Source: Clostridiales bacterium
GTDB lineage: Bacteria > Bacillota > Clostridia > Christensenellales > Aristaeellaceae
Direction: 5' to 3'
Assembly (NCBI GenBank): GCA_012520375.1
Contig: JAAYOH010000003.1
Coordinates: forward strand, 1 to 45,864
Length of the DNA stretch: 45,864 nucleotides
The first letter of the stretch is position 1. The number at the start of each line of letters is the position of its first letter. The position numbers were made by a program, and so were the translations under genes. Shown piece by piece: positions 1-45,864 of the stretch. The notes under the pieces were generated by a model. That model had not been told where the DNA came from, did not search any database, and saw nothing but the letters and a program-made list of their open reading frames with translations.

Positions 1-1523
1 AGCGACTCCAGGCACTGCTGAAAGAGAAGGACCAGATCATCCTGAACCTGAACCGTGCCCGGTTTGGGCAGAGCAGTGAGAAGCGAACGTATCTTCTCAG
101 CGACGGGCAGCTGAGCATGTTCGAGCAGGCGGGAGACGGCATCACGGAGAAGGCGACGGAAGATGCACCTGCGGCAGAGAAGAAAGAGGTCGCGGTAGGA
201 GCGTACACCCGCAAACCGAAGCGCAGCATGGAAGAGCTTGTGGCGGACCTGCCGGAGGAGACCGTTGTCCTTGACCTACCCGACAGGGAGAAGCACACGA
301 AGGACGGTCGTCCGCTGAAATACATCGGCACGGACCTGATCCGTACGGAGCTGGTGCGAGAACCGTCCCGGATCTATGTGAAGAAGTATTACTGCAAGAG
401 CTACGCGGATCCGACGGCGGAAGAGCTGACGGGAAAAGCTGACATACGACGCCCGGCGGCCCCTGCGCCGCTGTTGCCGCACAGCTACGCCTCGGCATCC
501 GTGGTGACGGACATCATTGTGAAGAAGTACGCCGACGCGCTGCCTCTGTACCGTCAGGAACAGATGTGGAAGCGGTTGAAGGTCGACCTGAAGCGCAACA
601 CGATGGCGAACTGGGTCATTCAGACGGCGGAGACATACCTGAAACCCTTCAACGAAGCATTTCAGCAGGAACTGCTCCGGCAGCCGGTGATCCATGCGGA
701 TGAGACCGTATTGCAGGTGAATAAGGAGCCGGGCAGGGACGCCACGGCGGAATCGCGGATCTGGGCATATGCATCCTCCAAGCGAGCCGAACGACAGATC
801 CGATATTTCCGGTATGAGGAAAGCCGCAAAGGGGCCTGCGCCGGGAAAACGCTCGGAGGCTACACCGGGGTAGTGGTCTCAGACGGTTACAGCGGCTACA
901 ACGTGCTGAACGGAGCCATTCGGGCAGGCTGCTGGGCGCATGCCCGGCGGAAATGGGTAGAGGCCATGCCGAAAGGCGTGACCCAAGAGAACGCCCTGGC
1001 GGCAAAAGGGCTGGACTATTGCAGCAAACTCTTTGAAGTGGAGCAAAAGCTGGAAAATCTTTCGGACGCGGAGCGCCGGGAACAGCGCCGGCTTCAATCC
1101 AGGCCCATTGTCGAAGCGTACTACGCCTGGCTGCAGACCATATTCAAACCCACGGGAAAACTGAAGAAGGCGATCACCTACTCCCTCAACCAGCGGGAAT
1201 ACCTTTGCGCGTTCCTCGACCACGGAGAGATCGAGATCAGCAACAACCAGGTGGAAAACGCCATCCGCCCGATCGTGGTTGGCCGGAAGAACTGGCTGTT
1301 TTGTGATACCCAGGCCGGAGCTGATGCCAGTGTGATGATCTTCACCATGCTGGAGACCGCCAAAGCGAACGGACTGAACCCGGAAACCTATCTCAACCAC
1401 ATATTGACCGTTCTGCCGGATCGCTTTGCCCAGGACCCCGGGGCAGCGATTGACGATCTGTTGCCCTGGGCTGCAGACATGCAACGGCAGTTTGCACTGT
1501 AGCGTGCTTTATTGAGCGCTTAC
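1..1523 (+). mobile_element. IS66-family insertion sequence, right part
   Basis: The window opens inside an IS66-type element: the tnpC transposase frame is open from the first bases and stops at 1502. Twenty-one bases later lies GAGCGCTTAC (to 1523), whose reverse complement GTAAGCGCTC matches the GTAAGCG-type termini known for IS66 elements, so I place the right inverted-repeat end at about 1523. The left end, tnpA and tnpB are outside the window, so the target duplication cannot be checked. The element sits just downstream of the tmRNA gene terminator. Confidence 0.75.
3..1502 (+). CDS. tnpC: IS66 family transposase TnpC (5' truncated by window edge)
   Basis: DDE-type transposase that would cut and join the ends of its own IS66 element. 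The frame runs uninterrupted from base 3, before the first ATG at 117, and the upstream residues (ARFGQSSEKR) are the usual TnpC N-terminal region, so the true start lies left of the window. Visible catalytic signatures are HADETVLQVN (first Asp), VVSDGYSGYN (second Asp) and SNNQVENAIRP (Glu), followed by the GRKNWLF block typical of the family. The zinc-finger region usually carrying CPxCG has lost its cysteines (LPDREKHTKDGRPLKYIG). No frameshift or internal stop is present, so the protein may be functional. The helper genes tnpA and tnpB are not in view. Confidence 0.93.
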   Translation, partial: RLQALLKEKDQIILNLNRARFGQSSEKRTYLLSDGQLSMFEQAGDGITEKATEDAPAAEKKEVAVGAYTRKPKRSMEELVADLPEETVVLDLPDREKHTKDGRPLKYIGTDLIRTELVREPSRIYVKKYYCKSYADPTAEELTGKADIRRPAAPAPLLPHSYASASVVTDIIVKKYADALPLYRQEQMWKRLKVDLKRNTMANWVIQTAETYLKPFNEAFQQELLRQPVIHADETVLQVNKEPGRDATAESRIWAYASSKRAERQIRYFRYEESRKGACAGKTLGGYTGVVVSDGYSGYNVLNGAIRAGCWAHARRKWVEAMPKGVTQENALAAKGLDYCSKLFEVEQKLENLSDAERREQRRLQSRPIVEAYYAWLQTIFKPTGKLKKAITYSLNQREYLCAFLDHGEIEISNNQVENAIRPIVVGRKNWLFCDTQAGADASVMIFTMLETAKANGLNPETYLNHILTVLPDRFAQDPGAAIDDLLPWAADMQRQFAL

Positions 1524-1589
1524 CATCTTTTTAATGCAAAATGTTTTTTGACCCGCCAATTTTCGCAGGTCGCATATCTGGAAAATGGC

Positions 1590-1636
1590 AAATCAAGAAA
1601 TCCGAACCCTTGACCGATTGGCCTAAGGTTCGGATT
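1590..1636 (-). terminator. Rho-independent terminator of ssrA
   Basis: Read on the minus strand, AATCCGAACC (1636-1627) pairs perfectly with GGTTCGGATT (1608-1599), with an 18-nt loop and a T-rich tail (TCTTGATTT). It lies 13 nt past the tmRNA 3' end, the expected place for its terminator. Confidence 0.75.
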
Positions 1637-1648
1637 GTCTTGCATTGA

Positions 1649-1996
1649 TGGAGGCGAGGGGAGTCGAACCCCTGTCCGAAAACCCGAAAACTCAAGCATC
1701 TCCGAGCGCAGTTCGCGTTTTACCGTTCCCTCTGCCAGGCGCCCACGAACGGGCTCATGGTTTTGGTAGCTTCATAAGATCCCACCTGCTGCAAAGCTTG
1801 GGCAGGCTGGTTCCCCGCCTTGATGACGCCGGATGACTATGCCGCGGGAAGCACAGGTCCGACGGGCAGCCTTAAGCGGCTACCGGAACAAAGTTGTCTT
1901 CGTTCGCAGTTATTGTTTTTCCCCGTTTTATGGTGGTCTGGGTCCACCGCTCGCTTCTCAAGTCTCCTTGATCCCCGTCGAAACCATTACGCCCCC
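1649..1996 (-). ncRNA. ssrA: Transfer-messenger RNA (tmRNA)
   Basis: tmRNA rescues ribosomes stalled on broken mRNAs and tags the nascent peptide for ClpXP-type proteolysis. The 5' end GGGGGCGTAATGGTTTCGAC and the 3' end GGTTCGACTCCCCTCGCCTCCA are diagnostic; the first seven bases pair with the last seven before the discriminator A (one G-U). The tag frame reads GCG AAC GAA GAC AAC TTT GTT CCG GTA GCC GCT TAA, giving (A)ANEDNFVPVAA, with the Ala-Ala end needed for ClpXP recognition. CCA is not encoded. About 348 nt, a normal size. The gene starts 3 nt after the smpB stop and has no convincing promoter of its own, so it is probably cut from a smpB-ssrA transcript. Confidence 0.97.
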
Positions 1997-1999
1997 TTA

Positions 2000-2458
2000 C
2001 TATCGTTCGCGCATGGTGCGCTCCATGTCCCGCTGTGCATCCCTCTTGGCCTGGGTCTCCCGCTTGTCGAATGTCTTCTTGCCGCGGCAGATGGCCAGCT
2101 CCAGCTTCATCCGCCCGTCCTTCAGGTAGATGGACAGGGGGACGAGGGTCAGGCCCTTTTGCATCACAGCCTGTTCCAACTTCCGGATCTCGGCCTTGTG
2201 CATCAGCAGGCGTTTGGGCCGCAGGGGGTCGGCGTTGTAGATGTTGCCCTTCTCGTAGGGGCTTATGTGCATCCCCTCGACGAACAGCTCGCCCTTTCGC
2301 ACCTGGGCAAAGCTTTCCTTCAGGTTCACCTGCCCCAGCCGGATGGACTTCACCTCGGTCCCCTTCAACTCGATACCGGCCTCGAACGTCTCTTCGATGA
2401 AGTAGTCATGCCGCGCCTTCCGGTTCTGTGCAATGATCTTCACGCCCTTCTGCGGCAT
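2000..2458 (-). CDS. smpB: SsrA-binding protein SmpB
   Basis: Small basic RNA-binding protein that delivers tmRNA to stalled ribosomes. The 152-residue product has the family's N-terminal block ([21 protein letters not shown]), the [11 protein letters not shown] strand and the lysine/arginine-rich C-terminal tail ([18 protein letters not shown]) that folds in the decoding centre. I chose the ATG at 2458 because AAAGGGGTG lies just upstream and the start [12 protein letters not shown] matches SmpB; a longer frame upstream has no family similarity. It is directly followed by its RNA partner ssrA, and two genes of the ClpXP protease that degrades tagged proteins lie 9 kb away in the same window. 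Confidence 0.97.
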
Positions 2459-2485
2459 GGCCACACCCCTTTCCTGCGCTTTCCT

Positions 2486-2514
2486 ATTGTACCACGGCCC
2501 GGGCTTTTTGGCAA
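2486..2514 (-). promoter_or_regulatory. Sigma-A promoter of smpB-ssrA
   Basis: Minus strand: -35 TTGCCA (2514-2509), 17-bp spacer, -10 TACAAT (2491-2486), 28 nt upstream of the smpB start codon. It probably drives both smpB and ssrA. Confidence 0.7.
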
Positions 2515-2573
2515 GCCCCATAAATGGGCAACAGGGAAACGCTTCTTGCCCCTTTTTGTGTCACATTCCGATA

Positions 2574-2602
2574 TTGACTTTTATTTCCCGGCCCTGTACA
2601 AT
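2574..2602 (+). promoter_or_regulatory. Sigma-A promoter of the MATE gene
   Basis: TTGACT (2574-2579), 17-bp spacer, TACAAT (2597-2602); the start codon of the MATE gene follows 28 nt later. Confidence 0.75.
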
Positions 2603-2630
2603 TGAGCCGGACTGACCCACACGAGGTGCG

Positions 2631-4007
2631 ATGATGAACGTTTCACGGGCGCGCTATGAAATCGACATGACCCAGGGACCGTTGCTGCGCAAAATCCTGC
2701 TCTTCGCTGTCCCCCTGATGCTGTCCGGCTCCCTGCAACTGCTGTACAACGCCGCGGACATTGCGGTTGTGGGCGTTTTTACCCAGGACCACACCGCCCA
2801 GGCGGCAGTGACCTCCACCTCTTCCCTGATCAACCTGATCGTCACCCTGTTCATCGGCCTTTCCGTGGGGGTAAATGTATGCGTTTCCACCCATCACGGC
2901 GCGGGCCGGGCCAAAGAGGCCAGCCAGGCGGTGCACACCGCCATCGCCATCAGCCTGATCGCCGGGGTGGGCGCCGGGCTCTTCGGGCTGTTCGCCGCCC
3001 GCAAACTGCTCATCCTCATGGACAGCCCGGCGGACGTCATCGACCAGGCCACCTTGTACCTCACCATCTACTTCGCAGGCCTGCCCGCTTCCATGCTGTA
3101 CAACTTCGGCGCGGCGGTGCTCCGGGCCATCGGGGATACCCGGCGGCCCCTGTACTATTTGACGATCTCCGGGCTCATCAATGTGGGGCTCAACCTGATC
3201 ACCGTCATTGTTTTCGGCATGGGGGTGGCGGGGGTAGCCCTCTCCACGGTGGCCAGCCAGGTGGTTTCCGCCATCCTCGTCCTCATCTGCCTGGTCCGTT
3301 CCCACGGCGTCATCCACCTGCGCCCCAAGGAGATCCGCATCGTCGCGCCGCGGCTGAAGGAGATCGCCCGGGTGGGCATCCCCGCGGGGCTCCAGGGCAT
3401 GATCTTCTCCGCCTCCAACGTGCTGATCCAGTCCTCCGTCAATTCCTTCGGTTCCGTTGCCATGGCTGGGAACGGGGCGGCCCAAAGCCTGGACGGCTTC
3501 CTGAACGTCACAACCAACTCGGTAGCCCAGGCCGGCCTGGCCTTTTCCGCCCAGAACGTGGGGGCCCGCAAGTACCGCCGGGTGGGCCGGGTGCTGGTGG
3601 TATGCTTGCTGCTGTCCATGGGCGTCGGCCTGGGTCTGGGGCTTTTGATGTATGCCTTCGCCGGCCCCCTTCTGCGCATCTACACCAAAGATGCCCAGGT
3701 CATCGCGCATGGGCTCATCCGCATGCGCGTCATGTGCCTCACCTATTTCCTGTGCGCCGTCATGGACGTGTTCGCCAACACCATCCGGGGCACGGGCCAT
3801 TCGGTTGCGCCCATGCTGGTCACCGCCCTGGGGGTGGTGGGTATCCGCTTGGGCTGGCTGTTCTTCGTCTTCCCTTCCAACCGGACCCTCGAGATGCTGT
3901 ACTGCTCTTATCCCGTCAGCTGGATCGTCACCTCTCTGGTCCACGCCGTATGCTTTGTGTCCATCTACCGGAAGCTGCTCAAAAGGGCGCCTCTTCCACC
4001 CCACTGA
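2631..4007 (+). CDS. MATE family multidrug/toxin efflux transporter
   Basis: Integral membrane exporter of the MATE (MOP superfamily) type, expected to use a Na+ or H+ gradient to expel cationic compounds. The 458-residue length and about twelve hydrophobic segments fit the family. The N-terminal block (LLRKILLFAVPLMLSGSLQLLYNAADIAVVG) and its repeat-like counterpart in the second half (IARVGIPAGLQGMIFSASNVLIQSSVNSFG) are classic MATE features. Two consecutive ATG codons are present; GAGGTG ends only 2 nt before the first, so the second (2634) may be the true start. The last 29 bp overlap the end of the convergent radical SAM gene. The substrate cannot be told from sequence. Confidence 0.92.
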   Translation: MMNVSRARYEIDMTQGPLLRKILLFAVPLMLSGSLQLLYNAADIAVVGVFTQDHTAQAAVTSTSSLINLIVTLFIGLSVGVNVCVSTHHGAGRAKEASQAVHTAIAISLIAGVGAGLFGLFAARKLLILMDSPADVIDQATLYLTIYFAGLPASMLYNFGAAVLRAIGDTRRPLYYLTISGLINVGLNLITVIVFGMGVAGVALSTVASQVVSAILVLICLVRSHGVIHLRPKEIRIVAPRLKEIARVGIPAGLQGMIFSASNVLIQSSVNSFGSVAMAGNGAAQSLDGFLNVTTNSVAQAGLAFSAQNVGARKYRRVGRVLVVCLLLSMGVGLGLGLLMYAFAGPLLRIYTKDAQVIAHGLIRMRVMCLTYFLCAVMDVFANTIRGTGHSVAPMLVTALGVVGIRLGWLFFVFPSNRTLEMLYCSYPVSWIVTSLVHAVCFVSIYRKLLKRAPLPPH

Positions 4008-4887
4008 GGTCGAAGGGCGGGATATGGTCTTCCTCCGCCGCCTCCAGTTCCTGTACATATCCATCTTCAAGCCCCAGATCCAGCATATGCCCGTAGACCC
4101 TTTCGTATTCCCTTTTGGTGATGCGCCTGTGGAAGCCGGGCATGTTCTTTGCCTCGCCGTAGGGCGTGTACTGGGCCATCAGGCTGACCCAGGCGCCGGG
4201 GAGGTTCCGGGCGATCCAGTCCAGCACCCGCATGGAGTCATCGGTACAGCCCGGGAGGATCAAATGCCGCACCATCAGCCCCCTTGCCATTATCCCGTCC
4301 CCGTCCAGCTGGGGCGGCCCCACCTGGGCATACATCTCCCGGACCGAGGCGCTGGCCCATTTGAAATAGTCCGGAGCCCCGGACAGCTTCCCGGACAGCC
4401 CGGGATCCACGTATTTGATGTCGGGCAGGTAGATCTGCACCTTCCCCGCCATGGCCCGGATACATTCGGGCCGCTCGTACCCCCCGCTGTTCCACACCAC
4501 GGGTACCGGCATTTCGTGCTCCCTCAGCAGCCGCCAGATGCTGTGGGTGTACTGGGTGGGGCTCACGAAGTTGATGTTGTGGGGCTCCCACTCCACGAGA
4601 AACCGCCGGATGCTCTGCCACAGCCCCTCCTGGGAGAGGCGCTTTCCGAAGCACTCCCGGCTGATCTGCCAATTCTGGCAGAAGGCGCAGCCCAGGGGAC
4701 AGCCGGAGAAAAATACGGTACCCGAGCCCCGGTCCCCGCTGATGCAGGGTTCCTCGCCGAAGTGCAGGGCGATGCGGGCCACCGCCGGGTCCTCCCCCAG
4801 GCGGCACATGCCCTTGCCCCCGCCCGGCTGCTCCTTCCCCCGGACCACGCCGCACATGCGGGGGCACAGTTTGCAGGGAAAAGGCAT
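3979..4887 (-). CDS. PflX-like radical SAM protein (PflA-related, COG1313 type)
   Basis: A 302-residue radical S-adenosylmethionine enzyme. The cluster motif CxxxCxxC is in SGCPLGCAFCQNW (about residues 79-91), and the N-terminal cysteine motif CKLCPRMCGV is typical of the PflX/COG1313 group related to pyruvate formate-lyase activating enzyme. No glycyl-radical partner is nearby, so its substrate is unknown. The start ATG (4887) is 1 nt past the proA stop, so it is probably co-transcribed and translationally coupled with proA. Its 3' end overlaps the end of the convergent MATE gene by 29 bp, which leaves no room for a terminator between them. Confidence 0.85.
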   Translation of the reverse strand: MPFPCKLCPRMCGVVRGKEQPGGGKGMCRLGEDPAVARIALHFGEEPCISGDRGSGTVFFSGCPLGCAFCQNWQISRECFGKRLSQEGLWQSIRRFLVEWEPHNINFVSPTQYTHSIWRLLREHEMPVPVVWNSGGYERPECIRAMAGKVQIYLPDIKYVDPGLSGKLSGAPDYFKWASASVREMYAQVGPPQLDGDGIMARGLMVRHLILPGCTDDSMRVLDWIARNLPGAWVSLMAQYTPYGEAKNMPGFHRRITKREYERVYGHMLDLGLEDGYVQELEAAEEDHIPPFDLSGVEEAPF

Positions 4888-4888
4888 C

Positions 4889-6133
4889 TCAGCGCACCTG
4901 CCCGTCCCCGTACACCAAATACTTGTAGGTGGTCAGCTCCCGCAGCCCCATGGGGCCCCGGGCGTGCAGTTTCTGGTTGCTGATCCCGATCTCGGCGCCG
5001 AACCCGTACTCCCCCCCGTCGGTGAAGCGGGTGGAGGCGTTCACATATATCGACGCCGCATCCACCAGGGTGGTGAACTGCTCCGCGGCCCCTTCGTCCC
5101 GGGTGATGATGGCCTCGCTGTGCCGGGTTCCGTGGGCGTTGATGTGCCGGATCGCCTCCTGTACGCCGTCCACCACCTTCACGGAATAGATCAGGTCGTT
5201 GTACTCGGTATCCCAGTCTTCTTCCGTAGCCGCCTCCACCCAGGGACAGATCTCCCGGGTCTTTGGGCAGCCCCGAACTTCCACGCCCTTTGCCCGAAGT
5301 TCCTCCAGGCAGCCCGGCAGAAAGCCCTCTGCGATGGCTTCATCCACCAGCAGCGTCTCGGCGGCGTTGCACACGCTGGGCCTTGAGATCTTGGCGCTCA
5401 CCGCGATCTTTTTCCCCATTTCAGGGTCACAAGCCCCGTCCACGTATACGTGGCACACCCCGTCCCCGGTCTGGATCACCGGTACCGTCGCCTGCTCCAG
5501 CACCGAGCGGATCAGGCCCTTGCCTCCCCGGGGGATCAACACGTCCACCAGCCCGTTCAGGGTCATCAGGCGGCCTGCGGTCTCCCGCGAAGTATCTTCC
5601 ACCAGCTGCACACAGTCCTCCGGCAATCCCGCGTTCCTGCAGGCCTGTTGCAGCACCCGGGTGAGTGCCTTGTTGGAGTGTATGGCGTCGGAGCCCCCTC
5701 TCAGGATCACCGCGTTCCCCGCCTTGACGCACAGGGCCGCCGCGTCCACCGTTACATTGGGCCGGGACTCAAAGATAATGGCCACCACCCCCAGGGGAAC
5801 GCTGACCTTCCTGATCTTCAGCCCGTTGGGCCTCGTGAACTCCTCCAGCACCCTGCCCACCGGGTCCGGCAGCGCCGCCACCTGAAGCAGCCCCTGGGCC
5901 ATCTGTCGGATGCGCCCCTCCGTCAGGGTGAGCCGCTCGACAAAGGCAGGGTTCATGCCCTTCTCCCGGGCATTTTCCAGGTCCACTCTGTTCTCCTCCA
6001 GGATCTTTTCGCCATGCTCCTGCAGGAGCGCCGCCGCTTCCTCGAGCCAGGCGTTTTTGTCTTTCGCGGAGACGCCCCCCAAGGCGATGGCCGCGCTCCG
6101 GGCGCTCCGGGCGGCCCTATCCAGATCAAACAT
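4889..6133 (-). CDS. proA: Gamma-glutamyl phosphate reductase
   Basis: Cytosolic NADPH-dependent enzyme reducing gamma-glutamyl phosphate to glutamate semialdehyde in proline synthesis. The 414-residue product is full length for ProA, with the aldehyde-dehydrogenase fold signatures VPLGVVAIIFESRPNVTVD, the GGSDAIHSN loop and the catalytic cysteine region SVCNAAETLLVD. The ATG at 6133 is preceded by AAAGGGGTGG and matches the family start; an in-frame extension upstream reaches into the promoter and has no similarity. The usual partner proB (glutamate 5-kinase) is not adjacent; the coupled downstream gene encodes a radical SAM protein instead. Confidence 0.96.
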   Translation of the reverse strand: MFDLDRAARSARSAAIALGGVSAKDKNAWLEEAAALLQEHGEKILEENRVDLENAREKGMNPAFVERLTLTEGRIRQMAQGLLQVAALPDPVGRVLEEFTRPNGLKIRKVSVPLGVVAIIFESRPNVTVDAAALCVKAGNAVILRGGSDAIHSNKALTRVLQQACRNAGLPEDCVQLVEDTSRETAGRLMTLNGLVDVLIPRGGKGLIRSVLEQATVPVIQTGDGVCHVYVDGACDPEMGKKIAVSAKISRPSVCNAAETLLVDEAIAEGFLPGCLEELRAKGVEVRGCPKTREICPWVEAATEEDWDTEYNDLIYSVKVVDGVQEAIRHINAHGTRHSEAIITRDEGAAEQFTTLVDAASIYVNASTRFTDGGEYGFGAEIGISNQKLHARGPMGLRELTTYKYLVYGDGQVR

Positions 6134-6157
6134 GTCTTCCACCCCTTTCTGTCCCAT

Positions 6158-6187
6158 ATTATATGAAATCCCCGCCCTTTCTGTCAA
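6158..6187 (-). promoter_or_regulatory. Sigma-A promoter of proA
   Basis: Minus strand: perfect TTGACA (6187-6182), 18-bp spacer, perfect TATAAT (6163-6158), 24 nt upstream of the proA start. It lies back to back with the promoter of the divergent operon. Confidence 0.85.
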
Positions 6188-6193
6188 TTCCCC

Positions 6194-6222
6194 TTGCGAA
6201 AAGGACCAAAGTAGGATAAAAT
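6194..6222 (+). promoter_or_regulatory. Sigma-A promoter of the radC-like operon
   Basis: TTGCGA (6194-6199), 17-bp spacer, TAAAAT (6217-6222); the start codon at 6258 has GGGAGGG before it. Its -35 box begins 7 bp from the -35 box of the divergent proA promoter. Confidence 0.65.
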
Positions 6223-6257
6223 GTGCAGGTACAGCGAACCAAGTGGGAGGGAATGCC

Positions 6258-6530
6258 ATGAAGATACCCTTTTCGAAGGAAGAAGCTTTGGCATTGCGGC
6301 AGGCCCTGTCTGACTGCCCGGATGCCGAAGCCCTCGGAAAGGATGCGTATGTGGTCGATCTGTACGATGCCGACCCGCCCCTTTCCCTGGAGCTTGTTTT
6401 CCCGAAAGACGGCGTAGAGGTTCTGGCCGCTGAGGAACTCGCCTACAGCGAGGAACTGGACGGCTGGTACCTGAGCGGCCCGGTGGCGGATGCCGCTGTC
6501 CTGGCTGCTGCCCTGCGCACCCTTTTCTGA
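6258..6530 (+). CDS. Hypothetical protein, 90 aa
   Basis: I do not recognise this small acidic protein. It begins MKIPFSKEEALALRQAL, has no cysteine pair that would suggest metal binding, no signal peptide and no membrane segment, and is rich in Leu, Ala, Glu and Asp, suggesting a small soluble cytoplasmic domain. The ATG at 6258 has GGGAGGG about 7 nt upstream. The stop codon is 2 nt before the radC-like start, so the two are surely co-transcribed and probably coupled. Coding character is supported by this tight packing and by codon use similar to the neighbours. Confidence 0.75.
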   Translation: MKIPFSKEEALALRQALSDCPDAEALGKDAYVVDLYDADPPLSLELVFPKDGVEVLAAEELAYSEELDGWYLSGPVADAAVLAAALRTLF

Positions 6531-6532
6531 CG

Positions 6533-7201
6533 ATGGACGAGGCGCTGTTGGCTGAACTCCTGGAAAAGCTGGGGGCGGCGAAATCGCTCCCGGCCGCCGA
6601 GCTGCTGAAACTGTACGGGGGGCTGGGCCCGTTGCTGGACGAAGAGTCCGGGACCCTGGAAGCCCTTACCGGCTTGTCCAAAGACAAAGCCCGACTGCTG
6701 ACACTGATCCCGGAGCTGGCCCGGTACATCGCCCGGGAAGAGGCGGAAAAGCTGCGGAAGCTGAACAGCTACGACCGGGCCTGCGCGTACCTCGCGGGCC
6801 ATTACCTGGGCGCACGCCGCGAACAAGTGTATCTCCTTTGCCTGGACAAGGCGGGTTGTCTGCTGGATTGCACGCGGGTGTTGGAAGGCAGCGTGGAGCA
6901 GGTTTCCTGCCCGCCCCGCAGGCTGCTGGAGCCGGCCCTTTCCAGCGGGGCCCACGCCCTCATCCTGTCCCACAACCATCCCGGCGGCACCCCCGGCCAC
7001 TCCGCCGGGGATATTGAGTACACCCTGCAGCTCCTTGAGATCCTGCGCCCCCTGGGGATCCTCCTCCTGGACCACATCGTCAGCGCCGACGGGCGCTGCG
7101 CATCCATCCACAACCATCCCGGTTTGCCGGGAGGCTCGATCTTTCACGGGCAGCCCAAAGATCCCCTCATCGCGGGCTGGCTCCCACCGAAAGGAGAATG
7201 A
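6533..7201 (+). CDS. RadC-like JAB-domain protein
   Basis: A 222-residue member of the RadC family: N-terminal helical part (residues 1-80, where HhH motifs occur in RadC) and a C-terminal JAB/MPN metalloprotease-like domain. The metal-binding signature SHNHPGGTPGHSAGD (His-x-His and Asp) is intact, as is the upstream LEGSVEQV strand with the glutamate. Despite the old name, a role in DNA repair is not established for this family. It is the middle gene of a three-gene operon; a ribosome site AAGGAG at its 3' end serves the dCMP deaminase gene. Confidence 0.88.
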   Translation: MDEALLAELLEKLGAAKSLPAAELLKLYGGLGPLLDEESGTLEALTGLSKDKARLLTLIPELARYIAREEAEKLRKLNSYDRACAYLAGHYLGARREQVYLLCLDKAGCLLDCTRVLEGSVEQVSCPPRRLLEPALSSGAHALILSHNHPGGTPGHSAGDIEYTLQLLEILRPLGILLLDHIVSADGRCASIHNHPGLPGGSIFHGQPKDPLIAGWLPPKGE

Positions 7202-7204
7202 CCC

Positions 7205-7663
7205 ATGGACAAGTGGGACAAGCGCTTCATGGAAATGGCCCGAGTCATCGCCACCTGGGCCAGCTGTTACCAGGACAACCGCAAAATCGGCGCGGTCATC
7301 GTCAAGGACAAGCGCATCATGACCACGGGCTACAACGGCGCCCCCGCCGGGGTAGCCACCTGCGTGGAGCGGGGGGAATGCCTTCGCCGTAAGCTGAACA
7401 TCCCCTCCGGGATGCGCCACGAATTGTGTTACGCCATCCACGCCGAGCAAAACGCCATCATCCAGGCTGCCCGGCTGGGGGTCTCCATCCAGGGCGCAAC
7501 CCTGTACTGCACCCACCAGCCCTGCGTCATCTGCGCCAAGATGATCGTCAATGCCGGGATTTGCCGGGTGGTGTACGCCGAGGGGTATCCCGACGAATTC
7601 TCCCTTCATATGCTGGCGGAGGGCGGCGTGTCCATCGAGAAATACGAAGGGGATCCGACCTGA
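7205..7663 (+). CDS. dCMP deaminase family protein (ComEB-like)
   Basis: Zinc-dependent cytidine/deoxycytidylate deaminase, which would convert dCMP to dUMP for thymidylate synthesis. The active site is visible: HAEQNAI (zinc His and proton-shuttling Glu) and CTHQPCVICAKMIVNAG (PCxxC with two zinc cysteines). The 152-residue length is normal. The early part DKWDKRFMEMARVIATWASC and the KIGAVIVKD strand are typical of the ComEB/dCMP deaminase branch. AAGGAG lies 8 nt upstream, inside the end of the preceding gene, so it is the last gene of that operon. Confidence 0.93.
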   Translation: MDKWDKRFMEMARVIATWASCYQDNRKIGAVIVKDKRIMTTGYNGAPAGVATCVERGECLRRKLNIPSGMRHELCYAIHAEQNAIIQAARLGVSIQGATLYCTHQPCVICAKMIVNAGICRVVYAEGYPDEFSLHMLAEGGVSIEKYEGDPT

Positions 7664-7721
7664 CAGAGCCCCGTTTGGTCTGTTAATCTTTCCTTATAGG
7701 CCCGAACTTACCGGAATTTGC

Positions 7722-7750
7722 TTGTTTGGCGCCTTTCTTTCGTGTATAAT
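7722..7750 (+). promoter_or_regulatory. Sigma-A promoter of the vanW gene
   Basis: TTGTTT (7722-7727), 17-bp spacer, perfect TATAAT (7745-7750); the coding start follows 44 nt later after AGGAG. Confidence 0.75.
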
Positions 7751-7794
7751 AGTTCTGTTTGAATATCAGGTTTGGGCCGACATCAGGAGTTTGT

Positions 7795-9279
7795 ATGGAC
7801 GAGCAACGTTCCCGGGCAGACCGGAGGAAGGAAGCCCGCGCTAAAGCCGGGGCGACCCGCAAAGTTACCTACAAAAAGAAATACCACAAGAAACAAAAGA
7901 CCTTTGCCTGGTGGCGCACCCCCGTACTGTGCGTGTGTGCCTGCATCCTTGTGGCCGTAGTGGTCTTCTCTTTCAGCGCGGTGGGGCGTTGGCGCACTTT
8001 CCGCGCCGCTTCCGCCCAATTGGCCAGCGACTATTTTTATCCGGGCATCACGGTGGACGGGGTAGATCTGTCCGGCATGACCCTTCAGGATGCCCTCACC
8101 CGGTGGGAACAAAAGGATCAGTCTTCCAGGAATGCCTGCAACGTCATCCTGGACATCGACGACGCTTCCTTCACCTTCGATGCCCAGAGGCTGGGCTATA
8201 GCTCCAACTACAAGAAAGTGCTGCGCACCGCCTATTCCCAAGGGCGCCACGGCACCTTTTCCCAGCGCAACACCGTTCTGCAAAAGCTGTTGGGCGCCTG
8301 GGCCCGGGACTATAACGTGGTGAATAGCATCGACCAATCGGTGCTGAAGGCACAGCTGGAAGAGATCGCGGGCCAGGTCAACGAGCCCGCCGTAGCAGCC
8401 ACCATCACGGGGTTCAACGAGAGCGACGGCTTTACCTTCGACGAGGGCAAGGACGGCCGGGTGGTAGACGTCCACGACCTGATGGACGCGGTGAACCACA
8501 AGATCGCCGCCGGCGGCGGCAGCACCTCCGTAGACCGCACCGTGATCACCGGCGGCCGTTCCATCGAGGACCTGAAAAACATGTTCGGCATGATCGCCCA
8601 GTGCAAGACCAGCGCCCGTTCCTCCTCCGACAATCGCCTCACCAACCTGAGGGTTGCCACCCGCATCATCAACGGCATGCGCATCGAGCCCGGCGAGGTC
8701 TTCTCCTTCAACGGCACCCTGGGCAAGCGCACCCGGGACAAGGGGTACAAAGGCGCGCCCGCCCTGTCCAGCGGTACCCATACCTCCGCCGTAGGGGGCG
8801 GTATCTGCCAGGTGTCCACCACCCTGTTCAACGCCGTGGCCAAATCGGGGCTGGAGATCGTGGAGCGCCATCCCCACTCCATCCCTTCCGTCTACATCGC
8901 CATCGGGCTGGACGCCACGGTGAACTGGCCCAACCAGGATTTCCGCTTCAAAAACACGTCCGAATACCCCATCTACATCTCCGCCAAGCTCACCCCCAGC
9001 AAGCACGTCCATTGCGCCATTTACGGGCGACTGCTGGACAACGACGGTGCCTACCGCCTGAAGGGCGTGGTGAACCAGACCTACCGCCCCCGGGACGCCC
9101 AGTATGCTTACACCACTTCCCTGCCCACGGGTACCCGCAAGTGGGTGGAAGAGCGCTACAAGGGATATAAGGTCACCACCTACCGGGGCTATTTCGAGGG
9201 CGACAAGGAGATCAGCCGGGAAGTGCTGTTCACCAGTCTGTATCCATCCAGCGCAGGGAAATGCCTGATCGGCCAGTAA
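7795..9279 (+). CDS. VanW family membrane-anchored cell-wall protein
   Basis: A 494-residue surface protein. Residues 1-41 are strongly basic and cytoplasmic, residues 42-62 form one membrane segment, and the rest is outside the cell. A peptidoglycan-binding-type region (starting FYPGITVDGVDLSGMT) precedes the VanW domain, recognised from FSFNGTLGKRTRDKGYKGAP, GGGICQVSTTLFNA and ERHPHS. VanW domains occur beside vancomycin-resistance genes, but their biochemical role is unknown and no van genes are here. The start at 7795 was chosen for AGGAG 5 nt upstream. It has its own promoter and stands alone between the dCMP deaminase operon and tig. Confidence 0.9.
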   Translation: MDEQRSRADRRKEARAKAGATRKVTYKKKYHKKQKTFAWWRTPVLCVCACILVAVVVFSFSAVGRWRTFRAASAQLASDYFYPGITVDGVDLSGMTLQDALTRWEQKDQSSRNACNVILDIDDASFTFDAQRLGYSSNYKKVLRTAYSQGRHGTFSQRNTVLQKLLGAWARDYNVVNSIDQSVLKAQLEEIAGQVNEPAVAATITGFNESDGFTFDEGKDGRVVDVHDLMDAVNHKIAAGGGSTSVDRTVITGGRSIEDLKNMFGMIAQCKTSARSSSDNRLTNLRVATRIINGMRIEPGEVFSFNGTLGKRTRDKGYKGAPALSSGTHTSAVGGGICQVSTTLFNAVAKSGLEIVERHPHSIPSVYIAIGLDATVNWPNQDFRFKNTSEYPIYISAKLTPSKHVHCAIYGRLLDNDGAYRLKGVVNQTYRPRDAQYAYTTSLPTGTRKWVEERYKGYKVTTYRGYFEGDKEISREVLFTSLYPSSAGKCLIGQ

Positions 9280-9319
9280 CCTTATCCCTTTGATTTTACC
9301 TGATTTTACTCGGGCGGGA

Positions 9320-9348
9320 TTGTATTGTCCCGTCCGATATGCTATCAT
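9320..9348 (+). promoter_or_regulatory. Sigma-A promoter of tig-clpP-clpX
   Basis: TTGTAT (9320-9325), 17-bp spacer, TATCAT (9343-9348). The -35 box sits in an inverted repeat (9311-9319 with 9328-9336, CGGGCGGGA/TCCCGTCCG, one G-T mismatch), which could be a repressor site or the weak terminator of the vanW gene. No CtsR or CIRCE operator was recognised. Confidence 0.6.
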
Positions 9349-9394
9349 ATATCGGATATAGATTTTATGAACAAATCTCAGGAGGAAGCATAGC

Positions 9395-10744
9395 ATGAGG
9401 ACCACTGTGGAAAAGCTCTCGTCCAACCAGGTAAAAATCAACTTCGTCGTGGATGCCCAGGCCTTTGAAAAGGGCATTGTGAAAGCCTACAACAAGATCA
9501 AGGGCCGCATTTCCATCCCCGGCTTCCGCAAAGGGCGTGCGCCCCGCAAGATCATAGAAAACCACTACGGTCCCGAGGTGTTCTACGACGACGCCTTCGA
9601 CGCCGTGTTCAAGGAAGTATACCCCCAGGCCGTCCGGGAGCATGACCTGAAAGTGGTGGATCAGCCCTCCGTGGACGTGCAGAATCTTGCCGCCGGAGAA
9701 GACCTCACCTTCAGCGCCACGGTGTACGTCAGCCCCGAGGTCCAGCTGGGCCAGTACAAGGGCATCCCCGCCCAGAAGCAGTCCGTGGATATTACCGAGG
9801 ACGACGTCAACGCAGACCTGGAGCGGGCCCGGGAACGGGTAGCCCGCTTCGTAGACATCACCGATCGTCCCGTGAAGATGGACGACCACGTGGACATCGA
9901 CTACGCCGGCTTCTCAGACGGAAAGCAGTTCAAGGGCGGTACCGCCAGCGGCCACAAACTGGTCATCGGCTCCGGCTCCTTCATCCCCGGTTTCGAAGAA
10001 CAGCTCGTCGGCGCCCATGTGGGGGACGAAGTAGAAGTGAACGTCACCTTCCCCGAATCCTATCACGCAGAGGAACTGGCGGGCAAGCCCGCAGTCTTCG
10101 AGGTTACGGTGAACGGCATCCAGGAAAAGGAATTGCCCGAACTGGACGACGAGTTCGCCAAGGACGTGTCCGAGTTCGACACCCTGGAAGAATACAAGGA
10201 TTCCATCCGCGCCACCCTCACGGAAAGGGCCGAGCGCCAGGCCGAAGAGGTCTTCGAGAACGAGCTGGTGGAAGAGGCGGTTGAGAACGCCACCGTAGAC
10301 ATCCCCGATTGCATGATCCAGGAAGAAATCGACGATCTGCTGCGGGACATGGAAATGCGCATGAGCTACCAGGGTCTGAAGATGGAGGACTTCATCAAAT
10401 ACACTGGCCAGACCATGGACCAGATCCGGGAAAACTACAAAGAGCAGGCCGAACATCGGGTGCGCAGCCGTCTGGTGCTCAGCGCCATCCGCAGCGCAGA
10501 AAGCATCGAGGCCACCGAGGAAGAGATCGAAGCCGAGGTTGCCAGCCAGGCCGAGCAGATGGGCAAGACCGTTGAAGAACTGAAATCCATGCTGGGCGGC
10601 CGGGAAAAGGAATACTTCGGCGACTCCATCGCCATGAAAAAGACCATCCAGTTGCTGAAGGACAACGCGGTCTCCCAGGACGACGTGCTGGAAGGCGAAG
10701 TTGAGGATACGGTTGAAGAGACAGTTGAAGAGACCAAGGAATGA
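9395..10744 (+). CDS. tig: Trigger factor
   Basis: Ribosome-associated chaperone and peptidyl-prolyl isomerase that meets nascent chains at the exit tunnel. The 449-residue protein has the ribosome-binding signature GFRKGRAPRK (about residues 44-53), a central FKBP-type domain (VDIDYAGFSDGKQFKGG and FIPGFEEQLVG), and a C-terminal helical cradle ending in a very acidic tail. AGGAGG lies 9 nt before the ATG. It leads the tig-clpP-clpX cluster common in Firmicutes. Confidence 0.97.
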   Translation: MRTTVEKLSSNQVKINFVVDAQAFEKGIVKAYNKIKGRISIPGFRKGRAPRKIIENHYGPEVFYDDAFDAVFKEVYPQAVREHDLKVVDQPSVDVQNLAAGEDLTFSATVYVSPEVQLGQYKGIPAQKQSVDITEDDVNADLERARERVARFVDITDRPVKMDDHVDIDYAGFSDGKQFKGGTASGHKLVIGSGSFIPGFEEQLVGAHVGDEVEVNVTFPESYHAEELAGKPAVFEVTVNGIQEKELPELDDEFAKDVSEFDTLEEYKDSIRATLTERAERQAEEVFENELVEEAVENATVDIPDCMIQEEIDDLLRDMEMRMSYQGLKMEDFIKYTGQTMDQIRENYKEQAEHRVRSRLVLSAIRSAESIEATEEEIEAEVASQAEQMGKTVEELKSMLGGREKEYFGDSIAMKKTIQLLKDNAVSQDDVLEGEVEDTVEETVEETKE

Positions 10745-10771
10745 TTCTTGCATCAAGGAGGTGCCATCGGC

Positions 10772-11356
10772 ATGAATTTGATCCCCTATGTGGTAGAACA
10801 AACCAATCGCGGAGAACGGTCCTACGATATTTTTTCCAGGCTGCTCAAGGACCGCATCGTTTTCCTGGGCGGCCAAGTCGATGACGTGATGGCCAACCTG
10901 ATCGTAGCCCAGATGCTCTTCCTGGAAATGGAAGATCCGGATGCCGACATCATGCTGTACATCAACAGCCCGGGCGGCTCGGTGCATGCCGGGATGGCCA
11001 TTTACGACACCATGAAGTATCTGAAGTGCGACGTGTCCACCGTGTGCATCGGCATGGCGGCCTCCATGGGGGCCTTCCTGCTGGCGGCGGGGGCCAAGGG
11101 CAAGCGCAAGTCCCTGCCCAACGCAGAGATCATGATCCATCAGGTGTCCAGCGGTACCTCCGGCCAGGCCACCGACATCCAGATCCATGCGGAGCAGATC
11201 CTGCGCATCAAGCGCAAATTGAACGAAGAGCTGGCCAAGAATACCGGGACCCCCCTGGCGGACGTGGAGCGGGACGTGGAGCGGGACTATTATCTTACCC
11301 CGGAGGAAGCCCTGGCCTACGGCATCATCGACGAGATCATCCCCCCGCGCCGCTGA
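10772..11356 (+). CDS. clpP: ATP-dependent Clp protease proteolytic subunit
   Basis: Serine protease subunit that forms the tetradecameric chamber of ClpXP. The 194-residue product shows the catalytic serine in [11 protein letters not shown] (about residue 98), the histidine in NAEIMIHQ and the conserved [18 protein letters not shown] block. The ATG at 10772 was chosen because AAGGAGGTG lies 8 nt upstream and [11 protein letters not shown] is the standard ClpP start; a TTG further upstream is not supported. It lies between tig and clpX in one operon. Confidence 0.98.
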
Positions 11357-11371
11357 CAAAAGGAGAGTAAA

Positions 11372-12667
11372 ATGGCAAAAAACGAGGATTTCAAGCAGGT
11401 CCATTGTTCCTTCTGTGGCAAGACCCAGGACCAGGTCCGGCGCATCGTAGCCGGGCCCGGCGTCTTCATCTGCAACGAGTGCGTATCCCTGTGCCAGGAA
11501 ATTTGCTATGAAGACAAGCCCCTGGGCGCCGGCCCCTTGGGGGCCGACAGCCTGCTGCGGCCCCAGGAGATCAAAGAGGCCCTGGACCAGTACGTGATCG
11601 GCCAGGAGACGGCTAAAAAGGCCCTGTCTGTGGCGGTGTACAACCACTACAAGCGCATCGCCTATCCCATCGGCAAGGACGACGTGGAACTGCAAAAGTC
11701 CAATGTGGTCATGCTGGGCCCCACGGGCTGCGGCAAAACCTACCTGGCCCAGACCCTGGCCCGCATCCTGAACGTGCCCTTCGCCATCGCAGACGCCACC
11801 AGCCTCACCGAGGCGGGCTACGTGGGGGAGGACGTGGAAAACATCCTGCTCCGGCTGATCCAGAATGCCGATTACGACATCGAACTGGCCCAGCGGGGCA
11901 TCATCTACATCGACGAGATCGACAAGATCGCCCGCAAGTCCGAGAACGTGTCCATTACCCGGGACGTTTCCGGCGAAGGCGTCCAGCAGGCCCTGCTGAA
12001 AATCCTGGAGGGTACCGTGGCTTCCGTTCCCCCCCAGGGCGGGCGCAAGCATCCCCACCAGGAGTTCCTGCAGATCGACACCACCAACATCTTGTTCATC
12101 TGCGGCGGCGCCTTTGACGGCATCGACACCATCATTTCATCCCGTATCGGCAAGAAGGTCATGGGTTTCGGCGCAAATGTCAAGAGCCACAACCAAAAGT
12201 CCGACGAAACCATCATGGCCCAGGTGCGCCCCGAGGATCTGCTCAAATTCGGGCTCATCCCCGAGTTCATCGGCCGCCTGCCCGTGCTGGTGACCTTGTC
12301 CCAGCTGGACGAGGACGCCCTGGTGCGCATCCTGTCCGAGCCCAAAAATGCCCTGGTCAAGCAGTATCAGAAGTTGCTGGAGATGGACGGCGTGGCCTTG
12401 GAATTCACCGAGGATGCCCTGCGGGCCATCGCCCAGAAAGCCCTTAGCCGCAAGTCCGGCGCACGGGGCCTGCGGGCCATCATTGAAGAGGTCATGCTTG
12501 ACACCATGTACAGCCTCCCTTCCCAGGATTCAGTGAAGAAATGCATCATCACCAAAGAATCCGTTACCGAGAAAGTCCAGCCAACCCTCCTCGTCGGGGA
12601 TCTCCCCGGCGCCCGCCACGAGCAGTTGCTGGGGGGAAACCAATTGATCTCCCCCTCGGTATCCTGA
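11372..12667 (+). CDS. clpX: ATP-dependent Clp protease ATP-binding subunit
   Basis: AAA+ unfoldase of ClpXP, which also degrades tmRNA-tagged proteins. The 431-residue protein starts with a C4 zinc-binding domain (Cys12, Cys15, Cys34, Cys37), followed by Walker A GPTGCGKT (about residue 115), Walker [12 protein letters not shown], and the pore and sensor regions ([20 protein letters not shown]). AAAGGAG lies 8 nt upstream. It is the last gene of the tig-clpP-clpX operon and is followed by a strong hairpin. Confidence 0.98.
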
Positions 12668-12696
12668 AGAACCAGAGTTTCAAAAAACCAAAAACA

Positions 12697-12738
12697 GGGG
12701 AACCGACCGGATCTGGTCGGTTCCCTTCTCTATTCTTT
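12697..12738. terminator. Bidirectional Rho-independent terminator
   Basis: GGGAACCGACC (12698-12708) and GGTCGGTTCCC (12715-12725) form a perfect 11-bp stem with a 6-nt loop. On the plus strand a pyrimidine-rich tail TTCTCTATTCTTT follows; on the minus strand the tail is TGTTTTTGGTTTTTT, which is better. It lies between the convergent ends of clpX and the PAS-domain regulator and can serve both. Confidence 0.85.
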
Positions 12739-12778
12739 GGTTGCACAGCTGCCGTTTTGACCGAAAAGTGTTGCCCGG

Positions 12779-14737
12779 TCACGCCTCGGATCCCTGGCCC
12801 TGGGTAAGTTCTCCCAGGGTCACTTCCCCCCAGCTGTAGTCGCTCAGGTAGCTGCCCCGGAAGGCCCGCTGGTATTCGGCGTTGCCCGCCAGGTACTCGT
12901 AGAGGTCGCAGTGGACCCGCTCGTGGATCAGACGGCGCTTTCCGTTCACCGATTCCATGATGTCCCCCACGCCATAGGCAGTCAGGGTGTTTTTCAGGCG
13001 CAGCGCCACCTTGCGGTAGCGGGCCAGGGTGAGGGGGGTGACAGGCTCGTCCTCCCACAGGATGGAGATGGCCTCCTCCGGGGACACAAAGCCGCCCCGC
13101 CGGTCCACCAGCAGCGCAAAAAGTTCTTCGGCCTTTTCATTTTTGAAGGCGATGGGGGTCTCCTCCACAAACACGTCGAAGTACCCGAAGGTGCGGATGC
13201 GCACCTTTGGGGCGGGGCTTTCCTCCACGTTGTACATCATCACGTAGCGGGGCTCCGCGCCGGGGGTGCGCCGGGAGCAGATGGCGCGGATGCGCCGTTC
13301 CCTGTTCGTGGCCAGGTCGTGGTAGGGGAACTCCGCCTCCCCTTCTTCCAGCAGGCGCCGGAACAGGGCGGGGTCGGCGCTGCTCCTGGACACGAATTCC
13401 GGGATGGGGGTGCGCTTTTGCATGCCCTCCAGCCATTCTTCCCGGCTGAAGCCAAAGAACCGGCACACGTTTTCGCTGACATACAGGGGCGTCACGCTGT
13501 CGCCCACCACCTCAAAGGCAGCCAGGCCGTCGGTAAAAGAGAGGACGATGCGCTGCATGCCCTCTGCCATGCCCTTCAGGGAGCTATACTCGCTCTTCAG
13601 GGTCTCAGCTTCTTCGTACTCGGGCACGCGCCGGCAACAGAACAGGCTGATAGTGCTGTCCCGTTCCACAAAGAGGCCGGTGTAGCGCCGCAGGATCCCG
13701 TCCCCGGACAGTGCCCGGTAGCTGATGGGTTTGGGCTGCTCGTCGGGCCGGGGCTCGTTCCTATAAAAGGCCTGGAAAAAGTCCCGCACTCCTTGGCGGT
13801 CCTCTTCGGATACCGTGCCCTTGATCCACTGCTCCGTGGCCTCCTCCATTTGCATGGGGATGTTCCGGAAAGCGCTGAAGCGGGAGGTGTCCCGGGCGTA
13901 CAGGCAAATGACCGTGCGGGCCGCCAGGTCGTACTCGAAAATCAGATCGTACACCTCGCTGAGGGCTTTCAGATAGCGGCTGGTCTCCCGCTCCCGCACC
14001 AGTTGGTGCCGTCGGGTGATGTCCATGCAGGCGCTTTGGAACTCTTCCTCCCCCTCGTCGTTGGTACAGCGGGTCACCCAACCGAACATATGGGCCCGTG
14101 TCCCGTCGAAGCGCATCACGTTCATTTCCCCGGCGATGGGGCCGCCGTGGCGGTACACCTGGTTCAGGTAGGTGGAGAAACGCCGCCGGTCCTCCATGGG
14201 GATCATGCCCAGGATGTCCATGCCGTACAGCTCCTCCTCCCGGGCATAAAAATCCCCGGAAAAGCGCAGCATCCGCAGCATTTGCCCGTTGACATAACGC
14301 AGTTTGGGGGGCTTGTCGCAGCTGTATTTCAGGAAGCCGCAGGGGATGGTCTCGCTCAAAAAGCGCAGATTCCCGTCCGGGTCTTCTACCTCGCTGATGT
14401 CGCCCAGCACCGAATGGCCGATCCGGCTGCCGTCGGGACAGCGTTGTACGCTCATGGAGTCGCACACTTGCAAAACCCGTCCCTGCGCCGTCTGGATGCG
14501 ATAGTGAGAAGTGCCATGGGAGACTCCGGAAGCCATCTCCTGCAGAAAGGATGTGTAGCTGGCCCGATCCCCCGGTTGCACCAGCCTGCTGTAGCCATCT
14601 TCCGCCAAAAGCTCCGCCTCAGAAAAGCCAGTCATGGCGCATAGGTTCCCACTGGCTTTGATCAGCCGGAGGGTAGCCAGGTCATAGGCGTGATAGCCGC
14701 TGATGTGCTCCATCAGAACCCGCTCTTCTTTGCCCAT
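12779..14737 (-). CDS. Multi-PAS protein with C-terminal winged-helix (SARP/OmpR-like) domain
   Basis: A 652-residue soluble protein. Three or four PAS-like modules can be read: about residues 10-115 (NLCAMTGFSEAEL), 125-250 (LRYVNGQMLRMLRFSGDF), a degenerate one around 265-380, and 395-510 (SENVCRFFGFSREEW). The C-terminal part, about 515-625, starts VRIRTFGYFDVFV and continues as a winged helix of the SARP/OmpR type (AEELFALLVDRRGGFVSPEEAISILW); no full bacterial transcriptional activation domain follows. There is no kinase, GGDEF, EAL or receiver domain, so it looks like a one-component sensor-regulator. The ligand and targets are unknown. It has its own promoter right behind the fatty-acid operon and ends at a shared terminator. 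Confidence 0.75.
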   Translation of the reverse strand: MGKEERVLMEHISGYHAYDLATLRLIKASGNLCAMTGFSEAELLAEDGYSRLVQPGDRASYTSFLQEMASGVSHGTSHYRIQTAQGRVLQVCDSMSVQRCPDGSRIGHSVLGDISEVEDPDGNLRFLSETIPCGFLKYSCDKPPKLRYVNGQMLRMLRFSGDFYAREEELYGMDILGMIPMEDRRRFSTYLNQVYRHGGPIAGEMNVMRFDGTRAHMFGWVTRCTNDEGEEEFQSACMDITRRHQLVRERETSRYLKALSEVYDLIFEYDLAARTVICLYARDTSRFSAFRNIPMQMEEATEQWIKGTVSEEDRQGVRDFFQAFYRNEPRPDEQPKPISYRALSGDGILRRYTGLFVERDSTISLFCCRRVPEYEEAETLKSEYSSLKGMAEGMQRIVLSFTDGLAAFEVVGDSVTPLYVSENVCRFFGFSREEWLEGMQKRTPIPEFVSRSSADPALFRRLLEEGEAEFPYHDLATNRERRIRAICSRRTPGAEPRYVMMYNVEESPAPKVRIRTFGYFDVFVEETPIAFKNEKAEELFALLVDRRGGFVSPEEAISILWEDEPVTPLTLARYRKVALRLKNTLTAYGVGDIMESVNGKRRLIHERVHCDLYEYLAGNAEYQRAFRGSYLSDYSWGEVTLGELTQGQGSEA

Positions 14738-14770
14738 GCGCCGCCCCCCTTTAAAGGCCGTCCTGATTGG

Positions 14771-14799
14771 ATTCTACCACAATCGCTTCCTTTCGTCAA
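14771..14799 (-). promoter_or_regulatory. Sigma-A promoter of the PAS regulator gene
   Basis: Minus strand: TTGACG (14799-14794), 17-bp spacer, TAGAAT (14776-14771), 33 nt before the start codon, which has AAAGGGGGG ahead of it. The -35 box lies only 7 bp past the stop codon of the acyl-CoA synthetase gene. Confidence 0.75.
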
Positions 14800-14805
14800 A
14801 CTCCG

Positions 14806-16413
14806 TCAGCCCGCGCCCCGAAGCTGGGCGCGCCGGGTCTTTCCGCTGATGGTCTTGGGCAGCTCCTCTACAAATTCCACCACCCGCACCCATTTGTACT
14901 CGGCAAGTTTTTTGTTGCAGCTTTCCCGGATCTCAAGGCTCAGCACGGGAGAAGGCGCGTACCCGCTGCGCGGTACGATAAAGGCCTTGATGGCCTGGCC
15001 CCGCAGCCCGTCCGGCACCCCCACCACGCTGCACTCCCTCACAGCGGGATGGGTCAGAAGCACCTGCTCCACCTCGTCCGGCCCTACCCGATACCCTCCC
15101 GTCTTGATGATGTCGTCGAAACGGCCGTGGAAGAAAAGCCTGCCCATTTCGTCCCGGCTGGCAGCGTCCCCGGTGTGGTACACGTTGTCCTGCCAGGCCT
15201 TGCGGTACAGGGCGTCATCCTCCAGATAGCCGGAAAATACCCCGTGTACCCTCCCGGAATCCCTGGGTACCACCACGACTTCCCCTACTTCCCCCTCGGG
15301 CACGGGCAACCCTTTCTTATCCACCAACTCGATGTGATAGAAAGGGGAGGGCCTGCCCATGGACCCCGCCGCCGGCTCCTCGTCCCCGAAATTTGCCACG
15401 AGCAAGGTGGTCTCGGTCTGACCGTATCCCTCCATAAGGGTCAACCCGGTTTGTTTCTGGAAGGCCTGAAACACCAGCGGGTCCAGCATCTCCCCCGCAG
15501 TGGAAGCATGGCGCAGACCGGGCATGTCCGGGATCCCCTTGCGCACCAGGTACCGATACACCGTGGGAGGCGCACAGAAGGAGGTCACCCCGTATTTGTT
15601 GATCACGGCGCACAGTTGTTTGGGGTCGAAGCCCTCGAAATCGTACACCATCACGCCGCTGCCCACCAACCACTGTCCGTACAGCTTGCCCCAGGAAGCC
15701 TTGGCCCAGCCGGTCTCTGCCACCGTAAAGTGCAGGCCCCCTTCCTCCGCCCGCTGCCAGTACCTGGCCGTCACGATGTGTGCCAGGGGATAAGTGAAAT
15801 CGTGGAGCACCCCCTTGGGCGCCCCGGTGGTGCCCGAAGTGAAGTACAGCAGCATGGGATCTTCCACCCGGGTTTCTACCCGGGAAAAGTGATCCGGTTC
15901 CACCGCTGCCCTCTCCAGAAGTTCTGTCACGGGCCAAATCTGGCAGTTTGTCCCCGCCACGGCAGCGCCCAGCCGCTCTCCCAGGCCCTCCTCGTCGACA
16001 CACAGCACCGCGTCCACCCGGGCCGTCCGGATCCTGTAGACGTAGTCATCCACCGTCAGCATGTGGGTGGCGGGGATGGCCAGTACCCCCAGTTTGTGGA
16101 GGGCGATCACCGCAAACCAATAGGTGTAATGCCGCTTCAGCACCAGCATGACCCGCATCCCTTTCCGGATCCCCAGGTCTTGCAGTGCATGGGCCATGCG
16201 GGAAGACCAGCAGGCCATCTCCCGGAAGGTAAAACGCTTTTCTTCTCCCCGGTGGTCGCACCACATCAGGGCCAGTTCCTCCGGCGTCTCCTCCCCCAGC
16301 ACGTCCACCACGTCGTATCCATAGTTGAAATTCCCGGGATAGGTGAGCTCTAGCCCGGTGAGGGTGCCCTTTTCATTGAAGCTTTCCCGGCAGAACCGGG
16401 TATAAATCGTCAT
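14806..16413 (-). CDS. AMP-forming acyl-CoA synthetase (medium-chain/benzoate-type)
   Basis: A 535-residue adenylate-forming enzyme expected to activate a carboxylic acid to its CoA thioester with ATP. The ATP-binding loop LLYFTSGTTGAPKGV, the YGQTETT motif, the TGDAASRDEMGRL and GRFDDIIKTGGYRVGP hinge motifs and the catalytic lysine in TISGKTRR near the C-terminus are all present. Overall it resembles medium-chain acyl-CoA synthetases (ACSM/acs-like). The start ATG overlaps the accA stop as ATGA, so it belongs to the fatty-acid operon. Its acid substrate is unknown: scavenged fatty acids, a branched precursor or an aromatic acid are all possible. Confidence 0.88.
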   Translation of the reverse strand: MTIYTRFCRESFNEKGTLTGLELTYPGNFNYGYDVVDVLGEETPEELALMWCDHRGEEKRFTFREMACWSSRMAHALQDLGIRKGMRVMLVLKRHYTYWFAVIALHKLGVLAIPATHMLTVDDYVYRIRTARVDAVLCVDEEGLGERLGAAVAGTNCQIWPVTELLERAAVEPDHFSRVETRVEDPMLLYFTSGTTGAPKGVLHDFTYPLAHIVTARYWQRAEEGGLHFTVAETGWAKASWGKLYGQWLVGSGVMVYDFEGFDPKQLCAVINKYGVTSFCAPPTVYRYLVRKGIPDMPGLRHASTAGEMLDPLVFQAFQKQTGLTLMEGYGQTETTLLVANFGDEEPAAGSMGRPSPFYHIELVDKKGLPVPEGEVGEVVVVPRDSGRVHGVFSGYLEDDALYRKAWQDNVYHTGDAASRDEMGRLFFHGRFDDIIKTGGYRVGPDEVEQVLLTHPAVRECSVVGVPDGLRGQAIKAFIVPRSGYAPSPVLSLEIRESCNKKLAEYKWVRVVEFVEELPKTISGKTRRAQLRGAG

Positions 16414-17198
16414 GCCTGCTCCTTTCCCCGGCCCATGGCTCGAAAACGCGCATAGCGCTTCGCCGTAAGATCCGGCTCCCCCGTCAGGGCGTCCAGTTCC
16501 CTGATAAAAAGCGACCCGATCCCCTCGTAAAAGGCAGGACTTCCCAGGCCCTCCTCCGGCAGGATCCCGTCGATCACTTTCAACGCCAGGGCGTCCTCTG
16601 CCGTCAGTTTCAGGCTCTGGGCAGCTTGCTCCGCCTTGGCCGCGTCCTTCCACAAAATGCTTGCGCATCCCTCCGGGGAGATTACGGAATACACCGCATT
16701 TTCCAGCATCCATACCCTGTCTGCCACAGCCAGGGCCAGGGCGCCGCCGCTGCCCCCCTCCCCGATCAAAAGGGTCAGGATGGGCGTCGGCAAAAGGCTC
16801 ATTTTCAGCAGGTTATCGGCGATGGCCCGGCCCTGACCCCGCTCCTCCGCCCCCACGTCACAACAGGCGCCGGAGGTGTCCACGAAGCACAGCACCGGCC
16901 GCCGAAATTTTCCTGCCTGCTCCATCAGCCTCAGCGCCTTGCGATAGCCCTCGGGCCGGGGTGCGCCGCTGTTCCGGAAGCTCCGCTCCCGGGCGGTGTG
17001 CCCTTTCTCAATGGCGATTGCCGTCACAGGCCTGCCCCGCAGGGTAGCGAGCCCTCCCACGATGGCCGGGTCGTCCCCGTAGCTTCGGTCCCCGTGGAGT
17101 TCCAAAAAGTCCTCCGTCACGCCCTGGATGAAATCCATCCCCGTGGGTCTGCCGGAACTTCGGGCAATTTTCACCCGATCATACGCCAGATATTCCAT
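16410..17198 (-). CDS. accA: Acetyl-CoA carboxylase carboxyltransferase subunit alpha
   Basis: Alpha subunit of the carboxyltransferase that moves CO2 from carboxybiotin to acetyl-CoA, making malonyl-CoA. The 262-residue product is shorter than the E. coli protein because the N-terminal extension is missing, as is usual in Firmicutes. Seen here: FLELHGDRSYGDDPAIVGG, the oxyanion-type region LIGEGGSGGALALAVADRV and the EGCASILWKD block. It overlaps the end of accD by 20 nt and the next gene by 4 nt. Confidence 0.96.
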   Translation of the reverse strand: MEYLAYDRVKIARSSGRPTGMDFIQGVTEDFLELHGDRSYGDDPAIVGGLATLRGRPVTAIAIEKGHTARERSFRNSGAPRPEGYRKALRLMEQAGKFRRPVLCFVDTSGACCDVGAEERGQGRAIADNLLKMSLLPTPILTLLIGEGGSGGALALAVADRVWMLENAVYSVISPEGCASILWKDAAKAEQAAQSLKLTAEDALALKVIDGILPEEGLGSPAFYEGIGSLFIRELDALTGEPDLTAKRYARFRAMGRGKEQA

Positions 17199-18048
17199 CC
17201 GCTGTCCCCCCTTCGTGCAGCCTCAGCAGCCATCCCAGCAAATCCTTCTGCCTGTCCCTTGCCACGATGCTGTCGACGAAGCCGCGCTGCAGCAGGAATT
17301 CCGCGCTCTGAAAGCCCTTGGGCAACGATTTTCGGGTGGTCTGCTCGATGACCCGGGCCCCCGCAAAGCCCACCGTGGCTCCGGGCTCCGCCAGGGTAAT
17401 GTCTCCCTGCATGGCGAAGCTGGCGGTAACGCCCCCGGTGGTGGGATCCGTGAGCAGGACGATATACAGCAGCCCCGCCGCCCCGTGCCGGCCCACTGCG
17501 GCGCTGACCTTGGCCATTTGCATCAGGGAGATCAACCCCTCCTGCATACGGGCGCCCCCGGAGGCCGTACATCCCACCACAGGCAGCCTTTTCTCCAGAG
17601 CGTGTTCGAAGAGCCTTGTGATCTTCTCCCCCACAGCGCCCCCCATGCTGGCCATCATGAAGGCGGGTTCCATGACGAAGAGGCAGCAGGGACTGTCCCC
17701 GATCTCGCCCTCTCCGCACAGCACCGCCTCTTCCTCCCCGCTGCCCTGTCGGGCCGCAGAGAGTTTTTCCGGGTATCCGGGAAAGCAAAGGGGATCGTCC
17801 AGGGTCAGCCCCCGGAAAAGTTCCGTGAACGTCTCGCCGCACAGCAATTCGATCCGCTCCCGGGCGCTCAGGCGGAAATGGTGGCCGCAGTCACACACCA
17901 TGAGGGCCTTTTTCAGGACATCCAGCCCCGTGGTTCGCCGGCAGTTGGGGCAGCTGCGCTCCTCTCCGCCCCCGGCGGACTTGGGCGCCCCGGGGCGGCC
18001 CCACGACTCCAGCACATTCCTCGGCTTCAAAAAACGTATCAATTCCAT
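17179..18048 (-). CDS. accD: Acetyl-CoA carboxylase carboxyltransferase subunit beta
   Basis: Beta subunit of the acetyl-CoA carboxyltransferase. The N-terminal zinc ribbon is present (CPNCRR at about residues 33-38 and CDCGHHFRL at about 52-60), followed by the crotonase-like core with CTASGGARMQEGLISLMQMAK and DPTTGGVTASFAM. Two starts are possible: a GTG at 18051 overlapping the accC stop as GTGA, and the ATG at 18048 sharing one base with that stop (TGATG). I chose the ATG, with GGGG 8 nt upstream. Length 289 residues, normal. Confidence 0.96.
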   Translation of the reverse strand: MELIRFLKPRNVLESWGRPGAPKSAGGGEERSCPNCRRTTGLDVLKKALMVCDCGHHFRLSARERIELLCGETFTELFRGLTLDDPLCFPGYPEKLSAARQGSGEEEAVLCGEGEIGDSPCCLFVMEPAFMMASMGGAVGEKITRLFEHALEKRLPVVGCTASGGARMQEGLISLMQMAKVSAAVGRHGAAGLLYIVLLTDPTTGGVTASFAMQGDITLAEPGATVGFAGARVIEQTTRKSLPKGFQSAEFLLQRGFVDSIVARDRQKDLLGWLLRLHEGGTADGISGV

Positions 18049-19352
18049 CACCTGTTCCCCATGAAGCTCAGATCATATGCACCGCTGATAAAACGCTCGT
18101 CCCCCACGATGCTCAGCTGTTCCTCGATGTTGTTGGGGATGCCATCGATCACCAGCTCACACAGGGCGGCCCGCATCTTGCGCAGCGTCTCCTCCCGGTT
18201 CATCGCATACACGATCAGCTTGCCCAGCAGGGCGTCGTAGTAGGGCGTCACCACCGTACCCGCCATCAAGCAGGTGTCAAAGCGCACCGAAGGCCCGCCG
18301 GGCACGTGGAGCATTTTCAGCGTACCCGGGCTCTTGGCATTGATGCGGCATTCGATGGCGCTGCCCTTCAGCCGAATATCCTTCTGGCCAAAATTCAGCA
18401 TGACCCCGGCGGCGATGCGGATCTGCCACTTCACCAGGTCTATACCGGTCAGCATCTCGGTGACACAGTGCTCCACCTGCAGCCGCAGGTTCATCTCCAT
18501 GAACCAGAACTGGCCGAACCGGTCCCGCAGGAATTCCAGGGTGCCCACGCCCACATAGGAGATGCGCCGCACCGCCTCCGTAACCGCTTTGATCATTCGT
18601 TCCCGCTCGAAGGGGCTTACCCCTGGGCAAGGCGTTTCCTCGATGAGCTTCTGGTTGCGTCGCTGCAGGGAGCAATCCCGATCCCCCAGGCACACCACGT
18701 TTCCCTGTTCGTCCGCCAGGATCTGCAGCTCCACATGCCGGGCTGGGTAGATGTACTTTTCCAGGTACAGCCCTCCGTCCCCGAAGGCGGAGTGGGCCTC
18801 GGCGGCGGCGGCCTTCCAGGCGCCGGAAAGCTCCGCTTTGCTTCGGATCAGGCGGATGCCCCGCCCGCCGCCTCCCGCCCGGGCTTTCAGCATCACGGGA
18901 TAGCCCAGGCGCTCCGCCTCCCGCAAAGCCTCCTCCGGAGAAGAGAGCGCAGCAGTACCCGGGATCCCCGTCAACCCTGCCTCCTCCATGATTTTCTTCA
19001 GGGAGGCCTTGTCGCTCAACCGCTGCATGCTGTCCGGGTCAGGTCCGATGAACACCAACCCATTGTTCTTGCACAGGGCGGCAAATTCCGCATTTTCCGA
19101 CAGAAAACCGTAGCCCGGGTGGACGGCCTGGGCCCCGGACAATATGGCGGCGCTTACGATCTGCTCCCCGTTCAGGTAGCTGGCAGCCTCGGGCCCGCCG
19201 ATGCAGAAAGCCTGGTCCGCCAAGGCGACATGCAGGGCCCGGGCGTCCGCGCTGGAATACACTGCCACGGTGGACACGCCCATTTCCTTGCAGGCCCGGA
19301 TGATGCGCACCGCGATCTCGCCCCGGTTGGCGATCAGGATTTTTGAGAACAT
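18048..19352 (-). CDS. accC: Acetyl-CoA carboxylase, biotin carboxylase subunit
   Basis: ATP-grasp enzyme that carboxylates the biotin on AccB. The 434-residue protein begins MFSKILIANRGEIAVRIIRA and shows the glycine-rich ATP loop KARAGGGGRGIRL, CSLQRRNQKLIEETP, and the catalytic region FMEMNLRLQVEHCVTEM. In this last block LRLQVEH replaces the common TRIQVEH, with the catalytic Arg kept. The C-terminus is somewhat short. The start ATG at 19352 lies 19 nt inside fabZ. Confidence 0.96.
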   Translation of the reverse strand: MFSKILIANRGEIAVRIIRACKEMGVSTVAVYSSADARALHVALADQAFCIGGPEAASYLNGEQIVSAAILSGAQAVHPGYGFLSENAEFAALCKNNGLVFIGPDPDSMQRLSDKASLKKIMEEAGLTGIPGTAALSSPEEALREAERLGYPVMLKARAGGGGRGIRLIRSKAELSGAWKAAAAEAHSAFGDGGLYLEKYIYPARHVELQILADEQGNVVCLGDRDCSLQRRNQKLIEETPCPGVSPFERERMIKAVTEAVRRISYVGVGTLEFLRDRFGQFWFMEMNLRLQVEHCVTEMLTGIDLVKWQIRIAAGVMLNFGQKDIRLKGSAIECRINAKSPGTLKMLHVPGGPSVRFDTCLMAGTVVTPYYDALLGKLIVYAMNREETLRKMRAALCELVIDGIPNNIEEQLSIVGDERFISGAYDLSFMGNR

Positions 19353-19768
19353 GCTTCGGCCTCCGCAATGGCAAAGGAGAACTGGGCCTCTGCGCACAGG
19401 CGCTCCCCCGCCAGCACGCGCCCGGAACAAAAGTAAAAGGGATGCTTTTGCCGGGTGATCCGGCAGCGCATGGTCAGGATATCGCCGGGCCGGACAGGAG
19501 AACGGAACCGCACCCTGTCCATGCCGGTGTATAGTGGGAGCTTCCCCTGCATCAGCCCTTCCAGCAACACACAGGCGGACTGGGCCATCATCTCGCACAG
19601 GATCACACCGGGCACCACAGGGTTCCCGGGGAAATGCCCGTTCAGGAAGAACTCGTCCCCCCGGACGGTGTACCAGGCCACCGCCTCCTCCCCCTCCCGC
19701 CGGGCGCCGTCCAACAGCAGCATATGGCCCCGGTGGGGCAGCAAGCCAAAAAGCTCTTCCCGGCTCAT
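19334..19768 (-). CDS. fabZ: 3-hydroxyacyl-ACP dehydratase
   Basis: Hot-dog fold dehydratase that forms trans-2-enoyl-ACP in each elongation round. The 144-residue product has the N-terminal LLPHRGHMLLLD block, the active-site His in GHFPGNPVVPGV and the Glu in LCEMMAQSACV. The ATG at 19768 overlaps the accB stop as ATGA; a longer frame upstream has no similarity. It sits between accB and accC, the normal order of Firmicute operons. Confidence 0.96.
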   Translation of the reverse strand: MSREELFGLLPHRGHMLLLDGARREGEEAVAWYTVRGDEFFLNGHFPGNPVVPGVILCEMMAQSACVLLEGLMQGKLPLYTGMDRVRFRSPVRPGDILTMRCRITRQKHPFYFCSGRVLAGERLCAEAQFSFAIAEAEACSQKS

Positions 19769-20196
19769 GCGGACCTCCGGATCCGGAACAGTTCCGTGCC
19801 GAACTCCACCACCTGACCGTTGGTCACACAGACCTTCTCCACCACCCCGGATTCCTCGGCATCGATTTCGTTCATCAGCTTCATGGCCTCCACGATGCAC
19901 AGGGTCTGTCCCTTTTGTACCGTGTCCCCGGGACGTACATAGGGCTCCGCGTTCTCCGCCGGCGCGGCGTAGAACAGCCCCACAATGGGGGAAGTGACGC
20001 TCACGTACGCTCCCTCTTCCGGCGCTTCCTGTACCGGGGCATCCTGTTCCGTGACGTGAACCTTCTGGACGGCAGGCGTCCCACCGGGGCTCCGCTCCAA
20101 GCGTATCTTCTTGTCTCCCTCGCTGAGTTCAAAGCCGCTCAGTTCCAGTTCCCGCATCAGCTCCGCATATCTCCTGATATCCGCATCCGTCATCAT
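19765..20196 (-). CDS. accB: Biotin carboxyl carrier protein of acetyl-CoA carboxylase
   Basis: Carries biotin between the carboxylase (AccC) and carboxyltransferase (AccAD). The 143-residue protein has an N-terminal helical part, a linker rich in Pro, Glu and Ala, and a C-terminal biotinyl domain with the biotinylated lysine in VEAMKLMNE. The first of two ATG codons (20196) overlaps the fabF stop as ATGA, with AGGAGGTG just upstream; the second is at 20193. Confidence 0.96.
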   Translation of the reverse strand: MMTDADIRRYAELMRELELSGFELSEGDKKIRLERSPGGTPAVQKVHVTEQDAPVQEAPEEGAYVSVTSPIVGLFYAAPAENAEPYVRPGDTVQKGQTLCIVEAMKLMNEIDAEESGVVEKVCVTNGQVVEFGTELFRIRRSA

Positions 20197-21434
20197 ACAC
20201 ACCTCCTGAAGGCCAGGCAGGCATTGTGGCCGCCAAAGCCCAATGAATTGGAAAGACACAAATCCACTTTTGCATTCACCGCCCGGTTGGGCACATAGTT
20301 CAGATCGCAGTCCGGGTCCTTCTCCCGCAGGTTGATGGTGGGGGGCACCACCCCGGTCTCCAGCACTTTCAGGCACACCAGGGCTTCTATGGCTCCCGCC
20401 GCCCCCAACATGTGCCCCGTCATGGACTTGGTGGAACTGATCAAGGCAGCCCGTGCCGCTTCCTCCCCCAGCGCCCTCTTGATGGCCAGGGTCTCCCCCA
20501 CGTCGTTCAGCGGGGTGCCGGTACCGTGGGCGTTGATGTACAGGGCTTCACCGGGTTCATAGCCCGCCTCCTCCATGGCCAGCGTCATGGACCTGGCGCC
20601 CCCCTCCGCGTCGGGGCTTGGGGCCGTGATATGGTAGGCGTCACAGGTGGCGCCATACCCACATACTTCCCCGTAGATCTTCGCGCCCCGTGCCAGGGCA
20701 TGATCGTACGCCTCCAGCACCAGGGCTGCCGCCCCTTCCCCGATGACGAAGCCGCTGCGCCGCGCATCAAAGGGCAGGGAAGCTGCGTCCGGATCCGTGG
20801 CGGTGGACAGGGCTTTCATGTTCGCGAAGCCTGCCACCCCCAGGGGCACGATGGAAGCCTCGGTCCCTCCGGTGACCACCGCATCCGCATAACCGTGGCG
20901 GATCAGCCGCAGCGCCTCCCCGATGGCGTTGGCCCCCGAGGCGCAGGCGGTCACGGCGGGCATGGCAGCCCCCTTCAGTCCGTAGCGGATGGCGATGGCC
21001 CCCGCCGCCATGTTGGCGATCATCATGGGCACGCAAAAGGGGGACACCCGGTTGGGGCCCCGGTCCAGGAGGATGCCCATCTGGGCAGAGGTGCTGTCCA
21101 GCCCTCCGATCCCCGAACCGAAGTATACGCTGATCCGCTCCGGGGGCAGGGTGCCCACCACGCCGCTCTCCTCCACCGCCTGCACCGCAGATCCCATGGC
21201 GTAGCGCACGAAGAGGTCGCTGCGCAGGCACTCGCTCCTTTCCATATACTGCATGGGGTCGTAATCCTTTACCTCCGCCCCAAGCTTTGCTTTGTAGTCG
21301 GTCGTGTCAAAACGAGTGATGGGGCCGATGCCGTTCACCCCCGCCGAAAGAGCCGCCCAAGCCGTCTCCACGCTGCTCCCCACCGGGCTCACCACGCCCA
21401 ACCCGGTAACAACCACCCGTCTCTTCTCCATCAT
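20193..21434 (-). CDS. fabF: 3-oxoacyl-ACP synthase II
   Basis: Condensing enzyme that extends acyl-ACP with malonyl-ACP. The 413-residue protein has the Cys-His-His triad: Cys in VTACASGANAIGEA (about residue 165), His in NAHGTGTPLND and His in GHMLGAAGAIEAL, plus the SNSLGFGGHNA C-terminal block. The start MMEKRRVVVTGLG lies 8 nt past the fabG stop with GAGGAGG upstream. No fabH (the initiation synthase) is in the window, so chain initiation is encoded elsewhere. Confidence 0.97.
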   Translation of the reverse strand: MMEKRRVVVTGLGVVSPVGSSVETAWAALSAGVNGIGPITRFDTTDYKAKLGAEVKDYDPMQYMERSECLRSDLFVRYAMGSAVQAVEESGVVGTLPPERISVYFGSGIGGLDSTSAQMGILLDRGPNRVSPFCVPMMIANMAAGAIAIRYGLKGAAMPAVTACASGANAIGEALRLIRHGYADAVVTGGTEASIVPLGVAGFANMKALSTATDPDAASLPFDARRSGFVIGEGAAALVLEAYDHALARGAKIYGEVCGYGATCDAYHITAPSPDAEGGARSMTLAMEEAGYEPGEALYINAHGTGTPLNDVGETLAIKRALGEEAARAALISSTKSMTGHMLGAAGAIEALVCLKVLETGVVPPTINLREKDPDCDLNYVPNRAVNAKVDLCLSNSLGFGGHNACLAFRRCV

Positions 21435-21442
21435 ATCCCTCC

Positions 21443-22165
21443 TCACATGGAAATGCCGCCGTCTACCGTGAGCACGGCACCCGTGACATAGGTTGCCGTC
21501 GCCAGGTACGCCGCCGCTTCCGCCACATCCTGGGGCGACCCCATGCGGCCCAGGGGAATGTTTCCGAGGACCGCCTCCGGGATCTCCTTCGTCATGTCGC
21601 TTTGGATGTACCCCGGCGCCACCAGATTGCATCGCACCCCCCTGGGGGCAAGCTCCCGGGCCACCGACTTGGTGAGCCCCACGAGTCCTGCCTTGGAAGC
21701 GGCATAATTGCACTGCCCCGGGTTCCCCATCAGCCCGGATACCGAGCCGATGTTCAAGATACAGCCGCCCTTTGCCCGGAGAAACCCGGGCGCGCAGTGG
21801 CGGATCATGTTGAAGGCCCCCTTCAGGTTGGTGTCCAGCACCGCGTCGAAGGCTTCCTCCCCCATCATGGCCACCAGCCCGTCCCTGGTGATCCCGGCGT
21901 TGTTCACCAGGATCCACGGGGTCCCCAATTCCCTTTGCACGGTCCGGACCAATTCCTTGGTCCCCTGGAAGGAGGCCACGTCGCAGGAATAGGCAACGGC
22001 CCGTACGCTGTACTGTTCTTGCAGTTCCCTGCACAAGGCCCGAGCGGGCTCGATGTCCCGGGCCACCGCCGCGATATCCATGCCCATGGCCGCCAGCCTG
22101 TGGGCGATGGCGGCGCCTATCCCCCGGGACGCCCCGGTGATCAGGGCCAGTTTTCCCTTCAGCAT
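21443..22165 (-). CDS. fabG: 3-oxoacyl-ACP reductase
   Basis: NADPH-dependent short-chain dehydrogenase that reduces 3-oxoacyl-ACP. The 240-residue protein shows the Rossmann motif TGASRGIGAAIA, the structural NNAG, the catalytic Ser-Tyr-Lys (NIGSVSG, then YAASKAG) and the FabG-type end TVDGGISM. The ATG at 22165 overlaps the fabD stop by 7 nt; an in-frame extension upstream runs inside fabD and is not supported. Confidence 0.97.
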   Translation of the reverse strand: MLKGKLALITGASRGIGAAIAHRLAAMGMDIAAVARDIEPARALCRELQEQYSVRAVAYSCDVASFQGTKELVRTVQRELGTPWILVNNAGITRDGLVAMMGEEAFDAVLDTNLKGAFNMIRHCAPGFLRAKGGCILNIGSVSGLMGNPGQCNYAASKAGLVGLTKSVARELAPRGVRCNLVAPGYIQSDMTKEIPEAVLGNIPLGRMGSPQDVAEAAAYLATATYVTGAVLTVDGGISM

Positions 22166-23052
22166 GTTGTGACCTCCGATCGGTATTCCTCCCCGGAAAG
22201 GGCACGGACCCCGCCGTCTATGCGCCGGATCAACCCACACAGGGTGCGTCCCGGCCCAATCTCCACAAAGGTTTCGATGCCCGCTTCGATCATAGAGCGA
22301 ACCAGTTCTTCCCAGCGCACGGGGCTCGCGATCTGCTCAGACAACAGGTACGCCGGATCCCCCTGGTAAGGGCGCGCCGTGAGATCAGAGTACAGGGGGA
22401 TGCGGGGCGTTCCGAACCTTGTTTCCTGCAGTACCCCGGCGAAGGCCTCCGCCGCTCCCCGCATCATGGGCGAGTGGAAGGCGCCCCCCACCCGCAGGGG
22501 CACGCAGCGGCCCCCCAGTTCCCGCACCGGCCCACTGAATTCCTTCAGGGCTTCCTTGGTGCCCGCCACCGTCACCTGTCCCGGGCAGTTGAAGTTCACG
22601 GGATACACCCCCGGGTGCTCCGCCGCCAGATCCATGACCTGTTCCCCGGACAAGCGCAGCACGGCGATCATGGCACAGTCCGCCTTGTCCGCTTCCCGCT
22701 GCATCAGCTGTCCCCGGCGGATCACCAGCCGGAACCCTTCTTCCGGGTCCAGCAAGCCCGCAAAGGCCGCCGCCGCTACTTCCCCAAGGGAGAAGCCCGC
22801 CGCCGCCGAAACCCCCGCTCCCCCCAGATGAGCCGCCATGGCAAGCTCCAGGGCGTACAGGCAGGGCTGGGCATTTTCCGTGCGCATCAGGGTCTCTTCA
22901 TCCCCTTCGAAGCACTGGGCCAGGGTGCCGGGCCGGATGGCTTCAAAGCGGTCAAACATCCGGGCGGCCACGGGACACGCCGCGTACAGTTCCCGCCCCA
23001 TGCCCGGATACTGGTCCCCCTGCCCCGCAAAGACAAAGGCTACACCACCCAT
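22159..23052 (-). CDS. fabD: Malonyl-CoA:ACP transacylase
   Basis: Loads malonate from CoA onto acyl carrier protein. The 297-residue protein begins GGVAFVFAGQGDQYPGMGREL and has the nucleophile serine in GFSLGEVAA (GHSLGE in many others; Phe at that place is also found in Clostridia), the Arg region GQLMQREADK and the catalytic His in GGAFHSPMM. The start at 23052 lies 13 nt inside the end of fabK. Confidence 0.96.
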   Translation of the reverse strand: MGGVAFVFAGQGDQYPGMGRELYAACPVAARMFDRFEAIRPGTLAQCFEGDEETLMRTENAQPCLYALELAMAAHLGGAGVSAAAGFSLGEVAAAAFAGLLDPEEGFRLVIRRGQLMQREADKADCAMIAVLRLSGEQVMDLAAEHPGVYPVNFNCPGQVTVAGTKEALKEFSGPVRELGGRCVPLRVGGAFHSPMMRGAAEAFAGVLQETRFGTPRIPLYSDLTARPYQGDPAYLLSEQIASPVRWEELVRSMIEAGIETFVEIGPGRTLCGLIRRIDGGVRALSGEEYRSEVTTC

Positions 23053-23984
23053 CGGCCTGCCCCTCCAAGAAGGTTTTCCGCCTGCTCCATGATCTCCCGG
23101 ACGATCTCCGCCGCAGGCTGTTCCCGTTTTACCATGGTGGCGATTTGTCCCGCCAGAAAGCAGCCCTTTTCCAGGTCTCCCTCTTGCACGGCAAGGCGCA
23201 GGGCGCCCTCGCCCATGCGCTCCAGTTCCTCGTCGGGAGCCCCTGCCCTCTCCGCCATGACGTAGGCGTGGGAGAAGGGGGTCCGGAGGCTTCGCACGGG
23301 ATGCCCCAAGCGCTTGCCCGTCACCACGGTGCACAGGTCTCCGGCCTTCAGGATCTTTTCTTTGTATACGGGATGGATGCGGCACTCCGTGGCGCTGAGG
23401 AAGCGGGTCCCCAGCTGCACCCCGCAGGCGCCCAGCATGAAGGCCGCCGCAACGCCCCGGCCGTCCCCGATGCCTCCCGCCGCAACAACGGGGAGGTCGC
23501 TCACGTCGCACACCTGGGGGATCAGGGCCATGGTGCTCATTTCCCCCACGTGGCCGCCGCTCTCGCCTCCCTCGGCGATCAGGGCGCTGGCCCCCAGCCG
23601 CGTCATCCGCCGGGCCATGGCCAGGCTGGCCACCACCGGAATGACCCGGATCCCCGCCTGTAGCCAGGCTTCCATATATTGTGCCGGATTGCCTGCCCCG
23701 GTGGTGACCACCTGCACCCCCTGGTGCACCGCCTCCCGGGCTACTTCTTCGGCGAAGGGGCTCATCAGCATGATGTTGAGGCCGATGGGCTTTTGCGTAA
23801 GCATCCGGGCCCGCTGGATCTCCGTCCTCACCCAGGACGCCGGGGCGTTCCCTGCCCCGATAATGCCCAGGCCTCCGGCTTCGGACACCGCCGCCGCCAG
23901 CTGCCCTTCCGCTACCCAGGCCATCCCCCCTTGAAAGAGGGGGTACTGTATGCCCAGCAGCTCTGTGATTCTGGAGCGGATCAT
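23040..23984 (-). CDS. fabK: FMN-dependent enoyl-ACP reductase II
   Basis: Flavoprotein that reduces enoyl-ACP, the last step of each elongation cycle; unlike FabI, the FabK type is not inhibited by triclosan (family knowledge). The 314-residue protein shows IQYPLFQGGMAWV, the active-site His in GGESGGHVGEMSTM and the FMN phosphate loop VVAAGGIGDGRG with LGACGVQLGTRFL. The nitronate monooxygenase family is related, but location between acpP and fabD settles the role. The ATG overlaps the acpP stop as ATGA. Confidence 0.95.
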   Translation of the reverse strand: MIRSRITELLGIQYPLFQGGMAWVAEGQLAAAVSEAGGLGIIGAGNAPASWVRTEIQRARMLTQKPIGLNIMLMSPFAEEVAREAVHQGVQVVTTGAGNPAQYMEAWLQAGIRVIPVVASLAMARRMTRLGASALIAEGGESGGHVGEMSTMALIPQVCDVSDLPVVAAGGIGDGRGVAAAFMLGACGVQLGTRFLSATECRIHPVYKEKILKAGDLCTVVTGKRLGHPVRSLRTPFSHAYVMAERAGAPDEELERMGEGALRLAVQEGDLEKGCFLAGQIATMVKREQPAAEIVREIMEQAENLLGGAGRWVV

Positions 23985-24202
23985 GATGCCTTTTCGGCGA
24001 TGAAGGCAATCAGTTCCCCCACCGTGCGCACCGGCCTGTCCAGTTCCAGTTCCATGTCCAGCCTGTCTTCCAGGCTCATCACCATCTCCACGGTGTCCAG
24101 GGAATCGATGCCCAATTCGGTAAAACTGCTCTCGGGCTTTACCCGCTCCGGGTCGCAGCCGGTGCGGTCGGCGATGATCTCGGCAATATCCTTCAGGTAC
24201 AT
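23981..24202 (-). CDS. acpP: Acyl carrier protein
   Basis: Small acidic carrier of the growing acyl chain. The 73-residue protein has the phosphopantetheine serine in ELGIDSLDTVEMVM and the usual four-helix layout. GGGAGG lies about 9 nt before the ATG. It is the first gene of the fatty-acid operon; the next gene fabK overlaps it by 4 nt. Confidence 0.97.
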   Translation of the reverse strand: MYLKDIAEIIADRTGCDPERVKPESSFTELGIDSLDTVEMVMSLEDRLDMELELDRPVRTVGELIAFIAEKAS

Positions 24203-24224
24203 AAAAAATGCCTCCCTTTCCTAT

Positions 24225-24259
24225 GCGGCGCTTTTTTCCCGCCGCTATACACCATTATA
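24225..24259 (-). promoter_or_regulatory. Promoter -10 and 5' leader hairpin of the fatty-acid operon
   Basis: Minus strand: a perfect TATAAT (24259-24254) lies 51 nt before acpP, but no good -35 box is visible 17 bp upstream (CCGTAC). Right after the expected start site, GCGGCG (24245-24240) and CGCCGC (24230-24225) form a 6-bp stem that would cap the 5' end of the mRNA. No FapR or FabT operator was recognised. Two near-direct copies of CCCCG(G/A)GCGTTCC-like sequence lie at 24284-24305. Confidence 0.5.
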
Positions 24260-24313
24260 GGGTGCAGGGAGGCTGTGTACGGTCCCCGGGCGTTCCCCGA
24301 GCGTTCCAGTTTG

Positions 24314-26479
24314 TTAAATTTTCAGGCGCTGCGCCAGCCGGGTGTTGCGCTGGACCACCTTGTCGTTGCCGATGGCGTAGCCCAGGGCCTTGGTGCTTCC
24401 GATCATCACCAACAGCTTTTTTGCCCGGGTGATGCCGGTATAGATGAGGTTGCGCTGCAGCATGACGAAGTGTGTCATCAGCACCGGCATGACCACCACC
24501 GGGTACTCGCTTCCCTGGGCTTTGTGGATGGTGGTGGCATAGGCCAGCACCAGTTCGTCCAACTCGCTCACGTCGTAGGACGCCTCCAGGCTGTCAAAGC
24601 GCACCCGCAACTCCCGCTCCTCCAGATCCACGGCGCTGATGATGCCGATATCCCCATTGAACACGCCCTTGTCGTAGTTGTTGCGGATCTGCATCACTTT
24701 ATCCCCCAGCCGATACTCGGTGCCCGCCCGGCGCAGCAGGATGGAGCAGGGGTTCAGGGCCTGCTGAAGCTCCCTGTTCATGGACTGCGCCCCAATCACC
24801 CCCCGCTGCATGGGGGTCAACACCTGGATATCGTTGATGGGATCGAAATTGTAGGTGGCGGGCAGGCGCCTTTTGCAGATGGGCACGATCTGGGCCAGAA
24901 CGTGCTCCGGCTCCTCGTCCCGGATAAAAAAGAAATCGGAATCCCGCATATTCGTGATGTTCGGGAACTCCCCCTTGTTGACGCGGTGGGCATTGGTGAC
25001 GATGCGGCTTCCCCTGGCTTGCCTGAAGATGCGTTCCAGCCGGACCACCGGCACAGCTTCGGAGGCGATGATGTCCCGCAGCACGTTCCCCGGGCCGATG
25101 GAAGGGAGTTGATCGATATCTCCAACAAGGATCAGGGTCATGTGTTCCGGCACCGCCTTCAGCAGGTTGTACATCAGGATGATGTCGATCATGGAACATT
25201 CGTCCACGATCAATACATCCCCCTTGAGGGGGTTGGACTCGTTTACCTTGTAGCCCCCGGCGATGCTGTACTCCAGCAGCCGGTGGATGGTCCTGGCAGG
25301 CAGCCCGGTGGCCTCGGTCATGCGCTTGGCCGCCCGGCCCGTGGGCGCCGCCAGCACGATCTCGTAGCCGCCGGCCTCGTACACCCGGATGATGCTGTTG
25401 GTGGTGGTGGTCTTCCCGGTGCCCGGGCCTCCGGTGAGCACCATCACTTTGGAACAGGCAGCGGTGCGGATGGCCTCTAACTGTACCCGGTCGTAGGTCA
25501 GTCCGCTCTTTTCCTGCACCCCGGCGATGAGGGCCTCCACATCCCCCACGGTTTCCCGGCGAGGAGCATTCAGCAACCCCTTCAGTTTCCGGGCCACCCC
25601 GCTCTCGGAAAAAAAGAAGGGGGACAGGTAGACGGCGTCGGAGCCGTCGGCCTCCACACCCGGTTCCACGATCAGGTCCTTGGATTTGACCATGCGCTCC
25701 AGGGTCTCCCGGAGCAGCGCCTCCTCCACCCCCAGCAGTTCCGCCCCCTTTTCCAGCAACTGCCGGGGCCGGGCATAGCAGTGCCCCTCCTCCGCCAGCT
25801 TGTTCAGGCTGTACAAAAGGCCGCAGCGGCAGCGTTCGTAACTCTCTTTTTCGATGCCCAGTTTCCCGGCGATGGCGTCCGCCGTGCGAAAGCCGATGCC
25901 CCACACCTCGTCCGCCAGGCGGTAGGGGTTCTCTTTCACCACCTTGATGCTCTCGTTTTCATAGGTCTTGTAGATCCGTGCGGCATGGGCGGTGGACACG
26001 TCATGGTCCTGCAAAAAGAGCATCAGGTTCTTGATCTCCCGCTGCTTGTTCCAGCCCCGGATGATCATGTCTACCCGGATGCGGCCGATCCCCGGCACTT
26101 CCATGAGCCGTTCCGGCTCGGTTTCGATGACTTCAAGGGTGCGGGCGCCGAAAGTTTCCACAATGCGCCGTGCAAACTTTGCGCCCACACCCTTGATCAA
26201 GCCGCTTCCCAGGTATTTTTCGATGCCGTACACCGTGGCGGGCAAGGTCTCCTCCCAGGAGGATGCCATGAACTGCCGTCCGTACTTGTTGTCGTTCTTC
26301 CACTCCCCGGCGACGATCAGCACCGAGCCCACGTTCACGTCCAGCAGGCTGCCCACCACGGTCACCAGTTCGGCATAGCCCTTCACCCGGGTCTTCAGCA
26401 CGGTGTAGCCGTTTTCCATATTCCTGAAGGTGATGCGCTCCACCACGCAGCGAAGGATGGCGGGGGCCTCCCGGTTCAT
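24314..26479 (-). CDS. recD2: RecD2 family ATP-dependent DNA helicase
   Basis: Superfamily 1B 5'-3' helicase that acts without RecBC. The 721-residue length fits RecD2. The N-terminal domain is OB-like, followed by helix-hairpin-helix repeats (LGSGLIKGVGAKFARRIV; LMEVPGIGRIRVDMI), then Walker A TGGPGTGKTTTTN, Walker B LIVDECSM, and the C-terminal motifs VLTPMQRG and ATTIHKAQGSEYPVVV. The ATG at 26479 overlaps the stop of the LarA-like gene as ATGA. It is therefore the last gene of a catabolic operon, an odd place for a DNA helicase; no terminator was seen behind it. Confidence 0.95.
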   Translation of the reverse strand: MNREAPAILRCVVERITFRNMENGYTVLKTRVKGYAELVTVVGSLLDVNVGSVLIVAGEWKNDNKYGRQFMASSWEETLPATVYGIEKYLGSGLIKGVGAKFARRIVETFGARTLEVIETEPERLMEVPGIGRIRVDMIIRGWNKQREIKNLMLFLQDHDVSTAHAARIYKTYENESIKVVKENPYRLADEVWGIGFRTADAIAGKLGIEKESYERCRCGLLYSLNKLAEEGHCYARPRQLLEKGAELLGVEEALLRETLERMVKSKDLIVEPGVEADGSDAVYLSPFFFSESGVARKLKGLLNAPRRETVGDVEALIAGVQEKSGLTYDRVQLEAIRTAACSKVMVLTGGPGTGKTTTTNSIIRVYEAGGYEIVLAAPTGRAAKRMTEATGLPARTIHRLLEYSIAGGYKVNESNPLKGDVLIVDECSMIDIILMYNLLKAVPEHMTLILVGDIDQLPSIGPGNVLRDIIASEAVPVVRLERIFRQARGSRIVTNAHRVNKGEFPNITNMRDSDFFFIRDEEPEHVLAQIVPICKRRLPATYNFDPINDIQVLTPMQRGVIGAQSMNRELQQALNPCSILLRRAGTEYRLGDKVMQIRNNYDKGVFNGDIGIISAVDLEERELRVRFDSLEASYDVSELDELVLAYATTIHKAQGSEYPVVVMPVLMTHFVMLQRNLIYTGITRAKKLLVMIGSTKALGYAIGNDKVVQRNTRLAQRLKI

Positions 26480-27735
26480 TCCGCCTTCTCCCGCACCCTG
26501 GGCAGGGTGGAACCCCCGTAGGGCATGACCAGGACGGTGGCCTTCTCCCCCAGCTTCGCCCGGGCAGCGTCGTAAGCCTTTTGCACCGAGTCGAAAGGGG
26601 TGAGGAATATGCTGCGCACCAGGTCCGGCTCCATCCGGCTGACAAAATAGATGTCCGCGTTTTTCAGCACCATGGCGATGGCCGCCGCCTTGTGACCGCC
26701 CAGCTTGAAGTCCTGGCGGATGCGCCGGATCAGGCTGTCCGGGCTCTCTGCCTCCCGCATCCATTCCTCAAAGGTGTCCTCCCCGAAGCCCTCGTCGCAG
26801 GCGCCGATCAGCACCACGACGCCTCCGGGCTTCACCGCGTGTTTTGCGTTGTCCAGCGCCTTCTGGGTCTGGTACAGGTTCAGGTCTTTGGGAGATCCTC
26901 CCTGGGACACCAGCACGATGTCCGCCCGGGCGGGGATCTCCTTCAGGTAAAAGCTGTCCAGGAAACGGCAGCCAGCCCGGTGTGCCTCAATCGGGTGTCC
27001 CGCCACCGCTTTCACGATCTCCTTGTGCTCGTCCAACACCAGGTTCAGGATGAAGTCGATGCCCACCATGGCGGCGGCTTCTTCGATGTCCTCCCGGAGG
27101 GGATTGCCCTGCATCCGCCCTGCACAGGCCCTTTCGTCCACCATCAGGCTGTGGTTGCAGCGGATGGCGGAGCGCGTGGACACCCCGGGCATCAGGGCCT
27201 TGCCCCCTCCCGAGTACCCGGCAAAGTAGTGGTATTCGATGTTGCCCAGGCAGATGCGCCGGTCCGCTTCCGCCACCACCCGGGTGATGTCCACCGGCGT
27301 GCCCCGGGCGGTGGTGCCCAGGCGGACGCAGTCCTCCGTGTCGCTGTCCACACATCGGATCTCCCGGATCGCCCGCTCCCCCGCCAGTTTCAGCATCTCC
27401 TCGGGCCTGTGCTTTCTGTGGCTGCCCAGGGCGAACACCAGGGTAACGTCCTTTGGCTCCACCCCCGCCCCGTAGATCTCTTCCAGCAGGGCGTCCATCA
27501 CCTTGGCGGTGGGCATGGGCCGGGTGATGTCGCTGGTGACGATGGCGATCTTCTCCCCCGGGCGGAGGATCTCCCGAAGCCTTGGGGTGCCGATGGGCTC
27601 CTCCAGGGCCCTTCGTACTTCACGTTCCCCCGTGAGGGACAATTCCACCCGGTTGGGGGTCAGGATGTCGAGGATCCGCTCATCCTCCACCGTCACAAGC
27701 TGGTCCCCGCTGCCGTATCCAAGGCTCACCTGCAT
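26476..27735 (-). CDS. larA: LarA-family nickel-dependent racemase/epimerase
   Basis: A 419-residue member of the lactate racemase family, which uses a nickel-pincer nucleotide bound to a lysine to invert 2-hydroxyacids. The key residues of characterised LarA are all found: Asp69 and Arg72 (SDITRP), His106 (GSHRKH), His169 and Lys179 (HYFAGYSGGGK), His195, and the Gln/Lys pair in LNLYQTQKAL. Related proteins act on malate, 2-hydroxyglutarate, phenyllactate or sugar acids, so the substrate is open; inside an inositol operon a sugar acid is plausible. The cofactor makers LarB, LarC and LarE are not in the window. Overlaps pgk by 10 nt and recD2 by 4 nt. Confidence 0.85.
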   Translation of the reverse strand: MQVSLGYGSGDQLVTVEDERILDILTPNRVELSLTGEREVRRALEEPIGTPRLREILRPGEKIAIVTSDITRPMPTAKVMDALLEEIYGAGVEPKDVTLVFALGSHRKHRPEEMLKLAGERAIREIRCVDSDTEDCVRLGTTARGTPVDITRVVAEADRRICLGNIEYHYFAGYSGGGKALMPGVSTRSAIRCNHSLMVDERACAGRMQGNPLREDIEEAAAMVGIDFILNLVLDEHKEIVKAVAGHPIEAHRAGCRFLDSFYLKEIPARADIVLVSQGGSPKDLNLYQTQKALDNAKHAVKPGGVVVLIGACDEGFGEDTFEEWMREAESPDSLIRRIRQDFKLGGHKAAAIAMVLKNADIYFVSRMEPDLVRSIFLTPFDSVQKAYDAARAKLGEKATVLVMPYGGSTLPRVREKAE

Positions 27736-28952
27736 ACCTTGCCCTCCTCCCCGAAGCTGCGGGCAGCGTGGCGCAGCGCCTTCACCACGGGCAGCTCCTC
27801 CCCGCTCAGGAAGCGGATCAGGGCGCCGCCGCCGGTGCACAGGTAGTCCACGTCCTTGGTTTTGCCGTACTTCTTGGTGGCGGTGACGCTGTCTCCGCCC
27901 CCCACCACGGTGTAGGCCTTTGTGGCCCCCAGGGCCTCCCATACCCCCTTGGTGCCCGCCTCGCTCTCGGGCTTCTCGAACACCCCCATGGGGCCGTTGA
28001 CGAATACCGTGCGGGCGCTTTTGATGCGCTCCATGTAGCGCTTCGTGGTCTCTTCCCCGATGTCCACCGCCATGCCGTCCACGTATCCCAGGTCGCCGGG
28101 CAATTCGATCCTGTCCCCGTACCGCTCCAAAAGAGCTTTGCTGGTTTCAATGAAACTGCCGTAGCCCTGGGCCCGGATGAAGGCCAGGCTCTTCTCCCCG
28201 ATGTCGGTCCCCCTGGCGGCCAGCAGGATGTTCCCCACCAGTCCCCCGCTCAGCACCTGGTCCGCCGCGCCGCTCCCCAACACCGTCTCCATCATCTGGA
28301 AGGCATCCGCAACCTTGGCGCCCCCCAGCACAAAGATGCAGGGCCGCTTGGGGCACTCCATCAGCCCGGAGATCACGCAGTACTCCGCTTCGAACAGCCT
28401 GCCCATGCAGCTGGGCAACAGTTGCTGAAAGCCGCACAGGGTGGGCTGGTCCCGGTGGGCCGCCGCAAAGGCGTCGCACACGTACAGATCCGCCAGGGGC
28501 GCCAATTTATGCACCACCTGGGTCTGGGCCTGCTCGGCATGGCTCAGTTTCAGGCTCTTTTCGAACAGGGTCTGCTCCTCGGAGCAAAAGCGCACGTTGT
28601 CCAGTAGCAGGATCTCCCCGGGGGCAAGACCCCGGATCGTCTCCCGGGCCAGGGGCCCGCACACGTCCTCGATCCAGCGCACTTCCCGGCCCAAAAGCTG
28701 GGACAGGACCGCCCCATGGTGCTTGGTGGTGTAGAAGTTGTTGTACTCGATATCGCTGCCCTGATGCGCCAGCAGCACTACCTTCGCACCGCCCTCCGCC
28801 AATTCCCGCACCGTGGGCACACAGGCCTCGATGCGGTGGGTGCTCTTCAAAGTCCCGGTGGCCCGGTCCACGGGCTGATTGATGTCCACCCGGCACAGCA
28901 CCGTTTTCCCATCCAGGCACATCTCATCCAGCGTATTGATGCCAAAGCGCAT
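27726..28952 (-). CDS. pgk: Archaeal-type phosphoglycerate kinase
   Basis: Would transfer phosphate from 1,3-bisphosphoglycerate to ADP. The 408-residue sequence follows the archaeal rather than bacterial PGK pattern: VLCRVDINQPVD, AKVVLLAHQG, KLAPLADLYVCDAFAAAHRDQP, LGGAKVADA, FVNGPMGVFE and TGGGALIRFLSGEELPVVKAL. Substrate residues Arg21, Asp23, Asn25, Arg40, His63 and the Arg of DNVRF and AAHRDQP are kept, but the Arg expected after HxG (HLGRP/HQGRP) is Ser66. The ATG at 28952 was chosen by family start; a GGAGGATGAGATC site precedes it. It follows the class II GAPDH gene, with a palindrome between them. Confidence 0.9.
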   Translation of the reverse strand: MRFGINTLDEMCLDGKTVLCRVDINQPVDRATGTLKSTHRIEACVPTVRELAEGGAKVVLLAHQGSDIEYNNFYTTKHHGAVLSQLLGREVRWIEDVCGPLARETIRGLAPGEILLLDNVRFCSEEQTLFEKSLKLSHAEQAQTQVVHKLAPLADLYVCDAFAAAHRDQPTLCGFQQLLPSCMGRLFEAEYCVISGLMECPKRPCIFVLGGAKVADAFQMMETVLGSGAADQVLSGGLVGNILLAARGTDIGEKSLAFIRAQGYGSFIETSKALLERYGDRIELPGDLGYVDGMAVDIGEETTKRYMERIKSARTVFVNGPMGVFEKPESEAGTKGVWEALGATKAYTVVGGGDSVTATKKYGKTKDVDYLCTGGGALIRFLSGEELPVVKALRHAARSFGEEGKVCR

Positions 28953-28972
28953 GATCTCATCCTCCAAATATT

Positions 28973-28994
28973 GGGGAGGGGCGCGCCCCTCCCC
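28973..28994 (-). repeat. Perfect 22-bp palindrome between gapII and pgk
   Basis: A perfect inverted repeat centred on CGCG (each arm GGGGAGGGGCG and complement) fills the 57-nt gap between the GAPDH stop and the pgk start. There is no T-run on either side, so it is not a typical terminator; an mRNA stability or processing hairpin is more likely. Confidence 0.75.
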
Positions 28995-29009
28995 GCATAT
29001 GTATTTCCC

Positions 29010-30068
29010 TTATCTCTTGAATTTCCCAACGCCCAGGTATTCGTTGGTCCGGGCGGTCCCTTCCTCCCGGGTCAGCTGCATCTTCATGGCCGCCCGCACC
29101 GCGTCGATGGTTTCCGGAATGGTCACCGCCTCCTGGGGAATGTTGATGGCGAACATGATGTCATCGCCGCTCTCCACGATGGAATCCTTCCACAGCGCGA
29201 TCTCGTACATATCGCCCCGGCGGTTCCCCAGGTCCCTGGCATACTTGAACAGGCTGGCGTTGCCCAAAAAGCCTTCGTCGATGGACACCACGCGGATGCG
29301 GGGATGGGCCTCGAAGACTTCCAGCGCCGCTTCCCGGGTGATCTTTTTCCCGTCCTTTGCCGTAGCCAGCACTGTGATGATGTGGCCGTGGGTCACCGGC
29401 GTGTGCACCAGGATGCCCGTTGCCTCTACGTGGGGCATGATGGTCATCAGGTCCACCGCCTGGTGGCTGGGCGCCTTGTCCATCTGCAAAGCGTTGGTGA
29501 GGCCCCGATGGTAGTCGCCGGGATCCGCCACCCGGCGGACGATGGTGATGGCTACCCTTTCGAGGCCAAAAGCCCGGTCCAGGGCGTCCACCGCGCGAAT
29601 CAGGCCGGTGGTGTTGCAGCTGGTCAGTTTCAGATACTCTTGCCCTAAGCCCTTCTCATAGTTGGCGTAGCCGTGGAAGAACACGTCCGCCACGCTGTTC
29701 TTTTCGCCGCCCTGGAAGATGGCCTTGACCCCGTATTTTTCGTAGTAGTTTTCCTTGTTCTTGGCGCCTACGCCGCCGGGGGCGCTGTCCAGCATGATGT
29801 CCACGTTTTTGCAAAGCTCTGCGAAGGAACCGGCTACCGGGATGCCCAGTTCGTCAAACTTGGCCTTATCCGCCCCGTCCACCAGGTACAGCTTGTAGGC
29901 TACGCCGTTGGCCCCTATCATATCGTTTTCCCGCAGGGCCCGCAGCGCCAGGGTAGGCGCCAGATCCGCGACGCCCACAAGTTCCATGTCCTCCTGGAAA
30001 GCCACGCCGTCCGCCAGCCGCTGGCCGATGGTTCCGTATCCCGCTACCCCAACTCTGATCTTTTTCAT
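29010..30068 (-). CDS. Archaeal-type (class II) glyceraldehyde-3-phosphate dehydrogenase
   Basis: A 352-residue enzyme that would oxidise glyceraldehyde 3-phosphate to 1,3-bisphosphoglycerate with NAD(P)+. It matches the archaeal class II family, not bacterial GapA: VGVAGYGTIGQRLADGVA (nucleotide-binding start), DSAPGGVGAKNKENYYEKYG, KAIFQGGEKNSVADV, the catalytic Cys151 in TSCNTTGL, VRRVADPGD, and PRIRVVSIDEGF with YARDLGNRRGDMYEIALW. The bacterial ASCTTNCLAP motif is absent. AAGGAGG lies upstream, 14 nt after the second iolG. Together with the next gene, an archaeal-type PGK, it forms a two-step triose phosphate module in an inositol operon. Confidence 0.9.
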   Translation of the reverse strand: MKKIRVGVAGYGTIGQRLADGVAFQEDMELVGVADLAPTLALRALRENDMIGANGVAYKLYLVDGADKAKFDELGIPVAGSFAELCKNVDIMLDSAPGGVGAKNKENYYEKYGVKAIFQGGEKNSVADVFFHGYANYEKGLGQEYLKLTSCNTTGLIRAVDALDRAFGLERVAITIVRRVADPGDYHRGLTNALQMDKAPSHQAVDLMTIMPHVEATGILVHTPVTHGHIITVLATAKDGKKITREAALEVFEAHPRIRVVSIDEGFLGNASLFKYARDLGNRRGDMYEIALWKDSIVESGDDIMFAINIPQEAVTIPETIDAVRAAMKMQLTREEGTARTNEYLGVGKFKR

Positions 30069-30082
30069 GTATATTTTCCTCC

Positions 30083-31093
30083 TTATTCTTCTACCTTGAC
30101 GGGTTGGCCGCCAAGATCACAGGATTTCTGTGCTGCAATGGCCACCAGCACCGGGGCCAGGCTGTCCCGGGCACTGATGGGCACCGGCTCGTCCTTCAGA
30201 CAGGCGTCCACAAAGGCTTGCTCCTCCTGTACGAAGGCTTCGGTATAGCGCTCCAGGAAGAACCACAGGGGCTTCTCTTCGTACACGCCGCTGGCAAGGC
30301 TCAGGGTGGTGTTGTTGGGCCGTTCGTTCTCCGCAGCCACCATGCCCTTGGAACCGAACACCTCCACCCGCTGGTCGTAGCCGTACACCGCCTGGCGGCT
30401 GTTGTCGATCACCGCCAGGGCGCCGCTTGAAAGCCTTAATTTCACGATGCAGGTATCCACGTCTCCCGCCTCCCCGATCCCCGGGTCTATCAGGCAACTG
30501 CCGACGGCGGAGACCTCGGTGATGCGGCTGCCCGAAAGATGGGCCGCCATGTCGAAGTCGTGTATGGTCATGTCCGCGAAGATGCCTCCGGAGCCCACCA
30601 CATAGCTCACCGGCGGCGCCTGGGGATCCCGGGAAGAGATCTTCACCAGCTGCACCTCCCCCAGGGCGCCCTCCCGCACCAATTCATGGATGCGGCGGAA
30701 ATTCCGGTCGAATCGGCGGTTGAAGCCCACCTGGCACTTGACCCCTGCCGATTCCACCGCCTCGATGACCTTCCGGATCCGGGATACGTCCTGGTCGATG
30801 GGTTTCTCGCAGAAAATGTGCTTGCCCGCCCCGGCGGCTGCCAGGGCGATCTCCACATGGGTATCGGTGGGGGAACAGATGAACACCGCGTCGATATCCG
30901 GATCTTGCAACAGTTCCCGGTAGTCCGGGACCACCCGCTCAATGCCCAGGGGTGTGCACAGAGCCCTTGCGGCCTCAAGATCCGGGTCTGCCAAGGCGAC
31001 CAACCGCGCCCCCGTCACCCGATTCACCAGGTTGGGGGTGTGCACCCTGCTGATCCGGCCCGCGCCGATCATGCCGATATTCAGCCTCTTCAT
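30083..31093 (-). CDS. iolG: Inositol 2-dehydrogenase, Gfo/Idh/MocA family (second copy)
   Basis: NAD-dependent dehydrogenase of the IolG type, 336 residues. Rossmann start NIGMIGAGRISRVHTPNLVN, the CEKPIDQD motif with the catalytic Lys, and the catalytic Asp/His in DMTIHDFDM are present. It is closely similar along its whole length to the preceding gene (for example the shared DNSRQAVYGYDQRVEVFGSKGM block), so the two arose by tandem duplication. The pair may oxidise different isomers (myo-, scyllo-, chiro-) or positions of the ring. Its ATG overlaps the stop of the first copy as ATGA. Confidence 0.9.
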   Translation of the reverse strand: MKRLNIGMIGAGRISRVHTPNLVNRVTGARLVALADPDLEAARALCTPLGIERVVPDYRELLQDPDIDAVFICSPTDTHVEIALAAAGAGKHIFCEKPIDQDVSRIRKVIEAVESAGVKCQVGFNRRFDRNFRRIHELVREGALGEVQLVKISSRDPQAPPVSYVVGSGGIFADMTIHDFDMAAHLSGSRITEVSAVGSCLIDPGIGEAGDVDTCIVKLRLSSGALAVIDNSRQAVYGYDQRVEVFGSKGMVAAENERPNNTTLSLASGVYEEKPLWFFLERYTEAFVQEEQAFVDACLKDEPVPISARDSLAPVLVAIAAQKSCDLGGQPVKVEE

Positions 31094-32109
31094 GCCCGGC
31101 CACCCACTTTCACGGGGGCCCCGCCCAGTTCGTAGGATTTTTTGGCCGCGATGGCGATGAGCACCGGCTGCAGCCCGTCAAAGGCGCCCACCGGGGTATC
31201 CGTATCCGTCAGGCAAGCCTTTACAAAGGCCTTTTCCTCGGTGATGAACGCTTCGTTGTACCGCTCCAGGAAGAACCACAGGGGCTTTTCCTTTTGCACG
31301 CTCTCTGCGGTATACCAGGTGGTGTTGTTGGCGGTCTCGTTGTCCGCGGTGATCATGCCCTTGGAGCCGAATACCTCAACCCGCTGGTCGTAGCCGTACA
31401 CCGCCTGCCGGCTGTTGTCGATAACCCCCAGCGCCCCGTTCTTGAAGCGCAGGGTAATGATGCAGGTATCCACGTCCCCCGCCTCGCCAATGGCGGGATC
31501 CACCAGGCAGGCGCCGTAGGCGCTCACCTCTTCTACCTCGCTCCCGGAAAGGAAGCGCACCATGTCGAAGTCATGGATGGTCATGTCCACGAAAATGCCC
31601 CCGGACGCCTTTACGTAAGAGATGGGCGGCGCGGCGGGATCCCGGGACGTGACCTTTACGATGTGTACGTCCCCCACGCCCCCGCCCTTCACCACTTCCT
31701 GCACACGGCTGAAGTTGCGGTCGAAGCGGCGGTTGAAACCCACCTGGTATTTGACCCCCGCCCTGTTCACCTCTTCCAGCACTTTCTCGATCTTGGCCAG
31801 GTCGTGGTCGATGGGTTTCTCGCAGAAGATGTGCTTGCCTGCCCGGGCGGCCTCGATGGATACGGGAGAATGGGTATCGGTGGAGGAACAGATGAACACC
31901 GCGTCGATGTCCGGGTCCTCGATGATCTTGCGATGGTCGGTGTACCAGGCAGGGATACCCAGCTTTTCCGCCAGTTCCTTTGCGGCGGGCTCGTACACGT
32001 CGGAGACGGCCGTCACCCGGGCCCCCGGCACGCTGTTTACCAGGTTGTTTGCGTGGAGCTTGCCGATGCGGCCCGCACCGATGACGCCGATGCGCAGGGT
32101 CTCATTCAT
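31090..32109 (-). CDS. iolG: Inositol 2-dehydrogenase, Gfo/Idh/MocA family (first copy)
   Basis: A 339-residue IolG-type dehydrogenase that would oxidise myo-inositol to 2-keto-inositol (scyllo-inosose), the first step of the pathway. Seen: RIGVIGAGRIGKLHANNLVN, HIFCEKPIDHD with the catalytic Lys, and DMTIHDFDM with Asp and His. The HANN start of the nucleotide loop is common in characterised IolG. It follows iolD by 15 nt with GGGAGGA as ribosome site, and overlaps its paralogue. Confidence 0.93.
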   Translation of the reverse strand: MNETLRIGVIGAGRIGKLHANNLVNSVPGARVTAVSDVYEPAAKELAEKLGIPAWYTDHRKIIEDPDIDAVFICSSTDTHSPVSIEAARAGKHIFCEKPIDHDLAKIEKVLEEVNRAGVKYQVGFNRRFDRNFSRVQEVVKGGGVGDVHIVKVTSRDPAAPPISYVKASGGIFVDMTIHDFDMVRFLSGSEVEEVSAYGACLVDPAIGEAGDVDTCIITLRFKNGALGVIDNSRQAVYGYDQRVEVFGSKGMITADNETANNTTWYTAESVQKEKPLWFFLERYNEAFITEEKAFVKACLTDTDTPVGAFDGLQPVLIAIAAKKSYELGGAPVKVGGRA

Positions 32110-32124
32110 TTTGTTGTCCTCCCG

Positions 32125-34053
32125 TCAATACTTTTTCGCGTCTTTCACGTGGTTCAGATGGTCCTGCCAGGCCGCCTGGTTTCCGGGACAGTCGGACACC
32201 TCTACCGAGCCCACCCGCCACCAGGCGCCGTAGCCCTCGGTCATGGACTTGGGCAGCACCTTGATGTCGAAGAGCACCGGGATATCCTTCACCTTTTTGG
32301 CGTCCTCCAGTGCCCACTTAAGTTCGCCCATGGTGCGCACCGTATAGGCCACGCAGCCGTAGCCCTTGGCGATGGCGGCGAAATCCACGGGCATGAAGGC
32401 GCCGTCGTGCTTCCCGGTGTCCCTGTTGCGGAAGCGGCGCTCGGTGCACAGGGTCTCGTTGCCCTGGGCCTTCTGCAGGTTGTTGATGCAGCCATAGCTG
32501 GCATTGTCAAACAGGCAGACATTGATCTTGATGCCCTCCTGCACCGCGGTGAGCAGCTCGGAATGCAGCATCACAAAGCTTCCGTCCCCCACCATGGAGT
32601 ACACCTCGTGATCCTCTCCCACGGCCAGCTTGACCCCCAGCGCACCGGAAACTTCGTAGCCCATGCAGGAATAGCCGTACTCCATGTTGTAGGTGTCCGG
32701 GCTGCCGGCCCGCCACATGCGCTGCATGCAACCGGGCAGGGAGCCGGAGGAACCGATGACCGAATCCCCCGGGTGGATCTGGGCGTTGATGGCGGCCAGC
32801 GCCTCGGTCTGGGTAAGGGCCTCCCCCATATCCTCCACAAAGGTGAAGGCGGAATCCGAATTGCCGTCCTTCACTTCGGGCTCATAGCCGGGCCCGAAAG
32901 AGATCCCCGCCAGCCGCCGGTATTCCTGGTTCCAGCCGGCGACAGCCCTTTCGATCTCGCCGTTGTAGCTCGCCCTGTAGCCGGAGAGGGCCGCCAGGAG
33001 GGCGGGCAAGGCTTCCTTGGCGTCTGCGATCACGGGCACCGCGTCCAGCTTGAAGGCCTGGAAGCCGGAGATGTTGATGTTGACAAAGGAGGCGTCTTCT
33101 TTGAATAGCCATTTGGAAGAGGTTGTAAAATCTGTATACCGGGTGCCCACGCCGATGATGCAGTCCGCTTCTTTGGCGATCTCGTTGGCGGCGGAGCAGC
33201 CCGTCACCCCCATGCCCCCCAGGTTCAGGGGATGATCCCAAACGATGGCGCTTTTGCCCGCCTGGGTCTCCCCGAAGGGGATGCCCAGGGTCTCCGCAAA
33301 GGTCCGGAACTCCTCATGGGCTTCGCCGTAGCGCACCCCGCCCCCGCAGACCAGCATGGGCTTTTTGGCCTTGCGGATCACGGCCGCCGCCTTTTCGATG
33401 GCGATCCCCGTGGCGGGGCGCCGCTCTACCTCCCACACCCGCTTGGCGAGGAAGGTCTCGGGATAATCGTAAGCTTCCCCCTCCACGTCCTGGGGGATGG
33501 CGATGCAGACCGCCCCGGTGTCCGCCTGGTCGGTAAGCACCCGGAAAGCGCTGAGCATGGCGCTCATCAATTGTTCGGGGCGCTGGATCCGGTCGAAGTA
33601 ACGGCACACCGCCCGGAAGGCGTCGTTGGTAGAGATGGACAGGTCGTGGGTCTGCTCGATTTGCTGCAGCACCGGGTCGGGCTGCCTGCAAGCGTACACG
33701 TCGCCGGGCAGCAGCAGCACCGGGATGTTGTTGGCGGTGGCGGTGGCCGCGGCGGTCACCATGTTGGCGGCGCCGGGCCCCACGGAGGAGGTGGCCGCCA
33801 TGATCTGCTTGCGCTTCTTGTGTTTGGCAAAGGCCACCGCTACATGGGCCTGCCCCTGCTCGTTTTTGCCCTGATAGATCTCCATGCGCTTGGCTTCCTG
33901 GGAGAGGGCCTGGCCCAGACCCACCACGTTGCCGTGGCCGGGCAGCATCAAAACGCCCCGCACAAAGGGATGTTCCATCCCGTCATAGGCGATGTACTGG
34001 TTCTCCAGAAAACGCACCAGGGCCTGGGCCATGGTCAGTCGAATGGTTTTCAT
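32125..34053 (-). CDS. iolD: 3D-(3,5/4)-trihydroxycyclohexane-1,2-dione acylhydrolase
   Basis: Thiamine-diphosphate enzyme that opens the inositol ring, giving 5-deoxy-glucuronate. The 642-residue protein has the TPP-enzyme layout: N-terminal pyrimidine-binding domain with [23 protein letters not shown], central domain with [10 protein letters not shown], and the TPP motif from [12 protein letters not shown] to NASYGCINN. The start [20 protein letters not shown] is the standard IolD start; AGGAGGAAAAACC precedes the ATG, which overlaps the iolB stop as ATGA. Confidence 0.97.
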
Positions 34054-34850
34054 GGTTTTTCCTCCTGAAAAATGTGCTCGTTGGCGTCCGCTTTCCACAG
34101 CCAGGCGTGCTCGGGATCGTCGATGCGGGTCTTGCGCCAGGGGTCGTCCGGCAAGTGCCTGATCCCCCACATATAGCACATGGCGTAGCCCGGCGCCGTT
34201 ACCTGGGAATGGAAGCCGTGGTTGATGACGCTCAGGCCGTTGTGGCGGGTCTCGTAGATCTCCCCGTTGCCAAAGCCCGCGCCGAAGCCGTGGGGATGGT
34301 CGAAGCGGTAAAAGTACACCTCGGGCTGGGGATGGTGGTGGGGCGGGTAACTGGACCACTTGCCCGGATAGTTCAGCACCTCCCCCAGTACCATGTTGGA
34401 CCAGGGCGCCGACTCGTAGTCGAAGAAGGTCTTGATCTCCCGGCGCATACACCCCATCAGTTCGCCCTGGCTCCCCGCCCGTTGGACGACCACTTCCTCC
34501 GGGGTGTAGAGATGGGCCTCAAAGGTCCTGTCGTTGTCGGTCTTTTGCACGTACAACTCCGCATGGGTGCGGGCGGCGACTTTTACCCGCATCTCCTTCG
34601 GGGCATGCAGGCACCAGGCGTTGTCCCGGAAGGTGTCGGCCCTGGAAGCCTCCGCCTGATGGTCGCCCCAGGAAAAGCACACGCTCCCCTGGAGCAGGTC
34701 CAGGGCGATCTCCTTGTCCGCCTCATGGAACTCAAAGCTTTGGCCCTCTTCCAACACCAACAGACCTACGTCCATACAGGTGCCCATGGCTCCGTCCTCC
34801 ATGTTCAGGTACTCGTTGTACCCGGGCCCGATCTCACGCGTGAAATACAT
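34050..34850 (-). CDS. iolB: 5-deoxy-glucuronate isomerase
   Basis: Cupin-fold isomerase that turns 5-deoxy-glucuronate into 2-deoxy-5-keto-gluconate. The 266-residue product contains the metal-binding histidines in [16 protein letters not shown] and the conserved [22 protein letters not shown]. The ATG at 34850 ([15 protein letters not shown]) was chosen because AGGAGGGGAG precedes it and the family starts here; the extra upstream frame lies in iolE. 11 nt separate it from iolE. Confidence 0.96.
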
Positions 34851-34861
34851 GGTCTCCCCTC

Positions 34862-35761
34862 CTACAATCCTGTATGCTCCCGGATAAATTTCCGGGCCAT
34901 GATGGCGTACTCCAGCGGATCCGCCAAGGCGGGATCCTGCTCCGCCTCCACCAGCAGCCAACCGGTATAGCCCGCCGCCGCCAGCAGTTCAAATACACTG
35001 TCAAAATCCACGCAGCCGTCCCCGGGCACCGTGAAGGCGCCGTTGCGCACCGCCTGCAGGAAAGACCAGCCTTCGGGGCGCACCTTTTTGACCACTTCGG
35101 CCCGCATGTCCTTCAGGTGCACGTGCCCTACCCGGTCCACATATTGTTTCAGTACCGCCAGGGGATCCTCCCCCGCAAAGGTAAAGTGGCCGGTGTCGTA
35201 GCACAGGAATACCTTTTCCGGGTCGGTTGAGGCCAGCATCCGCGCCGTCTCTTCGGCGCTCTGCACCACGGTGCCCATGTGGTGGTGATAGCACAGCTTA
35301 AAGCCCCGGTCCCCGGCGATGCCGCCCAGGTGATCCAGTCCCTTGCAAAAGCGCTCCCACTCTTCCTCGTTCATGACGTACTTGGCGTCCCCCAGCACCG
35401 GCACATCCTGTTTCCCTTGGATGGAATGGCTTTGCTCCGATACGTTGATGCGGTCTGCGCCCAGGGCAGCCAGGAAATCCAGGTTGGCGATGAAGTCCGC
35501 TTCCACCTCCGCCATGGGTTTGGTGAGGAGGAAGGAAGAAAACCAGCGGGAGGCGATGCGCATCCCCCGCAATTTCAGCTGCCTCCCCAGTTCCACCGGG
35601 TCGGAGGGATATTTGTTGCCGATCTCGCAACCCGTAAAGCCCGCCAGCGCCATCTCGCTGATGGTCTGCTTGAACGTGTTTTCCGCCCCCAGTTCGGGCA
35701 TGTCGTCGTTGCACCAGCCGATGGGTGCGATGCCAAGAAATACCTTGCTCTTGTCAAACAT
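34862..35761 (-). CDS. iolE: Inosose dehydratase
   Basis: Xylose-isomerase-like TIM-barrel enzyme that dehydrates 2-keto-myo-inositol to the trihydroxycyclohexane-dione used by IolD. The 299-residue protein shows LGIAPIGWCNDDMPELG, FTGCEIGNKYP, the metal-site blocks LCYHHHMGT, CYDTGHFTFAG and VGHVHLKDMR. GGGGAGGGG lies about 9 nt before the ATG. It is the first catabolic gene after the transporter, separated from the permease by a stable hairpin. Confidence 0.96.
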   Translation of the reverse strand: MFDKSKVFLGIAPIGWCNDDMPELGAENTFKQTISEMALAGFTGCEIGNKYPSDPVELGRQLKLRGMRIASRWFSSFLLTKPMAEVEADFIANLDFLAALGADRINVSEQSHSIQGKQDVPVLGDAKYVMNEEEWERFCKGLDHLGGIAGDRGFKLCYHHHMGTVVQSAEETARMLASTDPEKVFLCYDTGHFTFAGEDPLAVLKQYVDRVGHVHLKDMRAEVVKKVRPEGWSFLQAVRNGAFTVPGDGCVDFDSVFELLAAAGYTGWLLVEAEQDPALADPLEYAIMARKFIREHTGL

Positions 35762-35786
35762 TTTGGGTCCCCTCCCCTTCTAAAGC

Positions 35787-35809
35787 CCGCGGCGCGGCAT
35801 GCGCCGCGG
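35787..35809 (-). repeat. Intercistronic stem-loop between permease and iolE
   Basis: CCGCGGCGC (35787-35795) and GCGCCGCGG (35801-35809) form a perfect 9-bp GC stem with a 5-nt loop in the 61-nt gap between the permease stop and the iolE start. No T-run follows on the minus strand, so I read it as a stability or processing element. Confidence 0.7.
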
Positions 35810-35822
35810 ACAATGTTCCCGA

Positions 35823-36824
35823 TCAGTCTGCCATGGCCATCTTGCGGGCCCGGGCTTCCATCTTGCCCCGCATCACGTCGATGGTCACGGCGGCGATGAT
35901 CACGAGGCCGATGACGATGTACTGGATATCGTTGCCGGCGCTGAACAGGTTCAGCCCGTTGCGGATGGTGGAGATCAACAGGGCGCCCAACATGGTGCCC
36001 CAGATGGTGCCCTTGCCGCCCCGGAAGGATGCGCCTCCGATGATACAGGCCGCGATGGCGTCGGTGTCATAGGTGGCGGCGGAAGCGGTATTGGCGGTAT
36101 TCAGTCGGCCCGCCAGCACAACCCCGGCGATGCCGCACATGAAACCGGAAAGGGTGTACACGATGGTGAGCACGTCCTTGGATCGGATGCCCGACATCCG
36201 GGCCGCTTCCGGGTTGCCCCCCACGCAGTAGATCTGACGGCCCAGGGCGCTGTGGTTCAGGAATACGTGGTAAGCGGCGTAGATGAGGATAACCAGGAGG
36301 AAGCTCACCGGGAATCCGAAGGAGAAGATGGTCTGTTTGCCGATCCACAGCACCGGGTCGATGCCCTTGTTGGTGAATCCGATGGTCTGGGAATTGGTGA
36401 TCAAAAGCGCAATGCCCCAGAACACGAACTTCATGCCCAGGGTGGACACGAAGGGGTGGGGCAGGTCCAGCCTGGTGAGCAGGGTGCCGTTGATGAATCC
36501 GCAGAGGGTGGATACCACAATGGCGGACAGGATGAGCACCACGGGATTGGTGATGCCGTTCTTCATCAGCACGCCGATGAGGCAGGTGGCCAGGATGGCG
36601 TTGTAGCCCACCGACAGGTCGATGCCCGCGGTGATCAGCGCCAGCAGCATGCCGGAGGCGATGATGCAGTTGATGGAGGTCTGCTTCAGGATGTTCATCA
36701 GGTTCGCCACCCGGATGAACTTGCCGGGCAAGGTGATGGTGAATACCACAAACATGATGGCCAGCACCATCAGCGGCCCCAGTTTCATCAAAATATCGGA
36801 CACATTGGTCTTTTTGTTGTTCAT
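35823..36824 (-). CDS. Sugar/inositol ABC transporter permease (RbsC-like)
   Basis: A 333-residue integral membrane protein of the ribose/xylose/inositol (CUT2) permease family, with about eight to ten hydrophobic segments. Typical blocks are SINCIIASGMLLALITAGIDLSVG, VNPHPFVSTLGMKF-like LDLPHPFVSTLGMKFVFWG, and the ATPase contact region GNPEAARMSGIRSK. A second family block is ACIIGGASFRGGKGTIWG. The ATG at 36824 overlaps the ATPase stop as ATGA. The same-operon iol genes suggest inositol as cargo. One permease gene implies a homodimeric channel. Confidence 0.93.
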   Translation of the reverse strand: MNNKKTNVSDILMKLGPLMVLAIMFVVFTITLPGKFIRVANLMNILKQTSINCIIASGMLLALITAGIDLSVGYNAILATCLIGVLMKNGITNPVVLILSAIVVSTLCGFINGTLLTRLDLPHPFVSTLGMKFVFWGIALLITNSQTIGFTNKGIDPVLWIGKQTIFSFGFPVSFLLVILIYAAYHVFLNHSALGRQIYCVGGNPEAARMSGIRSKDVLTIVYTLSGFMCGIAGVVLAGRLNTANTASAATYDTDAIAACIIGGASFRGGKGTIWGTMLGALLISTIRNGLNLFSAGNDIQYIVIGLVIIAAVTIDVMRGKMEARARKMAMAD

Positions 36825-38326
36825 GTCAACGCTCCTCCCCATGCGGCACGCATGATGTCTTCCTGGTTGAAGTGTTTGCTGCCCCGTTCGATCTCCGCCA
36901 TCACCCGGCCCTCCCGCATGACGATCACCCGGTCTGCCATGCCCAGGACCTCGGGCAGTTCGGAGGAGACCATGATCAGGCATTTCCCCTCTTTCACCAA
37001 CTGGTTCATGACGTTGTACACCTCCACCTTGGCGCCCACGTCGATGCCCCGGGTGGGCTCGTCGAAGATGTAGATGTCCGCATCACAGTTGATCCACTTG
37101 CCGATGACTACTTTCTGCTGGTTGCCGCCGGACAGCTGCATGGTCACCTCTTCCGTGCTGGGGGTCTTGATCCGCAGGGTGTCCACCATGCCCTGGGCGT
37201 TCTCTTCTATCTGTTTGCTCTTGAGCAGGGGCCCCTTCATGAATTTCTTCATGTTGGCCAGGATCATGTTGGTCTTCACGGACTGGGACAATACCAGGCC
37301 CTGCCCCTTTCTGTCCTCGGTCAAAAAGGCGATGCCGTTCCGGATGGACTGGCTCGGGTTGCGGTTGTTCACCTTTTGCCCCCGGATGTAAATGTCGCCC
37401 CCGTCCAATTTGTCCGCCCCGAACAGGGCCCGCATGGTCTCGGTGCGCCCGGCGCCCACCAGGCCCGCAAAGGCCAGGATCTCGCCGCCGTAAGCCTCGA
37501 AGGACACGTCCTTCAGCACGCCGATGGACGTCAGGTGCTCGCACTTCAGCATGCACTCACCCTTCACGCCGAACTCCTTGGGGAATTGGTTCTCCAGGGT
37601 GCGCCCCACCATGGCCTGGATCAGCTTGTCGTTGGTCATGTTCGCCATGTCTTCGGTGATGATGTGCTCCCCGTCCCGCATGACGGTGACCCGGTCGCAC
37701 AATTCGAACAATTCTTCCAGCTTGTGGGACACGAAGAGGATGGCGATGCCCCGCTCTTTCAAATCCCGCACCGTCTTCATCAACTGCTTGATTTCCTGCT
37801 CGCCCAGGGAAGAGGTGGGCTCGTCCATGATGAGCAACTTGGCATTGATGGATACGGCTTTGGCGATCTCCACCATTTGCTGCATGCCCATGCCCAGTTT
37901 TCCGCATTCCCTTTTGGTATCCGCATCCGGATGGCCCAGGGTAGCCAAGGCTTCTTTGGCCTCCCTGTGCATCCTGGGATAGTCCAGCAGCCCATACTTG
38001 TTTGTAATCTTGCGCCCCATGAACACATTGTCCACCACAGGCAGCATGGGCACGATGTTCAGTTCCTGGTATACGCAGGCGATGCCCGCCTCCCGCGCCT
38101 GCACGGGGTTGGAGAAGGACACCTTCTTTCCTTCCACATAGATCTCGCCCTCTTCGGGGACGTGTACGCCGGTAAGCACCTTGATCAAGGTGGATTTCCC
38201 GGCGCCGTTTTCGCCGACGAGACCGTGGATTTCGCCCGGCCGGATTTGTATATGCATGTCCCGCATCGCGATGACGCCGGGAAAGCGCTTCGTAACATGC
38301 TTCAGTTCTACAACGTATTCAGACAT
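36821..38326 (-). CDS. Sugar/inositol ABC transporter ATP-binding protein (RbsA-like)
   Basis: A 501-residue protein with two fused ABC domains, as in RbsA/MglA/XylG. The first half has Walker A GENGAGKST, a degenerate signature (GMGMQQMVEIAKA) and Walker B LLIMDEPTSSL; the second half has the altered Walker A GLVGAGRTET, the signature LSGGNQQKVVIGKW and Walker B IYIFDEPTRGIDVG. Such asymmetry is normal in CUT2 ATPases. The ATG at 38326 has GAGGTGG upstream. A terminator-like hairpin separates it from the binding-protein gene. Confidence 0.95.
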   Translation of the reverse strand: MSEYVVELKHVTKRFPGVIAMRDMHIQIRPGEIHGLVGENGAGKSTLIKVLTGVHVPEEGEIYVEGKKVSFSNPVQAREAGIACVYQELNIVPMLPVVDNVFMGRKITNKYGLLDYPRMHREAKEALATLGHPDADTKRECGKLGMGMQQMVEIAKAVSINAKLLIMDEPTSSLGEQEIKQLMKTVRDLKERGIAILFVSHKLEELFELCDRVTVMRDGEHIITEDMANMTNDKLIQAMVGRTLENQFPKEFGVKGECMLKCEHLTSIGVLKDVSFEAYGGEILAFAGLVGAGRTETMRALFGADKLDGGDIYIRGQKVNNRNPSQSIRNGIAFLTEDRKGQGLVLSQSVKTNMILANMKKFMKGPLLKSKQIEENAQGMVDTLRIKTPSTEEVTMQLSGGNQQKVVIGKWINCDADIYIFDEPTRGIDVGAKVEVYNVMNQLVKEGKCLIMVSSELPEVLGMADRVIVMREGRVMAEIERGSKHFNQEDIMRAAWGGALT

Positions 38327-38373
38327 CTGGCCACCTCGTTTCTGGTCTTCGCCTATGCGGCGGAGCAAGGGAG

Positions 38374-38412
38374 AAAAAACGGGCGATCCGAGGATGGGCA
38401 TCGGATCGCCCG
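38374..38412 (-). terminator. Terminator/attenuator after the binding-protein gene
   Basis: Minus strand: CGGGCGATCCGA (38412-38401) and TCGGATCGCCCG (38391-38380) form a perfect 12-bp stem with a 9-nt loop, followed at once by TTTTTT. It is a canonical Rho-independent terminator 54 nt past the binding-protein stop, but the ATPase gene has no evident promoter, so it is probably leaky and sets more binding protein than ATPase and permease. Confidence 0.88.
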
Positions 38413-38465
38413 AAGAGATCGTGTCCCTTAGGTACCGTTCGGGCGATTTCTACCCGTAAACCCTC

Positions 38466-39380
38466 TTACTTGAGGTAGTCTGCGCAGTTTTCCGCATCGA
38501 TGATGACGGTGTCCACCACCACGTTGGCTTCCACAGCCTCGCCCTGCAGGGCCTTCAGCGCGGTCTCCACGGCCAGATACCCCATGAGGGTGGGCTGCTG
38601 GGCCACGGTGGCTTTCAGGTCGCCGGAGGCGATCAGTTCCACGGCGCTGGCGTTGCCGTCAAATCCGATGATGTTGATGCCTTCCACACCGGCCGCCTGT
38701 ACGGCGTTCAGGGCGCCGATGGCGGTGTCGTCGTTCATGCACAGCACCAGGTTGATGCCGTCGGGATAGGCGTTCAGCAGGTCTTCCATAACCTTGGTTG
38801 CTCCGTCGGTGGTGTTGTTGCCGGACAGCTGCGCGACCAGTTCCAGGCCGGCCTCGGCCACGGCTTTTTCATAGCCGCTCTTGCGCAGGTTGGAGGTGTT
38901 GTCCCCCTCCTGGCCGTAGATGATGACCGCCTTGGTGTCGGCGCCGTTGATGGCTACGCCGTAGTCGCCGCCCTGCTTCGCCGCCACCTCGTTGGAGGTG
39001 CCCACGAAAGAGGTCTTGCCCTCATAGGCGCAGTCGGTATCGCAGAACACCACAATGCCCTGATAGCCGCTGGACTCGATGGCGCCGATGACCGCGTCGC
39101 CGTCCAGGGGAGCGATGATGACGGCGTCGGGGGCGCCGGCCAGCTGGGTCTCAAGCTGGGCGACCTGCTCGGCGATCTCGGTCTCGGCAGCAGCGCCCTG
39201 TACGTCGATGTTCACACCCAGTTCTTCGGCGGCTGCGTCGCAGCCCGCCTTCACGTTCTGCCAGTACTCGCTGGAAAGGGTCTTCAGGTTGATGGCGATG
39301 GTGAAATCCTCCGCCATCGCGGGCAGGCACAGGGCCAGGGCCAAAATAAGGACCAGGACGATCGAGAGAAGCTTCTTCAT
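38466..39380 (-). CDS. Sugar/inositol ABC transporter substrate-binding protein
   Basis: A 304-residue periplasmic-binding-protein type I (RbsB-like) receptor that would deliver inositol to the membrane complex. The signal peptide covers residues 1-23 (MKKLLSIVLVLILALALCL, cut after AMA). The mature part begins EDFTIAINLKTLSSEYW and shows APDAVIIAPLDGDAV and GFDGNASAVELIASGDLKATVAQQP, typical of the family. The one Cys in the signal (LALC) does not make a good lipobox, because Leu precedes it. The ATG at 39380 was chosen for the signal peptide and for AGGAGG upstream. Confidence 0.93.
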   Translation of the reverse strand: MKKLLSIVLVLILALALCLPAMAEDFTIAINLKTLSSEYWQNVKAGCDAAAEELGVNIDVQGAAAETEIAEQVAQLETQLAGAPDAVIIAPLDGDAVIGAIESSGYQGIVVFCDTDCAYEGKTSFVGTSNEVAAKQGGDYGVAINGADTKAVIIYGQEGDNTSNLRKSGYEKAVAEAGLELVAQLSGNNTTDGATKVMEDLLNAYPDGINLVLCMNDDTAIGALNAVQAAGVEGINIIGFDGNASAVELIASGDLKATVAQQPTLMGYLAVETALKALQGEAVEANVVVDTVIIDAENCADYLK

Positions 39381-39455
39381 GGGGTCATTCCTCCTATTAT
39401 ATATTGTTTTCTTCCCGGATGAGCGGCGTTCACACTGCCGACCATCATTGAGTAT

Positions 39456-39484
39456 ATTGTAAACAACCCCCCGCCTTTTGTCAA
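39456..39484 (-). promoter_or_regulatory. Sigma-A promoter of the inositol operon
   Basis: Minus strand: perfect TTGACA (39484-39479), 17-bp spacer, TACAAT (39461-39456), about 75 nt before the binding-protein start. GTAAACAAC (39459-39467), overlapping the -10 box, and an inverted near-copy GTTGTTTGC (39525-39533) in the shared intergenic region are candidate operator half-sites for the divergent DeoR regulator; this is weak evidence. Confidence 0.85.
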
Positions 39485-39555
39485 TACTTGTTGGAGAACT
39501 TACCCAAAATCCCTGGTTTCTTGTGTTGTTTGCGTCTCTTTTTCGCCTTGCTGTA

Positions 39556-39585
39556 TTGACAGACGGCAAAATCCCGTGATAGACT
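39556..39585 (+). promoter_or_regulatory. Sigma-A promoter of the DeoR regulator gene
   Basis: Perfect TTGACA (39556-39561), 18-bp spacer, TAGACT (39580-39585), 34 nt before the ATG at 39620. It faces away from the inositol operon promoter, with 71 bp between the two -35 boxes. Confidence 0.75.
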
Positions 39586-39619
39586 GGGCTCCATCAAACG
39601 CATCGCGGAGGACTTCTTT

Positions 39620-40384
39620 ATGAAGGGGTTGCGCCTGGACGCCATGGAGCAGTACATCCTGCACAACGAACGGGTGACCATCGCCCAACTGCAGCGCCAC
39701 TTCGACGTGTCCGTCAACACCCTGCGCAGGGATTTGGGCGAGCTGGAAAGGCGGGGCCACGTTGTCAAGGTCTATGGGGGCGCCATGGCCCATGCCCACG
39801 GCCCCCTCAAGCCCATGCCCGAGCGCTTCCACAGCAAGGTCCCGGAAAAACGGCGCATCGGCGAACTGGCCGCCGGGCTCATCCCCGACGGAGTCACCGT
39901 CTTCGTGGACTCGGGCTCCACCGCCTGCAACATCATCCGGGGCCTGAAAAACCGCAAAGCCCTGACCCTGGTCACCCATTCCCTCACCGCCCTGAACGAG
40001 GCCACCCGGCTCAGCGGGCTCAACCTCATCAGCCTGGGGGGCATTTACAACAGCTCCGTGGATGCCTTTGTGGGAGGGTCTACCTATGAATCCATCCGGC
40101 ACCTGTCGGTACAGATCGCGGCCATGGCCGCCTCGGGGATATCCATCCGCCATGGCCTGTCCAACAACACCTATTTCGAGGCGGAGCTCAAACGGGAAGT
40201 GGTGAAGAACTGCAAAACCATCCTGCTTTTGGCAGACGGCAGCAAATTCGACCGGGAAGCCCTGTTTTCCTTCTGCCCCCTGGAAAAGGTATCCGCCGTG
40301 GTCACCGACCGGCCGCCCCATCCCAGGTACCTGGAGTTTTTTGACAAACAGGGCATTCAAGTTCTGTATCCCGTTGAAAAATGA
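39620..40384 (+). CDS. iolR: DeoR family transcriptional regulator, probable inositol-operon repressor
   Basis: A 254-residue DeoR/GlpR-type regulator: N-terminal winged helix (residues 1-55; recognition part VSVNTLRRDLGELERRGHVVKVYGGA), then the sugar-phosphate-sensing isomerase-like domain with VFVDSGSTACNIIRGL, LTLVTHS and LLADGSKFDREALF. In characterised DeoR-type IolR proteins a phosphorylated inositol intermediate releases the repressor. The name iolR is inferred from its divergent position at the inositol operon, not proven by sequence. GGAGG lies 9 nt before the ATG. Confidence 0.8.
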   Translation: MKGLRLDAMEQYILHNERVTIAQLQRHFDVSVNTLRRDLGELERRGHVVKVYGGAMAHAHGPLKPMPERFHSKVPEKRRIGELAAGLIPDGVTVFVDSGSTACNIIRGLKNRKALTLVTHSLTALNEATRLSGLNLISLGGIYNSSVDAFVGGSTYESIRHLSVQIAAMAASGISIRHGLSNNTYFEAELKREVVKNCKTILLLADGSKFDREALFSFCPLEKVSAVVTDRPPHPRYLEFFDKQGIQVLYPVEK

Positions 40385-40423
40385 TCCGTGTTATAAATAA
40401 ATAACAGAACATACCATTGCGGT

Positions 40424-40546
40424 TCATCGTCCGAGAGGGGCTCTCCCCGTCGTATAAGAATCGGCATCTGCTGCTATCATCACGATCATTGCGGAGAAAG
40501 CCAGTTCTTTCACTTCCTTTTCCAGATGTCCATCGCAAAAAGCCAT
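40424..40546 (-). pseudogene. Possible C-terminal remnant of a short-chain dehydrogenase
   Basis: In the 215-nt gap between the convergent regulator and dhaL, the minus strand holds a 40-codon frame ending AADADSYTTGRAPLGR. The part ELAFSAMIVMIAADADSYTTG resembles the C-terminal end of SDR enzymes (EIA-A--FLASDASSYTTG), and the next frame continues MNRNGMFCY, like the usual GGM-C end. A TAA stops the frame just upstream and there is no ribosome site. It looks like a decayed gene end behind dhaKL; this is a weak call by eye. Confidence 0.25.
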
Positions 40547-40599
40547 ATCAGTTCGTGAAAGTTATACAGATGCGCCCTGCCCTTTGGAATCAAATCGTT

Positions 40600-41229
40600 T
40601 CAGATGCCCTTCTGTGCATCCGCCAAAGACTGTACGATCAGCGCCACGCTCATCGCCCCCGGGTCTTTGTGCCCGATGGACTGCTCTCCCTGATAACGGC
40701 CTCTCCCCTTTGTTGCGCGCATGTCCTTTGTAGCTTCCGCGCCTTGTTTCGCAGCTTTCGCAGCACTGGACAGTGCTTCCGCCAAATCCAGGCCCTTGGC
40801 TGCACTGCTTTCCAGATCTTCTGCTGCCGGAATCAGCGCATCCAGCATGGTTTTCTCGCCTTGTTTCGCTTTTCCGAGCGCCATGATCTTGTCGCAGCTG
40901 CTGCGCAGCATCCTGGCAAAGTCTTCCGTCTTAAGTGTCTCTTTGCCCTTTGAAACCAGGGCTCCCTGTAGAAATATCGTAGCAAACAAAGGTCCGCAGG
41001 TTCCGCCGATCTCTCGCATCATCGTTCTTCCCGCTGCGGAAAAGAGTTCCGAAATTGAGCCGAAGCTTTTGCCGGCAACCTCTTTTTGTATGCATAGAAA
41101 TCCTTTGAGCATGCTCTGGCCGTGGTCGCCATCGCCCAGAACGGAATCGAGCCTCGACAGTTCGTGTAAATTGCTCTCGAAATAGTCTTTCGCAAGCTCA
41201 AAGAATCGCAAAAGCTGTTGCACATCCAT
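40600..41229 (-). CDS. dhaL: Dihydroxyacetone kinase subunit DhaL
   Basis: A 209-residue nucleotide-binding subunit that donates phosphate to the substrate bound on DhaK. The Mg-ADP binding aspartates are in VLGDGDHGQSM, with GTCGPLFATIF, and GRGRYQGEQSIGHKDPGAMSVAL near the C-terminus. The ATG at 41229 has GGAGGGGAG upstream and MDVQQLLRFFELA is a usual start. It follows dhaK by 19 nt. The phosphoryl donor DhaM of PTS-type systems is not found behind it. Confidence 0.92.
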   Translation of the reverse strand: MDVQQLLRFFELAKDYFESNLHELSRLDSVLGDGDHGQSMLKGFLCIQKEVAGKSFGSISELFSAAGRTMMREIGGTCGPLFATIFLQGALVSKGKETLKTEDFARMLRSSCDKIMALGKAKQGEKTMLDALIPAAEDLESSAAKGLDLAEALSSAAKAAKQGAEATKDMRATKGRGRYQGEQSIGHKDPGAMSVALIVQSLADAQKGI

Positions 41230-41248
41230 ATTCTCGTCTCCCCTCCCG

Positions 41249-42259
41249 TTACCAGAGCACCCGCGCAAATCCGGGCGAAATGGCCGGTTCATCATACAAG
41301 GCCTTCAATTCATCATCCAACTTCATCATCGTGAAGGATACGCCGGCCATCTCCTGGGAAGTGCACAGATCACCGTATTCAATGGCGTGGATCCGGATCC
41401 CCTTTTCCGCATACAATCTCTTCATTGCCCGGATGATGATCAGCAACTCCATCCTTGTCGTCGAGCCATAGCTGTTGACAATCAGCGCAACCTCATCATC
41501 CTCCCCAATTTTGAGGTCATCATTCATCACCGCAGAGAACATGATCCGGGCAGCTTCGTCTGCGGTGCAAAGCGGTTTGATCTCTACGCCGGGCTCTCCA
41601 TGCACCCCCATCCCCACATACATTTCCGTATCGCCGAGATGGAATATCGGTTCCCCAACAGCAGGCAAGGTGCACGACGTCAGGGATATACCGATTGAGC
41701 GACAATTGTCTCTGGCCTTTGTCGTTACGCGCAAAACTTCCTCAAAGCCATGACCGAGCTCGCTGGCCGCGCCTGCTATTTTAATGACAAATAAGTCGGC
41801 TGACGTGCCGCGCCTCTCGTCTTTGTCTTCCGGGCGCGCGGAAGCAACGTCGTCCCATACGCGTACCGTCTCAACGCGAATGTCATCCATTCTCGCCATG
41901 TCCTGGGCCATGTCAAAGTTAATGATATCCCCCTGATAATTGCCATAGATCATGATGACGCCGTCTGCAGTGTTCGCGGCTTTTATCCCTTCATAAATCA
42001 TGTCTGCGGATGGGGAAGCGAAAATATTCCCGTGAACCGCGCAGTCGCCCATGCCTTTTCCGATAAACTCCAGAAACAGAGGCTCATGTCCGCTGCCTCC
42101 GCCAATCAAGATCGTCGCTTTCTTTTTCTCCGGGATTCTGTTTTTGATCACAACGTTCATCCCTTCCAGCTTCCGGAAATTCGGTTGATTGGCGATGACG
42201 AATCCTTCTACCAGCTCGTTTGTCACCTCGAAAGGATCATTCAGAAACTTTTTCATCAT
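41249..42259 (-). CDS. dhaK: Dihydroxyacetone kinase subunit DhaK
   Basis: A 336-residue subunit that binds dihydroxyacetone covalently through a histidine, here in YVGMGVHGEPGVE. The N-terminal block FEVTNELVEGFVIANQPNFRKL and GGGSGHEPLFLEFIGKGM are diagnostic. The first of two ATG codons has GGGAGGG 8 nt upstream. Related subunits can act on other short ketoses (erythrulose, for example), so substrate is not certain. Base composition is clearly lower in GC than the inositol and fatty-acid operons, which hints at separate origin. Confidence 0.93.
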   Translation of the reverse strand: MMKKFLNDPFEVTNELVEGFVIANQPNFRKLEGMNVVIKNRIPEKKKATILIGGGSGHEPLFLEFIGKGMGDCAVHGNIFASPSADMIYEGIKAANTADGVIMIYGNYQGDIINFDMAQDMARMDDIRVETVRVWDDVASARPEDKDERRGTSADLFVIKIAGAASELGHGFEEVLRVTTKARDNCRSIGISLTSCTLPAVGEPIFHLGDTEMYVGMGVHGEPGVEIKPLCTADEAARIMFSAVMNDDLKIGEDDEVALIVNSYGSTTRMELLIIIRAMKRLYAEKGIRIHAIEYGDLCTSQEMAGVSFTMMKLDDELKALYDEPAISPGFARVLW

Positions 42260-42607
42260 AGCAATTTCCCTCCCATTACTTAAGACATATTCGAATCAGT
42301 GCTGGAACACTCAGGACGCTGTATTATATAATATTGTCGACCGCCTCTCTGCCGTAAGAGGAAAATATGTATCTATAATCTATAATGCAATCCCTCCACA
42401 TCTTTCAAAGGGAAAGTCGAAACCAAGCAACAGGCGACTACCTCATACCCATTCTATCGACTTCACGAAACAAAAGAAAAGAAAAGAGCCGTTATTTGTC
42501 GGTCTTGTTGTCGAAATATATCCCCCTATTGAAACCACGATCCACCTTCCATTTGGTTGAAGTGCTCATCAGGGCAAACGGGCGTCTCGCGCTCTCTACG
42601 GTTTAAA
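42260..42607 (-). other. Long AT-rich leader upstream of dhaK
   Basis: The stretch between the promoter at 42608-42636 and dhaK is about 350 nt, AT-rich, with no recognisable riboswitch. It holds a 25-codon frame on the minus strand (42569-42492, MSTSTKWKVDRGFNRG...), about 30 nt after the expected transcript start but without a ribosome site; it may be a leader peptide or a gene relic. A second TATAAT-like box (around 42322-42331) lies closer to dhaK without a good -35 partner. Confidence 0.4.
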
Positions 42608-42636
42608 ATGATAGCGTATGAACAGAGATTTGTCAA
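42608..42636 (-). promoter_or_regulatory. Sigma-A promoter pointing to dhaK
   Basis: Minus strand: perfect TTGACA (42636-42631), 17-bp spacer, TATCAT (42613-42608). It lies after the tRNA terminator, so it starts a new unit leading to dhaK and dhaL. Confidence 0.75.
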
Positions 42637-42682
42637 TTGTTCCTTCACAATCCCACGCCCTTTCCGCCTGTAGGAACCGGAC

Positions 42683-42719
42683 AAAAAAACAACGACCGCG
42701 TCCCATGGACACGATCGTT
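42683..42719 (-). terminator. Rho-independent terminator of the tRNA-fMet/tRNA-Met unit
   Basis: Minus strand: AACGATCGTGTCC (42719-42707) pairs with GGACGCGGTCGTT (42703-42691), 13 bp with two G-U pairs and a 3-nt loop, followed by TGTTTTTTT. It begins 7 nt past the tRNA-Met CCA. Confidence 0.88.
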
Positions 42720-42725
42720 CCTCCG

Positions 42726-42802
42726 TGGTAGCGGCTATTGGATTTGAACCAATGACACTCCGGGTATGAACCGAATGCTCTGGCCAACTGAGCTAAGCCG
42801 CC
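42726..42802 (-). tRNA. tRNA-Met (CAU), elongator type
   Basis: The minus strand folds as a full cloverleaf: GGCGGCT acceptor pairing with AGCCGCT, D-loop AGCTCAGTTGGCCAGAGC, anticodon loop TTCATAC, T-loop TTCAAAT, encoded CCA. The anticodon stem lacks the three G-C pairs of initiator tRNA, so it is an elongator; tRNA-Ile2 with modified CAU is less likely. Confidence 0.92.
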
Positions 42803-42807
42803 AAATT

Positions 42808-42884
<77 letters not shown>

Positions 42885-42896
42885 TCGACAAAGATT

Positions 42897-42925
42897 ATTT
42901 TACCATATCCACTCCGGCTTGTCAA
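42897..42925 (-). promoter_or_regulatory. Sigma-A promoter of the tRNA-fMet/tRNA-Met unit
   Basis: Minus strand: TTGACA (42925-42920), 17-bp spacer, TAAAAT (42902-42897), 12 nt before the mature tRNA-fMet 5' end. Confidence 0.8.
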
Positions 42926-43164
42926 TGGCTCTTTCCTGTAAATTTACCAACCATATATTGTTAACCTTCTCTCACGGATCCTCGTCAAGCGTTAGAGAAA
43001 CGTTTTCCTCTTTGCCGCCGACATTTTCCGCTTTTGAACCGTGCCATGAATTGCCCTCCCGGAATTTGCGTGGGAAGGGGCGCTCGGGAATGCAAGAGGT
43101 CCACAGCCTGTGCAAACAGAGGAGACAGCCATCAAGGGCATTCTTCGCTGCGCCAGTTCCCGTT
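42926..43164. other. Intergenic stretch without recognised content
   Basis: Between the divergent tRNA promoters lie about 240 nt in which I see no gene with a ribosome site, no known small RNA signature and no clear hairpin. Its composition is mixed, with a more GC-rich middle part (43050-43160). An uncharacterised small RNA cannot be excluded. Confidence 0.4.
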
Positions 43165-43228
43165 TTCACATCTTTTCGAGAATTTTCCTATAATCCCTAT
43201 TGTTTCTTCGACCCGGTCGTGGTATTAT
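43165..43228 (+). promoter_or_regulatory. Two tandem sigma-A promoters for tRNA-Ser
   Basis: Promoter one: TTCACA (43165-43170), 18-bp spacer, TATAAT (43189-43194). Promoter two: TTGTTT (43200-43205), 17-bp spacer, TATTAT (43223-43228). The second would start about 40 nt before the mature tRNA-Ser end. Confidence 0.6.
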
Positions 43229-43274
43229 ATCTTTTGTTGACCGTTTGACCCACGGCCAATAAACAGTTGTATAT

Positions 43275-43364
43275 GGAGGAGTCGCCTAGCCTGGTCGAGG
43301 GCGCGCGACTGGAAATCGCGTATCGGCCACAAACCGATCGAGGGTTCAAATCCCTCCTCCTCCG
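43275..43364 (+). tRNA. tRNA-Ser (GGA)
   Basis: A 90-nt class II tRNA with long variable arm: acceptor GGAGGAG pairs with CTCCTCC, discriminator G, anticodon loop with GGA (GACTGGAAATCG), long variable arm (TATCGGCCACAAACCGAT) and T-arm GAGGG TTCAAAT CCCTC. CCA is not encoded, unlike the two Met tRNAs next to it. Confidence 0.95.
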
Positions 43365-43377
43365 CTTTTTGGTAGTC

Positions 43378-43429
43378 CTTGTGCGGCAAGGGTTTTCGAG
43401 CAGAAATCCTTGCCGCACAAGCGTTTTTT
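43378..43429 (+). terminator. Rho-independent terminator of tRNA-Ser
   Basis: CTTGTGCGGCAAGG (43378-43391) and CCTTGCCGCACAAG (43408-43421) form a perfect 14-bp stem with a 16-nt loop, followed by CG and TTTTTT. It lies 13 nt after the tRNA end. Confidence 0.92.
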
Positions 43430-43596
43430 GTCTTAATGGATTGTCGCCAAGACGAACAAATGAAACTTGAAAACGCCATTTTTAGAATAAAAGTGCACAC
43501 GAAATCCAGAAAAAATAGCCCGCCTTGAATCGCCGTCCTGGGGAAACTCCCCGCGCCCTGTTTACCCCGCTCCTTTATCTTTTTTCAAAGTTGATC

Positions 43597-45018
43597 CTAT
43601 TTCAAAACGGAAACAGCATCGCCGATCGTCTTTTCACGTGCTTCCCTGCCATATCTTTCGACATCGGCTCTGCTTTTCGCGCCGTGGGTAAGGCAGCCCG
43701 CGCCGCCGATGCAGCCGCCGGTACAAGCCATTCCTTCTATAAAATTGGCATCAAGAACATTTTTGCTCTTTTTCAGCAGCGCCATACGGCACTCTTCGAT
43801 CCCGTCACAAACCACAGCTTTTAAGTCAAAATCCACATTCTGCTCTTTCAGCCCTTGCGCAACGGCATCGGCAAGGCCGCCGCACCGAGCGAAGATCCTG
43901 CCGAAGTAGGAAGCATTGTCGAGCACGTCTTCGGGAAGCGTTGTGATGTCCATGTCTTTGCTTTCAAACAGGGCTTCCAACTCCTCAAAGGTTAAGACTA
44001 CGTCGATATTCGCTTTTACGTCCTCAAGTTTTGCTTCAGCCTTTTTGGCGGTACAGGGACCGATAAATACAATCTTTGCGTTTTCGTCGGTGCTCTTGAT
44101 ATATTTCCCCAAAGCCGCCATGGGCGAATGGTTGTGCGATACAAAGGGCAACAACTCAGGGAATGCCGATTCAATATACCGTACAAACGCGGGGCAGCAC
44201 GAACTGGTTAAAAACCCCTTTTCTGCAAGTTCTGCAGATTCCGCCTGCGCCACCATATCAGCGCCCAGCGCCGCCTCGATGACCTTGTAAAAGCCCAGTT
44301 GTTTGATGCCGGAAATGACCTGTCCTAACTTTGCATAGGTAAACTGACTTGAAATAGCGGGCGCCACCATGGCATAAACCTTATGTTTTGTATTGTTCTC
44401 ACTTTTTTTCATCATGTCGATCGCCTGCAAGATATAAGATTTGTCCATGATCGCACCGAAGGGACATTGATAAATACATGCGCCGCACTGGATGCACTTG
44501 TCATCGTCAATACAGGCTGCATCGTTATCGCCTATGGAAATCGCCTTTACCTTACAGGCAATTTGGCAAGGGCGATTGTGGTTGATGATGGCGGAATACG
44601 GGCAAACCTTGGCGCACAAACCGCACTCCACACATTTTGATTTGTCGATATGAGCCACATGGTTCCGGTCAAAATAGATCGCATCTTTTTTGCATACATC
44701 CTGGCAACGGTGTGCCAAGCATCCGCGGCAGGAAGCGGACACTTCATAACCGGCCGTAGGACATTCATCACAGGCAATATCTATGACCTCAATAATGTTG
44801 GGATTGTCGGCATCGCCGCCCATGGCAAGCTTGACGCGTTCGCCCAAAATCGCCCGCTCTTTATAGACGCAGCAACGCATGGTGGGCCTTTGACCGGGGA
44901 TAATCGTTTTGGGAATCCCCATGACGTTTTCCATGAGGGTATCATTCCAAGCGTAGCGGGCAACTTCACGCAACACCATATGTTTCAGGTATTGTATCCT
45001 GGTGTCGAACTTTCTCAT
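43597..45018 (-). CDS. [FeFe]-hydrogenase-like protein (group B type)
   Basis: A 473-residue iron-sulfur protein. The N-terminal half has a Cys-rich part (CDECP..., SCRGCLAHRCQDVC, residues 83-109) and two ferredoxin-like 4Fe-4S motifs (CVECGLCAKVCP, 129-140; CIQCGACIYQCP, 175-186). The C-terminal half has the H-cluster motifs: L1 TSSCCPAF (271-278), L2 GPCTAKKAE (320-328, Gly where many have Met) and L3 MACTGGCIGGAGC (about 434-446). This pattern fits monomeric ferredoxin-linked group B [FeFe]-hydrogenases, making H2 from reduced ferredoxin in fermentation. The maturation genes hydE, hydF and hydG are not in the window. GGGAGGG precedes the ATG. Lower GC than the operons to the left. Confidence 0.85.
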   Translation of the reverse strand: MRKFDTRIQYLKHMVLREVARYAWNDTLMENVMGIPKTIIPGQRPTMRCCVYKERAILGERVKLAMGGDADNPNIIEVIDIACDECPTAGYEVSASCRGCLAHRCQDVCKKDAIYFDRNHVAHIDKSKCVECGLCAKVCPYSAIINHNRPCQIACKVKAISIGDNDAACIDDDKCIQCGACIYQCPFGAIMDKSYILQAIDMMKKSENNTKHKVYAMVAPAISSQFTYAKLGQVISGIKQLGFYKVIEAALGADMVAQAESAELAEKGFLTSSCCPAFVRYIESAFPELLPFVSHNHSPMAALGKYIKSTDENAKIVFIGPCTAKKAEAKLEDVKANIDVVLTFEELEALFESKDMDITTLPEDVLDNASYFGRIFARCGGLADAVAQGLKEQNVDFDLKAVVCDGIEECRMALLKKSKNVLDANFIEGMACTGGCIGGAGCLTHGAKSRADVERYGREAREKTIGDAVSVLK

Positions 45019-45160
45019 AAGGTCCCTCCCGGAAATCCTTCACATGTATTCTTTTCCCAATTTTCCTGGAGCGCTTGGACGACTCCTCAGCCAGGTTCAC
45101 CTTTATCCTGATATTTTTGCCACGATTCGATCCTGTCTGATGACAGCGATCCTCCGGTCT

Positions 45161-45430
45161 TCATCCCTTGTCCTCTGCCAGCTTCGCCAGCTCCCTGAAC
45201 CGCCCCACTATGTAGTCGTAGTTCTCCCGTTTGTGGGGGATCAAGCATTTGGAGCAGTCTTTGACGCCTTCCTCGTTGTAGCGGCAATTGCCCTTGCACC
45301 CCCTCCCCAGGGCGTACAAGGGGCAGTAGCAGAACAGGCAGTTGAAGTCCTCCGGCTTATCCGTCTCATGACAGGGGAAGTATTCGCAGTCCCTGTTCTG
45401 AAAGAATTTGTGGCTCCCCGCCATCCCCAT
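45161..45430 (-). CDS. Cysteine-rich small domain protein (probable metal binder)
   Basis: An 89-residue protein with the pattern of the cysteine-rich small domain family: FFQNRDCEYFPCHETD, FNCLFCYCPLYALGRGCKGNC and VKDCSKCLIPH, about nine conserved Cys and two His. The family is thought to bind metal and is often near cobalamin genes, but its function is not known. The ATG at 45430 has GGAGAGG upstream; 45424 is an alternative. It lies between a metal-type regulator and the hydrogenase gene, all on the minus strand, with 142 nt before the hydrogenase. Confidence 0.85.
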   Translation of the reverse strand: MGMAGSHKFFQNRDCEYFPCHETDKPEDFNCLFCYCPLYALGRGCKGNCRYNEEGVKDCSKCLIPHKRENYDYIVGRFRELAKLAEDKG

Positions 45431-45513
45431 CCATTCCTCTCCGTCTCTTCCCAGGCGCCATGCCGGGGTTTTGGCATGAGAAAAACAATCATGCCCCAAA
45501 TCCCTGCGATCGT

Positions 45514-45864
45514 TTACGTACCGCTGCCCATCCGGTCCCGCATGTGTTCCTTGATGGCGTCAAAGGATTTCTGGCTGATGTAGTGCTCCATCTTGCAGGC
45601 GTCCTCCGTCGCGGTCTCGGAATCGACGCCCAGGCTTTCCAACATCTTCGTCAGTACCCGGTGGCGTTCATAGATGTTCTCAGCGCGAGCCCGTCCGCTT
45701 TCGGTCAGCGTGATCCCGCCTTTCCCGTCGATTTCGATGAATTCGTCGTTCTTTAAAAGTCCCATAGCGCGGCTCACGGAGGGCTTTGAGAAATTCATAC
45801 GGTCCGCCACGTCCACGGAACGGACGATGCTTCTTTCACGGGAGAGAATCAGGATCGTCTCCAG
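45514..45864 (-). CDS. DtxR/MntR-type metal-dependent regulator (5' part outside window)
   Basis: The frame is open to the last base of the window; the visible 116 residues start LETILILSRERSIVRSVDVA, inside the winged helix, so the true start is outside. The recognition helix region FSKPSVSRAMGLLKNDEFIEID and the GGITLTESGRARAENIYERH block, followed by VLTKMLESLGVDSETATEDACKMEHYIS with the Cys and His of the metal site, are typical of DtxR/MntR/IdeR. In this family Fe2+ or Mn2+ activates DNA binding. It probably controls metal genes to the right; a link with the downstream Fe-S genes is possible. Confidence 0.88.
   Translation of the reverse strand: METILILSRERSIVRSVDVADRMNFSKPSVSRAMGLLKNDEFIEIDGKGGITLTESGRARAENIYERHRVLTKMLESLGVDSETATEDACKMEHYISQKSFDAIKEHMRDRMGSGT

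Follow-up and report, generated by a model that had tools for sequence, protein, structure and literature searches.

The window, i.e., the whole stretch of 45,864 nt that was analyzed, carries an operon of ABC transporter and iolEBDGG genes together with gapII, pgkII and larA. The features are listed below (scores are in bits, against the cut-off of each model where one is given):

26476..27738 (−): larA, nickel-pincer racemase of the malate racemase LarAH6/Mar2 type (NF052593, likeness to Mar2)
27726..28952 (−): pgkII, archaeal-like PGK homologue, 408 aa from an internal ATG (PF00162)
29010..30068 (−): gapII, type II (archaeal-type) GAPDH homologue, 352 aa (NF003251)
30083..31093 (−): iolG2, inositol 2-dehydrogenase (TIGR04380, 438.9 vs 355)
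31090..32109 (−): iolG1, inositol 2-dehydrogenase (TIGR04380, 475.8 vs 355)
32125..34050 (−): iolD, trihydroxycyclohexane-dione hydrolase (TIGR04377, 877.7 vs 715)
34050..34961 (−): iolB, divergent 5-deoxy-glucuronate isomerase (PF04962 KduI/IolB, 170.9)
34862..35761 (−): iolE, inosose dehydratase (TIGR04379, 395.2 vs 290)
35823..36983 (−): sugar ABC transporter permease (PF02653)
36821..38401 (−): sugar ABC transporter ATPase (PF00005; sugar-ATPase models, all below cut-off)
38466..39569 (−): transporter sugar-binding protein (PF13407; RbsB-like, below cut-off)
39620..40384 (+): DeoR-family regulator, in divergent orientation to the operon (SrlR/GlpR/AgaR models, below cut-offs)

The positions and minus strand of gapII and pgkII agree with the original prediction, as does the tight packing between iolG and larA: from the coordinates, iolG2 is followed after 14 nt by gapII and after a further 57 nt by pgkII, which overlaps larA by 13 nt. 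The pgkII start was taken at an internal ATG; the program-made list of open reading frames begins at 28967. From its position beside the iol genes, the ABC transporter is probably responsible for inositol uptake.

The two enzymes had been described as archaeal in type on the basis of five motifs, all of which are found in the translations, and further comparison bears the assignment out. GapII passes both curated type II GAPDH cut-offs (NF003251, 390.7 bits vs 185; TIGR01546, 293.5 vs 232.9), and the nearest solved structures are 2czc, 1cf2, 1b7g and 2yyy (213–239 bits; next ≤25.1), which we take to be archaeal enzymes. PgkII belongs to the PGK family (PF00162, 344.7 bits vs 27), with the P. 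horikoshii PGK, 2cun, as its nearest solved relative (279.7 bits; next 3uwd, 190.9). A tree separates the pgkII proteins and 2cun from ten housekeeping PGKs with support of 100/100, where the archaeal side is thin, being a single sequence. Neither enzyme is the only one of its kind in the genome, where ordinary gapA and pgk genes lie on contigs C16 and C20, respectively. The pairing of the two is no accident: among 60 genomes of the family, sorting by score followed by an alignment check placed full-length type II GAPDH-like matches and low-scoring (<380 bits) full-length PGK matches in the same six genomes.

A wider genome scan matched 350 stretches, of which 80 loci were retained, a good number with record titles that name the rumen or gut. 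Linkage was counted by tblastn (threshold at least 100 bits) in 107 distinct gapII loci. pgkII accompanies gapII in 100 of these and larA in 81, while a split transketolase is present in 67 (tktN 66, tktC 66) and malic enzyme in 42. The tie of the pair to inositol genes recurs as well, with iolD, iolE or iolB in 61 loci (55, 57 and 56, respectively). Median intergenic gaps between neighbours are −3 to 37 bases. Where at least 5 kb was available on both sides of gapII (45 of the 82 loci in the first set), 42 of the 45 have larA, malic enzyme or tartrate dehydrogenase. At 50 bits, none of gapII, pgkII, larA and malic enzyme was found in 13 kinase-type and 5 transaldolase-type iolD loci.

The original prediction was that GapII and PgkII handle triose phosphate derived from inositol. 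Bacillus subtilis degrades inositol by the IolG-E-D-B-C-J pathway, and IolC is the kinase required to obtain DHAP from inositol. By tblastn at 100 bits, IolC was found in 0 of the 107 gapII loci compared with 13 of 13 kinase-type control loci, which excludes DHAP formation by the known route at the gapII loci. The lack of IolJ is a weaker argument, because IolJ occurs in only 9 of the 13 kinase-type loci; an IolJ-like aldolase is present in one gapII locus (L202, 39%), which is without iolD, iolE and iolB. At the level of genomes, 28 of 391 in the same class are iolD-positive, 11 with iolC over the cut-off, a twelfth just under it and 12 with gapII, and iolC and gapII occur together in none of the 28 (Fisher p = 2.5e-4, not corrected for kinship). 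The genome of the window itself has no IolC above cut-off (best match 193.6 bits vs 300, with a fructokinase model fitting better) and no IolJ-grade aldolase: its own class II aldolases score 278, 208, 176 and 123 bits with NF005288, for which the cut-off is 396 and three aldolases adjoining iolC score 467–508.

The partner genes point elsewhere. The LarA of the window lies above the malate-racemase equivalog cut-off (NF052593, 568.3 bits vs 500), and its nearest solved relative is Mar2 (400.3 bits). In the larA genes of the first locus set (n = 62), the site residues Asp, Arg, two His and Lys are conserved together with Y172 in 62/62, as are Mar2 Q293 (62/62) and K351 (61/61), whose roles are described in PMC7583248. 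Against the assignment, Mar2 K173 is replaced by Phe in 62/62. The LarA of the window shows the same pattern, with Q293 and K351 conserved and Phe for K173.

We consider it quite probable that the operon encodes a kinase-independent inositol pathway with malate as its end point. The genes, the way they are linked, the missing IolC in these loci and the altered residues are observed; all substrates past 2-deoxy-5-keto-D-gluconate (DKG), as well as stereochemistry, cofactor and reaction directions, are inferred. IolG, IolE, IolD and IolB would yield DKG in the usual way. Written from the keto end, CH2OH-CO-CHOH-CHOH-CH2-COO-, DKG can be seen as an analogue of xylulose 5-phosphate that has the same carbon order and D-threo configuration but ends in a carboxylate where the sugar has its phosphate. 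The split transketolase would shift its CH2OH-CO unit onto a sugar phosphate, e.g., glyceraldehyde 3-phosphate, and would leave D-malate semialdehyde, OHC-CHOH-CH2-COO-, itself an analogue of D-glyceraldehyde 3-phosphate. GapII, proposed to be a phosphorylating D-malate-semialdehyde dehydrogenase, would use NAD+ and phosphate to oxidize this to D-malyl 1-phosphate, and PgkII, as an ATP-forming D-malyl-phosphate kinase, would release D-malate by transferring the phosphoryl group onto ADP, with ATP as the gain. LarA would racemize D-malate to L-malate, from which malic enzyme, encoded on contig C15 here and within the locus in relatives, would produce pyruvate and CO2. Since a D-malate product would need a racemase or a suitable dehydrogenase, the observed partners fit this reading. 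One locus, L062, has the dehydrogenase: it scores 503.8 bits vs 470.4 with the NCBIfam tartrate dehydrogenase model, although its score above the 3-isopropylmalate dehydrogenase cut-off (412.6 vs 393) counts against the assignment. Tartrate dehydrogenases of this type presumably use D-malate.

Residue changes in the two enzymes help to weigh the malate route against the alternative that GapII and PgkII are a true GAPDH and PGK. They would then act as an additional lower-glycolysis unit for draining inositol-derived triose phosphate, and might differ in their cofactor. Both proteins do score within those families, and a phosphoglycerate-mutase-like gene lies by 24 of the 107 gapII loci, as a true GAPDH-PGK-PGM set would have it and against the malate route; it was circularly permuted in both of the two cases checked. 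Three arginines (pig PGK 65, 122 and 170) hold the 3-phosphate, most roles in this patch being taken from the account in PMC7729029. The position of Arg65 is Arg or Lys in 30/30 housekeeping PGKs and in 0/96 pgkII (92 distinct loci), where it is Ser, Asp or Gly throughout (Ser in the window), so that one of the three is lost. Arg122 and Arg170 are kept wherever covered, as are Asp23, Asn25, Arg38, His62 and Lys215, and losing one of the three need not end the use of 1,3-bisphosphoglycerate. In GapII the catalytic SCNTTG motif is invariant (6 aligned members) and the following His is kept in a larger alignment, but 20 columns invariant in four archaeal GAPDHs carry a different, near-invariant residue in the 107 family members. 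Examples are K to D at 35, H to Q at 203, L to H at 227 and M to G at 228; besides the one at 35, family-specific changes lie near the catalytic His. The archaeal-invariant cofactor-strand Lys, SHH and LMH are not kept. The Asp, present in 106 of 107 members at the position of the archaeal Lys, suggests from sequence that the cofactor is NAD+. A true GAPDH and PGK would be at odds with the missing IolC and with the altered Arg65 position, would duplicate the ordinary gapA and pgk and would give no account of malate racemase, malic enzyme and transketolase. We therefore regard this alternative as unlikely: the original prediction was right that the pair is archaeal in type, kept together, linked to iol genes and additional to the housekeeping enzymes, but the triose-phosphate role is probably wrong.

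The same acyl-phosphate chemistry could also serve malonate, if an unlinked aldolase split DKG into malonate semialdehyde and dihydroxyacetone, the latter to be phosphorylated by DhaKL, and GapII and PgkII took the former via malonyl phosphate to malonate and ATP. The genes dhaK and dhaL do lie at 40600–42259, ∼11 kb from gapII. Elsewhere among the 107 loci they are not seen, which counts little because the flanks of those loci mostly fall short of 11 kb, but the conserved Asp23/Asn25 pair would find no hydroxyl on malonate semialdehyde, and malate racemase and malic enzyme would be left without a role. This makes the malonate route extremely unlikely.

The pair is also found, in part, outside iol operons: 46 of the 107 loci, many on short contigs, show no iolD, iolE or iolB, and in several of these, other transporters adjoin larA or malic enzyme. 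The module might accordingly have a different substrate, some 3-hydroxy-4-oxo or tetrose acid shared by several sugar-acid pathways, with inositol as one of several sources and a relative of malate, e.g., tartrate, as the product, as malate racemases are described as epimerizing tartrate to a lesser degree (PMC11770544). However, the malic enzyme partner points to malate, and a transketolase step on DKG cannot, by structure, yield tartrate semialdehyde; we hold this to be very unlikely.

Several observations count against the malate route itself. Transketolase and malic enzyme are absent from the window locus and are encoded on other contigs of its genome. What these genes are nevertheless speaks for the route: the split transketolase, on contig C80, is orthologous to the locus transketolase and sister to that of a congener (tree, 100/98), and the malic enzyme is 78% identical to those inside loci. 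Further points against it are the following. IolB falls under its NCBIfam cut-off (TIGR04378, 91.4 bits vs 205). Contig C84 has an unlinked cluster of PfkB-kinase, class II aldolase and aldehyde dehydrogenase genes, which are 25% identical to IolC, 38% to IolJ and 27% to the dehydrogenase of a transaldolase-type locus, respectively. Among the 107 loci, another PfkB-family kinase, mostly on the opposite strand and distant from IolC, lies near 18; transketolase was not seen in 15 of the 61 with iolD, iolE or iolB; and 10, including L062 with its dehydrogenase, show none of iolD/E/B, transketolase, larA and malic enzyme. One genome (G214) has a second iolD locus, L264, without any of the three modules, and another (G395) has iolC plus a second iolD locus, L265. 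The latter carries the split transketolase without gapII; at the same time it favors the route as a separate tie of transketolase to inositol.

More broadly, we lean toward a natural malyl-phosphate ATP module, re-purposed from archaeal-type GAPDH and PGK and fed by thiamine-dependent ketol transfer, that occurs widely among anaerobes of the gut and rumen. It would serve inositol and, where it lies next to other transporters, further ketose acids. DKG cleavage would then have three interchangeable ways: kinase/aldolase, transaldolase and the malyl-phosphate module. Inositol is a common sugar alcohol that comes from the diet and from phytate. Predictions of its breakdown by bacteria usually rely on IolC and IolJ. 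If the malate route is correct, many anaerobes gain D-malate and ATP from inositol without a DKG kinase, and the annotations "type II GAPDH" and "PGK" mislead for GapII and PgkII. It would also provide a physiological role for Mar2-type malate racemases, whose in vivo role their discoverers describe as an important remaining question (PMC7583248).

The steps to DKG by IolG, IolE, IolD and IolB are shared with the canonical pathway of Bacillus subtilis and Anaerostipes. In Anaerostipes, as described in PMC8355322, IolC kinase and IolJ aldolase take DKG to DHAP and 3-oxopropionate, whereas the window locus lacks IolC and has GapII, PgkII and malate racemase, with transketolase and malic enzyme in the loci of relatives. 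A close likeness to the proposed ketol transfer is the SqwGH sulfo-transketolase pathway for sulfoquinovose. There, according to PMC11659671, glyceraldehyde 3-phosphate receives the ketol unit that a two-gene transketolase takes off an acidic, unphosphorylated ketose; here the ketose would be a carboxylate from inositol instead of a sulfonate, and the leftover aldehyde would be oxidized via an acyl phosphate with a gain of ATP. In carnitine degradation by Acinetobacter (CntAB), malic semialdehyde is converted to malate and the cluster has a predicted tartrate dehydrogenase gene, but the passages of PMC6562126 on the predicted malate-semialdehyde dehydrogenase mention no ATP-forming step, which is what we propose here. 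An engineered 2,4-dihydroxybutyrate pathway uses malate kinase and a phosphorylating malate-semialdehyde dehydrogenase, activities that its authors describe, with their malyl-phosphate intermediates, as previously unreported (PMC5481828). From that description, the engineered route is synthetic and reductive, uses the other carboxyl (malyl-4-phosphate) and relies on aspartate-pathway enzymes; GapII and PgkII would be natural counterparts of enzymes that needed engineering. Finally, GapII and PgkII share sequence family and catalytic residues with archaeal type II GAPDH and PGK, but differ from them in the changes at the phosphate site and next to the catalytic His, in belonging to a bacterial catabolic operon and in their tie to malate enzymes.

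The archaeal-type GAPDH and PGK genes, gapII and pgkII, lie side by side in the inositol (iol) operon as the original prediction claimed, which is confirmed by curated models, by solved relatives and by a PGK tree. The operon and its immediate neighbours are:

38466-39569, 36821-38401 and 35823-36983, minus strand: sugar ABC transporter
between the ABC transporter and gapII, minus strand: iolE, iolB, iolD and two iolG genes
29010-30068, minus strand: gapII, type II GAPDH by curated models
27726-28952, minus strand: pgkII, closest to the P. horikoshii PGK
26476-27738, minus strand: larA, passing the LarAH6 malate-racemase model
after larA: recD2
divergent from the operon: DeoR-type regulator

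The closest solved relatives of GapII are archaeal enzymes, and that of PgkII is the P. horikoshii PGK; the archaeal comparison sets, taken from PDB matches, are small, with four GAPDHs and a single PGK. In the tree, which holds 33 of 128 sequences, pgkII and the P. horikoshii PGK split from ten housekeeping PGKs with support 100/100, and gapII and pgkII co-occur in the same six of 60 genomes of the family. The window's own genome, 95% complete at 2.29 Mb in 106 contigs, has ordinary copies of both gapA and pgk elsewhere, and on that ground a housekeeping role for the gapII/pgkII pair was set aside.

Just past the regulator, at 40600-42259, lie dhaL and dhaK, encoding dihydroxyacetone kinase subunits. 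Neither was seen in the other gapII loci, whose flanks mostly stop short of that distance; DhaKL as the next pathway step found no support within these flanks and was set aside. A monomeric [FeFe] hydrogenase of group B1 is encoded at 43597-45018 (TIGR04105, 560.5 bits against a cut-off of 450).

To describe the linkage of gapII more widely, we pooled a scan of named genomes, which gave 350 matching stretches and contributed the best 80 of them, with searches of the family, class and phylum. Those best 80 stretches are mostly labelled as Clostridia-type metagenome assemblies, many from rumen or gut, with four labelled spirochaete and one Synergistaceae. The pool of 113 loci comes to 107 distinct ones once the duplicates L097, L115, L139 and L140, L252 (which overlaps L201) and L218 (which lacks gapII) are removed; G168, G222 and one further assembly (L085, L107) contribute two loci each. 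In an unfiltered tblastn count at a threshold of at least 100 bits, pgkII accompanies gapII in 100 of the 107 loci, larA in 81, iolE in 57, iolB in 56, iolD in 55 and a tartrate-type dehydrogenase in one, while IolC is found in none. The two halves of the transketolase models, tktN and tktC, are matched in 66 loci each and malic enzyme in 42, all three being best matches to full-length models whose cut-offs they do not reach. One locus has an IolJ-like match (L202, 39% identity) and one a transaldolase-like match (L093, 33%), and both lack iolD/E/B. An earlier count (40% identity over 100 aa), in which an overlap filter hid some genes, including the window's iolB, gave pgkII 100, larA 80, tktN 64, malic enzyme 42 and iolD/E/B in 60 loci; from this filtered count come the figures for other PfkB-family kinases, present in 18 of the 107 loci, and for the phosphoglycerate-mutase-like genes discussed below.

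The operon is probably a variant of inositol catabolism with a re-purposed GAPDH and PGK. Judged by the names, 2-deoxy-5-keto-D-gluconate (DKG) would match xylulose 5-phosphate in the order of its carbons and in its D-threo configuration, CH2-COO- replacing CH2-O-PO3. Transketolase acting on DKG would then leave OHC-CHOH-CH2-COO- in the D configuration, and its oxidation via an acyl phosphate would give D-malate and one ATP. Such a product would explain why a malate racemase stands next to malic enzyme, and also why in locus L062 both are replaced by a tartrate-type dehydrogenase, which presumably uses D-malate and which also passes the 3-isopropylmalate dehydrogenase model. In the window's own genome the inositol-type split transketolase is off the operon, on contig C80 (L207:7833-9643) beside ABC transporter-like genes, and is sister to one in a congener's iol locus with support 100/98; the malic enzyme, on contig C15, is 78% identical to those in gapII loci. 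Candidates for an unlinked DKG kinase (IolC) or DKG-6-phosphate aldolase (IolJ) in this genome were rejected: the best IolC match is fructokinase-like, and the class II aldolases all fall short of the model that is passed by three aldolases adjacent to iolC. Two family members with the module, G017 and G019 (97 and 96% complete), have one class II aldolase each; if that aldolase is glycolytic, they would have no separate IolJ.

The original prediction had instead assigned the pair to triose phosphates derived from inositol. Part of that description stands: the pair is archaeal in type, additional to the ordinary gapA and pgk, and linked to iol genes; the lack of an IolC match in the 107 gapII loci speaks against the triose-phosphate part. 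A true GAPDH/PGK role would suit the phosphoglycerate-mutase-like genes of 24 of the 107 loci, which in 22 of the 24 lie 12-194 bp before iolG (gaps measured in 86 loci, duplicates counted). The two of these proteins checked by Pfam (L082:7368-8948, L091:7365-8930) are circularly permuted, with the metalloenzyme part ahead of most of iPGM_N. By eye, in seven loci, HAD-like genes precede some of the phosphoglycerate-mutase-like genes.

The residues around the substrate also bear on this choice. In pig PGK, according to passages of PMC7729029, the 3-phosphate is bound by Arg65, Arg122 and Arg170, the bridging oxygen by His62, and the 2-oxygen by Asp23 and Asn25. The Arg65 position is Arg in 28 and Lys in two of 30 housekeeping PGKs, a subset of those found. 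Among the pgkII sequences, the 80 near ones (76 distinct) all have Ser there, and 16 further ones have Asp (13), Ser (two) or Gly (one), the 96 aligned sequences including four duplicate loci (92 distinct). Asp23, Asn25, Arg38, His62, Arg122, Arg170 and Lys215 are retained wherever the alignment covers them. These changes would fit a group smaller and less charged than phosphate, for example a carboxylate. GapII retains SCNTTG and the catalytic His, and 20 columns that are invariant in the four archaeal GAPDHs carry a different, near-invariant residue in the 107 GapII sequences. They include residues beside the catalytic His and a Lys to Asp change at residue 35, which may reflect a preference for NAD+. 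LarA retains K351 of the solved malate racemase Mar2, thought by its authors to bind the second carboxylate of malate (PMC7583248, section 7), and does not retain K173.

The distribution of the modules among genomes of the class argues in the same direction. Of 391 genomes, iolD exceeds its cut-off in 28 and iolC in 13, and 16 contain a strong gapII (E < 1e-100). Among the 28 iolD-positive genomes 11 have iolC over cut-off, 12 have gapII and none has both (Fisher p = 2.5e-4, uncorrected for kinship and with G238 as a gapII genome; 6.6e-5 if G116 is counted, where iolC scores 283 against a cut-off of 300 bits); beyond them, iolC occurs in two genomes and gapII in four. Reading the iolD loci of all 28, with the window standing for its own genome, we found a kinase-type locus in twelve genomes (13 loci), a locus of the transaldolase type, which also has an aldehyde dehydrogenase, in five, and gapII without either type of locus in eleven. 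An iolD match shares the gapII contig in nine of these eleven (partial in G157); the iolD contig carries malic enzyme in G381, and malic enzyme and larA in G398. Across the 13 kinase-type and five transaldolase-type loci, gapII, pgkII, larA and malic enzyme have no match of at least 50 bits and transketolase one weak match (L269, 87 bits); IolJ is present in nine of the 13 kinase-type loci. The five loci with a transaldolase-family gene and an aldehyde-dehydrogenase-like gene, lacking iolC and the gapII module, are:

L204: 5862-6941
L205: 5910-6986
L206: 9425-10501
L215: 6074-7150
L261: 7994-9070

The transaldolases of L204 and L205 score below the NCBIfam cut-offs (Pfam TAL_FSA is over cut-off in L204), those of L206, L215 and L261 are assigned by similarity, and three of the five genomes belong to one genus. 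These loci suggest that a transaldolase splits DKG, giving malonate semialdehyde. G238 has a transaldolase in its iolD locus and its gapII at a distance of 160 kb.

Not all iolD operons contain one of the three modules: two second iolD loci are exceptions. L264 has none of them, iolC being elsewhere in the same genome (G214). L265 (3203-5014), in G395, has a split transketolase without gapII, pgkII or larA, with the kinase locus elsewhere; here transketolase may have a link to inositol of its own, apart from the malate module, and this pairing counts against the D-malate route. So do the IolB score in the window, which is under its model's cut-off, and the unlinked cluster of a PfkB kinase, class II aldolase and aldehyde dehydrogenase on contig C84 of the window's genome. 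Transketolase is missing from 15 of 61 gapII loci bearing iolD/E/B, the window included; ten of the 107 loci, some on short contigs, lack iolD/E/B, transketolase, larA and malic enzyme; and in L108 gapII is followed by iolE, with pgkII and larA absent. These too were counted against it.

Some gapII loci have other neighbours. By eye, gapII-pgkII-larA-malic enzyme adjoins apparent subunits of a 2-oxoacid/acetoin-type dehydrogenase complex in L244 (4803-14341) and L245 (4989-11591), which may supply the aldehyde by another thiamine-dependent reaction. L248 and L249 lack iolD/E/B and combine gapII-pgkII with distant split transketolase, larA-like (on the opposite strand in L249), creatininase-like and sugar ABC transporter genes, again by eye; their module probably serves another substrate. 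A protein of about 220 aa of the Asp/Glu/hydantoin racemase family, assigned by Pfam in L062 (7963-8637) and by sequence inspection in L191 (2-664) and L198 (5945-6604), is encoded beside gapII/pgkII in these three loci, which lack iolD/E/B.

Among the matches listed from open PubMed Central, titles and abstract openings showed nothing on the proposed D-malate route and no paper that combines its pieces, whether for inositol together with type II GAPDH, transketolase, malate semialdehyde or malate racemase, for transketolase together with 2-deoxy-5-keto or D-malate, or for iol genes together with transaldolase. Anaerobic inositol use in Anaerostipes proceeds via IolC and IolJ, according to part of PMC8355322. 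Carnitine breakdown is known to pass through malic semialdehyde, and a tartrate dehydrogenase is predicted in its gene cluster (passages of PMC6562126). Enzymes engineered for want of reported ones include a malate kinase and a phosphorylating malate-semialdehyde dehydrogenase (passages of PMC5481828); they work at the other carboxyl than would GapII and PgkII. Sulfoquinovose breakdown, as described in parts of PMC11659671, has both transaldolase and transketolase variants, and its split transketolases act on an unphosphorylated acidic ketose, as would that of the route proposed here.
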